Assembly (NCBI GenBank): GCA_020152595.1
Contig: JAIGNY010000476.1
Span: 2,213,740 to 2,277,739, forward strand
Reading direction: 5' to 3'
DNA length: 64,000 nucleotides
Origin: Chiridota heheva
Taxonomy: Eukaryota > Echinodermata > Holothuroidea > Apodida > Chiridotidae
Below the pieces are notes generated by a model. It worked only from the letters and a program-made list of their open reading frames with translations, made no database searches and was not told the DNA's origin. A program made the translations under genes and the position numbers. Of the stretch, positions 1 through 64,000 are shown piece after piece (positions within the stretch are counted from its first letter, which is position 1; every line of letters begins with the position of its first letter).

Positions 1-660
1 AATGACAAAATGAGGAGATATTTTGTTCAGTTTCACAAGCTATTGCCACTGCGAAACAATTTAAATTAAACAACCAGTAGCCATAGTGTCTTTATAAAAT
101 AAAAATATTGTTGTGCCCATTCAGTTTAGTAATCAATGAATGGTCTGGATTGAGTGAAAACGTCCCACAATATCGAAACGCAATTGGAGTTCGAAACATC
201 ATATTGAAGTATTATTAGGCCTTCATCAATAATATACGAATATCACATCGAATGATATAGAACATCACATCGAATATTATTAGAACATCACATCAAAATA
301 ATGATTAAATTAATGTATGAATTTGATAACAAAAAAACATAACTGATCATGATTTTGAATTATAAAACGAGCTTAATCAGACCGATATTATAACAATCCC
401 CTATGGAAATAAAGTTTCTACTCTCCTTCCAGTTTAGTGTTTTCCTTTTCAGTGTGCAGATTATTTTTAGTTGCTAGTGGAATATTGCTTGTACTTTTTT
501 TCACTTTTAATTCCAAAATTTTGTAGCCTATATTTGTGTATGTAAATTCAATCTCGGTGAAATAGATATAACCAACAATTTTAAGCAAACAATATTAACC
601 ATCGCCACTGCAATATAATTGAGCTTTGGCAGTTTAAACAAAGTGTGGTACAGCTGTACT
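1..660. repeat. Dispersed direct repeat, copy A (cut by window edge)
   Basis: This stretch runs collinear with 8535-9155 in the same orientation. Both copies share, in the same order, tracts such as gatattttgtt, ttcagtttagtaatcaatga and ctttggcagttta, separated by substitutions and short indels. Similarity fades after about 660. No reading frame survives in either copy and no terminal inverted repeats are visible, so the class is unknown; an old interspersed element is the simplest reading. The left end is outside the window. Confidence 0.7.
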
Positions 661-1686
661 TCGTGTTCTATCAAAGGAATTTTAACAGCATACGGCTATT
701 ATATAGCATACGGCTATTATATAACACAGCCCAAAATTGAGTGATTTTCTTAATTGATTTCTTGATTGCTTAAGATAATCCATGGAATATTTTGAAAGCA
801 TGTCAAGTTAAAAGGTTAGCAAAACTGTTTTCCAACCCCAAAAGACCCAATTTCCTAAAGGAGACAGAAAAAGCCGTGCAATGTTTATTACAGCAATCAG
901 CAACTTGTGGGGACCTTAAAATCACAGGGAAACATGTACAAAGCGCACTTGAAAAGTTTGGTAGAATACCGAACAAAATTAACAACATCAACTTACTTGG
1001 ATCTTAGAAAATATTCAAAATATTAGGTCCTGGTCCAAAAAAAATTGTTTCAAACTTAAACACATTTCTAAAGATAAAGGAATTTTTGTTCAGAACTTCT
1101 GCATCATAGAAAATAAAATCAAAAAAATAATAAATACAAGTTGTAAAACTGCAAACAAACGCTATTTCCTTATATTGAAAACGTTTGTTCAACTTGCATC
1201 TTCCAACTTTGCAAAAACATTCGCTTTGCTTTTTCCTTATACCATTACCAGCTCATCCAGCATTTACAATCAAGCATGTGCTGAATGTAAATAAATAAGA
1301 AATCCCCAAAGAAATCATTTTCAATTCAAATTTACCCACTCAATGCCTTCCAAATCCTCATATATTTGACTTCTTCTAATGTGTATTACATATTAATATC
1401 ACTTTAAGATCGGGCTTAAAAAATCAAAAGAGTTATCGTAGTACCTGTAAACTTTCCATTTCCCTGCTCTGTCGCAACGTAACTGTAGGCCTACTATACA
1501 TGTACATAACTTAACAACCAGGTCCCAAAACCCAGGTCCATAGCTATCCAAAATCCATGTTAAAACAATGTGTGTATTAATCGTTTGACATGTTGGGCAT
1601 GGTGAAATTTTCCATCTCCCCTGGCCTGTAAACGCGAATGTTCAGACTCATTGGTCACACCCATTTTCCTTTTATGGTCACATTTA
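661..1686. other. Gene-free stretch left of the first hAT-like element
   Basis: AT-rich sequence with no recognised gene. A plus-strand frame stays open from 774 to 1007 (about 71 codons, lysine-rich, ending NKINNINLLGS), but it has no convincing start, no splice signals that settle its borders and no family I recognise. It lies on the strand opposite to ABCF2. It could be a decayed transposon or chance, and I do not call it a gene. This stretch probably lies within ABCF2 intron 2, since no third ABCF2 exon is visible anywhere to the left of 6916. Confidence 0.4.
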
Positions 1687-1694
1687 CTCTTGTT

Positions 1695-2758
1695 TAGAGC
1701 TGTGACCGTTTAGGGATTTTAGTAAACGTGTACACCCCAAAAAAAGCGAGCGTGTATCGTGTACACGCGTTTAGTACCGTAATTTTCAAAATACACCAAA
1801 ATTGCTCTAAAACTACGAGCTTAAGTAAAAACAAATCGCGCAACCAATATGACAAAAGTACTGACTCCATTGCCCAAATAGACGCTGAGTTTTGCTTTCC
1901 AAATTGTAAAAAGTTTACTTCTACAGTATAAATCATCATTTTTATGGAAAATATGTATGGAAATTTAGTTTAGAAAAAATGAGATAACTTCCTTTCAATG
2001 TCATTTAAACTCAACATCGCATAACTTTTTTGTCCTATTCGCTACGGTTTTCAAAGTTCTTCTGTGTAAATCTTGCATACTAGACCTATGATATACCTCG
2101 CCGTAAAACATTTCAAAACTACGCCACCAGCGCCAGGAAGTTCTGAAATATCAGTCCTCTCGAAAAAATGGCCGCCATCTTTGCGAAGCATGCAGAATTT
2201 CAGCTCTATTAAAACTTTTTTCTGTTTGTTTATTAGGCAATATTTTTTCTTTCTTGCAAAATTTATTTGACTCATCAGGTAATATTTACATGTAAATGTA
2301 CTGATTGTCACGATTCAAGTGTTTTTTGGTCGATTTAACAGCTTGTAAAACGGGCCTTGATTGCGTGGGATTTAAAGCCTTATGGCCTAATGTTAGGCCT
2401 ATTATTAGTTTCACTGTTTACTGCTGCACATTCGCGGTGCATTTTACAAGTTAGATTTTACTCAGATTTCGATGAAATCAAAAAGCATAATATCCCCATT
2501 CAATGGTGATTACTGCGCATTTGTGATTTGCACGATTAAAAAGGATTATGCTAATCGGATTTACAGTCTGTAAAAAGTCATTGATTAGAATTTTGTCAGC
2601 CGAATGTGTGTGATTTGAATTTTCAACATTGATTTTCAAGAGCAAGACACTAGGCCCCTGTGATGTATGAAAAACGATTACTCGCAATAAAGTATTTAGT
2701 AAACGTTTACAAGATTTGCGAGCGTGTAGCGTGTACACGCTAAACGGTCACAGCTCTA
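1695..2758. mobile_element. Non-autonomous hAT-like DNA transposon, copy 1
   Basis: Perfect 18-bp terminal inverted repeats begin tagagctgtgaccgttta (1695-1712) and end with the exact reverse complement (2741-2758). They are flanked by an identical 8-bp target duplication, ctcttgtt, at 1687-1694 and 2759-2766. An 8-bp duplication with tips of the form TAGRG is the hallmark of the hAT superfamily. The subterminal regions carry several gtgtacacg palindromes on both ends, the kind of motif cluster that hAT transposases bind. The body is about 1.06 kb with no transposase frame, so it would need an enzyme supplied in trans. A second copy in the opposite orientation lies at 15342-16399. The superfamily call is inferred from ends and duplication only. 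Confidence 0.88.
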
Positions 2759-2766
2759 CTCTTGTT

Positions 2767-5700
2767 GAGAAAAACTTTTCTCGTACGTACAAGAACCTTG
2801 AGCAACTTATCACAATGTATCGATAGGCATTGATGTTAATAAGTCCCTTGGTGTTCCGAAAATATCCCTGTATACCGACCCCTTTCCTTACAATTTATTT
2901 TGAATGTTTCTGCAAAAACGAAAACAAAATACATACAATTACCGACTTTCTTTTGCTCTTGACTTTTGATCAAATTTATTCTTAATGTATCGTTGTTTTT
3001 GACTCGGGGACTTGAAAGACAATTGGCGCTACACACGATTCCCTATAACCACGCCGTAACTTTGTGTTACAATGGAATAATATTATTTTCTTGCACGTGG
3101 CAAATTTCATAAGGTTGCGGGGAATTGCGCAACAAGCCCTTCGGCGATAATTATTTCCAGATGTTTAAGAAATGCCCAGGGCACAGTACAGCACAGGTCA
3201 CTTGCTTATACTCCCTGCTTCTACTAAACGTGAATGATTATCATGGAAATCGAAGCTGGATGTAAGCGGTGTGCCTAGATTCTAGAAAATGTAACGATCT
3301 CGTAAGATTGACCTATCTAAAAAAAAAAATATATTAAAGCAGGGCCGACAATGGGCTCAACAATACTTTTAAAGGGGACCAGTGGTGGCACACGGGCGTA
3401 AGTGTGTGTTTGTGTGTGTGTGTGGGGAGGGGGTAAGCATTCTTGATTATTTCTCATCAGTGTTACTTGTCCCTCAATCAACAGATTTCCCCCTCGATAA
3501 TAAGACCAAAAGAGGGGGAATTTCGCCAAAAGAGGGTGTAACACATTTTGGTAGAGAGTGGGTCAAGTTGTGAGTACGAACTAGTCAAGTTGCTGAAGAA
3601 GGATGATCAACCCGTCAAATAAACGATCACATTAATTTTCACCAGGTTTTATGTGTGTGTGTGGGATGGGAGGGGGGAGGGGTCAGCCCAGTGTTTTATT
3701 GCTAACTTATCGACATTTGGAAATATTTTAAAAATTTGATTTTTCATCAGATGGTATCGTCAAATTGCTCGTCACCTGCGGGTAACCTCAACAATTGATC
3801 CAGAACGGTTACCATTACCAATTGAGTTGCACGTTATATTTTATACAAAAAAGCTTATAACTTTTGTTACAAGAACATTTCTTTCAATACTCAGATGTCG
3901 CTATTAATTCATTTTTATTTCCCACCATGTCATATGGTCAAATTCACCATCACCCTAGGCCTCCTATAACTTCTACAATCCGGACCAGTTGTCATCCCCT
4001 TCCCAGGGACTTGTAATTCAATACTCAAAATGTGGAACTTCCAGATCCAGCAGGTTTTTCCCAACAATTGTGAGCATGAAATTTTTCCGTAGTGGGACTA
4101 CTACATGGAAAACACGGGCTGTGCGCACCATTTTTAAGTTATGATTTAAAATGTCCTTTTTTTGTCGAAAATAACTTAATATGAAATTGATAACTTTATC
4201 AGAACACCGGGATTTATTGTTTGGTTATTTTATTATCCTCAACTAACAATTAAAACAGCCATGGATACAATTGCATTTAGTTTTCAGTTACTCGCAACCT
4301 GGTTAATCTATAGTTCAGCCCGCAGGAGCGAGAGCCGGTACTACTTTTCCTTTTGTCTTTGCAGTTAAAACATCAGTGCCCCATATTCCGATGGGGATCC
4401 CAAGTGCGAATTTTGTGTAGACCAGTAGCATATATTAAAACTATTTGATATTTTTATATATTATTTGCAATATGCTTTTGACTCAATTCAAAGAGATCGA
4501 TTTCTTATTTACCTCTTCTTTATTTTATTTTTTTATTTTCAATTACTTTTCTGCAGTAGTCATATTTTGATTGCTTTTTACGATGGTTTTTGCATTCATA
4601 TTTGTTTTGAAGTCATTTGTAAATAACATTGAACTGCATATAGGTCTACATAATTAAATCGGTAGGAAGTGGATACAGAGGTGATGAGATGGGGTGGGGC
4701 CGCCGGAGGAAGGGAGGGGGGGGGGGGGTCACATGTTCAACTTGTTTCCATTAAAAACAATTATTTACGCTTCAAGAAACGTGTCAGTAGGGAACCAAAA
4801 ACAATAATTTAACTTAACATATTTGTTAGAAGAAAATAATGTTATTTCACTGCGGACAAAACCAGTTACATGCAAAGAAATGGAAGTTTAAAATTAGCTG
4901 GCATTTCAGAATGACAACTTGTTGGAAAAATCCAGTAATTCTTAAAGTGCAAATGGAAGAAAGAAATACATGTATGAAATAAAACTTGCAGAGGTTTTTG
5001 CATTTATTTATTTCTCTTGACATATTACTTAAAGCAGTAAGAAGTGTAAGCACTTTTTTGTTTTTTGTATTTCCATCACACAACCAATCTTGTACATGCA
5101 ATAAGTGGGCAACAAAAATGTATTCTTAAAAGATTATGCATATTGAAAACAAAACAAAAACGTTATCAATTTGACCAAACTTCACTTATCTTGAAACGTA
5201 CTTGTGGAAAACAAAAAAAAATATTGGGATATGAATTAAGGGTTAATTACGATATCATACTGACGACCATAATAAAAAAACTGCCATTTGTGAACAGAAG
5301 TCTCAATGAGTAGCACTACGCTATTGACTATTACTGCAGGCTTACGTTGTTGTCAGTGGAACTGGTTGGAAGGATTAGGTAACCACAACAGAACTGTCTA
5401 GTTATGTGGTTAACACTCTCTTAACCAGCAAACTAGCTTGACAGAGTTTATTGATATAAGGGATTATTTTCTGCCACACAATAGGGAATGCAGGAATCGA
5501 CTTAACATTACCACCTAATCCTGTCAAATGCATTCCCAGGTAATGTAAATGACACATTCATTCCCGCTAGCACTGTACATTCCTTCCTAGCAGGGAGCTA
5601 TCGCCCCAGTTAATGGCCGCCAAGCTAATGTTTAATAGTAAATTATTACCACACATTGCATGGGACATTGCTTCCATCATGTAAAATTCCTACTTTTCAA

Positions 5701-5980
5701 CACAAAATCATTAGAACTTTGACAGGAAAAAACAAACAAAATATCTCCTTTTATGTTACTTCTAAGTGGTTTGCACCTGGTTTCCACATACTTGGCTATG
5801 CAGTGCTAAGTTGCTGACACAAACAGCATGACACTTTTATGTAAACATTAAAAAGGGAGGCCATAAAAAAATATAAAAAAACATCAAAACCATTAAACAG
5901 GGAGGAAGGGGGAGTGGACATCTAGTATTTTGTTTTGTGAAGTGAGAAATATGAGGAAATTCACTGAGCATGGGAGAGGG
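2767..5980. other. Gene-free stretch with simple-sequence tracts
   Basis: No gene, RNA or transposon ends are recognised. Visible landmarks are a GT-rich tract at about 3400-3432, a second GT/G-rich patch at about 3650-3685 and a long run of G near 4715-4728. Short open frames here have no family resemblance. The stretch probably belongs to the long second intron of ABCF2, which reads leftwards through it. Confidence 0.4.
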
Positions 5981-5989
5981 ATGATGGAA

Positions 5990-6585
5990 GCATCGCCTTA
6001 ATACTTCATTCAGGGAAACAAATCAAGAAAATGGGGAGGGGACAATATTATATACCAAACCAAATATCTTTTCACAATAAAAAGAATTCCCCCACCTCAA
6101 ATTCAAATGGTTTGGCGATCCAATTTGCCTTTGGAAACCTGCAAATAGGGAGATCTTAGCGAAGAAGCATGGCACTACTACCACCACCCGCCCCTACCAC
6201 ACCCCTTCTTCCTATTTGTAATACTTCCATTTTTTTGTGAAGAAATTTAAGAAATTGGGGGAGGGGATGACATGATCTACAAAATTATGTTTTCATAAAA
6301 GAGAATGCCCCACCCCAAATTCAATAGCATAACAATCCCAGTTTGTCGCTTCAAACTTGCAAATGAGCCAGGGATCATAAGATCCACTCCCCTGCCACCC
6401 TCAACTTTCCCGCCCCCACCTTGCTGTCGTAATACTTTCATTATTGTGAAGAAATTGAAGAAAATTGGAGAGGGGACGAGATAATCTACCAAATTATGTT
6501 TTCTTAAAGGAGAATGCCTCCACCCTAAATTGGATAGCCCAATAATAATTTCCGCTTTCCCAAGGGCTCAACTCAAATACACTTT
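5990..6585. repeat. Degenerate tandem repeat, unit about 210-225 bp
   Basis: About two and a half units follow one another. Each opens with an aagaaattgggggagggg-like stretch, then a tatctaccaaattatgttttc segment split by variants, then ccccacccc-aaattcaat, then a C-rich patch and ttgtgaagaaatt. Units start near 6025, 6250 and 6460, the last being incomplete. The copies are diverged by substitutions and indels, so the array is old. No coding content is seen. Confidence 0.6.
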
Positions 6586-6915
6586 ATCATATCTAATTTC
6601 AAACTTGGCTTTAAAATTGGAGTTATTAATGATATATTTGTAAAAAGTGAACTAAGTCCAAGTTATTTTCTACCAAGTTTCTGTCAGACAGCCTATCACA
6701 AGAAAGTGCATTTCTTTACTGTTGGCCAAGTGCAGATTGAGTCATTGTTAGATCACAGGAGCTTATTAGTTTGAAGATGATACTTATCTATTGACCCCAC
6801 TTCTATAAAATATTAAAAAAAAATCATTTAAATCATCAGCATGCTAATGATGGAACACACACAAGAATCAGTTTTGACCTGTTAATTTTTAAAACAAGAA
6901 AACATTTCTTCTTAC
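6586..6915 (-). other. Start of ABCF2 intron 2
   Basis: Sequence downstream of the gtaaga donor at 6910-6915 on the minus strand. No third exon with the expected continuation after the Walker A loop could be read here or anywhere to the left, so intron 2 appears to extend past the window edge and exceed 6.9 kb. Confidence 0.5.
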
Positions 6916-7122
6916 CACATCCGTTTAACCCCAATAAGCCATATCGCCTGCCACAATTCAATTCAATGTTTGTGTCTTGAAAAAGCTCCTCGCCATGGAA
7001 CGTGAGAGTGAAATTGATAATCTTGATGTCACAGCTGCTATGATGGGAGGCCAAAACACCAGTACAAGATCGATGCTGAGCAGCAAGATCAATAGATTCC
7101 ACGCCATTGGTTATGCCATTGA
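6916..7122 (-). CDS. ABCF2: ABCF2, second coding exon (start of first ATP-binding domain)
   Basis: This exon reads CTGVLASHH, then LTFHGEELFQDTNIELN, then GRRYGLLGLNGCG on the minus strand. That is the region leading into the first Walker A loop of ABCF2, a soluble twin-ABC ATPase of subfamily F. The family works with ribosomes and translation or stress signalling and has no membrane segments. The acceptor is tgtattag, placing the first base at 7122. The donor is gtaaga, placing the last base at 6916. The exon is 207 bp with phase 1 at both ends. It begins with TC, which completes a valine codon with the final G of exon 1, so the two exons join in frame. The Walker A loop (GxxGxGK[ST]) is split by the donor; its lysine and serine/threonine must come from a third exon, not found in this window. 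A shadow frame continues past both splice sites and is not coding. I am confident of the family and fairly confident of F2 rather than F1 or F3. Confidence 0.9.
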
Positions 7123-8090
7123 CTAATACAGTACAAAAAAGAGACAACATTCAAGGTTTGAGCTTCCTTTAGTTGTGCAGCTTACATGTAGCAACAAAGA
7201 AGGTCAACAAATGCTAGCAAAATTAAATTCTAGTAATACTGATAATAGCCTAACGAGTGATGCAAAAGGTGGTGAGAATTAACATAGTGATAAATAAAAA
7301 ATCACACACAAAAATAATGAGCCTTAAAGGATTTGCACAACAAACTGTCATCGACTTCAATGTACATTGAAACCTCGGAACAACAAAGATTGTTTTGTGC
7401 AATCATGCAGTTTGGCCCATAATCAAAGAAAGGATTGCAACTATCCAAGACTCAAAAATATGATACTTACGAGCATGATGAACTCAACAGATAGTTGCCC
7501 TGAATATAAGAGATTAACGGTAAATGCAATCACGACTCACATGCCAATGCAAACTGACACACATAGCATGACCTACAGTACCCAATTATCACCAGAACCA
7601 AAAGATTATGTAGTGCCAATGCCTTTTTCCATGCCGACTGATTTTGTATTTTGCCATTGCATATCATAAAACAATTGACATGACATGAATCGTTTTAAAA
7701 ATATCGTGTTTACATGTATAAGCTCTTTTCAACAAAATCATATTAAGCCCTAATTTAATGTTTCTTTTAATAAAATGAACAAATACAAACTAGCTAACAT
7801 CATAATTCTACAAAATGTGAAACAAAGCAGACATGTGATTGTTAAAATATGAGCATTTCAAGATATTTACATTAAACTCTACCCACTCATCAATATGCAT
7901 GACATCGCCACCAAAAACATTAGGGCAATCTATGAACCATGGCCTATCTGTGTACCACATGACATGAATCTGGGGTTTGGTTCTTAAAATATCGTGCTTA
8001 CGAACTTGCTGTCACAGACACACATACGTGTACATAAACACATCAATATGACTGCATAGCTTCCTTAATATGCAATTACCATCAGAACTA
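7123..8090. other. Intronic stretch with two related repeat segments
   Basis: No gene is recognised. Blocks at about 7550-7720 and 7960-8090 resemble each other and the sequence just before the minisatellite at 11610, with shared wording around catgacatgaatc, aaaatatcgtg and gacacacat. A plus-strand frame at 7367-7669 has no family resemblance. Confidence 0.4.
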
Positions 8091-8092
8091 AA

Positions 8093-8160
8093 AATGGCAC
8101 CCCACATGGCATCCAATGTCCTACATGGCATCCCTCTATGTGTCCCACATGGTGACATTG
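8093..8160. repeat. Short block of the 24-bp minisatellite
   Basis: Roughly three units of the catggcatcc/gtcccacatgg type, the same family as the long array at 11610. One further stray unit lies near 8500-8525 (gtcccacaaatggcatccc). It marks a third position of this family in the intron. Confidence 0.6.
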
Positions 8161-8176
8161 GTGTTCTTCTAACACC

Positions 8177-8493
8177 ATGGGCATTCTCCTCGACATTCCT
8201 CTCACAAAACGCAGAACATTTAAAGACAGGTCGTTTGCTGTAGCTGCCCCTGTCACATGGAATAGTTTGCCATCTTATCTTCGTTGCATCAATAACTACG
8301 ATAATTTCAAACGGGAACTAAAAACTGTTTTGTTCACCCAGGCTTTTTTATAATTGTTTGTGTTTATCTTTATCCTATGAACTTTATTAACTTTATGAAC
8401 AGTTTTATTTATTTTCTGTACAGCGCCGCTGAATGTGCATTGTATAGATATTGAGCGCTATATAAATATATAAACATAAACATAAACATTGTT
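8177..8493 (+). mobile_element. 3' end of a CR1/L2-group LINE
   Basis: A plus-strand frame at 8177-8353 reads RRTFKDRSFAVAAPVTWNSL, PSYLRCINNYDNFKREL and KTVLFTQAF before its stop. This is the typical tail of CR1/L2-group retrotransposon polyproteins (D-R-x-F-x-V-A-A-P-x-x-W-N-x-L-P, then F-K-x-x-L-K-T-x-L-F). It is followed by a short 3' untranslated region with tgagcgctatataaatata and a microsatellite tail of about four taaaca units at 8470-8490. Everything upstream of the final 58 codons is missing, which fits the 5' truncation usual for LINE insertions. The fragment sits in ABCF2 intron 1, antisense to the gene. Confidence 0.82.
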
Positions 8494-8534
8494 CCTTGTC
8501 CCACAAATGGCATCCCTCCCTACGTCAGGAAATC

Positions 8535-9155
8535 GGAAGATATTTTGTTTAGTTTCACAAGCTACTGTCACAGAGAAACAATCTAAATTAAACCATTTAG
8601 CCATAGTGTCGTTATAACATTAAAATATTGCCAAGCCCGTTCAGTTTAGTAATCAATGAACGGATTAAGTGAAAACATTTGACAATAATGAAATGCAATG
8701 GGAGTTTGAAACATCATATCGAAGTATTATTAGGGCCTACATCAATAGTATGCGCACATCACAGAATAATATAGAACATCACAACGGAATATTATTAGAA
8801 CATCACATCAAAATAATAATTAAATTCATGTATGAATTTAATAACGAAAAGTGGTATTAAACTGGTTATTTCAAATTATAGCAATGAAAATAAAGTTTCT
8901 ACTATCCTTCCAGTTTAGTGTTTTCCTTTTCAATGTGCAGATTATTTTTAGTCGCAAGAGAAACATTGCTTGTACTTTTTTTCCTTTTTTGTTATTTTTA
9001 ATTCCAACACTTTGTAGCCTAACATTTGTAGCCTACATTTGTAAATTTTATCTCGGTGAAATAGATATAACAACAATTTTAAGCAAATATTTTTGCAATC
9101 GACACTGCAATATAATTAAGCTTTGGCAGTTTAAATAAAGTGCAGTACGGCTGTA
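8535..9155. repeat. Dispersed direct repeat, copy B
   Basis: Collinear with 1-660 in the same orientation. It begins at gaagatattttgtt and fades after ctttggcagtttaaataaag and a diverged tail. It sits right after a LINE 3' tail and a stray minisatellite unit. Open frames at 8669-8860 and 8851-9138 are not conserved in copy A, so they are not coding. Confidence 0.7.
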
Positions 9156-9249
9156 CAGTACCGCCTGCAATAAATTGGTTTGCTTGTTTGTTTGTTTTCT
9201 TTGATGAGGGCTTAACAGCACCACGTTAACGAGGGTCAAATTGTGCCTG

Positions 9250-10770
9250 AGGTTAGATCATTCTAGAGGTACATATAGAAAGGAAAGAAAACGGGGAGAA
9301 TGATAGAAATACAAAAACTAAAAGTCAGAAAGCTGGGATCAAGGAGGTGCATGGGTGAAAAAAAGAAAGTAGAGAGAGGGGGGGGAGGGTAGAATAGGAG
9401 GACTTAATATGCTTGTAGAGGGGGTGAAAAAAGAAAGTAGAGAGAGGGATGGAATAGGAGGACTAAATATGGTTGTAGAGGGAAGCAAGACGAAGGAAGG
9501 AGATAATTTTATCCGGAAGAACTCAGCAATTGAGTTGTAGGGAGCGAGGGAAGCTCTGGGAAGGTTGTACAAGGGGCAAGCAAGGAGAACGTGATGGACT
9601 GTGAGAATGCAATGGCAGTTGTTGCAGGGGGATTGGAGGAAGTCAATAAGGAGGTAGGAGTGAGTGAGGTAGGTGTGACCTATTCTGAGACTGGTATATG
9701 AACGTTGTCGACATGAGAAAGGTTGTTGATGGTGGCTTTGATCGGAATGGTGGGCTGGATGACCTGGAGTTTGTTATCAATTTGAGAGTCCCATGAGGTT
9801 TGCCAGCGGTCACGAACAAGGGAAGCAATAAGCGGTTTGATGTCAGAAAGGGTTTGGGGAAATAGGGTAGGGGGAGGTTAAGAGCAAGATTAGCGGCTAC
9901 ATAAGCCCTGTCATTGCCAGGGATGCCAACATGGCTGGGTATCCAAAAGAAAATAATATTCTTCCTGCAGAGGGTGGGCAAAAGGAGTTTCCAGAGGAAG
10001 TGGGATGTGAAGTTATCCCATTTAAGATTAAGTAACGAGGTAAGATCACCCTTGGAGTCGGAGAAGATGGCAAAGTGGCTGAGTTGAGGGCAAAGAGGAT
10101 GGCCTTTGCTTCGGCTGAAAAGATGGACGAGTAGTCGGGAAGTCTGCTACTGAGGGTGATGTCTTGGATGACGGCAGCAACAGCTGCCTTGTTGCCTTCC
10201 TTGGAGCCAACAGTATAGATGGAGGTGTAGTTTGAGAGTTGGTGTTTGATTTGGTTGTAAAGATTGATGAAGATGTTAGGGTGGGTTTGGGTTTTGTGAT
10301 GAGTGGAGAGGCCCAGGTGGAGAGAAGAGATTGGAGTGGCCCAAGGAGGAAAAGTGGGCCGGGAGAAAGTGCCAAGAGTGGCGGGGTTGATGCCGAGATG
10401 GACGAAGTCTGATTTAATGTGTAAGCTAAAACGAGGGGATAGGGTTTAAGTCCTATCAAAAAGGGTGGAGAAATTGGGGTACCTAATGAGGTTGTAAACA
10501 GGGTTCTGGGTGTTGGTGAGGACTCTAAAAGCATAGGAGAGGCTAAGCTTTCTACATCTAAGTAGAACGGGGGTTCATTGGCTTCAACATAAAGGCTGGC
10601 GATTGGGAGGTCCTGTAGGCACCCAGACAAATGAGTTGTGAGCGACACAGTAGACAATATTGCCGTAGTCAAGCTTGGCATGACTGGAGATCCTAAAGAT
10701 TTTTAGGAGAGCATGGCGGTTCCCACGCCAAGTGGTGTTGGAGAGGAGGCGGAGAAGTTGGGGAGCTGTT
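9250..10770 (-). mobile_element. Decayed I-type LINE: RT thumb, RNase H, zinc knuckle
   Basis: Read on the minus strand through several frameshifts and stops, this holds the C-terminal half of a non-LTR retrotransposon polyprotein. First comes the post-RT segment TWRGNRHALLKIFR then AKLDYGNIVYC (about 10745-10640). Next is an RNase H domain with YTVGSKEGNKAA (about 10225), SAEAKAILFAL (about 10120), FSDSKGDLTSL (about 10070) and WIPSHVGIPGND (about 9945). Last is a C-terminal cysteine cluster reading C-N-N-C-H...TVHHVLLACPLY (about 9620-9560). An RNase H domain plus this cluster places it in the I/Jockey group. The first RNase H catalytic aspartate is valine (YTVGS for YTDGS), and the frame is broken repeatedly, so it is dead. 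The 5' part (endonuclease, RT core) is absent. It is in sense with ABCF2, inside intron 1. Confidence 0.85.
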
Positions 10771-11360
10771 GCATTTCTGTTTCAGGCTGGTGATGTGTTG
10801 CTTGTAGCAGCGCTCGAAACAACCGTAGGCCCGCTAGCCCGGGGCAAGTAGAACTTACGTCCGGGTTAGCTAAAACTGATCTTTCAAAGCCCGCCGGGAA
10901 AGTAACCAGAAGAAAAAAAATATACCTTAAAACTTTTCAAAAATACATTATTACACATCACTTACACAAGCCAAAATGCATAATTGTCCACTTCGATAAG
11001 GTTGAAAAGCCATAATTAACGAAAAACTTCACAAAAAATTATACTTATTTACCGTTACGTTGTCACTACTACTACCGCACCCAATACACGCACACACAGT
11101 CAATCAGTGCATTCAACTCGTACCGTAATTGAAAAACAACTGCACAAGGCTAAAAAAAGTTGGAACAAACTAACTGTGGCAATGGCTCTTTTGCAAACAT
11201 GTAGTGTTACTGTTGGTTGATTGTTCTTTCATTATGTATGTTCCTGGAATGTTGTGATATGGCCAATACATCGGATATTTTTGTGTGCGACATGCGATTG
11301 AGGAATTGTTCTTGTCATTTTTCATATTTGTGTAAATTTAGCGTGTAAGACAGAATTTAT
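10771..11360. other. Intronic stretch, no feature recognised
   Basis: A more GC-rich patch at about 10805-10905 (containing gcccgctagcccgggg and cccgccggg) is followed by AT-rich sequence. No frame, RNA or terminal repeat is recognised. Confidence 0.35.
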
Positions 11361-11397
11361 CTGTGTTTTGACTTTATTCAATGTGTTATTTACCTTT

Positions 11398-11541
11398 GGA
11401 GAGGATAAGTTTATTCAATTTTTTTCAAGTGAATCAAGGGAGAAAAAAAAAAATGAGGATTATCAGCCAGCAACATCCAGTGACAACCCTGGTTGTTCGA
11501 AGAAATCTAAAAGTGACTCAGATGATTATGAAACTAGAACA
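11398..11541 (+). other. Possible exon-like frame, unassigned
   Basis: A plus-strand frame reads FGEDKFIQFFSSES then KKKNEDYQPATSSDNPGC then SKKSKSDSDDYE. It stops looking protein-like at a possible donor, aca-gtaaat, at about 11541. The low-complexity, charged, serine-rich make-up resembles the linker near the N-terminus of many zinc-finger or hAT-transposase-like proteins, but there is no diagnostic motif. It is antisense to ABCF2 and abuts the minisatellite block. It could be an exon of the mobile family that carries the minisatellite, or chance. Confidence 0.2.
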
Positions 11542-11609
11542 GTAAATACCGTCATGGTTTGCATGCCCATGCAAATTGACACCCATATTATATGACCGGT
11601 CAATTATAA

Positions 11610-12410
11610 AAATGGCATCTCACACTAAGTCCCATATGGCATTCCATGTACCACATGGCATTTCACCCCATGTCCCACATGGCATCCCACCCCATGTCCC
11701 ACATGACATCCCATGTCCCACGTGGCATTCCATCATATGTCCCACAGGGCATCCCATCCTATGACCCACGTGGCATTCCATCATATGTCCCACAGGGCAT
11801 CCCATCCTATAACCCACATGGCATTCCATCCTATGTCCCACATCCTATGTACCAAATGACATCCCACCACATGTCCCACATGACATTCCATGCCTTGTCC
11901 CACATGGCATTCCACCATACCTCCCACATGGCAAACCACAATACAGTGTCTCACATGGCATCCCACCCTATGACCCACATGGATCCCATCATACATGTAT
12001 GTCCCACATTAATCCAACCATATGTACCACATGACATCCCTCCCTATGTCCCACATGGCATCCCTTCCTGTGTCCCGCATCAGTGGCTTCCCACCTAATG
12101 TTCCACATAGCATCCCACCATATGTTCCACATGGTATCCCTCCCAATGACATCCTACTTAATGTCCCACATGGCATCACATCCCATGTCCCCATGGCCTC
12201 CTACCCTATGTCCCACACAGCCTCCTACCCTATGTCACACATGGCATCCTACCCTATGTCACACCTGGCATCCTACCGTATGTCACACATGGCATCCCAA
12301 CCTATGTCACACTCTGTGTTACTCGTGGCATCCCACCATGTCCCACATGGCATTCTATCCTGTTCCACATGGCATCCCACCCCCATGTCCCACATGACGT
12401 CCCATAGGCT
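11610..12410. repeat. 24-bp minisatellite, long block
   Basis: About thirty units of a 24-bp motif, consensus catgtcccacatggcatccc plus four bases (cacc), with many substitutions. Because 24 is a multiple of three, frames stay open on both strands: plus reads variants of MSHMASHP, minus reads variants of MWDMGWDA. This explains the long apparent frames at 11646-12098 and 12022-12447. Related blocks lie at 12520-12700, 17976-18105 and 18195-18385. No Kozak context, splice signals or codon bias support a protein. Confidence 0.9.
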
Positions 12411-12519
12411 CCATAAGAAGTCTCATACTAGCTATCACAGTCCTTGATTGAGCATACTATGTGTGAAAGTGTCAGTTCATATAATAACTTAAATGCAAAT
12501 GACTTGTTGAAATGGGGTG
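12411..12519. repeat. Spacer shared with a second minisatellite locus
   Basis: This non-repetitive spacer (gctccataag, gattgagcatactatgt, gtgtcagttcatataataac, gacttgttgaaatgg) recurs at 18106-18194 between two minisatellite blocks, in the same order and orientation. The minisatellite and its spacer are therefore one duplicated or interspersed unit rather than independent arrays. Confidence 0.8.
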
Positions 12520-12700
12520 GGATGCCATGTCCCACATGACATTCCATCCCATGGCAATCCACCCTATGTCTTGCATGGCATTCCACCACATATCCTACAT
12601 GGCATTCCATCCTGTTCCACATGGCATCCCACCCCATGACCCACATGGCATCCCACCCCATGTCCCACATAGCATCCCACCCTATGTCTGACATGAAATC
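12520..12700. repeat. 24-bp minisatellite, second block
   Basis: About seven units of the same 24-bp motif as 11610-12410, after the shared spacer. It ends with a truncated echo of the spacer start (gaaatcccataactccataa). Confidence 0.85.
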
Positions 12701-13060
12701 CCATAACTCCATAAGAAGACTCACCCTAGCATTTGAATTGCATCAGAGAGGTAAGATGTTCATAATTTTCATTTATTTTAATGAAAAACTCTGGCGTAAA
12801 ATTTCACATGCTAGATCTAAATCTTACGAAGCAGGTACAACCTGTGCCATAACAAATTTCAGCCACGGCATAATATTAAACAAATTTGTCATTAACGCGA
12901 TTTCTGCATAGTAGTCGTAACCAGGGAATTATGCATAGAATATTCACACACAACAGGTTTTTAAAAATCGGTGATGTACAGCTGTTAAATAATCGCCCGT
13001 TCCCTAACTTCTAAAACAATTAGGAGGTTAATAAATTTTGATATTTAAAGGCTAATTTAC
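12701..13060 (-). other. ABCF2 intron 1, first part after exon 1
   Basis: About 360 bp of AT-rich intron sequence between the exon 1 donor (13057-13060) and the minisatellite. Nothing else is recognised. Confidence 0.4.
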
Positions 13061-13208
13061 CTGTTCCATTGCATTTGACCGGAGCATTACCGTTGACCAG
13101 TTTCTCTTCCAGATTGGATGATGTTTTGTCACCATTTGTAGATGTTCCATTAGATATTGCTGAGCTATTCTTTCTCCTTGCTGAAGGAGGAGCCCTTTTC
13201 TTAGGCAT
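13061..13208 (-). CDS. ABCF2: ABCF2, first coding exon (N-terminal tail)
   Basis: Read on the minus strand, the exon starts with ATG at 13206-13208 in a good context (taaccATGcct). It encodes 49 residues beginning MPKKRAPPSARRKNSS and ending NAPVKCNGT, then one base that completes a valine codon with exon 2. A lysine/arginine-rich, low-complexity N-terminal tail ahead of the first ATPase domain is what ABCF proteins carry; the tail itself is poorly conserved, so the assignment rests on the in-phase join to exon 2. The donor is gtaaat at 13060. An in-frame extension upstream of the ATG (MNTSCLLYLT) is less likely to be translated. A polypyrimidine tract with cttttactttag just upstream places a plausible acceptor at 13251-13252, so the exon probably begins at 13250 with 42 bases of 5' untranslated sequence and a further non-coding exon lies upstream. 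Confidence 0.82.
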
Positions 13209-13250
13209 GGTTAAATACAACAGGCAACTTGTGTTCACAGCAAGAATATT

Positions 13251-15060
13251 CTAAAGTAAAAGAGAAACATAAGAAATACTGTACCATGATAGTATTTTCA
13301 AGCCATTTTCCTTAAACCTGGATGCAGCTACTTTCCCCCCCAAATTCCTAAGGTGTACCATTCCTATAGGACTCAAATGCAAAATTCCATTGCACACAGC
13401 AAATATTTATCAATATCTCAAAACCTATGAAAACAAATATCTTTAGCTTTTTCTTGCGAATCGTTTTATTCACTAAAATACATAGAAATTAAATGTAAAA
13501 TTAAGCCGGTAACCGCAGGAGTTGTCAGCTATCTTTCTCAAAAAAAATTTGGTCACAACACATGAAATTGAAAATTAGTTCTTCAGTCATTTGATTCATT
13601 TGCTTAATGTAAAAAGTAATATTTTCTAAAGATTTATAAAATTTATTCTATGAACCTTTTAAGTTCTTCTTATGAATATTCATTGCCAACGTGGATTCGT
13701 TGAGAGCACATCGGAATGCTAAACCTAATTTCCTTTCAAGGAATTTTTGAAGTATAAATTGCTTTTTGGTGTCTGATTTCTTGGTAATTATACATAATAT
13801 GTATACTTTCTATTCAGTAATTTCAGTTGGTGGAGGTTTAGAAGTTGATTGCTGAAAACATTTGCAAAAAATATATGGTTTCTAAAGATTCATAATTGGA
13901 TTTAAGTGAATTTTCCATTTACTTTATTTAACGTTAAGTTACGCAGTAACTTCGTGAGTGACCCCTCCAGGTAGGAAACTGTACACGTGATTCTAACTCA
14001 TCTGAGAGCCATTATGCCGGGAAAGCGCCGTTGCATTTCACGCATCTTTACACAGCTCAGTCACATCACAAGTACAACAAACATACTGCCTACTAACCTA
14101 CCTACCAGTTCAGCAAATTTGAGTGTTTCTGTTCACGGCGGCGTTTTGACTTCATGTTCCTAACATTTGATATATTCACTGGGTATACGAAGAGTAACTT
14201 TTAACGTGAATGCCATCTGATTGTTCGTTATACGCAGACAAAGCCTACATACCTGGCATAAAGTGCTCACTGCAAATCCTATGCCGAACTTGACACATTG
14301 CGCCGTACAGCAGAAACCCACTTCAAACGTCGGTCAAGATCAGATGGAAATCGAAAAAATGTCTTTTTATTCCCCGGCACACGTCTATGAGGTGCAACCA
14401 ACGGCACAGCAAGATTCCAGCATAATTATCTTACAAAAATTATCTTTTATATCAACATGCAAGCGTTTGTAAGTGTAAATAAGTGTACAGCAGACCATCG
14501 TTCTCGCCCGACAAAATGGTGATGTAAACAAAGTCATGTGACTTCATGCCGTCAGCTAAAACACCTTCTACAAACAAATACACTCCTACAATACAAGACA
14601 GTATGATAACATCATACGTTCTTTTCCATGTCATAACAATATCGTATTAAGTAGCCTAAGAAATAACGCAGTTAACGTTTGATATTCTTCATCTCTTAAA
14701 ATAAATTATTAAAAACATTATTAAACTCAGGAAACAACATACTTTACCCAAGCCTATTGATGTTTTTGTATTGATATGTATAAAGGTTTTTGTTTCAAGG
14801 TGGGGGTGAAGAAGATCTCAGTGGAAGGTTCAAATATTATATTGTGTCCCCTTTTCATGTAAACTTTTTCTTATCCACAGGTGGTGGGTTGGTGGGAGTC
14901 AGAGTGTGTTTTTTTCTTCTTTTTTTTTTATTTGTTTTCTCTTTTCTTGGGTATGTATTCAAAGCAAATTAAGTCCTATTACCTTAATACTAAGAAGGAG
15001 TGCCCTATTCGCTAAGCTGAAAAGGTTTTTCTTTCTTCGTTTTTTTTAGAGCACTTCCTT
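13251..15060. other. Upstream region of ABCF2; no second gene seen
   Basis: This should contain the 5' untranslated exon and promoter of ABCF2 (minus strand), since a splice acceptor precedes the coding exon. A less AT-rich patch with scattered CpGs at about 13985-14330 is the most promoter-like part, but I see no TATA box or initiator that decides it. Short frames on either strand (14221-14472, 14452-14634, 14790-14972) have no family resemblance. Confidence 0.35.
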
Positions 15061-15061
15061 T

Positions 15062-17350
15062 CACAAGCAAATGTACACTATACAGTACCTCACCATTAAG
15101 TGTGAACAATGCTTTTCACTGTATTGTATCATCATTTGTTTAAGCAAAATCATCATACCCACTTTAATTCAAGAGATACCACATATACAAATATTTTGAT
15201 TGCTAAGCAAATAGGCTAATTATTATGCACACATAATCCCCCAACCATACTTAAATGAACAGTACCAATGCCCTCTACCACTGAACCAAATAGCAAGTTA
15301 TTATCTCAGGTTAAATATTTTGTACGCAAGTCTATTGTTATTAGGGCTGTGACCGTTAGCGTGTACACGCTACACGCTCGCAAATCTTGTAAACGTTTAC
15401 TAAATACTTCATTGCGAGTAATCGTTTTTCATAGTCATGTCTTGCCGTTAAAAATCAATATGTTCATTCATGATTTATATCAAACACTTATTCCGCTGAC
15501 AAAATTCCAATCAATGACAAACTGTAAACCCGATTGGCATAATCCTTTTTAAATGTGCGAATCAAATGCGCAGTAATCACCTATGAATGGGGATATTATG
15601 CACATTGATTTTGCCGAAATCTGAGTAATCTAACTTGTAAAATGCACTGCCAATGTGCAGCAGTAAACAGTGAAACTAACAATAGGCCTAACGTTAGGCC
15701 ATAATGGCATAAGGCTTAAAATCCCATGCAATCAAGGCCCGTTTTACAAGCTGTTAAATTAACCAAAAAACACTTAAAAATTACTTAATCGTGACAATCA
15801 GTACATTTACATGTAAATATTACCTGGTGAGTCAAATAAATTTTGCAAGAAAGAAAAAATATTGCATAATAAACAAACAGAAAAAGGTTTTGACAGAACT
15901 GAAATTCTGCATGCGTCACAAAGATGGCGGCAATTTTTCCGAGAGGACTAATATTTCAGAACTGGTGGTGGTGACGTAGTTTTAAAATGTTTTACGGCAA
16001 GGTATATCATAGGCTAAGTATGCAAGATTTTTACAGAAGAACTTTGAAAGCAGTAGTGAATAGGACAAAAATGTTACGCGATGTTGAGTTTAAATGACAT
16101 TGAAAGGAAGTTATCTGTTCTTTCTTAACTGAATTTCCATGCATATTTTCAATAAAAATGATGATTTATACTGTAGAAGTAAACTTTTTACGATTTGGAA
16201 AGCAAAACTCAGCGTCTATTTGGGCAATGGAGTCAGTACTTTTGCCATACTAGTTGCCAATGTTTTTACTTCGCTACGTAGTTTTGGAGCAATTTTGGTG
16301 TATTTCCAAAAATTACGGTACTAAACGCGTGTACAAACTACCACTCGCTTTTTTTGCCGTGTACACGTTTACTAAAATCCCTAAACGTTCACAGCTCTTA
16401 TTGTCATACAAATAACCTAATTAAAATGCACACTACACTTTACCATTTAGTGTAGACAATGTAGTAGTCTTGACATAAATGATTATTTGTATAAAACAAA
16501 ATCCCCACTCCCACTTTAATTTAAATCATGCTCATTTGAACAGTACCTATGTCCTCTACCCCTGTAACAAGTACCAAGTTAAAGGTTAAATATTTTATGC
16601 AGTCTATTGACCTAATCAATATGTACTTTACACCTCACCAATAAGTGTAGACAATAGTCTTCACATATATGATCATTTGTGTAAACAAAATCCCCACTCA
16701 CTTAAGAGATATCATAGATACAAATATTTCCATTGTTATGCAAAGAAGCTAATTAGTATACACACACAACCCCCAATCATGCTTATTTAAACAGTGCCCA
16801 TGTCCGCTACCCCTGTGCCGTGCAAGTTACATAAATGTACATCATTCATACAGTGTAACTTAAGTTATGCACTCATGAATGTTAAACATTTTTTATGAGT
16901 CTATTGTTATGCAAATAACATAATTATTATGCACTTTACTTCAACATTTGAGTGTAGATAATGCTCTTAACACATATGATCATTTGTGCAAACAAAATCC
17001 CCACATACAAATATTTGTATTGTTATGCAAATAAGCTAATTAGTATACACAAACAACCCCTAAGCATGCTGACTTGAACCCCTATGCCAAGTTACATAAA
17101 TGTACACCATTCATAACTTAAGTTATGAAAACTTTAACTGAAACTTTAACCTGACAAATATTTTCATGTTATGCAAATAAGCTAATTAGTATGCACACAC
17201 AACCCCCTCCCATAATGCTCAATTGAACAGTACCCATGTCCTCTACCCTTTTATCAAGTCACATGAATGTACACCATTCATAAGTTATAAAAACTTTAAC
17301 CAAAAGCTTGAACAAAAATCTTGCACCTAAACTTTAACCTGACAAATATT
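15062..17350. repeat. AT-rich tandem array, unit about 290 bp, with hAT insertion
   Basis: Successive units share ordered blocks: aagtgtagacaat, then atgatcatttgtgtaaacaaa, then atccccact, then ttatgcaaataagctaatta, then tgcacacacaaccccc, then cagtacccatgtcctctacc, then ccattcataacttaagttat. Clear unit starts are spaced about 290 bp (16735 to 17023), with a partial unit of about 145 bp after it. The second hAT-like element (15342-16399) splits one unit. No coding content is seen. Confidence 0.75.
15342..16399. mobile_element. Non-autonomous hAT-like DNA transposon, copy 2
   Basis: Reverse-oriented relative of 1695-2758. It begins tagggctgtgaccgtta and ends taaacgttcacagctctt, both tips carrying one or two changes from the 18-bp repeat of copy 1. 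The flanks attgttat (15334-15341) and attgtcat (16400-16407) are an 8-bp target duplication differing at one base. The insertion splits a tandem unit, and an unsplit unit near 16905 reads gtctattgttatgcaaataa, which is the expected empty site with the 8 bases present once. The internal sequence matches copy 1 in reverse complement along its length, including a shared frame-like segment (FTCKYYL.SQINFARKKKYC) that holds no transposase motif. It is non-autonomous and probably inactive. Confidence 0.9.
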
Positions 17351-17975
17351 TATGACACAACTACGAAACTAACGGCCGAATGATTTAACATGCCCGTAGT
17401 GCAGCCATGAACACATATAGGCTAGTACATAGGCCCTATGCATGGTGTACGTACACTGTACAGTGTATGTGAAAGTTTTGATGTTGTTTTTAATGCAGGC
17501 TGTCAATTGTCAACAATATTATGAGCTAGGATTTAATTTTCCTCCTTTATTGTGTTGATCGTGTATAGTCTGCAAGTCAAGTTACTCTACTGTAAGGAAG
17601 TAGGCGTGTTCAAGATCTGAATAGTATATTATCGTTGACAATTGGTCAAAGTTCACTAAAACCTCATGAAAGTTTAGATACGATAAACAAAAGTATTTTC
17701 TAGTTTATTTTGGGATTGTTAATCCAAAATTCATGACTCAACAATCAACATTATACAAGGATTGGGTATGAACTTTTTCGTAATATTTTTTGTGATAATA
17801 AGTCCGATTTTGTAATGTTTTTAGTATTTTAAGCGCAATTTTCATTCACTTTAGCGAAGCAGGCCGACACAAGTGTGTTGTATTAACAATTAATTGCATG
17901 CTTCGCTAGCGCGCAATGCCCTGTACATTACGCAATGCCTTGTAAATACTCCAGGCAAAATATTCTAACACAATC
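17351..17975. other. Gene-free stretch
   Basis: No gene, RNA or repeat ends are recognised between the AT-rich array and the next minisatellite block. Confidence 0.4.
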
Positions 17976-18105
17976 TCTGCATCCCACCCCATGTCCCACA
18001 TAGCATCCCACCCCATGTCCCACATAGCAGCCCACCCCATGTCCCACATAGCATCCCACCCCATGTCCCACATAGCATCCCACCCCATGTCCCACATGAC
18101 GTCCC
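17976..18105. repeat. 24-bp minisatellite, homogeneous block
   Basis: Five nearly identical 24-bp units (agcatcccaccccatgtccc plus acat), far more uniform than the 11610 array, followed by a variant. The uniformity suggests a recent local expansion. It reads GWDAMWDM repeats on the minus strand, which is a by-product of the period and not evidence of a protein. Confidence 0.92.
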
Positions 18106-18194
18106 CATAGGCTCCATAAGTCTTATCCTAGCTATCAGTCTCTGATTGAGCATACTATGTATGAAAGTGTCAGTTCATATAATAACTATTATGC
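18106..18194. repeat. Minisatellite spacer, second copy
   Basis: Matches 12411-12519 in order and orientation (gctccataag, gattgagcatactatgt, gtcagttcatataataac, gacttgttgaaatgg), with a few substitutions and small indels. Confidence 0.8.
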
Positions 18195-18385
18195 AAATGA
18201 CTTGTTGAAATGGAGTGGGACCCCATGTCTCACATGACATGCCATACCATCCCATGTCCCACATGACAGTCCAACCCATGGCATTCCACCCTATGTCCTG
18301 CATGGCATTCAATTATATATCCTACACTACATGGCATTCCACCCTTTTCCACATGGCATCCCACCCCATGTCCCACATACAGTAC
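18195..18385. repeat. 24-bp minisatellite, diverged block
   Basis: About seven units of the 24-bp family, diverged in the same way as 12520-12700. It includes the shared variants ctatgtcctgcatggcattc and atatcctacat. Confidence 0.8.
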
Positions 18386-19652
18386 AGTCGGTAATAACCG
18401 TACGCACTAAGTGCGGGGCGTTAGTGCACTTACCACCATGATAAATGGAGCTGCCCAAGCGCAAAACCGCGCTAAACGTGGGTTACCGCGCTAAAATCAC
18501 CGAGCTTGCAGCCCTGCAGATCCTATTCATCTGTGACTTACCGCGCTAAAAATCAAGATCGAAGTGTCTGTGCTTTGTAAAAAGACTCCTAACGTTACAG
18601 TTAGATTAATCTGCTTATCAGATTTGGCCTGGCAGACATTTTCTTTAGCAAAATATATTAACGCGAGGCCTAAAGGAATTAAATACTTTCGTAAAATATT
18701 ATGTTGTTTTCATTTAGTTTAAGTTGAACTCTAGGATATATATATTTTTTTAATTGTCAGCATCGCAACGTTCAGAATCACTGTACACAGTACATACTTG
18801 CAATGTTCGCTTACGAATCGAGGCAATGTCTTTATTTGCATTGCATTTTTTCGGAAGGAATTTTTAATAAAAATACATATTAAATCCATTATGTAAGAAA
18901 ATTTTGGTGTGAAAATTGGATCAATCCTTTGATTAAGTTTAAATATTTTACAGTTTTTAAACGTTAAGTAAAAATTTCGAGCAAACAAAAACTGAGTAAC
19001 ATTTCTACACTATTCTGTCAGCAATCCAATATCAAGGACCAGTATAAAGAAAGAACAGCTACAGCATTTCGCTGTGAAAAAAGCACAAGTCAATAGGGTC
19101 TATAAACTCTATAAATATGAAAGCAATGGTTTTCAAATTGGTCTTGTGTTATTTATTCAAATAGAAATAATTGACAACATCAGTCTTTCCCCCTCCCCCC
19201 CCCCCCCTTCCACTGCCTATGAAACCTGTGTCAGGGCCCTGAATATTGGTATGACCATATTTATGTAGCTCCTGTTTTTAAAATAATTATACTGCGCAAA
19301 GTTATTTTCCACTTTTGACTAAATGACTTAGTTTACTTCACTTCATTTCAAATGTTTCGATCAATACATCTTTGTGAAGTGGTACGAGAAAATTTTAACA
19401 AATATTTCCCCTGCCATCAGGTAATATACAGTATAACATCCCATCACAGACCTGGTTATAACAAAGTTCACCGCATTTTAATTTTCTTTGAGCAGGTACA
19501 AGTGTTGCAGCCGAATAAGACTCCACATCTCCCAGGAATCAAAAACAGAAGATTTTTATCATGCCTAATTAAGCATCTTAACATTTTCCTAAAATTTTGG
19601 CAGATTCATTTTATCATTATTACCTAGCATGCTTGTTCGGCATAACGACACA
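18386..19652. other. Gene-free stretch with short direct repeats
   Basis: At 18465-18560 the words ccgcgctaaa and ttaccgcgctaaa recur three times within about 90 bp. A C-rich run lies at about 19189-19207. No gene is recognised; frames at 19074-19268 and 19352-19627 have no family resemblance. Confidence 0.4.
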
Positions 19653-20240
19653 TTAAAGGAGGTATAAAGTCTGATACAATCATTATTTCATATGATAGAG
19701 AATAAAAAATCTTAACCAACTGACAAAAATATCACAGTCAAATTCTTATTCCTCTATCTCAAGTTATTTATGTTTGAAATCGACACATGGGGGCTGCCAT
19801 TTTGTTCAATTCTGTATTAAAATATTGTGCATGATGACATAAATTCCCCAATAGGGACATAAAATTTATAATGTAATTCTTTATGAATGTGATAAAAGTG
19901 TTTTAATTCCAAATGATGTGACACAAAGTTTTAACAGCATGTTTGATTTTTGATTTTTATGTATACACAAAATTTTCCTTCAAAGCTAGAAAACTTTGAG
20001 GTAGATTATAAAGAAATACAAACAATCCAACATCCTGCTGGGCTGATAACATAATCTGCATGTTTTGCAATCAAAATGGCAGCTTCCATAGTACTATCAA
20101 GTAGTAGCATCAAAGTTTTTAATAATAATAAAAAAGAACATGTTAGATTGCTTCAGGAGTTATGGAACTTGGTCAGAAAATTAGTTATTTTCAATTCTAT
20201 TATATGAAATAACTATTATGTCAGACTGTGTCTCCTTTAA
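19653..20240. mobile_element. Foldback MITE with TTAA at both ends
   Basis: The two ends are imperfect inverted repeats. The left reads ttaaaggag, then agtctgat, then attatttcatat. The reverse complement of the right reads ttaaaggag, then agtctgac, then gttatttcatat, in the same order. Similarity continues inward to a shared gctgccattttg at about 19790 and its inverse at about 20075-20086, so each arm is about 150 bp. TTAA is present at each border, which would suit a piggyBac-type duplication, although TA from a Tc1/mariner-type element fits equally. No coding capacity. The class is uncertain; that it is an inverted-repeat element is well supported. Confidence 0.7.
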
Positions 20241-20529
20241 CTGTGAAGTCATTTGTGCCAAAAAAAGGTAATATATGAACGATCCCTTGTTGCTTTAGAT
20301 TGACTAACATTTAACATTATGTAATGTTTTAATCGGCAAACTATATATTCCAGCTTATAAATACCTCTGCTTTTGAATGCAATAAATGGTAAAACTCATA
20401 TTGAGTATAGTTAAAAAAAAAAAACCATTTTTAACAGCTGTGGTTATGATACACATCCCTCGGTATGGTTGACATTGGAATTGCGGAAGCAAGTTGTTAA
20501 GAACAAATAAAAAGAAATTCCTAGTTTGT
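20241..20529. other. Unassigned AT-rich sequence
   Basis: Nothing is recognised between the MITE and the tandem duplication. Confidence 0.35.
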
Positions 20530-20975
20530 AAATTTCATCAGAAAAAAAGAAGAAATACTGTGTCTTATAAACAAAAAAGGGAGTCTCTAGCAAATAAGAG
20601 TTAGAGTCAAAAAAATGTAATTAAGATTCGCAAGTGGTCAAAAAAAGGAATTTTCATATATGGTTGGAAAGTCGCGTTAGAAAGTGACCTACCTTTTTAT
20701 ATATATATATATGTCGGCCTAGTAAGTATATAGGTTGCCATAACGCATGAAACACCTGTGCTCATGACTGTAATATTGGTAGAAAATCCATCGTTTGTTG
20801 TACATCTCATCAGAAAAAAGAACAAATACTGTGGCTTATAAACGAAGAAGGGAGTCTCCAGCAAATGTCAGTTGAGTCGGAAAAAATGTAATTAAGATTC
20901 GTCGAGTGGTCAGAAAAAGGAATTTTCATCTACGATTTAAAAGTAAAGTTAAAAATGACCTACCTTTGTACTAAG
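20530..20975. repeat. Tandem duplication, period about 272 bp
   Basis: A block with tcagaaaaaa, ttataaac, gggagtctc, agcaaat, atgtaattaagattcg and gtgacctaccttt occurs at about 20538-20700 and again at about 20810-20970 in the same order. The junction holds a (TA) run at 20699-20712. No gene is seen. Confidence 0.7.
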
Positions 20976-21449
20976 TAGCCTAGTACTAGTATAATAATAG
21001 GTTGCCATAACGCTAGGAACACCTTAGTCAGATAACATATGACTGTGTACTGTAGCCATATGCATCGGCTGTACACAGTCAGAAGTCGTTGTGCAAATTA
21101 TAACTTGGAAAACATTTGCATTGTTCAACATAATAGCATAACCAAATATTAACAATGCACGGCTTAAAATAAGCCTTTCTGTGACAAATTTGTGGCTGCT
21201 GCCTTTTGTAATTATAAGTTCAAAAATGCGTCTATAATAATATAAATAATATAATAATAATAAAGAACATTTGCTATTGCGCTTTTACCAGAGGATACAA
21301 AGCGCATTACAACTAATAACATGTACAAATTAACAAAGAAATACAGTCAACAGAATATGATGTGTATGAGCAAGCAATTGTTCAGGCAGAGTTTGAAAAT
21401 AAGAATGTCTTTAGATTCTTTCTAAAAGACAGAGAAGAAGTACAGTTCC

Positions 21450-21950
21450 TTAAGTCCATTGGAAGAGCATTCCAGAATTTTGGAGCTGATGCCGAAAAAA
21501 GTCCTGTCGCCAGCAAGTTTCCTGGTCCTGGGACGATTTAGTGTAATAGCAGCAGCTGAGCGAGTGGACGCGTTGGGCGTGGACATCTATACAGTCTGAG
21601 ATATAGCTAGGGGAAACTTTGTTGAGTGATTTGAAGACAAGTAAGAGTACTTTAAAAATGATTCTTTTATTAACAGGAAGCCAATGAAGTTCTTCGAGAA
21701 GAGGCGCGGAGTGCGTACGTGGAGGGGAGAGCATAGCGAGTCTAGCAGCCTTATTTTGTAAGCGCTGAAGCTTATCAAGATCTTTCTTGTTTAGTCCGCA
21801 GTACAAAGAGTTACAATAATCAAGGCGTGAGGAAATCAAGGCTCTCACAGCACTGTGACAAGTGTCAACATCAATGAATCGTCGAATATGCCATAAATTA
21901 CGAATGTGAAAATTGACAGTTGAACTAAGTTTGGATATTTGATTGGTCAT
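21450..21950 (-). pseudogene. LINE polyprotein C-terminal segment
   Basis: Reads SRLDYCNSLYCGLNKKDLDK, LQRLQNKAARLA and LLEELHWLPVNKRI, the conserved post-RT thumb of CR1/L2-group LINEs (L-D-Y-C-N-x-L-Y; L-x-x-L-H-W-L-P). The end of the frame departs from the family after VHAQRVHSL, so a frameshift lies near 21560. The true terminus with SWNSL-like residues is in another frame near 21500. Confidence 0.85.
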
Positions 21951-22042
21951 TTTAATGGACGAGTCAAAGTAGAAACCGAGGTTGCGGACACTATTTGACT
22001 GTTTTATTGTTGCATTTCCAACAGTCAGTGTGATGTTTTGAA

Positions 22043-23255
22043 CTAGATGTAGTGAAAGATGTGGTGATGCAGAGATGAAAAAATCAGTTTTGTTTCATTA
22101 AGTTTAAGTTTATTAGCAGTCATCCATGATTGAACATCAAAAACACAATTTGTGAGTCTGGTTGGTGTATGCTGTATATCAACGATATCAGTAGGGTCAA
22201 AGTTGGGAAATATTTGAATGTCATCGGCATACATGTGGTAATTGACACCGTGCTTCCTAAGAATATCACCAAGTGGTGTGGTATAGAGAGTGAACATCAA
22301 ATGGCCAATAACTGAACCCTGTGGTAATCCAAAAGAAATGTGATTAATAGCTGATAGTGCATCAGCTATGCGAACACAGTTGGTCCTTTCGCGTAGATTA
22401 GACTTAGCCCACTCAAGATTCCTGTGATTCCAAACCTTTTTTCTAGGCGATCACAAAGAATAACATGATCAACCGTGTCGAAAGCTGCTGATAAATCAAG
22501 AAGCAGCAACATAACTTTTTTTTTGATCATCAATAGCTTTCAGGATTTCATCTTGCACTTTGAGAAGGGCCGTTTCTGTTGAGCGATTAGATTCGTATGC
22601 AGACTGCAGAGTTTCAGCTAATCCATGTTCGTTGATATGATCATTTAATTGAGCAGCCATGACCTTTTCAATTATCTTGGATTTGAATTGTAGGTTTGAG
22701 ACAGGCGGTAGTTCTTTAAATTATTCTTGTCAAGAGTGGATTTTTTCAAAATTGGGGTGACCACAGCTTCTTTAAGTGAATCCGAAATTCACCTGTGGAG
22801 AGCGAGAGATTAACAATGTTAGTCAGCTTAGGTAACATAATAGCAAGATGTTGTTTCAGAAGCCAAGTAGGGAGTTGATCCAGGGAGCACGATTTTGAAG
22901 GAGAGCGATGTATAATTGCAGCCAGATCAACAGTAGAAATTGGTTTGAAAGATTCAAACATGTGTAAAGTTTGTAGACTTTCAGCACGATGATTATTTGT
23001 CACAGATGATTGTTGATCAATGACTTCCATAATCTTGTTTACTTTGTCGCTGAAGAATCCAGAAAAATCATTTGCTAGGTTCTCTGGGGAGTCATGAACT
23101 GGTAGTGGGCGATCTTTGTTATTCAGGAGAGTTGTGATAGTTTTGAAAGCGTCCTTAGTAGTGCAATCAGAGAGCATATCAGTGTAGAACGTAGTCTTTG
23201 CTTTTACAACACAGTCTTTGACATTTTGTTTGGCGGATTTGAGGTCATCAAACAA
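22043..23255 (-). pseudogene. LINE reverse transcriptase domain, frameshifted
   Basis: A long N-terminal frame (23255-22746) holds SPSKSCSLDQLPTWLLKQ, the entry motif of L2-type RTs. After a break the plus-strand complement gives NYRPVSNLQF, then LLLDLSAAFDTVDH (the first catalytic aspartate), then GLPQGSV. A last frame (22300-22043) gives HMYADDIQIF, the catalytic YADD box, and KLKLNETKL. The motif order and spacing are intact; only the frame is broken, near 22745, 22510, 22430 and 22330. The domain copies the element RNA at the nicked target. Confidence 0.88.
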
Positions 23256-23286
23256 GATATCAGTGTTGTGTTTCCGGTATTTCCTT

Positions 23287-24246
23287 TCACAGCGTTACGT
23301 TCGCGACGAGCAGATACAATCTCTGAGTTATACCATTTAGGTTGCGTTTTGATTGGAGCGACTTAGTTTGTAATGGGGCATGTGTATCAAGAATATCATG
23401 GATGACTGAATCAAAATCAGATATTGCATCATTAACATTTAGATCTGTGTCCATGTGATTTGTTTCACTATTCTCAGTAGAGGTGAATTTACTGCATAGA
23501 TCACGGGCGAAAGCAATGCGGTCGATATCCTGATATTTCCTGAAAGTAAATGTTTTGCGAATGGTACAAGGTTTAGGTATGTTCAAAGTGCAGCAAATTA
23601 CGTGGTGATCCGATTCAAGGTTTCTATGGATAGTCACGTTAGAAATAATGTGATCATCAGCTCTAGTAATTACAGGATCCAATATATGTCCAAGAGTGTG
23701 AGTAGGTTCAGAAATATGTTGAACCAGATCCACGGCAGTGAGAGTGGATAAGACATGGCCGACATCAGATTTGTTGGGTTGATCAAAGTGAACATTAAGA
23801 TCACCAAGTTACACAAGATGTCCGGGCAGTAAGTTAACAGCATCAATGAAGTCATCAAATTCTGATAAGAAGCCAGATATGGTAAACCCATTACGAGGTG
23901 AAGGCGGTGGTCTGTATATCACAATGAACTGAAGAGTGTGTGATGTATTTGAAATCAAAGCATATTCAAAACTTGAAGTAGCAGGTAGAGAAGTGGTGAC
24001 ATGTTTCATTTTCAGTTCATTCTTATATAAAATCCCTATTCCACCATGATGATCAGTCTCAGACACTCTTGGGACATTAATAAAGGCATACCCAGGTGGA
24101 GTCAATTCACCGATTACAACGGCATCATCAGGGTGGAGCCAGGTCTCTGTGAGAAACATAATGTCAACATCATGTTCAAGTACATAATCAAGACAGTAGT
24201 GGGACTTATTGCGAATAGAATGAGAGTTCCAGTGACGTATATTCAA
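23287..24246 (-). pseudogene. LINE AP-like endonuclease domain, frameshifted
   Basis: Two frames. 24246-23809 begins NIRHWNSHSIRNKSHY and carries FLTETWL, with the catalytic glutamate, then GGIGILYKNEL and IVIYRPPPSP. 23733-23287 carries EPTHTLGHILDPVI and the SDHHVICCTL motif, with the catalytic aspartate and histidine. The GDLN step between them lies in a third frame at about 23810-23790. The domain nicks target DNA to prime reverse transcription. The split into three frames makes this copy inactive unless the indels are sequencing errors. Confidence 0.85.
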
Positions 24247-24269
24247 CTGATTAGATGCATTTGGAATTG

Positions 24270-24551
24270 TTAGGGTATTGTAGGTGCAGCTGCAGGTGAA
24301 GCAACAGCTACAGTTGAAGCTTGGATGAATTTGTTCTTGTTTCTGGTTGTAAACTTACTCCCCTTAGAACCTCTCTTAGTAGGCTTACGCTTATTTGGAA
24401 GGATATATGTATTTAGTATTTCATGCACACCATCAGGTAGCAATGAACTTGAGTGTCGAAGATTTAATAGTTCATCCCTTGTATAAGACAGCTTTTCAGT
24501 TGGGTGATTGTTAAAAGCACAGCTCAATGAGGAGAAGAAATAAATAGACAC
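24270..24551 (-). pseudogene. LINE 5' coding segment upstream of endonuclease
   Basis: A frame containing KLSYTRDELLNLRHSS and a lysine/arginine-rich linker (KRKPTKRGSKGS). The Y-T/S-R-x-E-L-L-x-L-R word directly before the endonuclease is common in L2/Rex-type LINEs of marine animals. The frame stops at CCC-TAA and resumes one base out of register as NQLNIRHWN, so a single-base indel separates it from the endonuclease. Confidence 0.75.
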
Positions 24552-24560
24552 TTCCCATTG

Positions 24561-26478
24561 TGTGATCAGTTGTATTGTTGTGGTTTCAGAGACAAGTGGC
24601 TGAAAACCAGTGATGCACGGTAGACATATATCAAGTGGGGATTATAGTTAATTACAGTTAATTGTATATATACACAAGTTCAATGTACTGTAGCCTATCC
24701 ATGTATTGTAGCTTACAGTATCTATGTAACTGTACTGTAGGATATCCAATGAAGGGAACATTCACCAATGATAAAAATATATATCCAGAAACAAATCCAA
24801 AAATACAGATTGAAACACTATATAAATTGACATGATGGTTCCTTGTTACTATATACAGCAGCAGTTAAAAGTTGAACATACACATATATCTCTAAACGGT
24901 ACAAAATAACAAACAGGACGAGACACTCAGAGAGGCTGCCTGCAGGTATCAGGAGCACTAGATCAACATTGTAAAAATAGCATGAACATACCTAAAAAGA
25001 CTTAAACTTAATGGGCACCTACATTTTAAACCTCAATGGCTGTTGTAAATTGGTTAAAATAAGAAATTATTTCACTGGTGCTTCTCCGCGATGGTTCACT
25101 GTACAAAGCGTTGAAGTGTCTGTACCTAATTAATTGAAAACACTGCGAACGTCCAAGCGTCAAAAGAATACGCGAACGAACACCACTAAAACAAACAACT
25201 AGCATGCATACCAATAATAACAAAGCTTGGATGTTGAAAGTATGAACGAGATCTGACAACAATACGTAACATATACCACATGGCGAATGTAAACGAGAAT
25301 AGTAACCATATCGGTCACCGTTGTTCATGTACACAGGCAGGATTTGAGAGGAAAATTGAAAGGAAGGCCAACACCCCCCCAACCCCTACACACACTGTTC
25401 CCTGTTACCTTTTGTAAGATTATTTTTTGCATTTTTGTTGTGATTTTGTCCCCCCAAACTTTGATTTTGCCCCACTTTCGATAGGAAAATTCTGCCCACT
25501 TTTCATGTTGGTATGCGTCACAAGGTTAAATTGGTCCAGGGTAAGGAGTATGGCAATTACTGAGCCAAAATATATGAATTTTGTTTGAACGAAATATTTT
25601 CTTACAGGTCTGCAATTTAATTGGCAAAACAGTTATCGTCTTAATTTCGTTCTTTTAAATAAATGAAACCCCTCCCACCCAGTAAATAAAATTTATGAGC
25701 CCAAGTGGTATTTATTTTGAAAAGGCACTTTTGTAATATTTGTTTAAAGGTATATGCAAATTCCGCCACAAATTCTTGCACCTTTGACAGTAATTGAGGT
25801 GAAATTTTTATTTTCATAGGGGCACTTTATTCATTTTTTAAGTGGGACTCCGTTCCCCTGCCCTTCCCGTTCCTACACATATGTATTAAGCATCACGACA
25901 TGGACATAATATTTTTAAAAACAAATATGCAATAACTGCCTGAAGAACAATTTTTGACTTAAAGCTAGACTTTCTTTTATTTGAATAGGCCTAAATTCTT
26001 TTCCCAAAAATATCTTTTTTACCATTTTTCCACTTTTCTTTATTTCACTTAAATGATATTTTATTGCATATCAAACATGCTCCTCCATCGTAATATGTGA
26101 TATAATCTTTTTCTCGCACTGGTGACTTGTTGTCTCTCGCAGAAGATTGTAAGTGCAAATATTTGAAAACTAACACTCGCCAGCATAATTTGGACTGAGC
26201 TGTGTGCGTTACTTTTATACACCTGTTGCGAGTCAGACGGACAAAGTTGTCAAGGTAAACCATTAGCTCCGAAAATCATTCAACTTCATTCCTTTTTGTT
26301 GTATATGACTAATAATAGGAGATAAAAATGTATTTAGTAAAACAGTAAGTTTACAATATAATTGTCATCAAATTGGTAGCTCGTCAGTACTATTCTTAAC
26401 GGTTTTGCCATCATAATTTGTAAAAGTGTTGAACATATGATAGGTCAAAATGAAAATCTCAATGGAAGTTTGTGTTGA
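24561..26478. other. Gene-free stretch
   Basis: Contains short self-similar patches at about 24680-24750 (variants of ctgtag and tacagtatctatg) and T/C-rich sequence at 25370-25500. No gene, RNA or transposon ends are recognised. The frame at 25026-25382 (minus) has no family resemblance. Confidence 0.35.
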
Positions 26479-26519
26479 GTCGTCTCACTCAGTATGTAGG
26501 GCATACTGAGTGAGATGAC
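26479..26519. repeat. Short strong hairpin, 18-bp stem, 5-nt loop
   Basis: gtcgtctcactcagtatg (26479-26496) is followed by a five-base loop and catactgagtgagatgac (26502-26519), which pairs at 17 of 18 positions. No U-tract follows on either strand and no gene is adjacent, so a terminator or RNA role is unsupported. A further diverged copy of the arm (ctactgagtgaggt) follows at about 26527-26540. Confidence 0.75.
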
Positions 26520-27719
26520 ACCTGTGCTACTGAGTGAGGTGTTTATCTCACTAATTTTAGGGCGGCCATGATGAAGTGATGCCGACACACACAAACAAAA
26601 AAGGCCTAACGAGTAACGTTGAGACCTTAGGCCTAACGTTAGTAACGTTCAGTTAACATCAAATCCAAAGAAAGTAGCCTAACGTTAACGTTAGGCCTAA
26701 CGTTAGTCCACTTCCCTACTGTACAACGGTAAGCAAAATTTTACATACCTCTAAATTTTTCCCTCTTCGTAGTAATGATTTACAAGTATGCCTAGTACTG
26801 TAGAATTTCAACCGAACACTGTAATGCTTAAACTCGCTTCAACTTCAAGTTCAAGCTTGTGTTCTGTCACTGTCACAGGCTGTACCGTATGTGTGTCAGA
26901 TCGTAGAACTAGCTAATACCGGCAGCATGTCTGATCTGCGCTGTACTGTACTGACGCAATGCCAGCACATGGATTTCTGGAGTTCCAAATAAGTTCATAA
27001 GTCTTTGAAAATATTATATTTATTTATTCAACATAAAATACAAAATCATTTGATGAGGTAATTACAAGATCTAAAAATATTATATTTGGTGTAAATAAAA
27101 TAATTCATTATATTCAATTAGTAGAAAATGATATATATCATTTAATTATTCAGAATATTTATTATATTTTCTATAAGATAAACAATTTAGCGTGTAACGA
27201 TGACATACACAAACGAGTGGAAAAGTGGAGTTGCGCAATGACGTTTTTTCTTAGTGACGTCGTTTAAATTCGCGGAAGCGTGCGCACACACTGACAGGAA
27301 GTCATCATCATTATCTTCCTCTACTGTGCGGAAACCTCCACTGGAGTATAAAACGCAACGTATGGGTGGCCATAGCCGCCCAAATTAATTGAACAACATA
27401 ATGAACTTTGGAACAAAAAATAAAATTGATAGAATAACAAAATCAACTTTGAAAAGGAAAAAAACATCAGTTACAAGGAAAAATGTAACAAAGTTGGAAC
27501 AATTGAAAATCAAAAACATGAATTATTAGAACTTTAACAAATGGAGAAAAAAAATGTAGTAACTTGAAAAATTAATTTCTTAACATTTAAGAACCAACAA
27601 TATATAAGTTCTTTATATGAAACATTCAAACAACAAAGTTTACAATATTTGAAAACTCAACTTCCTTTCAAGTACAACCATCATCAACTTGGTCACGTTG
27701 ACCGGTCACAAAGAGTTGT
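26520..27719. other. Gene-free stretch; palindromic taacgtta words, then A-rich sequence
   Basis: At 26605-26712 the palindromic words taggcctaacgttag and taacgttaacgtta recur several times. At 27240-27265 two tgacgt words lie upstream of gagtataaaac (27345), which looks like a TATA box, but no gene start follows. 27380-27700 is unusually A-rich and short on G and C, resembling the degraded consensus at the window's right end. Confidence 0.35.
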
Positions 27720-28070
27720 ATAATGGTAAAGTGTATCTCCCTGAAAGCAGGTAATAAATGGTGTTCCTCAGGGTTCTGTGTTGGGTCCGCTTCTTACTTA
27801 ATCTTCATTAATGATATTTATGTTTCCCTTGGTTCCAGGATTTGTAAATTTGCTGATGACATTAACAGACTAAGCTGTACAGGATTGTTCAATGATGCTA
27901 CAGTGATTCTTTACTGTTGCAAACTGATATGGATAAGTTAGTTTCTTGGTCCTAAACGTGTCAGATGTCATTCAATGATGATGAATGCAAAGTTATTCAT
28001 TTTGTTCAGAGAAATTTGGCTTTTGATTACTGCATGAATGGTTTAAATCTTGGTTGTGTTTAATAAGAAA
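27720..28070 (+). mobile_element. LINE reverse transcriptase fragment
   Basis: Plus-strand RT core split over frames. INGVPQGSVLGPLL (about 27752-27795) runs into LIFINDIYVSLGSRICKFAD (to about 27860), containing the F-A-D-D catalytic box. After frameshifts come LVSWS and MSFNDDECKVIHF (to about 28000) and DYCMNGLNLGC (to about 28060). The words are typical of Jockey/CR1/RTE-type RTs: V-P-Q-G-S-V-L-G-P, I-N-D-I, F-A-D-D, W-x-M-x-F-N-x-x-K-C-x-V-x-H-F. Both ends are missing. It is a dead fragment. Confidence 0.8.
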
Positions 28071-28799
28071 GGGATGTCAATACTAGCAATCTGAAGCCTT
28101 TAGGCCATGGACTAGATGCACCCAACGCGCACCCCTACCCTCTCTTCTTCCACAACTCTCCGAACCAATATTTTTCCAAAGCCTTACTGAACACGTTTTC
28201 AACTGGTAACAGTAAAAATATTGGTCTGCACTATTCAAAATGGCGGAAAAAGACAAAATGGCCGCCAACTTAAGAAAAGAGCTATAGGCTAAATAATAAT
28301 TCAAATTAATTTAGGTCACTATGATGCTACAATTAAATTACTTTTTGGAATATTTTTTGTCATTTAAGATGGCGGAGAAAAAAAAATGGCTGACAAAATA
28401 TTATATTTCAAGGGTCATTCCATGTCAATTCAACAAGGCCATGACACCCACCATCTTAGGTTTCCTTTAAACTTGGCCCTTGTGTTGGAAATTATGTATA
28501 TAAAACATCCCCAAAATTTTAGCTTTATACCTTTATACCTTTTACTGTATCTATGATATGGCCATTCAAAGCTATTTTGGGCCTATTTTGGGCCTATTTT
28601 CTTGGAAATGGCTGCCATTTTGAACTTCGACATCGATCACAAATATGCAGGCTACACAATATTTTGCTTATGAGTTCTATGGATCTTAAAGTTAGTACCA
28701 GGCTGTTCTTTGAGATGTAGAATTCAAAAATGGCACTTAAAATTCTCCCAGCGTTACATTAATATTGATATTTTCATTTAATCTCAATTTTATTAATTT
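28071..28799. other. Gene-free stretch
   Basis: Several atggcgg/atggccgcc words (28240-28400, 28605-28620) occur, common in interspersed repeats of marine invertebrates, but no ends could be defined. No gene is recognised. Confidence 0.35.
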
Positions 28800-29930
28800 T
28801 CAGGTCTCCCATGGTTCCGCAAGGGACATTCTCTGACTCATCACACACCTGACATACCAGAGAATGGGCCCAGCAGACCCCTGGGGATCCGCTGGGGCCA
28901 TTCTCCTGCTCATCACACATCTATCGTACCAGAAAATGGGCCACGCGCACACCCCTGGATCTATCAGGGATATCTTGGGCCGCTTTTCTATCTCGTTGCA
29001 TACGTAACATACCAGGAAATGGGCCACCAGCAAACTCCAGGGGTCTCCAAGGGATCCGATGGGGGAATTCTCTGGCTCGTCATACACCTATCGTACCCGA
29101 AAATCAGCAATCTGCATACTCTTGGGTCTCCCTGGGATCCCTTGGGCCCGTCTTCTATCTCGTCGCATACGTATTATACCAGGGAATGGGCCACCAGCAA
29201 ACTCGTGGTGTCTCCCAGGGATCCATGTGTCCATTTTCTGGCTAGTCCTGCACATTACATACCAAATAATGGGCCAGGCAGACCCCTAGGGTTGTCACAG
29301 GGATCCGTTAGGGCCATTCCAGCTCTGGCTCGTCACGCACCTAACTCTCCAGACAATGGGCCACCAGACAATGGGCCACTGCCCTGGAGTCTCCCAAGGC
29401 TCCTTTGGGCACGTTTTCTGTCTCGTCACACACACACACACACACAGCATACCAGAGTACATGGAGTATTGACCACCAGCAAGCCCCTTGGGTCTTCCAT
29501 GTATCCGCTGGGACCAGCGGAGACATGGGAGACCCTAGATGTGTGCAGGTGGCCCATTCTCTAGTACATAATGAGTGCGATGAACCAGAGAAAGGACCCA
29601 ACGGATCCCCGAGAGACCCTAGGGGTGTGCAGGTGGCCCATTTTTGGTTCGTAAGGTGTGTGACGAGCTAAATAATGACCCCAGTTGATCCTTGGGAGAC
29701 CCCAGGGGTTTGATGGTGGCCAATACTCTGGTATGTTATGTGGATAATGAGACAGATAATGGACCCAAGGGATTCCTGGGAGATCCAGAGGTATGCAGGT
29801 TGCTTAGTTCTAGTACGATACGTGTGTAACGAGCCAGATGATGGCCTTAGCGGAACCCTGTGAGATCCGAAGGGTCTGCTGGACCCAAACTCAGGTACGT
29901 TAGGTATGTGACGAGACAAACGTTAACATA
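28800..29930. repeat. Head-to-head tandem array, unit about 75-85 bp
   Basis: From 28800 to about 29495 units read in one direction, with blocks ctcgtcacacac, ataccagagaatgggcc, agcaaacccc, gggtctcccagggatcc and tgggcc. From about 29500 to 29930 the same blocks appear as their reverse complements (ggtgtgcaggtggcccatt, gagaccctaggg). The array is therefore an imperfect inverted repeat with its axis near 29500. A (CA) run lies at 29428-29446. The long frames on both strands (for example 29019-29564) come from the repeat period; I see no real protein. Confidence 0.82.
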
Positions 29931-29967
29931 TAGGCCAGTGTATCAGTTATAGTTCAAAAAAAGTCAT

Positions 29968-30674
29968 GAAAACCTGTTTTACTATACATATTCTTTCGGA
30001 GGTATTATTAGGAAGGTTTGACACTAAAAATCGCGGTATCTGAGAGATCAAGAAACGTCACACGGAGTGGGACAACCATTGTTAACTGGTTAACAGTACC
30101 TCCGAAACAATGAGTATAGTGAAACACGTTTTCAAGACTTCTGTTTTGCACAATATATATTATGTAATATTTGTCATCTTTGTTTTGTGTATGGGCAGTG
30201 CCGCTACTTGTGTGGCGTTTCCGATCTCTCAGATACCTTAAATTTTAGTATCAATCCTTGTTAAACAGTACTTCCGAAAGAATGACTATAGTGAAACAGG
30301 TTTTTTAATAAAGAAAATTTGCACAATTTAACTTGCATTCTTTGCAATATTTGTTTTGTACAGGGAGATAGGCCCCACCTGTGTGATTTCTAATGTCAAC
30401 TTATGTTAAACAGTACCTACATAAGAATGAGTATATCGACTATTTTTTGCACAAATTATACTACAATTTTCTTCGTCATCTTTGTCACCTGTGTGGCGTT
30501 ATTCGATTTCTCAGATACCGCAAAATTTAGTGCCAACCTTTGTTAAACAGTACCTCCTAAAGAATGAATAAAGGGAAACACGTTTTTAATCTTTTTGGTT
30601 TTGCACAATATAAATTGTAATATTTTTCATCTCTTGTGTGGCGTTTTCGATCTCTCAGATACCTCAGTTGTAAA
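29968..30674. repeat. 168-bp satellite, left block with an inverted junction
   Basis: Units carry the ordered words taaacagtacctccgaaaga, atgagtatagtgaaac, ttttgcacaatttaaattgc, tctttgttttgtgcag, gtgtggcgtttc, gatctctcagatacc and ttttagtgtcaa. Positions 29968-30065 are in reverse complement relative to the rest, with the switch at a palindrome, gttaactggttaac (30081-30094). The block stops at 30661-30670 (acctcagttg), where the foldback element begins, and resumes in the same orientation and nearly the same register at 42871. Confidence 0.85.
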
Positions 30675-30680
30675 AGGTAG

Positions 30681-30780
30681 CTATACAGGTAGTGACCAAT
30701 CAGAAGCCAGCATTGGTATCACGTGATAGCTCATTTGCATATACTTAATGCTGGCTTCTGATTGGTCACTACCTGTATAG
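30681..30780. repeat. Terminal hairpin of the left foldback arm
   Basis: A perfect 34-bp inverted repeat (30681-30714 against 30747-30780; tips ctatacaggtagtgacc and ggtcactacctgtatag) with a 32-nt loop that itself contains the palindrome atcacgtgat. It sits at the outermost tip of the arm. The same hairpin in opposite orientation closes the right arm at 42755-42854. Confidence 0.95.
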
Positions 30781-31440
30781 TGACCTCTAAAAACATTTCT
30801 TCTGGGTTATCGGATTGCGTCACAAGATATTCTCAATTGTTCCACAAAGTCCTTTTAATGAATTGTATAGCTTTTCCTGAATGGGTGTGTCAGGTGGGGG
30901 ATCTCATGGTACTCATTGTCGCCCATTTCACAACAATACACCCTGGTAGTCTGTTGATTAAAAGCTTAGATTTGTCAAAGATTTTAAACTGTACAAATAA
31001 TATAAATAAATCGCCATATCACAATTATCGATAATATCGGGATAATATCGTCACAATTTACCGAGTCACGTCATTCGAGAAGACATTGTTTACTTTTCAT
31101 GTTTGAAACCATGGAGCCTACTATTTGGGAATAGTATCTCCATGTGGAGACCAACGTTTTGAAAATAGGTAAGATTCGAGCGGCGATATCTTTTAAACGG
31201 TGTAATTTAAGCTGCGATATCTTTTAAACGTGTACGATTTGAGAACGAAATTTTATTTCCAAATCCCATTCACTTTGCACAGGGAGCAAAATTTGAGCAA
31301 CGATATTTTGAAAACGTGAATAGGTTGAGAAGACATTTTTTTCTGACACTCCTCATTTGAGAAACAATTTTTCTGAAACACTCATTTGGGAAACAATTTT
31401 TTCTGAAAGACTGTAATTTGAGGCAGTTTTTTGCTCAACT
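30781..31440. repeat. Left arm, outer domain
   Basis: Non-coding arm sequence paired with 41085-41735 in inverse. It includes atatcttttaaacg words repeated at about 31180-31230 and repeated gaaacaattttt..ctgaaa units at 31355-31415. The apparent frame at 30762-31034 has a matching frame in the other arm (41472-41735, minus) with similar residues (SSGLSDCVTRYSQLF). That follows from the arms being copies and does not by itself show coding. Confidence 0.75.
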
Positions 31441-31454
31441 GTTTTTTATTTGGG

Positions 31455-31740
31455 AGGACAAAGCTGTCGTCTAACGGGGGAATAACAGGACAGAACTGGA
31501 CTTTAATGCAAAATACGGGGTCTATGGGGGGCTAAATTGTTGGAATAATTGGACAAAACTACGTTTTAAACGGAAAAAATGGCGTCAACGGGGAATGACA
31601 AGACAGAACTGGACTTTAATGCAAAATACGGGGGGTCTATGGGGGCTAAATTGTGGGAATAATCAGACAAAACTACGTTTTAAACGGAAAAAATGGCGTC
31701 AACGGGGAATGACAGGACAGAACTGCGCTTTAAAAGGAGG
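31455..31740. repeat. 117-126-bp tandem module, left arm
   Basis: Two and a half units with acagaactggactttaatgc, ctaaattgt, gacaaaactacgtttta and aaaatggcgtcaacgggg. The right arm carries three to four units in inverse at 40650-41045, and one stray unit lies in the centre at about 38018-38072. Confidence 0.85.
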
Positions 31741-31817
31741 TGGGACTTGATTCCAAACCACGCCCCTAAACTTTTCCTCAAACATTACATTTGAGCATGC
31801 ACTTTTGAAAATCCAGT

Positions 31818-32096
31818 GAAGAAGAAGAAGAAGAAGAAGAAGAAGAAGAAGAAGAAGAAGAAGAAGAAGAAGAAGAAGAAGAAGAAGAAGAAGAAGAAGA
31901 AGAAGAAGAAGAAGAAGAAGAAGAAGAAGAAGAAGAAGAAGAAGAAGAAGAAGAAGAAGAAGAAGAAGAAGAAGAAGAAGAAGAAGAAGAAGAAGAAGAA
32001 GAAGAAGAAGAAGAAGAAGAAGAAGAAGAAGAAGAAGAAGAAGAAGAAGAAGAAGAAGAAGAAGAAGAAGAAGAAGAAGAAGAAGAAGAAGAAGAA
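31818..32096. repeat. Pure (GAA)93 triplet tract
   Basis: An uninterrupted 279-bp run of GAA, followed by imperfect GAA/CAAGAA repeats to about 32187. The right arm has only about 14 CTT triplets at the same place (40530-40570), so the tract expanded in the left arm after the arms were formed. The poly-lysine and poly-phenylalanine frames it generates are not genes. Long GAA/TTC runs can adopt triplex DNA. Confidence 0.97.
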
Positions 32097-32187
32097 AGAA
32101 AAAAGAGTTAAAAAGAAGAAGAAGAACAAGAACAAGAACAAGAAGAAGAACAAGAACAAGAACAAGAATAAGAAAAAAAAAAAAAAA

Positions 32188-32262
32188 GAAGGAGCAAGAG
32201 GAGGAGCAAGAGGAGGAGCAAGAGGAGGAGCAAGGGGAGGAGGAGCAAGAGGAGGAGGAGAC
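32188..32262. repeat. 12-bp minisatellite (ggagcaagagga)
   Basis: About six units next to the GAA tract. The right arm holds the inverse (ctcctcctcctgctc-like) at 40475-40530, in a more diverged form. Confidence 0.85.
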
Positions 32263-32639
32263 GAAGAATCAGGGCGTCAAATTTGAGAAGGTATTTTTTC
32301 GTTTTGATGTGTACTTCAGTTTTTGAAATTCCTTGAGCCTTTTTTTTTCTCAACCATCCACTTTGAAAGGATAATTTGAAGAAAAAAAAGTGGTAAAAAA
32401 CGAGGGAAATGGGTTTGCGCTGTGCCAAAGCACTACTTTGCCCGAGTTATATTGCCCTATGCGAGGTTGACAAAAATAGATTAATTGACCAATCGGATGG
32501 ATTTAAAATAACAAAAATCTGTTACGTATGTAATGGACCAATACCATTATTTAATATTCGTCTCTCATGCTTTATCCCATGGTAGCAGACATCAAGGACA
32601 TTTAGGCAATAGATCTATATTGATCCAATAAACAAACAT

Positions 32640-35430
32640 GGATTATGAATGTTTTTTCTCATACTATTGATATCGATTTGCCACGCAAACATCTTCAAAG
32701 ATATTTTCCCCATTATTATATTATCACACTTTGACCACTCTATTATTAAGCACGCATTATGTACAAAAATGATGTTTTGATCGGTCTATTTTTGGCCATG
32801 CAAACAGCTTCACAGATAATTTTACCCCATTATTATATCTTTACACTTTGACCACCCTATTATTAAACACGCATTATGTACAGAAATGATGTATCGATCG
32901 GTTCTCTTTGTCAAACACAAGGAGATCCAATATTGAATAAACACACATGGATTATGAATTTGTTCTTCTTATACTATTGATATCGATTTGCCATGCAAAC
33001 ATCTTCACAGAAAATTTTACCCCATTATCATATCATTACACTTTGACCACCCTATTATCAAACACGCATTATGTACAGAAATAATGTATCGATCGGTTCT
33101 CTTTGTCAAGTACAAGGACATTTAAACAAAGGATATATATTGATCCAATATTGAATAAACACACATGGATTATGATTTTTTTCTCATACTATTGATATCG
33201 ATTTGCCACGCAAACATCTTCACAGATAAATTTACTATATCATCACACTTTGACCACGCATTATGTACAGAATTGATGTATCGATCGGTTCTCTTTGTCA
33301 AACACAAGGAGATCCAATATTGAATAAACACACATGGATTATGATTTTTTTTCTCATACTATTGATATCGATTTGCCATGCAAACATCTTCACAGAAAAT
33401 CTTACCCCATTATCATATCATTACACTTTGACCACCCTATTATCAAACACGCATTATGTACAGAAATAAAGTATCGATCGGTTCTCTTTGTCAAATACAA
33501 GGACATTTAAAGAAAAGATATATATTGATCCAATATTGAATAAACACACATGGATTATGATTTTTTCTCATACTATTGATATCGATTTGCCACGCAAACA
33601 TCTTCACAGATAATTTTATCCTATCATCACACTTTGACCACGCATTATGTACAGAATTGATGTATCGATTGGTTTTCTTTGTCAAACACAAGGAGATCCA
33701 ATATTAAATAAACACACATGGATTATGATTTTTTTCTTCTCATAATATTGATATCGATTTGCCATGCAAACATCTTCACAGAAAATTTTACACCATTATC
33801 ATATCATTACACTTTGACCACCCTATTATCAAACACGCATTATGTACAGAAATAATGTATCGATCGGTTCTCTTTGTCAAATACAAGGACATTTAAACAA
33901 AGGATATATATTGATCCAATATTGAATAAACACACATGGATTATGATTTTTTTCTCATACTATTGATATCGATTTGCCACGCAAACATCTTCACAGATAA
34001 ATTTACTATATCATCACACTTTGACCACGCATTATGTACAGAATTGATGTATCGATCGGTTCTCTTTGTCAAACACAAGGAGATCCAATATTGAATAAAC
34101 ACACATGGATTATGATTTTTTTTTCTCATACTATTGATATCGATTTGCCATGCAAACATCTTCACAGAAAATCTTACCCCATTATCATATCATTACACTT
34201 TGACCACCCTATTATCAAACACGCATTATGTACAGAAATAAAGTATCGATCGGTTCTCTTTGTCAAATACAAGGACATTTAAAGAAAAGATATATATTGA
34301 TCCAATATTGAATAAACACACATGGATTATGATTTTTTTCTCATACTATTGATATCGATTTGCCACGCAAACATCTTCACAGATAATTTTATCCTATCAT
34401 CACACTTTGACCACGCATTATGTACAGAATTGATGTATCGATTGGTTTTCTTTGTCAAACACAAGGAGATCCAATATTAAATAAACACACATGGATTATG
34501 ATTTTTTTCTTCTCATAATATTGATATCGATTTGCCATGCAAACATCTTCACAGAAAATTTTACACCATTATCATATCATTACATTTTGACCACCCTATT
34601 ATCAAACACGCATTATGTACAGAAATAATGTATCGATCGGTTCTCTTTGTCAAATACAAGGACATTTAAACAAAGGATATATATTGATCCAATATTGAAT
34701 AAACACACATGGATTATGATTTTTTTCTCATACTATTGATATCGATTTGCCACGCAAACATCTTCACAGATAATTTTCCTATCATCACACTTTGACCACG
34801 CATTATGTACAGAATTGATGTATCGATTGGTTTTCTTTGTCAAACACAAGGAGATCCAATATTAAATAAACACACATGGATTATGATTTTTTTCTTCTCA
34901 TAATATTGATATCGATTTGCCATGCAAACATCTTCACAGAAAATTTTACACCATTATCATATCATTACACTTTGACCACCTATTATCAAACACGCATTAT
35001 GTACAGAAATAATGTATCGATCGGTTCTCTTTGTCAAATACAAGGACATTTAAACAAAGGATATATATTGATTCAATATTGAATAAACACACATGGATTA
35101 TGATTTTTTTCTCATACTATTGATATCGATTTGCCACGCAAACATCTTCACAGATAATCTTACCCTATTATCACACTTTGACCACGCATTATGTACAGAA
35201 ATGATGTATCGGTCGATTTTCTTTGTCAAACACAAAGACATTTAAACAAAGGATCTATATTGATCCAATATTAAATAAGCACACATGGATTATGATTTTT
35301 TTCTTCTTATACTATTGATATCAATTTGCCATGCAAACATCTTCACAGATAATTTTACCCCATTGTTAAACATCAAATAATCAAACATACAGTACTTTGA
35401 CCACCCTATTATTAAACACGCATTATGTAC
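32640..35430. repeat. 193-bp tandem array with 386- and 771-bp higher-order periods, left arm
   Basis: Each unit carries cacacatggattatgatttt, then attgatatcgatttgcca, then caaacatcttcacaga, then tttgaccac, then cgcattatgtacagaa, then tatcgatcggttctctttgt, then aatattgaataaac. Two unit types alternate (ccacgcaa and ccatgcaa), giving a 386-bp dimer. The block starting near 33160 recurs almost base for base 771 bp later, near 33930, so a tetramer was duplicated very recently. The right arm has about three older units in inverse at 38745-39400. Confidence 0.93.
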
Positions 35431-35842
35431 AGAAAAAAGTTTCGATCGGCCCTACAATATTTTAACCCCCATTATTAAACAGCAATAACAAAAAATACGC
35501 ATGATGTACACAAAATAAATCGACTGTATATCCTACATTAAAAAACAAGGCCCGTGACGAAAGATAGAACTTAGTCAAATTGCGTTTGGTTTCTTCTACA
35601 CTTGAACTTCATGTCCTCAAATGACCCCGAAGCAACACCGAATAAGGGCAGTTGGATGCGGAATAAAAAAATCTTCAGTCATTTGCCTCGCGGGGAAATA
35701 AAAAAATCGACACTTTTATCCAGGATAAATGTGCAGAGTGACCCTAGCAATCATGTTTGTTCTGACGTCATACTCCAACATCTGCTGGCTTGTGTTAGCC
35801 CTTTGTTAAACCGTATGTAATCAAATCAATCAATACAGGACA

Positions 35843-38260
35843 TACTAATTTCTTTTTGTGAGATGCTCTTGTGTATTATCGATGTGTGTAAGCATACCTT
35901 GATGACATATTCACCGCAGATGACTTTTAATAATTTGAAAAAATCACGGTTCCTCAATATATCGGTCAAAATAGACGTCTTTTCACACGTGATGTTTGAA
36001 CAGCCAGTGGAAATCCTTTGCTCGATTGGACAGCCCAGTGGATCTCAGCTATTTTCCTAACCAACAGTTCTTAACAACTCCCTGCGTCAACCTATGCATA
36101 CATTGATATCTTATGAAACTGAGAAAGAAAAAAAAAGCTCAGACACGAATTTTGTACAAGGAACGTCCGCCTTGGAAAAGGTCAAGGAAAGGTTACGGAG
36201 GTCACGTTATAAACGTGTTAGAACATGCCGTAAGCAAAAAACAATCCAAACAAGCAGGGACATGACACAAATGTCTTATGGGACAAGGCTATGACAATGT
36301 CAAACAGGGATGGGTGTGGTGAAAATGTCTAATGGGCCAACTTGGCTAACTGGGACAGGGCCGAACAGACGACCATGTGAGGGAAATGTCAGTAGGTAAT
36401 GGCAACAAAGTTTGTATGTTTTCTCAAAAAGAATGTTAATCAGCATTAACATTCTTTTCAGGAGCATCATTAACCACACAATCAAGAGCTCCGTTGTCGA
36501 GACTATCCTGTGATGCAAGTGAAATTATATACAATGTTGATACCCGTAGTATGAAATAAGTGTTTCATATGTAACATCAAGTAGTCTAACAAAAATATTG
36601 TGGGTCAACTGTACGAAATTAAAAGCAATGTTTTGGAACCTACACTATCACAACGACGTAAGAAGACACCTGCACAACGGTAATGATGCAAAAGAAGGCG
36701 CCTAAAAGGCGTTATATTATACTGCATTTTTTTATCATTGAACTAGTGTTGTAGCATCTTTGTACCCCCAATGAAGAACATGTTCCTAATTATATGCAAA
36801 CTGTTGTAGTACATGACACTATACAATGGAACCTAAACAATATTTATTTTTAGTCTGGAGATAAGGTAAAAATCGATAGCCTATTCTGCTAAGAGACAAC
36901 ATTGTCCAGTGAGCAAACGTTTTTTATGATGATACTGCATGACGATTTTCGAAGGTGTACGAATCATAGTAAAAAATCAATATCAGTCGCTATTAATGTA
37001 TAGTGTCTTATGTTGTTGAGTTTTTGTGAGAATGGAAAAATATTCATTTTGTTATAAAAAAGTGTTAATATATATATTTTGTACAGTCCACTCACATGAT
37101 CACATGATCGTGTTTAATATTAGGTAACAATAAGCAGCTTGGCCGTTGTAACACCCCGACATATAATATATATACATATATATTATATATGTCGATAATA
37201 CCAGGGCAACTAGCCCTGGGAGGAGGGGGACCTTTAGCCATAAACACATCATTTATTATTAATTTTTTTGTAATTACCAATAATTTTTTACTTCTGTTTT
37301 GTTATATATTTTTTTTCAAGGACGGTAAAAAGGATCAATTTAAAGAATAAAATTAATATCGTATAGAGTTGTAGAAAGGAGGTTTTAAAGCATTTTTTAC
37401 TATTGAAGTATATTTTGTTTGTCATAGACCAATATATTTGTAAAAGTAGGAAAACTATTGTTTCACAATCCACCCTGTGCAAATAGGATCTAAAATTCTT
37501 TGCGCATTTTTACTAAAATAAGAAGGGAAAAAAAGACTGTTATCTAATGCTTAGCGCCAGCTTCAGAATTTTCAATTTGGCGGTAACTTTAATTGTTTTA
37601 CCTATAATTCATGTAACGTGATTGGTCAGAGAGAAAGCGCGGGAATCTTAGACTGTTTTGTACTCCTAATGTATACTCAATATTTGTGTTAAGATAAAAA
37701 TCAAAGTTTGGGGTCAAATCTACCGTTTTAGATTTTGTAACCAATATGCATGACTTTTCTTAGTATCATTGCTCATCTTTTATGCAGGTAGGGGTCAGAT
37801 TTTCTTAAGAAATTCACGGGCAATTGAGGGGTCCACTATCAGATGCCCATTGGGATTAGGCGTTTTTTCTCCCCTGTAGGCCTTAGTCAGTTAATATAAT
37901 AATGAACACTTACAGTTATTTTGCTAAAGTGCTTATATTGACTCTAACACAAAAACACAAAAAAGAACCGTTCCAGCCATAGCGGTAGGGCCAATTTTTG
38001 CTCAAACATTATGATTTGAGCGGACAGAACTGCGTTTTTACGAGCAAAATGGCGTCTACGGGGAAATAACGTAATATATGATAGCTATCTGTTTTCAAAT
38101 TGTATGAGCGCTATAATTACACCATACGTAAGTACCCAATGTATGTAAACAACCAATAATCCAGTCAGCTCCATCGATCGAAATTCCATTTGGTAGATAA
38201 CAAAGGGCGTGGCTCTTTTGGTCACTGGAAACATACCATGCGTTGATCCCACTTTTCCTC
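35843..38260. other. Unique centre of the foldback element
   Basis: About 2.4 kb between the arms. No transposase, integrase or polymerase is recognised. Frames at 35863-36060 and 36094-36294 (plus) and 36300-36518 (minus) are short and resemble no family I know. There is a hairpin at about 36433-36455 (gaatgttaat..cattaacattc), an AT palindrome at about 37160-37193 and a stray 117-bp arm module at about 38018-38072. The centre could be ordinary host DNA caught between two insertions, or the element's own non-coding core. Confidence 0.55.
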
Positions 38261-38744
38261 TGTCCTGTATTGATTGATTTGATTATATACGGTTTAACAT
38301 AGGGCTAACTCCAAGCAACAGATGTTGGAGTATGACGTCAGAACAAACATGATTGCTAGGGTAACTCTGCACATTTATCCTGGATAAAAGTGTCGATTTT
38401 TTATTTCTCCCGCGAGGCAAAGGACTGAAAAGAAAAAAAAAGATTTATTCCGCATCCTTTTTTCCCAATTTACCGTTGTGTCAATTTTGCTGTATGTGGT
38501 CCGTTTCCTGTGTTAAATTTCACTTTAGACCTGAATGTATGTACCAACTGCCGTCAATCGGTGCTGCTACTAGGGTCATTTGAGGACATGAAATTCTAAG
38601 TGTAGAAGAAACCGAACGCATTTTGACTGAGTTCTATCTTTCGTCACGGGCCTTGTTTTTTAATGTAGGATATACAGTCGATTTATTTTGTGTACATCAT
38701 GCGTATTTTTTGTTATTGCTGTTTAATAATGGGGGTTTAAATGT

Positions 38745-39400
38745 TGTTGAGCCGATCGATACATTATTTCTGTACATCATACGTGTTTAATAATAGGGTG
38801 GTCAAAGTACTGTATGTTTGATTATTTGATCTTTAACAATGGGGTAAAACTATCTGTGAAGATGTTTGCATGGCAAATCGATATCAATAGTATGAGAAGA
38901 AAAACAAATTCATAATCCATGTGTGTTTATTTAATATTGGATCAATATAGATCCTTTGTTTAAATGTCTTTGTGTTTGACAAAGAGAACGGATCGATACA
39001 TCATTTCTGTACATAATGCGTGTTTATTAATAGGGTGGTCAAAGTGTGGTGATATGTTAATGGGGTAAAATTATCTGTGAAGCTGTTTGCAAGGCAAATT
39101 GATATTAATAGTATAAGAAGAAAAAAATCATAATCCATGTGTGTTTATTCAATATTGGATCAATATAGATCTTTTGTTTAAATGTCCTTGTGTTTGACAA
39201 AAAGAACCGTTCGATACATCATTTCTGTACATAATGCGTGTTAAATGATAGGGTGGTCACAGTGTGATGATATAATAATGGAAAAAAATTATGTGAAGAT
39301 GTTTGCGTGGCAAATCAATATCAATAGTATGAGAAAAAAATAATTCATAATCCATGTTTACTTATTGGATCAATATAGATCCTTTGTTTAAATGTCCTTG
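38745..39400. repeat. 193-bp tandem array, right arm (inverse)
   Basis: About three units in reverse complement of the left-arm array, with more substitutions among themselves. The array is four times shorter than on the left, so the left array expanded or this one contracted. Confidence 0.88.
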
Positions 39401-39510
39401 ATGTCTGTTACCATGGGATAAGGCATGAAAGACGAATATAAGATGATGGTATTGGTCCATTACATACGTAACCGATTTATGTTATTTTGAATCCATCCGA
39501 TTGGTCAATT

Positions 39511-40085
39511 AATAGTGGTGTGATGACCATATATGGCAACAGTATTGAATGTCATTCAAGACTGAACATTTAAAAGCGGGGTGAAGATTTTGTTTTATCA
39601 TTCATAGCAGTCGTCAGCTGCACTAATAAACACAACGTGTTATTATATATTGAGTTATAACGTGTTGACATTTCGTGTTATACTTATTGTGTTGTATTAC
39701 TACATTGTGTGCATACTGCGCGTTTGATTACCATGACACTCTATAAAGAGAGAAGCCAATCGTCGTTTAGGAGAACAGCAGGGGTGGTGGAATATGAGCC
39801 TGATCCTAAAGTACGGGGTTGCGTCATTCATTAGTGTCTTGCTCAAATAAATCTGCCACTGTAATTACTTTAGGATTTGAATATGGTAAGTGTGTTTCAG
39901 GGTTTTCTTTTTGGGTTGATGGCTAGCAATAAGATGTGAATTGATAGATTGGTTTATGAATTGCTTGAAATTACCCCGGATGGTGGTATAAAATGTACAC
40001 GCCAACATTCACAAGGAAGAAAACACACCTTGCCTACCCTTGATACGCTAGAATTGCCTGAAGTTAGACGGGGGTAGCGACTTTT
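39511..40085 (+). other. Insertion unique to the right arm, with promoter-like signals
   Basis: The left arm reads without this segment (compare about 32450-32490), so about 575 bp were inserted on the right. It contains ccatatatgg (39527-39536, a perfect CArg-type CC(A/T)6GG box), tataaag (39742-39748), aataaa (about 39846) and atatg followed by gtaagtg (39893-39900), the layout of a promoter with a first exon ending in a splice donor or of a solo LTR. No matching LTR was found. The first bases (ggtgtgatgaccatatatgg) recur at 41870-41889. Any transcript is unproven. Confidence 0.45.
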
Positions 40086-40315
40086 TTTTCGTCAAGCTCG
40101 CAATATAACTCGGGCGAAATCGGGTCTAAGTAGTGCTTTGGCACGGCGCAAGGTTCGTCGACGTTCCATCATCATGGCGCTTCTCTTCGGACAGCCCTAG
40201 ACTGGTCGATGTTCACTTATAACATAATACATATCTACAATTCATAACGTCTTAGATACTTTTGTCCCATTCTCAAGGCAATGACATCATTATCGCTTGT
40301 ACGCAATAAAGTCCA

Positions 40316-40610
40316 TTGCTTTTTAACCCATTTCCCTCGTTTTTTACCTCGTTTTTTTCTTCAAATTATCCTCTCAAAAGTGGATGGTTGAGAAAAAAGA
40401 GCGCTCAAGGAATTTTAAAAACTGAAGTACACATCAAAACGAAACAATGCCTTCTTAAATTTGACGCCCTAATTCTTCTCCTCCTCCTCATGCTCCTTCT
40501 CCTCGTGTTGCTCCTCCTTCTCCTGCTCCTCCTGCTTCTTCTTCTTTTTCTTCTTCTTCTTCTTCTTCACCGGATTTTCAAAAAGTGCATGCTCAAATGT
40601 GATGTTTGAG
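40316..40610. repeat. Right arm, short CTT/TCC tract and flanks
   Basis: Inverse of 31795-32440. CTT and CTC triplets occupy about 40475-40570 with few pure repeats. The frame at 40316-40609 (leucine-rich) and its reverse are products of the triplet repeat. Confidence 0.85.
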
Positions 40611-40649
40611 GAAAAAAGTTCATAGGGCGTAGTTTGGAATCGAGTCCCA

Positions 40650-41045
40650 CCGCATTTTAAAGCGCAGTTCTGTCCTGTCATTCCCCCGTTGACGCCATTT
40701 TTCCCGTTAAAAACGTAGTTTTGTAAGATTATCCCCACAATGAAGCCCCCGTAGACCCCCGTATTTTGCATTAAAGCGTAGTTCTGTCCTGTCATTCCCC
40801 CGTTGACGCCATTTTTGCCCGTTAAAAACGTAGTTTTGTCCAATTAGTTCCACAATTAAGCCCCCGTAGAACCCCGTATTTCGCATTAAAGCGCAATTCT
40901 GACGTGTTATACACCCCGTTAACGCCATTTTTCTCATTAAAAACGTAGTTTTGTCCGATTATTTCCACGATTAAGCCACCGTAGACCCCCGTAGTTCGCA
41001 TTATAGTGCAGTTCTGTCCGGTTATTCCCCCGTTAGACGCCATTT
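40650..41045. repeat. 117-bp tandem module, right arm (inverse)
   Basis: Unit starts with gcagttctgtcctgtcattc at about 40661, 40779, 40895 and 41013, spaced 116-118 bp. Units contain cccccgttgacgccattttt, aaaacgtagttttgt and gcccccgtagacccccgta. Minus-strand frames such as 40469-40843 and 40822-41076 run through the units and reflect the period. Confidence 0.88.
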
Positions 41046-41639
41046 TTGTACTCTTAAATGAAAAACAGTTGAGCAAAAAACTGCCTCAAATGACATTGTT
41101 TTAGAAAAATTGTTTCTCAAATGAGTGTTTCAGAAAAATTGTTTCTCAAATGAGAAGTGTCAGAAAAAAATGTCTTATCAACTTATGCACGTTTTCAAAA
41201 TATTGTCGCTCAAATTTTGCTCCCTGTGCAACATCAATGGGATTTAAACATATAATTTCGTTCTCAAATCGTACACGTTTAAAAAATATCGCAGCTTAAA
41301 TCACACCGTTTAAAAAATATGGCCGCTCAAATCTTACCTATTTTCAAAACGTTGGTCTCAACATGGAGATACTATTCCAATATAGTAGGCTCCATGGTTT
41401 CAAACATGACAAGTAAACAATGTCTTCTCGAATGACGTGACTTGGGAAATTGTGACGATATTATCACGATATTATCGATAATCGTGATATGGCGATTGAT
41501 CTATATTAATTGTACAGTTTAAACTCTTTGACAAATCTAAGCTTCTAATCAACAGACTATCAGAGTGTATTGTTGTGAAATGGGCAACAATGAGTACTAT
41601 GATAACCCCCACCTGACACACCCAGTCAGGAAAAGCTAT

Positions 41640-42750
41640 ACACTTTGTTAAAAGGACTCTGCGGAACAATTGAGAATATCTTGTGACGCAATTCGATGAC
41701 CCAGAAGAAAGAATCTCTATACAGGTAGTGACCAATCAGAAGCCAGCATTGCAAATGAAATATACACCTCGTTAAAAGGTCTCTGCGGAACAAGGTATTG
41801 GTCACGGTCCATTACATGCGTAATAAAATCATGTCATTTTTTGACCAATAAGATTGGTCAATTAATAGTGGTGTGATGACCATATATGGCAACAGTTTTG
41901 AATGGAAAAAATATGGGCTTGGGACGATGATGAAGAAGTCATCGTTCCCGTCCACTACTCTTACCGCATCCAGAGAGACGGTTCCGGTAAAGTTCTCACC
42001 AGAGCCATCACCAAGGAATATCGACTGATCTATACAAAACGCGTCATTCAGCCCGATCTCACAACCCTCCCGTACGGGTATTAAACCTTTCATCCCACAA
42101 GTCCCAGTACACGAAACGGACAGGGTTGTCCACGACAATCAGGTGATTCAATTAGACCACACTGCTAAATGCCAACATTCGTAACTCAAGATCCGATGGA
42201 ACCCTAATGAGGGCGGAAGGAGAAAAAAGAGCTACCATGGCTTGCCTTCTACTATATCCTGCGTTGGTTGGGGCAGGTACTTTTACCCTACAATCACCTG
42301 ACACACCCAGTCAGGAAAAGCTATACACCTCGTTAAAATGACTCTGCGGAACAATTGAGACAATCTTGTGACGGCAATCCGATGACCCAGATGAAAAATC
42401 TCAGGTTGGGAAAATCTCAGGGGTCGTTATACAGGTAGTGGCCCATCAGAAGTCAGCAAAGGATTATATGGAACAGTCGAGACTATCCCGTGACGGCAAT
42501 CCAATGACCAAGAGGTAAAATCTCAGGGGCCGCTATACAGGTAGTACCCAATCAGAAGTTAGCATTGCGAATGAACTATACACTTTGTTGAAAGGACTCT
42601 GCGGAACAATCGATAATATCTTGTGACGCAATCCGATGACCAAGAGGGAAAATCTCAGGGGCCGCTATACAGGTGGTGGCTTATAAGAAACTCCGTTGTC
42701 GAGAATATCTTGTGACGCAATCCGATGACCCAAAAGGAAAAATCTCAGGG
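41640..42750. repeat. Right arm tip: tandemly repeated terminal module with an insert
   Basis: The words tcttgtgacgcaatccgatg, aaatctcagggg, ctatacaggtagt..c, atcagaag..agcatt, aaaggactctgcggaacaat recur at about 41640-41760, 42300-42470, 42470-42560, 42590-42680 and 42700-42790. Between the first two lies an unrelated insert (about 41765-42290) holding short open frames. The left tip has a single copy, so the right tip has expanded. Confidence 0.82.
41902..42084 (+). CDS. Small uncharacterised open frame, 60 residues
   Basis: Starts ATG just after a second copy of the ccatatatgg box (41880-41889) and reads MEKIWAWDDDEEVIVPVHYS, then YRIQRDGSGKVLTRAITKEY, then a basic stretch and TTLPYGY. 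Third codon positions are much richer in C and G than the surrounding AT-rich arm, and the composition looks protein-like. A further 34 codons stay open in the next frame (42080-42184), so a one-base indel may split a longer protein. A third ATG in strong context (taccATGgct, 42237-42341) opens a short hydrophobic frame that runs into the arm repeat. I do not recognise a family. It is absent from the left arm. It could be a captured host or mobile-element exon, or chance. Confidence 0.35.
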   Translation: MEKIWAWDDDEEVIVPVHYSYRIQRDGSGKVLTRAITKEYRLIYTKRVIQPDLTTLPYGY

Positions 42751-42754
42751 GTCA

Positions 42755-42854
42755 CTATACAGGTAGTGACCAATCAAAAGCCAGCATTAAGTATATGCAA
42801 ATAAGCTATCACGTGATACCAATGCTGGCTTCTGATTGGTCACTACTTGTATAG
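42755..42854. repeat. Terminal hairpin of the right foldback arm
   Basis: A 34-bp inverted repeat (42755-42788 against 42821-42854) with two mismatches and a 32-nt loop that is the reverse complement of the loop at 30715-30746, confirming opposite orientation of the two arm tips. Further half-hairpins (ctatacaggtagt..) are scattered at 41718, 42430, 42533 and 42665. Confidence 0.93.
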
Positions 42855-42870
42855 TTACCTCTTACTACTT

Positions 42871-45220
42871 ACCTCAAGTTTTTAAACAGTACCACCGAAA
42901 GAAAGAGTATAGTGAAACACGTTTTTTTTGTGCACAATATGAATTGTTTCCGATCTCTCAAAAACGTTAAGTTTTAGTGTCAACTCTTGTTAAAAAGAAC
43001 TTTCGAAAGAATGACTACGGTGAAACAGGTTTTTGAAGAATTTGTTTTTGAACAATTTAAATTGCAATCTTTGTCATATTTGTTTTGTGCAGGAGGTAGT
43101 ATCTCCCCCCCACCCCCCTCCCCCTCCCTTCTTTCCTACTTCCACCTGTGTGGCATATCTCGATTTCTATGATACCGCGAGTTTTAGTGTCATCCTTTGT
43201 TGAACAGTACCTCTTAAAGAATGAGTATAGTAAAACAGGTTTCCAAGACTTTTTTTAACATTTTAAACTGCAATCTTTGTCACATTAGTTTTGTGCAGGG
43301 GGAAGTGTGGCGTTTCTCGATCTCTCATATACCACGATTTTGTGCAGGGGGAAGTACCCCTACCTGTGTGGCGTTTCTCGATCTCTCATATACCGCAATT
43401 TTTAGTGTTTTCGTTGTTAAACAGTACCTACGAAAGGATGGGTATAGTGAAACAAGTTTTAATGACAATCTTTTGCACAGTTTAAATTGCAATCTTTGTC
43501 ATCTTTGTTTTGTGCAGAAGGTAGTGCCCAACTTGTGTGGCGTTTATCAGTCTCTCAGATACCGCATGTTTTAGTGTAAACTCTTTTTAAACAGTACTTA
43601 CGAAAGAATGAGTAGTTTGAAACATCTTTTCATGACTATTTTTGCACAATTCAAATTACAATTTTTGTCATCTTTTTGTAGCGTTTCTTGATTTCTCAGA
43701 TACCGTTGTTTCTAGTGTCAATCCTTCCTAAACAGTAACTCCGAAAGAATGTGCATAGTGAAAAAGGTTTACATGACCTTTTTGCACGACTTAAACTACA
43801 ATTTTTGTCATATTTGCATAGGGAAGTGTGTGGTGTTTATCGATCTCTCATATACCGCAATTTCTAGTGCTAACTCTTGTTAAACTGTACTTCCAAAAAA
43901 ATGAGTACACTGCAACAGGTCTTAAAGACTTTTTTTGCAAAATTTAAATTGCAATCTTTGTCATAATTCTTTTGTGCATGGCGAAGTGACCCCACCTGTT
44001 AAGCGTTTCTTGATTTCTCAGATACCGCCGTTTTTAGTGTCAACCCTTGCTAAACAGTAACTCCGAAACAATGTGCATAGGTCAAAAAAATTACCATGAA
44101 TGTTTTGCACAACTTAAATTACAATTTTTGTCATATTTGCATATTTGCATGGGAAAGTGTGTGGTGTTTATCGACCTCTCAGATACCACAATTTCTAGTG
44201 CCAATTCTCTTGTTAAACTGTACTTCCGAAAGAATAAGTAGAGTAAAACAAGTTTTCAAGACTTTTTGTTTGCACAATTTAAAATGCAATCTTTTTTATC
44301 TTTGTGTTGTGCAGATTTTTCAATATTTTTGTATATTTGCACAATTCAAATTGCAATCTCTTTAATCTTTGTTTTGTGCCAGAGGCAATAACTCTATAAC
44401 TAGATCTCTAAGAAACCTCAAATTTTAGTGTCAACCCTTGTTAAAGAGTACTTCTCAAAGAATGAGTATAATGAAACAGGTTTCCCACACTTTTTTGCAT
44501 GATTTAAATTACAAATTTTGTCATATTTGCTTTGTTCAGAGGAAAAAGTGTGTGGCTTTTTTCGATCTCTCAGATATCGCAATTTTTAATGTAAACCTTT
44601 GTTAAACAGTATCTCCGTAAGAATGAGTATAGTGAAATAGGTTTTCATGACTATTTTTTCACGATTTCAATTTCAATTTTTGTCATCTTTGTGTGGCGTT
44701 TCTTGATTTCTCAGATACCGCCGTTTCTAGTGTCAACCCTTGCTAAACAGTAACTCCAATAGAATGTGTATAGTGAAAAAGGTTTCCGTGACTTTTTTGC
44801 ACAACTTGAAATTACAATTTTTATCATATTTGCTTTGTGCATAAGAGAGTGTGTGGTGTTTCTTGATTTCCAGATACCTCAATTTCTAGTGGCAGCTCTT
44901 TTAAACTGTGCTTCCAAAAAAATAAGTATAGTGAAACAGGTTTCCAAGACGTTTTTTGCACAATTTAAATTGCAAATCTTTTTCATCTTTGTTTTGTGCA
45001 AGAGGCAATGACTGTATGACTAGATTGCTCAGATACCTCAAATTGTTGTGTCAAGCCTTGTTAAACAGTATTTCAGAAAAATTGAGTATAGTGAAACAGG
45101 TTTTCAAGACTTTTTTCACAATTTGAATTGCGCTTTTTGTCAAATTTGTTTTGTGCAGCAGTCAAGTGTGTGGCGTTTCCGATATCTCAGATACCTCAAA
45201 TTTTAGTGTCAATCCTTGTT
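42871..45220. repeat. 168-bp satellite, middle block
   Basis: About fourteen diverged units of the same satellite as 30085-30674, same orientation, resuming right after the foldback element. Measured unit spacing is about 168 bp (for example from aaacagtacctacg at 43420 to aaacagtacttacg near 43588). There is a small internal duplication of gtgcagggggaagt..tctcatataccac at 43295-43400 and a C-rich run at about 43107-43130. Open frames across units are not conserved between units, so this is not coding. Confidence 0.9.
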
Positions 45221-45512
45221 TTTTGATTGATTGATTGTAACTTTATTTTCACTCTCTTGCAAATACAACAGTATACAGGTTAAGAAAATAATAATTGAGC
45301 TTTACATACATTTGTGACAATTTGCAAGGGATAGTGAGGGGGTTATCTGCTCAAGCCAGAAAGGCTTATCAAGGCAGAAACCCCCATGAAAACATTAATT
45401 AACAAATATGTTACGACACAAACTTAACATGAAAAAAAGAAAAGAAATCATATATCAATAGTCAACATTATTAAACGGGGTATCTTAATAAAAAAGTGGA
45501 CAAAAAAAAAAA

Positions 45513-46265
45513 TTAGATAGAATCATATAAGCTTAGAAAGTAATTCTTAAGATGAGACTTAAATGTTTTGACATTATTTACGTTTTTAATAACTTGCGGT
45601 ATGTCATTCCAGACTTTTACACCCGTATATCTTAAACAATGTTGGGATAGTGTAAGCCTAAATTTCGGAATACGGTAATCATTATGACCTCTGGTTTTGT
45701 AAAAGTTTTGCGAGAAAAAATGGTCAAAAGCATTGGGTAAATTGTTATTCTTATATTGATACATGGTTATAGCAAGTTGGTATTTATGGAGGTCAAATAT
45801 ATTAAGAGTTCTCAATTTAAAGAAGATCGGTGCGGTATGGGCATTAAAAGGACTGCCAGTGACAATTCGAATGGCACGTTTTTGCAAAAGAAAAAGCTTT
45901 TGTATGTGAGAAGGATAAGCACCACCCCAAGCGACATTACAATATGATATATACGGCAAAATCAAAGTATTATATAGCATCTTAAGTATATATTCAGGAA
46001 AATCTGTTCTTAATCTGTTTAATATACCAGTACCTTTTGCTAATTTATTACAGATACAATCTATATGAAGTTGCCAATTTAGATTGCAATCCACTAATAC
46101 ACCTAGAAATGTTGAGGAGGGGGAATGATTAAAATTTACATCACTAATGGAGAGTTTGAGGTAAAGGGACCAGTCACGACGAGTAGGAGTAAAGAAAACT
46201 GAAGTAGTCTTCTTTACATTAAGGGATAACTTATTTACATTAAACCAAGATGCATACTTATTCAA
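45513..46265 (-). CDS. LINE polyprotein C-terminal segment, intact frame
   Basis: An uninterrupted frame of 250 codons beginning MNKYASWFNVNKLSLNVKKT. Next is TFLGVLVDCNLNW, then LILPYISYCNVAWGG, LFLLQKRAIRIVT and IFDLHKYQLAITMYQY, ending VWNDIPQVIKNVNNVKTFKS and a short hydrophobic tail. These are the post-RT thumb and tail words of Daphne/CR1-group LINEs. It starts with TTG because the true start lies upstream in the RT frame, from which one base separates it (46262-46265). Confidence 0.85.
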   Translation of the reverse strand: MNKYASWFNVNKLSLNVKKTTSVFFTPTRRDWSLYLKLSISDVNFNHSPSSTFLGVLVDCNLNWQLHIDCICNKLAKGTGILNRLRTDFPEYILKMLYNTLILPYISYCNVAWGGAYPSHIQKLFLLQKRAIRIVTGSPFNAHTAPIFFKLRTLNIFDLHKYQLAITMYQYKNNNLPNAFDHFFSQNFYKTRGHNDYRIPKFRLTLSQHCLRYTGVKVWNDIPQVIKNVNNVKTFKSHLKNYFLSLYDSI

Positions 46266-47487
46266 ACCTGAACCGCTTTGTCAATTACTGTATGAGGAGA
46301 ACGATGGGAGTAAAAAAGAGTTGTGTCATCCGCATAAAGTGAAGGTGAAAGAACAGAGCTAATTCGATGCATATCATTTATATATATTACAAATAACAAA
46401 GGACCAAGAATTGAGCCTTGTGGCACTCCACAAGAAATAAACTTGGAATTAGATTGAGTACAAGAATAGGATACAAATTGCTGACGAAGTTTTAGATAGT
46501 TACGAAGCCAATCAAGTGGCATGCCACGAATACCGTAAGTTGATAATTTATGCGAAAGAATAGAGTGATCCAGGGTGTCAAAAGCTTTTGACAGTTCTAA
46601 AAAAAGTACAATGGGCAACTTCTTTTCTCTCAAAAGCTTGGGTGATTTTATCAATGAGATGCAACAGAGCATGAGCAAGTTGACCTGCCAGGGAGGAAAC
46701 CAAACTGGAATTTATAAATAATTTTGTGAGAAAACAGAAAACTGATGAGCCTATCAAAAACAATTCTTTCAAATATTTTGGAGAAGCATGGTAAAATCGA
46801 AATAGGTCTATAATTTGTGATTTGCTCCTTATCACCACTTTTAAAAATAGGAATAACCTTAGCTGCTTTGAGATTATCAGGCATAGAAGCTGTTGACAAT
46901 GAAAGATTAACAATATACGACAATGGTTTACAAATAATAAATGAACATTTTTTTACAACACTAGGGGAAATATCGTCAAAACCAGGAGCAGCAGATTTAA
47001 GACCATTAATTAATTCAAGCACTTCAGCATCATTTGTAGGATGAAGATAAAAAGTGGAAGGATTGGATGGGGGCAAGAACTCCTCAAACTTATGTTTATT
47101 AGACGGTGGGATTTTACCTGCTAATTTTGAACCAATTGAAATAAAATAATCATTAAAAGCATCACATATCTCCTTAGGGGCATTATATGTTTTTTCATTG
47201 AGAGTTAGTTTATTTAGGCATTTGCTTGTTTCATTCCCTCCCCTACAGTACTTATTAATTACAGACCAGGTACTTTTTATATTACCAGCACAATTAGCAA
47301 AACTATGAGCAAAATACATTTTCTTGGCAACACGTATAACTGAGGTGAGTTTATTGCGAAACACTTTATGTTCATTACGGTTCTGGGCAAAGGGGTTTCT
47401 TTTGTACCTCTTAAAAAGCTGATTCTTAGTTTGACAAGATTTGATTATACCATTCCTTATCCAACTGTTTTGTTTATTACATTTCAT
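46262..47487 (-). pseudogene. LINE reverse transcriptase domain, one internal frameshift
   Basis: 47487-46651 carries WIRNGIIKSCQTKNQLFKRY, then KSAAPGFDDISPSVVK, AKVIPIFKSGDKEQITNYRP and a GFLPGRST motif. 46678-46262 continues with LSKAFDTLDHSILSHKLS (first catalytic aspartate), GVPQGSILGPLLFVIYIND and LYADDTTLFYS (catalytic D-D). These are the canonical RT motifs in order, all intact. The shift near 46670 and the ATGA overlap with the endonuclease frame at 47484-47487 look like single-base indels rather than a true second reading frame. Confidence 0.9.
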
Positions 47488-48820
47488 AACTGAAAAACAA
47501 ACGGGAAAGAAATTATCATAGTGTGTAAGAAAAATTGAAACAAACTTATTATATGCTGTATTTGCATTAGTTGCATGATAAACCTTGGACCAATCTTCCC
47601 TGAAAAGTTCACAACAGAACTCATCAATCCGAATAGGGGTAAATTTACGTAAACGAACAATGTTTTTAATTTTTTAGGAGAAAATGGTGTTTTTAAAACA
47701 CTGAAGATTGGAAAATGATCAGATATATCAGATATCAAGACTCCATTTATGGAATGAAGTTCCGGCATATTTGTAAATATGTTGTCGATTAATGTCATTG
47801 AGGAATCGGTTACACGAGTGGGTCGATAAATTAACGGATAGAAAGAGCATGATAATAGCAAGTTGAAAAAGTCATTTGAACGTGAGTCTTGAGTTTCCTT
47901 ACTAAGGTCAACATTAAAGTCACCCATAACAAAACAAGGGCAGTTGTAACTTGATATTTTCTCAAGGTGCATGACATTTTTTCAAAGAATGAGATACTAC
48001 CAACACCATGTGGACAGTACATAATACCTACAATAGCTTTAGTTGAAAACAGATCACAATTAATTTCAATAAATAAAGACTCAAAATCACGTTCTGAGGA
48101 GAATGATAAGTCATCTAAAACAGTAAATGAAATATTGTTTTTGACATAGAGACATACACCGCCTCCAACTTTGGCAGGCCTATCAACACGTACTAAAGAA
48201 TATCCATCAAATCTAAATAAAGATGAACTATGGACATGATTGAACCATGTTTCAGAGATGCCCATGACAGTAAAGTTAAAATTTAGGGAAGCAAAATAGA
48301 CCTGAAGATCATCAAAATGAGCAGGAAGACTTCTAATATTATTATAAAATATGGAGAAATGATTATCAATAGATGGGGAGATATTAACATTAAGATCCTC
48401 ATGGTAGTCACAATTTTGTGATAAGGAAAGGAGCATTTGGTCAAAAATGGTATTGCTTCCACCATCGTCATTTATACTTGGGCTAGGGAACGACATATTT
48501 CCAAATAATTGGCTAAACATTGGAATGCAATGAATACATGAGATATTATTCCTGTCTGTTAATTGTTTGCATAGTTGGAAGTTTAGACAAGTTTCATGAT
48601 ACAAAAAAATATTTTGACATTTATTGCATCTGAAATATAAATCTGAATTTTGTTGTAAATTCTTAAGACAAAACCCGCATTGACCATTATGCATTAACAA
48701 TGACATAGCACAAGTTGTCACACAAAAGACAATAAAAGAAAAGAAACAGCAACAATGAAAGAACTCTAGAGAACGTTGATCAAAGAAAACAGTTTCATCA
48801 CGTAACTTCCTGGAGTGCAT
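47484..48820 (-). pseudogene. LINE N-terminus: PHD-like finger and AP endonuclease
   Basis: 48820-47831 begins with a hydrophobic patch (residues 20-38). Next comes a cysteine/histidine pattern C-G-F-C, C-N-K-C, H-E-T-C and C-I-H-C (about residues 48-98), spaced like a C4HC3 PHD finger. The endonuclease follows, with FSIFYNNIRSL and VMGISETWF (catalytic glutamate) and GGGVCLYVKNNISF. The frame shifts near 47950 into 47972-47484, which continues CFVMGDFNVDLSK and ISDHFPIFSV, the catalytic aspartate/asparagine and final D-H pair. All endonuclease catalytic residues are present. Such zinc fingers occur in first reading frames of some CR1-group LINEs; here it precedes the endonuclease in the same frame. 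Confidence 0.85.
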
Positions 48821-48854
48821 GTTGTAGAAGTTGAAGTTGACATAGTGAGGATGG

Positions 48855-51800
48855 TAACTTTGTTAAGCAGTACTTCCGAAAGAATGAGTATATTGAAACA
48901 AGTTTCTATGACTGCTTTTGCATGATTTAAATTACAAGTTTTGTCATATTTGCATTGTGCAGAGGGAAAAGTCTTTCAGAAATTGCAATTTTGAATGTAA
49001 ACTCTTGTTAAACAGTATCCCCGTAAAAATGAGTATAGTGAAAAAGGTTTCTGACTTTTTGCACGATTTGAATTACATTTTTTGTCAAATTTGCTTTGAG
49101 CATGGGAAAGAGTGTGGTGTTTAATTGAGGTATTTTTTAGTTAAGCTGTAGTTCCGAAAGAATAAGTAAAGTGAAACAAGTTTTGAAGACTTCCTTTTCC
49201 CCTATTTAACTTGCAATCTTTTTCCATCTCTGTTTTGTACAGACATTGGACTTTATTGATCTCTCAGCTATCGCAATTGTTAATCCTTTTTAAACAGTAT
49301 CTCCCTAAGAATGAGTATAGTGAAACAGGTTTTCAAGACTTTTTTCACAATTTAAATTGCGCTCTTTGTCAAATTTCTTTTGTGCAGAAATCAAGTGTGT
49401 AACGTTTCTGGATCTCTTAGATCCTGCGATTTCTAGTGCCAACTCTTGTTAAACTGTACTTCTGAAGGTATAACTATAGTGAAACAGGTTTGCATGTTTT
49501 TTTTTGCACGATTTAATACACAAATTTTGTTATATTTGCTTTGTGCAGGGCAAAGTGACCTGTGTGGCAATTCTTACTCTCTTATATGACGCGATTTCTA
49601 GTGTGAACTCTTGTTAAACTGTACTTTCGAAAGAATGGGTATAGTGCCACAGGTTTCCATGACTGTTTTGCTTTACATCAATTACAAGTTTTGTCATATT
49701 TGCATTGTGCATAGGGAAACGTCTGTCTTAAATATCGCAATTTTTATTGTAAACCTTTGTTAAACAGTATTTCCGTAAGAATGAGTATAGTGAAAAAGGT
49801 TTCCTGACTTTTTTGCACGACTTAAATTACAATTTTTGTCATATTTGCTTTGTGCAGGGCGAAGTGACCTGTGTGGCATTTCTCGATCTCTCAGATAACG
49901 CGATTTTTAGTGTCAACTTTTGTTAAACTGTACTTTCGAAAGAATAAGTATAGTGTAACAGACTTTTCAAGATTTTTGTTTGTTTGCACAATTTAAATTG
50001 CAATCTCTTATATCTTTGTTTTGTGCATGGGGCTTAACTTTGTTAAGCAGTACTTCCGAAAGAATGAGTATATTGAAACAAGTTTCTATGACTGCTTTTG
50101 CATGATTTAAATTACAAGTTTTGTCATATTTGCAATGTGCAGAGGGAAAAGTCTTTCAGAAATCGCAATTTTGAATGTAAACTCTTGTTAAACAGTATCT
50201 CCGTAAGAATGAGTATAGTTGAAACAGGTTTTCATTACTATTTTTCCACGATTTGGATGTCATTTTTGTGTGGCGTTTCTTGATTTCTCAGATACCGCCG
50301 TTTCTAGTGTCAACCCTTGCTAAACACTAACTCGGAAAGAATGTGTACAGTGAAAAAGGACGACTTAAATTACAATTTTTGTCAAATTTGCATGGGGAAG
50401 TGTGTGATGTTTATCGATTTCCAGAAACCGCAATTTCTAGTTAAACTGTACTTCCAAAAAAAGTAAGTATAGTAAAACAAGTTTTCATGACTTTTTTTGC
50501 ACAATTTAAAATTACATCTTTTTCATCTTTGTTTTGTGCCAGAGTCAACGATTCTATGACTAGATCTCTCAGATACTTCAAGTTTTAGTGTCAAATCTTG
50601 TTAAACAGTACTTCCAAAAGAATGAGCATAGTGAAACAAAGTTTTCATGACTATTTTTTCCACGATTCAAATTTCAAGGTTTTTTTTGGCATTTCTTGAT
50701 TACTGAGATACCGCCGTTTCTAGTGTCAACCCTTCCTAAACACTAACTCCAAAAAATGTTAGAGTGAAAAAGGACGACTTAAGTTAATATTTTCATATTT
50801 GCATGGGGAAGTGTGGGAAGTGTGTTCCGAAAAAATGAGTATATTGATTTATTGATTTTCAGAAACCGCAATTTCTAGTTAAACTTGTTTTCCGAAAAAA
50901 TGAGTATATTGAAACAAAGTTTTCAAGATACCGCCGTTTCTAGTATCAAACCTTGCTAAACAGTAACTCTGAAAGAATGTATGTATATTCAAAATCTTTC
51001 AATGACATTTTTGCACGACTTAAATTACAATTTTTGTCATATTTGTTTTGTGCAGGGCAAAGTGACCTGTGTGGCATTTCTCGATCTCTCAGATAACGCG
51101 ATTTTCAGTGTCAACTCTTGTTAAACTGTACTTTCGAAAGAATAAGTATAGTGTAACAGACTTTTCAAGATTTTTGTTTGTTTGCACAATTTAAATTGCA
51201 ATCTCTTATATCTTTGTTTTGTGCATGGGGCTTAACTTTGTTAAGCAGTACTTCCGAAAGAATGAGTATATTGAAACAAGTTTCTATGACTGCTTTTGCA
51301 TGATTTAAATTACAAGTTTTGTCATATTTGCATTGTGCAGAGGGAAAAGTCTTTCAGAAATTGCAATTTTGAATGTAAACTCTTGTTAAACAGTATCCCC
51401 GTAAAAATGAGTATAGTGAAAAAGGTTTCCTGACTTTTTTGCACGATTTGAATTACATTTTTTGTCAAATTTGCTTTGAGCATGGGAAAGAGTGTGGTGT
51501 TTAATTGAGGTATTTTTTAGTTAAGCTGTAGTTCCGAAAGAATAAGTAAAGTGAAACAAGTTTTGAAGACTTCCTTTTCCCCTATTTAACTTGCAATCTT
51601 TTTCCATCTCTGTTTTGTACAGACATTGGACTTTATTGATCTCTCAGCTATCGCAATTGTTAATCCTTTTTAAACAGTATCTCCCTAAGAATGAGTATAG
51701 TGAAACAGGTTTTCAAGACTTTTTTCACAATTTAAATTGCGCTCTTTGTCAAATTTCTTTTGTGCAGAAATCAAGTGTGTAACGTTTCTGGATCTCTTAG

Positions 51801-54800
51801 ATCCTGCGATTTCTAGTGCCAACTCTTGTTAAACTGTACTTCTGAAGGTATAACTATAGTGAAACAGGTTTGCATGTTTTTTTTTGCACGATTTAATACA
51901 CAAATTTTGTTATATTTGCTTTGTGCAGGGCAAAGTGACAAAGTGACCTGTGTGGCAATTCTTACTCTCTTATATGACGCGATTTCTAGTGTGAACTCTT
52001 GTTAAACTGTACTTTCGAAAGAATGGGTATAGTGCCACAGGTTTCCATGACTGTTTTTTTACATCAATTACAAGTTTTGTCATATTTGCATTGTGCATAG
52101 GGAAACGTCTGTCTTAAATATCGCAATTTTTATTGTAAACCTTTGTTAAACAGTATTTCCGTAAGAATGAGTATAGTGAAAAAGGTTTCTGACTTTTTGC
52201 ACGACTTAAATTACAATTTTTGTCATATTTGCTTTGTGCAGGGCGAAGTGACCTGTGTGGCATTTCTCGATCTCTCAGATAACGCGATTTTTAGTGTCAA
52301 CTTTTGTTAAACTGTACTTTCGAAAGAATAAGTATAGTGTAACAGACTTTTCAAGATTTTTGTTTGTTTGCACAATTTAAATTGCAATCTCTTATATCTT
52401 TGTTTTGTGCATGGGGCTTAACTTTGTTAAGCAGTACTTCCGAAAGAATGAGTATATTGAAACAAGTTTCTATGACTGCTTTTGCATGATTTAAATTACA
52501 AGTTTTGTCATATTTGCAATGTGCAGAGGGAAAAGTCTTTCAGAAATCGCAATTTTGAATGTAAACTCTTGTTAAACAGTATCTCCGTAAGAATGAGTAT
52601 AGTTGAAACAGGTTTTCATTACTATTTTTTCCACGATTTGGATGTCATTTTTGTGTGGCGTTTCTTGATTTCTCAGATACCGCCGTTTCTAGTGTCAACC
52701 CTTGCTAAACACTAACTCGGAAAGAATGTGTACAGTGAAAAAGGACGACTTAAATTACAATTTTTGTCAAATTTGCATGGGGAAGTGTGTGATGTTTATC
52801 GATTTCCAGAAACCGCAATTTCTAGTTAAACTGTACTTCCAAAAAAAGTAAGTATAGTAAAACAAGTTTTCATGACTTTTTTTGCACAATTTAAAATTAC
52901 ATCTTTTTCATCTTTGTTTTGTGCCAGAGTCAACGATTCTATGACTAGATCTCTCAGATACTTCAAGTTTTAGTGTCAAATCTTGTTAAACAGTACTTCC
53001 AAAAGAATGAGCATAGTGAAACAAAGTTTTCATGACTATTTTTTCCACGATTCAAATTTCAATTTTTGTGGCATTTCTTGATTACTGAGATACCGCCGTT
53101 TCTAGTGTCAACCCTTCCTAAACACTAACTCCAAAAAATGTGTAGAGTGAAAAAGGACGACTTAACCCCTTTAAACTTTTTTTTTTACAATATTTCTCAT
53201 ATTTGCATGGGGAAGTGTGTGATGCTTATTGATTTTCAGAAACCGCAATTTCTAGTTAAACTTGTAGTTCCGAAAAAATGAGTATATTGAAACAAAGTTT
53301 TCAAGATACCGCCGTTTCTAGTATCAAACCTTGCTAAACAGTAACTCTGAAAGAATGTATGTATATTCAAAATCTTTCAATGACATTTTTGCACGACTTA
53401 AATTACAATTTTTGTCATATTTGTTTTGTGCAGGGCAAAGTGACCTGTGTGGCATTTCTCGATCTCTCAGATAACGCGATTTTCAGTGTCAACTCTTGTT
53501 AAACTGTACTTTCGAAAGAATAAGTATAGTGTAACAGACTTTTCAAGATTTTTGTTTGTTTGCACAATTTAAATTGCAATCTCTTATATCTTTGTTTTGT
53601 GCATGGGGCTTAACTTTGTTAAGCAGTACTTCCGAAAGAATGAGTATATTGAAACAAGTTTCTATGACTGCTTTTGCATGATTTAAATTACAAGTTTTGT
53701 CATATTTGCATTGTGCAGAGGGAAAAGTCTTTCAGAAATTGCAATTTTGAATGTAAACTCTTGTTAAACAGTATCCCCGTAAAATGAGTATAGTGAAAAA
53801 GGTTTTCTGACTTTTTGCACGATTTGAATTACATTTTTTGTCAAATTTGCTTTGAGCATGGGAAAGAGTGTGGTGTTTAATTGTCAGGTATTTTTTAGTT
53901 AAACTGTAGTTTCGAAAGAATAAAAAGTGAAACAAGTTTTGAAAAAGACGACTTTTCCCCTATTTAACTTGCAATTTTTTCCATCTCTGTTTTGTAAGAC
54001 ATTGGACTTTATTGATTTCTCAGAAATCGCAATTGTTAATCCTTTTTAAACAGTATCTTCCAAAAGAATGAGTATAGTGAAACAGGTTTTCAAGACTTTT
54101 TTTTCACAATTTAAATTACATCTTTTTCAAATTTGTTTTGTGCAGAAATCAAGTGATTGTAACGATTTCTGGATCTCTTAGATCCTGCGATTTTAGTGTC
54201 AACTCTTGTTAAACTGTACTTCAAAAGAATAACTATAGTGAAACAAGGTTTTCATGACTTTTTTTCCACGATAATCACAAATTTTGTTATATTTTTTTGT
54301 GGCATTTCTTGATTTCTTAGATACCGCCGTTTCTAGTATCAAACCTTGCTAAATAGTAACTCCGAAAGAATGTATAGTCTAAAAGGTTTCAATTTTTAGT
54401 CTCTCAGATAACGCGATTTCCAGTGCCAACCCCTGTTAAACAATTTTTTTTGCACAAGTTTTGTCACATTTGCTTTGTGCATGGGGAAGTGTGTGGTGTG
54501 TATCGATATCTTAGATATCGCGATTTTTAGTGTCAACCCATGTTAAACAGTAAACAGTATCTCCGTAAGAAAAAGTATAGTGAAACAGATTTTCAGGACT
54601 ATTTTTCCTTGATTTAAATTTAATGGTATTTCTTAATCTCTCAGATGCCGCAATTTTTAGTGCCAATTCCTGTTAAACAGTTTTTCCAGAAGAATGAGTA
54701 AACTGAAACAGGTTTTCAAGACTTTTTTTGCCCAATTTAAATTGCAAAACTTTTTCATCTTTGTTTTGTGCAATGACTCACAGGTTTTCAAGACTTTTTT

Positions 54801-57800
54801 CACATTTTGATTTGCGCAATGACTCACAGGTTTTCAAAACTTTTTTCACAGTTTAATTTGCGCTCTTTGTCAAATTTGCTTTGTGCAAGAAGTCAAGGTG
54901 TAAACGTTTCCGATCTCTCAGATATCTCAAATTATAGTGCCAATCCTTGTTAAACAGTACTTTTGAAGGAATAGGTATAGTGAAACAGGTTTGCATGACA
55001 TTTTTGCACGATTAAAAATTCATTTATCATGGCGTTTCTTGATTACTGAGATACCGCCGTTTCTAGTGTCAACCCTTCCTAAACACTAACTCCAAAAAAT
55101 GTGTAGAGTGAAAAAGGACGACTTAAGTTACAATATTTCTCATATTTGCATGGGGAAGTGTGTGATGCTTATTGATTTTCAGAAACCGCAATTTCTAGTT
55201 AAACTTGTAGTTCCGAAAAAATGAGTATATTGAAACAAGTTTTCAAGACTTTTTTTTTTGCACAATTTAAAATTACATCTTTTTTATCTTTGTTTTGTGC
55301 CAGAGGCAATGACTCTATAACTAGATCTCTCAGATACCTCAAGTTTTATTGTCAAGTCTTGTTAAACAGTACTTACGAAAGAATAAGCATAGTGAGACAA
55401 GGTTTTCATGACTATTTTTTCCACGATTCAAATTTCAATTTTTGTGGCGTTTCTTGATCTCTCAGATACCGCCGTTTCTAGTATCAAACCTTGCTAAACA
55501 GTAACTCTGAAAGAATGTATGTATATTCAAAATCTTTCAATGACATTTTTGCACGACTTAAATTACAATTTTTGTCATATTTGTTTTGTGCAGGGCAAAG
55601 TGACCTGTGTGGCATTTCTCGATCTCTCAGATAACGCGATTTTTAGTGTCAACTCTTGTTAAACTGTACTTTCGAAAGAATAAGTATAGTGTAACAGACT
55701 TTTCAAGATTTTTGTTTGTTTGCACAATTTAAATTGCAATCTCTTATATCTTTGTTTTGTGCATGGGGCTTAACTTTGTTAAGCAGTACTTCCGAAAGAA
55801 TGAGTATATTGAAACAAGTTTCTATGACTGCTTTTGCATGATTTAAATTACAAGTTTTGTCATATTTGCATTGTGCAGAGGGAAAAGTCTTTCAGAAATT
55901 GCAATTTTGAATGTAAACTCTTGTTAAACAGTATCTCCGTAAAATGAGTATAGTGAAAAAGTGACTTTTTGCACGATTTGAAACAGATATTTTTTTCTGT
56001 AGTTCCGAAAGAATAATTGAAACAAGTTTTACTTCCTTTTTTTTTCCACAGATTGGATGTTTTAAACAGTTTTTGTGTGAAACAGGCGTTTCTTTGATTT
56101 CTCAGAAATACCGCCGTTTTTAGTGTCAACCCTTTGATTTCTAAACTTGTTAAACTACGGAATAAAAGAAGGTTTGTGTACGATTTAAGTGTTAAAAAGG
56201 ACGATTTTAAACTATTTTTTTTCCACATTCAATTACAAGTTTTACAATTTTTGTCAAATTTTTGCATGGGGAAGTAAATTGTGATGTTTATCGTTTTGTT
56301 TTCAGAAACCGCAATTTTTCTAGTTAAACTGTATCTTCAAAAAAAGTTTATAGTAAAACAAGTTTTCATGGCGTTTTTGTTTTTTGCACTAACAACAATT
56401 TTTTTAAAATTGCGCATTTTTTCATCTTTGTTTTGTGCCAGAGACAGTGACTTTATGACTAGATCTCTCAGATACCTCAAGTTTTAGTGTCAACCCTTGG
56501 TTAAACAGTACTTCCTAAAGAATGAGCATAGTGAAACAAAGTTTTCATGACTATTTTTTCCACGATTCAAATTTCAATTTTTGTGGCATTTCTTGATTAC
56601 TGAGATACCGCCGTTTCTAGTGTCAACCCTTCCTAAACACTAACTCCAAAAAATGTGTAGAGTGAAAAAGGACGACTTAAGTTACAATATTTCTCATATT
56701 TGCATGGGGAAGTGTGTGATGCTTATTGATTTTCAGAAACCGCAATTTCTAGTTAAACTTGTAGTTCCGAAAAAAAAATGAGTATATTGAAACAAAGTTT
56801 TCAAGATACAATTTTTGTGGCGTTTCTAAATACCGCCGTTTCAATCAAACCTTGCTAAACAGTAACTCTGAAAGAATGTATGTATATTCAAAATCTTTCA
56901 ATGACATTTTTGCACGACTTAAATTACAATTTTTGTCATATTTGTTTTGTGCAGGGCAAAGTGACCTGTGTGGCATTTCTCGATCTCTCAGATAACGCGA
57001 TTTTCAGTGTCAACTCTTGTTAAACTGTACTTTCGAAAGAATAAGTATAGTGTAACAGACTTTTCAAGATTTTTGTTTGTTTGCACAATTTAAATTGCAA
57101 TCTCTTATATCTTTGTTTTGTGCATGGGGCTTAACTTTGTTAAGCAGTACTTCCGAAAGAATGAGTATATTGAAACAAGTTTCTATGACTGCTTTTGCAT
57201 GATTTAAATTACAAGTTTTGTCATATTTGCATTGTGCAGAGGGAAAAGTCTTTCAGAAATTGCAATTTTGAATGTAAACTCTTGTTAAACAGTATCCCCG
57301 TAAAAATGAGTATAGTGAAAAAGGTTTCCTGACTTTTTTGCACGATTTGAATTACATTTTTTGTCAAATTTGCTTTGAGCATGGGAAAGAGTGTGGTGTT
57401 TAATTGATATTTTTTAGTTAAGCTGTAGTTCCGAAAGAATAAGTAAAGTGAAACAAGTTTTGAAGACTTCCTTTTCCCCTATTTAACTTGCAATCTTTTT
57501 CCATCTCTGTTTTGTACAGACATTGGACTTAATTGATCTCTCAGCTATCGCAATTGTTAATCCTTTTTAAACAGTATCTCCCTAAGAATGAGTATAGTGA
57601 AACAGGTTTTCAAGACTTTTTTCACAATTTAAATTGCGCTCTTTGTCAAATTTCTTTTGTGCAGAAATCAAGTGTGTAACGTTTCTGGATCTCTTAGATC
57701 CTGCGATTTCTAGTGCCAACTCTTGTTAAACTGTACTTCTGAAGGTATAACTATAGTGAAACAGGTTTGCATGTTTTTTTTGCACGATTTAATATACAAA

Positions 57801-58975
57801 TTTTGTTATATTTGCTTTGTGCAGGGCAAAGTGACCTGTGTGGCAATTCTTACTCTCTTATATGACGCGATTTCTAGTGTGAACTCTTGTTAAACTGTAC
57901 TTTCGAAAGAATGGGTATAGTGCCACAGGTTTCCATGACTGTTTTGCTTTACATCAATTACAAGTTTTGTCATATTTGCATTGTGCATAGGGAAAAGTCT
58001 GTCTTAAATATCGCAATTTTTATTGTAAACCTTTGTTAAACAGTATTTCCGTAAGAATGAGTATAGTGAAAAAGGTTTCCTGACTTTTTTGCACGACTTA
58101 AATTACAATTTTTGTCATATTTGCTTTGTGCAGGGCGAAGTGACCTGTGTGGCATTTCTCGATCTCTCAGATAACGCGATTTTTAGTGTCAACTTTTGTT
58201 AAACTGTACTTTCCAAAGAATAAGTATAGTGTAACAGACTTTTCAAGATTTTTGTTTGTTTGCACAATTTAAATTGCAATCTCTTATATCTTTGTTTTGT
58301 GCATGGGGCTTAACTTTGTTAAGCAGTACTTCCGAAAGAATGAGTATATTGAAACAAGTTTCTATGACTGCTTTTGCATGATTTAAATTACAAGTTTTGT
58401 CATATTTGCATTGTGCAGAGGGAAAAGTCTTTCAGAAATCGCAATTTTGAATGTAAACTCTTGTTAAACAGTATCTCCGTAAGAATGAGTATAGTTGAAA
58501 CAGGTTTTCATTACTATTTTTTCCACGATTTGGATGTCATTTTTGTGTGGCGTTTCTTGATTTCTCAGATACCGCCGTTTCTAGTGTCAACCCTTGCTAA
58601 ACACTAACTCGGAAAGAATGTGTACAGTGAAAAAGGACGACTTAAATTACAATTTTTGTCAAATTTGCATGGGGAAGTGTGTGATGTTTATCGATTTCCA
58701 GAAACCGCAATTTCTAGTTAAACTGTAGTTTCGAAAGAAAAAGTATAGTAAAACAAGTTTTCATGACTTTTTTTGCACAATTTAAAATTACATCTTTTTC
58801 ATCTTTGTTTTGTGCCAGAGTCAACGATTCTATGACTAGATCTCTCAAATACTTCAAATTTTAGTGTCCAATCCTTTGTAAAACAGTACTCCCGAAAGAA
58901 TGAGCATAGTGAAACAAAGTTTTCATGACTATTTTTTCCACGATTCAAATTTCAATTTTTGTGGCATTTCTTGAT
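48855..58975. repeat. 168-bp satellite, main block with 1.19- and 2.38-kb higher-order repeat
   Basis: About sixty units. The marker cttaactttgttaagcagta recurs at 50033, 51231, 52417, 53609, 55769, 57130 and 58309, mostly 1180-1200 bp apart (about seven units). Alternate copies match best, so the full higher-order period is about 2.38 kb: 48920-50280 matches 51300-52680, including the shared TTTTTCCACGATTTGG variant. The interval 53.9-56.4 kb is rearranged and partly degraded. Repeated short frames (for example at 49211 and 51591) are identical because the units are, and do not show coding. Confidence 0.9.
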
Positions 58976-61900
58976 AAATTCGTGATTATTCAACCATTTT
59001 ATTTATAAAATAGTTATCAATTATGATTTTATTTAATTTCATTTTGTGAATTCTTATTGTTCATTAATTTAGTTTTGAAATGTAGTCAATTCATAAGTTT
59101 TCAATTTTTCAATTCAATTCAATTAATTTCTTATTAATGATACTGTATTACCAAATTCAAGTTAATTATGGAATATTAAATTAATTTGTGGTTAGATTTT
59201 TTAGATAAAATGTATCAAATAATTACATTTCAAATGTTATTAACTTAAATATTTAAATTATAATTTTAATAATTTGATTATTAATGTTATTTCAATATTC
59301 TTGTATTTCTTTTAAATATTGTATTTGTTTTAAATCTCATTTTAGTAATTAAATTTCTAAGTTTTTGAAAAGGTTTCATTTTTTTTAGATTTATCAAATT
59401 TTTTATGCTTTCAGAAAGGATTTGTACAATTTATCTTATGAATTTAATGAATTTGTATACTTTTCGAAAATGTTAGTCAATTTAGAGTTTTAATCATTAA
59501 AGTTTATTATTTCAGAAGATTTAAACATTTTATTTACTTTATTAACAGTATTTGTATAGTAATGTTTACTTCAGATAAATTAATTTTAAATGTTCTTCAG
59601 ATGATGTGCATTTCTGATTTTCAAATGATTTTTTCATCTTTGTTAACTTACTTTCCAATATATAGTAACAGTTTGATTATTGTTACAATTAATGTTTTAA
59701 TTTTAAAGTTTTGTTTTGTTTAATTTGTTAATGTTTAAAGTATGACAGTTTAAGTTACTTTTAATTAAATTTCTTTAAAATTTTAAAGTTTAGACATTTA
59801 TTTTTTTCAATGATTGAGATGAACTTCTTTCAATGAATGTATGTGCCACAGTTTCATGACTTTTTGATTACTAATTACAAGTTTTTCATATTCTTGTCAT
59901 AGGAAATCTGCTTAAATATCAATTTTTATGAAACTTTGTTAAACGATTTCGTAAGAATGAGTATAGTGAAAAGTTTCTGACTTTTTGGACTTAAATTACA
60001 ATTTTATTTTGCTTTGTGCAGGGAAAGTCCTTTGATTCCACTCTCAATAGTTTTAGTTCAACTTTGTTAAATTACTTTCAAGAATAAGTATGTGAAAGAT
60101 TCAAGATTTTTTTTTTTCAAATTAAGTTTTATTATTTTTATTTGTGCATGAGTAATTTAACAGTTTCAAGAATTATATTGAAAAAGTTTTATCTTTTCAT
60201 GATTTAAATCAATTTTGTCATATTTCAATGTCGAAACTTTCAAATCAATTTGAAGTAACTCTGTAAACGTATTCGAAAATGAGTATATTGAACAGGTTTA
60301 TTCTATTTTCAATTTGTCATTTTTGGCTTCTTGATTTTCAATAGTTTCTAATCAACTTGTAAACACTATCGGAAGAATTTCTAAAAGTATTAAATTAATT
60401 TTTCAAAATTTGCAGAATTGATTTTATATTTCAATAATTTTGTAAACTGTCTTCAAAAAAGTGATATGAAAACAAGTTTTCATGACTTTTGCCAATTTAA
60501 TCATCTTTTTATCTTTTTTTGATAGTAAGATCTTTCTAGATCTCTAGATCTTCAATTTTGTGCAAATTTGTTAAACTTTCAATAATGAGATAGTGAAAAA
60601 TTTTATGATATTTTCAATTATTTCAATTTTGTGCATTTCTTGATTACTTGATACCCGTTTCTAGTCGGCCTTCAAAACTAACTAAAATGTAAGTGTAAAG
60701 AACTTAAGAATATTTTCAATTCATGAATTTGATGTATTTTTTCAAAGCCTTTTAGTTAAACTTGTAGTTTTGAAATGAGTTTTGTAACTAGTTAAGATAC
60801 GCATTCAGTTAACAAACAGTACTTAAATGATTTTTTCAAATCTTTTGACATTTTTGACATAATTCAATTTTATTCTTTTTTCAACAAGTGCCTTGTGGCA
60901 TTTTGATCTCAGATAGCTTTCAGTGTCAACCTGTTAAACACTTTCGAAGAATAAGTATTTAACAGATTAAATTGTTTGAAATTTATTATCTTTAACTTTT
61001 TTATGCTTAAGTACTTGAAAGAATGGTATTTGACAATTTATACTTTCAATAACAAGTTTTGTCTTTTCATTTAGAAATCTTCAAAATTCAATTTTTGTAA
61101 ACTTGTTAAACAGTATCCAAATGTTAGTAAAAGTTTCGATTTAGAATAAGTTTCAGTTTTCACTTCAATTGGTTGTAAATTTTTTATTGAGAATAGTGTT
61201 AGTTTGAGACTATTAATTGGATTTCAGACTTTTACCTATTTCTGAAGGTTTCACTTTTGAAACAGTTGATGTTTTTGACATATACACAATTTTTATTTCT
61301 TTTGCAGGCAAATGACTGAGTGGAACATTTAAGATTTTTCATTTTAACTCTTGTAAATTTCTTTTGCAGAAATCAAGTGTTTCTCTGTTTTGCTTTAATC
61401 ATTCTAAGTGTCAATTTGATTGTCATTGGAAAGATCTTTTAAATATTGCATTTTTATTGTGAATTTGTAAAATATTTGTAATAGTTAGTGAAAGATTTCT
61501 GACTTTTCTACTCTTAAATTACAATTTTCATATTTGCTTTGTTAAGCCGAAAACTGTGGATTTCGACTTCATACGATTTTTGTTCAACATTTAAATTTGT
61601 ACTTTCTTGCAAGAAAAGATTGTAAATTCAATTTTTTGTTTCACAATTTAAATCTATTCCTAATGATTTAGTAAAAGGTTCTACTTTTTACAGTACTTAA
61701 AAATGGTATTCTTTGTACAGAGAATTCTTGATTCTCGACTTCATGTATGCATATTTAAATTCAAGTTTTGTACATTATTTCAATATCAAGTTAAAAGCTT
61801 TCAAGATTTTTTGTTGCAAATTTAAATGAACTGTTAAATCTTTGTTTGATAACTATGTAACATCTTCAGTAATGAGATTAAAAGTTATACGTTTTCATGT

Positions 61901-64000
61901 TAATAATTTTTCATTATTCATTTGTGCGAATTTTGAATCCAATTACGCGTTTCTAGTTGTAACTCAAACACTAACGAATGATGTAGTGAAAAGGACGTTT
62001 AAATTACATTTTTCAATTTGATGGGAAGTTTGATTTTAATACGCTTTCTAAAACTGCAATTTGTAAACTACTCAAAAAGTTATAGTGAAAAACAATTTTC
62101 ATGATTTTTTAATTAGAATGTTATGTTTTCGATTTGAAACCAATTTCAGATCTGTACTAACTCAGAATACTAAAGTTTATGTCAATTTTTGTAATTTAAA
62201 ATACATCTTATACTAGTTTTTGATATTTTCACGTTAATTTCAATTATTGCATTTTGATTCAATACGTCTTCTAAGAAAGCTTAAACAAATTCAAGAATTT
62301 TTCAATAATGCAATTTTTGCATTCTTAATATCGCCATTTGTTGCAACTTACTGTAATTTGTAACGCAATTTCTCACTTTAAACTTGTGGCAAAAATGGTA
62401 TATTAACAAGTTTCAGAACATTTTCTAGTTCAAACGTTAGTAAACATTTCGAAAGAATTTGTAATCAAAATTCATTTCAACTTACATTTTCAAGATTAAA
62501 TTCAATTCATATTTTTCACTAATTCAATTTGTATTTTTGCGAGCAAAGTGCCTGTGACATTTTCTCATCTTAGCATTTTATAACCTTGAATTATTTCAAG
62601 ATGTATTGTAAGACTAATTTTTTTGCACAATTTAAACAATCTTATTTTGTTTTGTAAAGACTTTATCAAGTTTTCAATTATTTGACAATTTAATGATTTT
62701 TGCATTTTTTTGTCAATGATTATGTAAAGTTTCAGATATTTCAAGAATAGTTGAAACATGAAAGTTTCTGAAGAGTTGCTATTTGCAGATTTAATTACAT
62801 TTTTTCATCTTTGCATTTGCAGATGGGTTATTTTTTAAGTAGCTTTCGAATAACCTTGAAACAGTATCCTAAGAATGTTATAAAAGTTTCCTGACTTTTG
62901 ACGTTTAATTACTTTTTGTCAATTGTGTCATGGAACAGTTGTAAGTTTAATTACAGTACGATTTTTCATTAAGCTGTATTCGAAGAATAATAAATGAACA
63001 GTTTAAGATTTTTTCCTGATTTAGTAACTTTTTATTCTTTGACAGTAACTTTGAAGTTTTGTTACATTTAGACAATCTTTTTAATTTGTTTCGAAAGACT
63101 ATTGACAATTTTAATGCCTTTTTAACAGTTTACTACAAATAGTATAGGAAGGTTTCATGACTTTTCAATTTAAATTTAATCTTTTAAACATTGTAACTTT
63201 TTAGCAAATTTCTATTGACATGTAAACAGTTTCTGTAGATGTTAGTGAGGTCATGCTTTCATATTATACTTTGTTAGTTTGTACTTCTGAAGAGAACTAT
63301 ATGAAATTGTAATTTTTTCAGATTTAATGTCATTTGTATATTTAAACAAATTTTTGAATTTTTCTTATCTTTTGTGATGCTTTTTAACAGTACTTTGAAA
63401 GAAGAGATATTGAAACAGTTTCATTGCTTTTATCAATTTAAATTCATTGTCAATTTTGTGCAATTGAACGTATCTCAAGAATATGCAATTTTATTACTTT
63501 GTTAAACGTATTCTTGTAATGTTAAAAGGTTTACTACTTTGCAGATTAGAAATTAATTTTTTGTCAATTTGTTTGGATATTCCAATGTTTTTCATGTAAC
63601 TGTAAACTTACTTTTCAAAAAAATATGTGTAAACATTTCAAGATTCTTTTTGATTTAATTTTGTTATCTTTTATTTAATGCTTGAAAATTTTATTCAATC
63701 ATATCTAAAAGTATAGTTCAGCCTCATTACTCAATTTGAAAATGATTTTTTCATTTCTGTGATAGTTTGCGTTTGAACTGATTTCATTTTTAAAAATTAC
63801 CAAGATAAATTAAAGAACTGAAAGTATTTATTAACTTTCAATACATTTTGGATAATTATTTTGTCATTTGTTTTGGGAAAACTTAGTCGCATTTCTAGTA
63901 ACTTTTAGTCACTTTGAAAGTATTTGAATAAGAACAGACTTCAATTTTTGTTTGCACATTTAAAATCTCTTAATCTTTGTTTTGTGCAGAATGTTAACGT
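58976..64000. repeat. Degraded or mis-assembled continuation of the satellite
   Basis: After ggcatttcttgat at 58975 the sequence abruptly turns very AT-rich (58976-59830). It then follows the satellite order in a decimated form. For example 59940-60030 reads cgtaagaatgagtatagtg, then aaaagtttctgac, then gacttaaattacaatttt, then tttgctttgtgcaggg, the order of 58040-58140 with short gaps. Later stretches keep tracking the block that precedes them (60440-60560 follows 58740-58840). Losses are many, short and biased toward G and C. No gene can be read. The minus frame at 62565-62759 is noise. Confidence 0.75.

Follow-up and report, generated by a model that had tools for sequence, protein, structure and literature searches.

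The TU elements of sea urchins are foldbacks whose arms consist of tandem repeats and which make an 8-bp target duplication; to our knowledge, the source enzyme of foldback elements is often not known. Sea urchin is listed among the foldback hosts in the available part of PMC4079207, which describes the Mutator-like FB/Tetris elements of flies as having long tandem-repeat inverted arms around a variable, gene-less middle and 8–10-bp duplications, and which reports no Polinton genes for them. Galileo, of the P superfamily, has long, internally repetitive arms, 7-bp duplications, a P-type transposase, and chimeric copies that lack matching duplications (PMC3573991). Polintons, or Mavericks, duplicate 6 bp of target (PMC8097293; PMC10045372) and carry as their signature these duplications together with (AGT)2//(ACT)2 ends, with terminal repeats of 46–1,447 bp (PMC8097293).

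The window analyzed here, a 64,000-nucleotide stretch of the Chiridota heheva genome, contains a modular foldback of very large size that has no intact gene, as an earlier note on this DNA had proposed; the foldback is real but only partly as first described. It resembles FB/Tetris, Galileo and, in general structure, TU elements in its repetitive inverted arms. However, because it has a 6-bp duplication, the Polinton end motif and, in relatives from the same genome, genes between the same tips, its original placement with FB and TU elements is superseded, and it is very probably a foldback derived from a Polinton/Maverick family of the same genome and itself non-autonomous, which Polinton integrase would move in trans. 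The likeness to Polintons includes the 3′ end of a PolB gene within a foldback arm, whereas the lack of an intact gene, the ~5-kb arms of tandem modules, and members as small as 161 bp distinguish the foldbacks from them.

Structure of the Foldback

The foldback spans 30666–42869 (~12 kb), its ends lying 9 bp further out than the previously given 30675 and 42860. Its features are as follows:

30660–30665, unstranded: left copy of the 6-bp target duplication, TACCTC
30666–30782, plus: left tip, with terminus AGTTGT and a terminal hairpin formed by two inverted copies of a 34-bp motif
30783–31467, plus: left outer domain (block 30747–31733 pairs with 41750–40771 of the right arm at 88.9%)
31468–31733, plus: left ~115-bp tandem module, 2.3 copies
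31818–32174, plus: left GAA tract, 119 units
32680–35364, plus: left array of ~193-bp units (TRF period 386 over 32868–35364, 6.4 copies; TRF period 117 over 32680–32902)
35365–35842, plus: left inner domain (35674–35842 pairs with 38261–38429 at 94%)
35843–38260, unstranded: centre, a family module of which pieces align in other loci
38261–38833, minus: right inner domain, from the inter-arm alignment
38834–39400, minus: right array of the ~193-bp unit family, shorter (TRF period 218, 2.6 copies)
39514–40324, minus: block without a left-arm counterpart in the window, found in other members
40517–40568, minus: right CTT tract, 17 units
40657–41047, minus: right ~115-bp tandem module, 3.4 copies
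41048–41759, minus: right outer domain, from the inter-arm alignment
41902–42081, plus: remnant of a Polinton PolB 3′ end (41917–42021 compared with the PolB piece of locus L051)
42082–42405, unstranded: counterpart of the stretch following the PolB end in L051 and C94, both gene-bearing
42406–42746, unstranded: tandem units of the outer region, in which the tip motif recurs at 42427 and 42533
42747–42869, minus: right tip, with a terminal hairpin and terminus ACTACT
42870–42875, unstranded: right copy of the 6-bp target duplication, TACCTC

The left arm (30666–35842, 5,177 bp) and the right arm (38261–42869, 4,609 bp) are inverted copies of each other with 81% identity across 3,339 aligned columns, the top single block reaching 88.9% over 992 columns; since they differ at ~19% of aligned columns, they are not one sequence assembled twice. 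TRF and self-comparison of the window confirmed the two arms of 5.2 and 4.6 kb and a mirrored order of modules, as first described, although the arms are not fully symmetrical: 41760–42700 and 39514–40324 of the right arm have no left-arm counterpart. The ~193-bp array was reported by TRF with a period of 386 bp. A hairpin at each tip was likewise borne out, with folding energies of −45.2 (left) and −36.7 kcal/mol (right) under DNA parameters; the control, confined to the left tip, consisted of 200 mononucleotide shuffles with energies of −13.6 ± 3.2 kcal/mol. No intact gene was found within the foldback, and an Rfam scan of the window returned no matches.

The 2.4-kb centre had been called unique, but portions of it align in six other loci (L012, L013, L014, L024, L025, and L028), and the PolB pieces of L024 and L028 stop where homology to the window starts, at ~37630. 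Relative to the arm that carries the 39514–40324 block, the centre of L014 is oriented as in the window and that of L025 is flipped; a reading of the L014 centre as inverted was dropped once it was judged against that arm.

Target Duplication and the Tip-Bounded Family

The corrected ends are flanked by exact copies of TACCTC, which rule out the 9–10-bp target duplication proposed earlier (acctcagttg and acctcaagtt), those candidates being out of register. Measured against the motif 5′-AGTAGT…ACTACT-3′, the right end is exact (ACTACT) and the left end has one mismatch (AGTTGT). The insertion splits a satellite unit, as had been noted: once the flanks are joined, the alignment to adjacent satellite units runs through the junction, giving empty-site continuity, with a ~15-base gap immediately right of the join.

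A tip pattern that includes the (AGT)2//(ACT)2 motif, counted at up to three mismatches, had 752 matches in the genome, compared with one for the reversed control pattern. Opposed tips were examined in 22 pairs, nearly all on different contigs and with the C270 pair left out: 17 had an exact 6-bp duplication, two had one mismatch, and three (C147, C361, and C699) had none, while cross-paired flanks agreed with at most one mismatch in 4 of 462 control combinations. The match at C958 was uninformative because it is located in a TTC microsatellite. The search for further copies with flanking duplications that the earlier note had suggested was thus productive, and C699 may be compared with the chimeric Galileo copies (PMC3573991). 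Elements bounded by Polinton-type ends and 6-bp duplications ranged from 0.16 to 15.3 kb, the smallest being 161 bp with an exact duplication. Identity between the arms of one element was 0.919–0.982 (six comparisons), and between arms of different elements it averaged 0.911 (294 comparisons); the pair in the window (0.919) shows no more similarity than arms taken from different elements.

Foldbacks in this genome also contain nested foreign DNA, for example at L027. The ORF block there was considered as the missing transposase and rejected, since it is a distinct nested insertion bounded by inverted ends of its own; its four pieces had no Pfam match. A PDB sequence search with a Bcl-2-like piece gave no matches.

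Polinton-Type Genes Between the Same Tips

Among the tip matches listed, 6 of 100 had a packaging ATPase match within 600 bp inward of the tip (C1, C34, C94, C135, C231, and C287); the query was the ATPase piece of L032 (Adeno_IVa2, 28 bits against a cut-off of 21). Of the six, C287 is the locus from which the query was taken, and L029 had already revealed C34. Both C34 and C94 are gene-bearing and are bounded by these tips with 6-bp duplications. C94 is a 14.3-kb element with the ATPase at one end and the PolB 3′ end at the other, terminal repeats of 336 bp with 91.7% identity, and an exact flanking duplication; its PolB end continues unbroken to the tip, and its right end matches window positions 42397–41926 at 90.5%. 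A gene-carrying relative sharing the tips, whose existence the earlier note had raised, is therefore present. In both L051 and C94 the reading direction of PolB is toward the closer of the two tips; the arrangement in six contigs seems to differ.

PolB pieces also occur within foldback sequence at L024 (30.9 bits, cut-off 25.8) and L028, and part of the same block is present in C2997 with both tips and an exact duplication. The L051 PolB piece scored just under the cut-off (24.3 against 25.8 bits). Two integrase pieces of L024 scored 20.8 and 14.8, below the Pfam cut-off of 32.6, and tblastn of the integrase pieces against the window gave no match.

A truncated PolB 3′ end lies in the right arm of the foldback, where positions 41917–42021 match residues 86–120 of the L051 PolB piece at 83% (E 4e-16). 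This identification came through L051; a Pfam scan of the 60-residue peptide read from 41902–42081 had no hit. Differences among 15 aligned copies of the remnant fall on the three codon positions 71, 36, and 39 times; without a third-position excess, there is no sign of coding constraint. The element thus includes part of an enzyme gene and, since the window holds only this 3′ remnant of PolB, the element is a non-autonomous derivative rather than a full Polinton member. In every match, in the window and in other foldbacks, the remnant starts at residues 82–91; among eight two-armed loci it lies inverted in both arms in three, in one arm in three, and in neither in two. Given the truncated PolB end in the window's right arm and its inverted presence in both arms at three of the eight loci, the outer arm is a single Polinton end present twice in head-to-head orientation. 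It is the PolB-side end, placed at both ends of the foldbacks, whereas one end of C94 is the ATPase side. A point against the Polinton explanation is that it does not account for the inner modules (115-bp, GAA, and 193-bp).

Origin of the Doubled End

A Polinton integrase acting in trans would recognize the tips and insert the element with a 6-bp stagger, and the 161-bp member with its exact duplication suggests that the tips are nearly sufficient for insertion. The doubled end itself could have arisen if, during protein-primed replication, the polymerase changed templates and then ran back along the end it was copying, after which tandem duplication, conversion, and deletion would have moulded the modules; we give such an origin by template switching about an even chance. 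Subgenomic end molecules of phage phi29 are head-to-head. They are 1–8 kb, derive mainly from one end of a protein-primed genome, and are discussed together with polymerase template switching (PMC4974454); the parallel is an analogy of mechanism only, and phi29 DNA is that of a bacterial phage and is not integrated. A more speculative proposal, which we regard as rather unlikely, is that the foldbacks are germline fossils of defective-interfering Polinton genomes, that is, head-to-head copies of one replication end, produced by protein-primed replication, that outcompeted full Polintons, were inserted by the integrase, and grew into a family of high copy number, with the terminal hairpins serving as origins of copying.

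Polinton descent would also be compatible with arms that lengthened after integration, gene conversion having overwritten one end past the original terminal repeat, a plausible course of events that we do not favour. It requires no unusual replication step, conversion has been argued for Galileo (TIR1-F1-F1-TIR2; PMC3573991), inverted-repeat expansion has been reported for Polintons according to the same source, and arms are slightly more alike within elements than between them. However, the window's arms follow no such pattern, and conversion predicts ATPase/ATPase as well as PolB/PolB foldbacks, the former being unseen in this small sample. That an unrelated foldback with its own tips took up pieces of Polintons, whether through recombination or through nested insertion, is improbable: although nested foreign DNA does occur (L027) and most arm sequence beyond the PolB end is unmatched in the Polinton pieces compared, the same tips and 6-bp duplications bound the gene-bearing C34 and C94, and the unbroken run of the PolB end to the tip in C94 already strains such a reading.

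We consider it very improbable that the element is a cut-and-paste foldback of another superfamily. Foldbacks mostly seem Mutator-like (PMC4079207) and IS3EU elements also make 6-bp duplications (PMC10045372), but the 6 bp seen here differ from the 8–10 bp of Tetris (PMC4079207), against Mutator/FB membership, and from the 7 bp of Galileo (PMC3573991), against the P superfamily; the termini AG..CT differ from the TA..TA, occasionally TG..CA, of IS3EU/GingerRoot (PMC10045372); and no Mutator, P, or IS3EU transposase was found near the tips (30 tip loci, 1.5 kb inward). An assembly artefact or chance pairing among dispersed repeats is barely credible, even with repetitive arms and three of 22 tip pairs lacking a duplication, in view of the 17 exact duplications, the empty-site continuity, the divergence between the arms, and the excess of tip matches over the reversed pattern.

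Significance

We found no description of a Polinton that is non-autonomous or a foldback in the open-access papers searched, with Repbase and subscription papers outside the search; the newness is limited by the inverted-repeat expansion already reported for Polintons, per PMC3573991. The foldback described here is tied to a specific source, a Polinton. If this is right, Polintons, with their virus-like genes, spawn countable and datable non-coding dependants down to 161 bp, and these would show which ends the integrase needs. The formation of mirror-image end molecules by protein-primed replication, as discussed for phi29, becomes testable in an animal-type genome. Should the defective-interfering origin prove true, foldback transposons would gain a route of origin apart from cut-and-paste elements.

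Structure of the foldback element

Self-comparison of the window bore out the two inverted arms described in the earlier note, and Tandem Repeats Finder recovered the modules named there, in mirrored order; the element extends over 30666–42869. Folding placed a hairpin at each tip, formed by two copies of a 34-bp motif in opposite orientation; this motif occurs seven times in the element versus not once in the remaining window (≤8 mismatches). The GAA/CTT tract counts 119 units in the left arm (31818–32174) versus 17 in the right (40517–40568), so its length changes in each arm independently of the other. Parts of the 2.4-kb centre could be aligned in L012, L013, L014, L024, L025, and L028 (L-numbers denote individual genomic loci, C-numbers contigs of the same genome). 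Referred to the arm that carries the block at 39514–40324, the centre would, as we read the alignments, be oriented in L014 as in the window and flipped in L025.

Other elements were seen as well. The window holds an inverted pair (1696–2758 and 15342–16398, 87%) of a ∼1.06-kb repeat with short inverted ends of its own (GAGCTGTGACCGTTTAG / CTAAACGGTCACAGC), which resembles a small non-autonomous DNA transposon, and frames at 21450–24246 and 45513–48820 (−) that by eye resemble non-LTR retrotransposon pieces with endonuclease and reverse transcriptase. Nested in L027 (∼2846–8453) is an element of 5.6 kb bounded by inverted ends of its own, AGTAGAGTC...GACTCTACT; its long reading frames had no Pfam match, and one looks, by eye, PIN/XPG-like with a cysteine-rich tail.

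Target sites and family size

TACCTC flanks the window element on both sides, and the flanks minus one copy join into a unit that can be aligned to its neighbours apart from a ∼15-base gap immediately right of the join, confirming that the element splits a satellite unit. Other genomic copies with flanking duplications, which the earlier note had proposed to seek, were likewise found. Among 22 opposed tip pairs, a non-random set taken from the listed matches (window included, C270 omitted), a 6-bp duplication was exact at 17, including C958, which is of little weight as it falls within a TTC microsatellite, and had one mismatch at two (C231 and C3235); of 462 comparisons of left flanks with the right flanks of other elements, four agreed at ≤1 mismatch. 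Elements with exact duplications range from 161 bp (C272, scarcely more than two tips) to 15.3 kb (C69). The duplication was absent at three pairs, L009 (C699:3104586–3107958), C147, and L033 (C361); these may be products of recombination between two elements, comparable to the chimeric copies of Galileo in PMC3573991.

Across the 1.1-Gb genome (3,744 contigs), a 23-base tip pattern had 752 matches at ≤3 mismatches, and its reversed control had one; positions are known for the first 100 of the 752. A 401-base tip query, for which 40 of 1,594 first-look candidates were scored, gave at least 120 matches.

Gene-bearing relatives with the same tips

Thirty tip loci were examined for genes inward of the tip. 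Inward of the L032 tip lies a packaging ATPase (28 bits for Adeno_IVa2, cut-off 21), and the L029 tip leads to one 87% identical to it; the tip of L051 leads into a PolB C-terminus (24.3 bits, just below the cut-off), and a PC4-type transcription-coactivator frame lies near a family tip at L050:666–1001 (+) (PF02229, 28.7 bits, cut-off 25). Searched genome-wide, the ATPase piece had at least 151 matches (150 of 1,032 candidates scored), and a match lay ≤600 bp inward of six of the 100 listed tips (C1, C34, C94, C135, C231, and C287, where C287 is the query's own locus and C34 was already known from L029), against a chance expectation of ∼0.01 by our own arithmetic. At two listed tips, C135 and C1344, PolB lies 8–11 kb further inward. 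A relative with genes and common tips, of the kind that the earlier note had proposed to look for, is C94, of which both ends were read: it is 14.3 kb long, with an exact duplication (CAGGAG) and a 336-bp terminal repeat at 91.7%; its left end leads to the ATPase, and on the right a PolB 3′ end extends to the tip, matching window 42397–41926 at 90.5%.

PolB and integrase pieces in the foldbacks

The window itself retains a PolB remnant, 41917–42021 matching residues 86–120 of the L051 piece (83%, E 4e-16). Outside L051, all matches to this piece begin within residues 82–91; the remainder of the gene was thus lost at a single shared point. Among eight loci available with both arms, the remnant is inverted in both arms of three (L013, L014, L025), in a single arm of three (window, L010, L015), and in neither arm of two (L009, L011 with L012). 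Because its differences number 71, 36, and 39 by codon position, the remnant is, judged from sequence, a passenger.

PolB pieces adjoin foldback sequence in two of the 20 loci L009–L028: L024 (PF03175, 30.9 bits, cut-off 25.8) and L028 (91% identity across 111 residues). At each of the two loci, the PolB reading ends where window homology starts, at ∼37630. L024 also holds a pair of integrase pieces (20.8 and 14.8 bits, both short of the rve cut-off of 32.6), the second with 110 protein matches at E ≤ 0.001. A frame resembling Bcl-2 apoptosis regulators lies beside these pieces at L024:8141–8443 (−) (PF00452, 20.3 bits against a cut-off of 31.4), with an 87% identical counterpart at L028:6173–6463 (+); a PDB sequence search with it gave no match at E ≤ 1.

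Probable Polinton affinity and proposed origin of the arms

Mavericks are characterized in PMC8097293 by a 6-bp duplication and (AG)3//(CT)3 or (AGT)2//(ACT)2 ends, and the element ends follow the second motif. Together, the common tips, 6-bp duplications, common PolB end, and gene-bearing relatives link the foldbacks to Polintons at the sequence level. A Polinton integrase acting in trans would then integrate the element and, with less confidence, the doubled end might stem from template switching by the protein-primed polymerase. In phage phi29, 1–8-kb molecules derived mainly from one end accumulate and are discussed with template switching (PMC4974454), and integrated linear plasmids of the protein-primed replication type are reported to have long inverted repeats, maybe via panhandle intermediates (PMC1864894). 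The main rival, taken from PMC3573991, has gene conversion acting between the two ends once the element has integrated. In one 344-bp module, arm identity was 0.919–0.982 within elements (n = 6 comparisons) versus a mean of 0.911 between elements (5–95% range 0.881–0.942, n = 294), values that fit an old common structure with some later homogenisation and would be compatible with either origin.

A 3-kb stretch of L024 spanning the PolB-integrase block was searched genome-wide, with 40 of 268 candidates scored. Among these, the block halves are continuous only in C2044 (the query source) and C1767, and lie 7.7–13.6 kb apart in opposite orientation in six contigs (C415, C749, C826, C828, C1273, C3227). 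Both outer parts are present and the integrase stretch is missing in C236, C1812, and C2997, the last a 12.9-kb element with two tips and an exact duplication. These arrangements suggest inversion and deletion within Polintons en route to foldbacks, and since PolB in L051 and C94 points to the closer of the two tips, and seemingly inward in the six contigs with a split block, two or more lineages may be involved.
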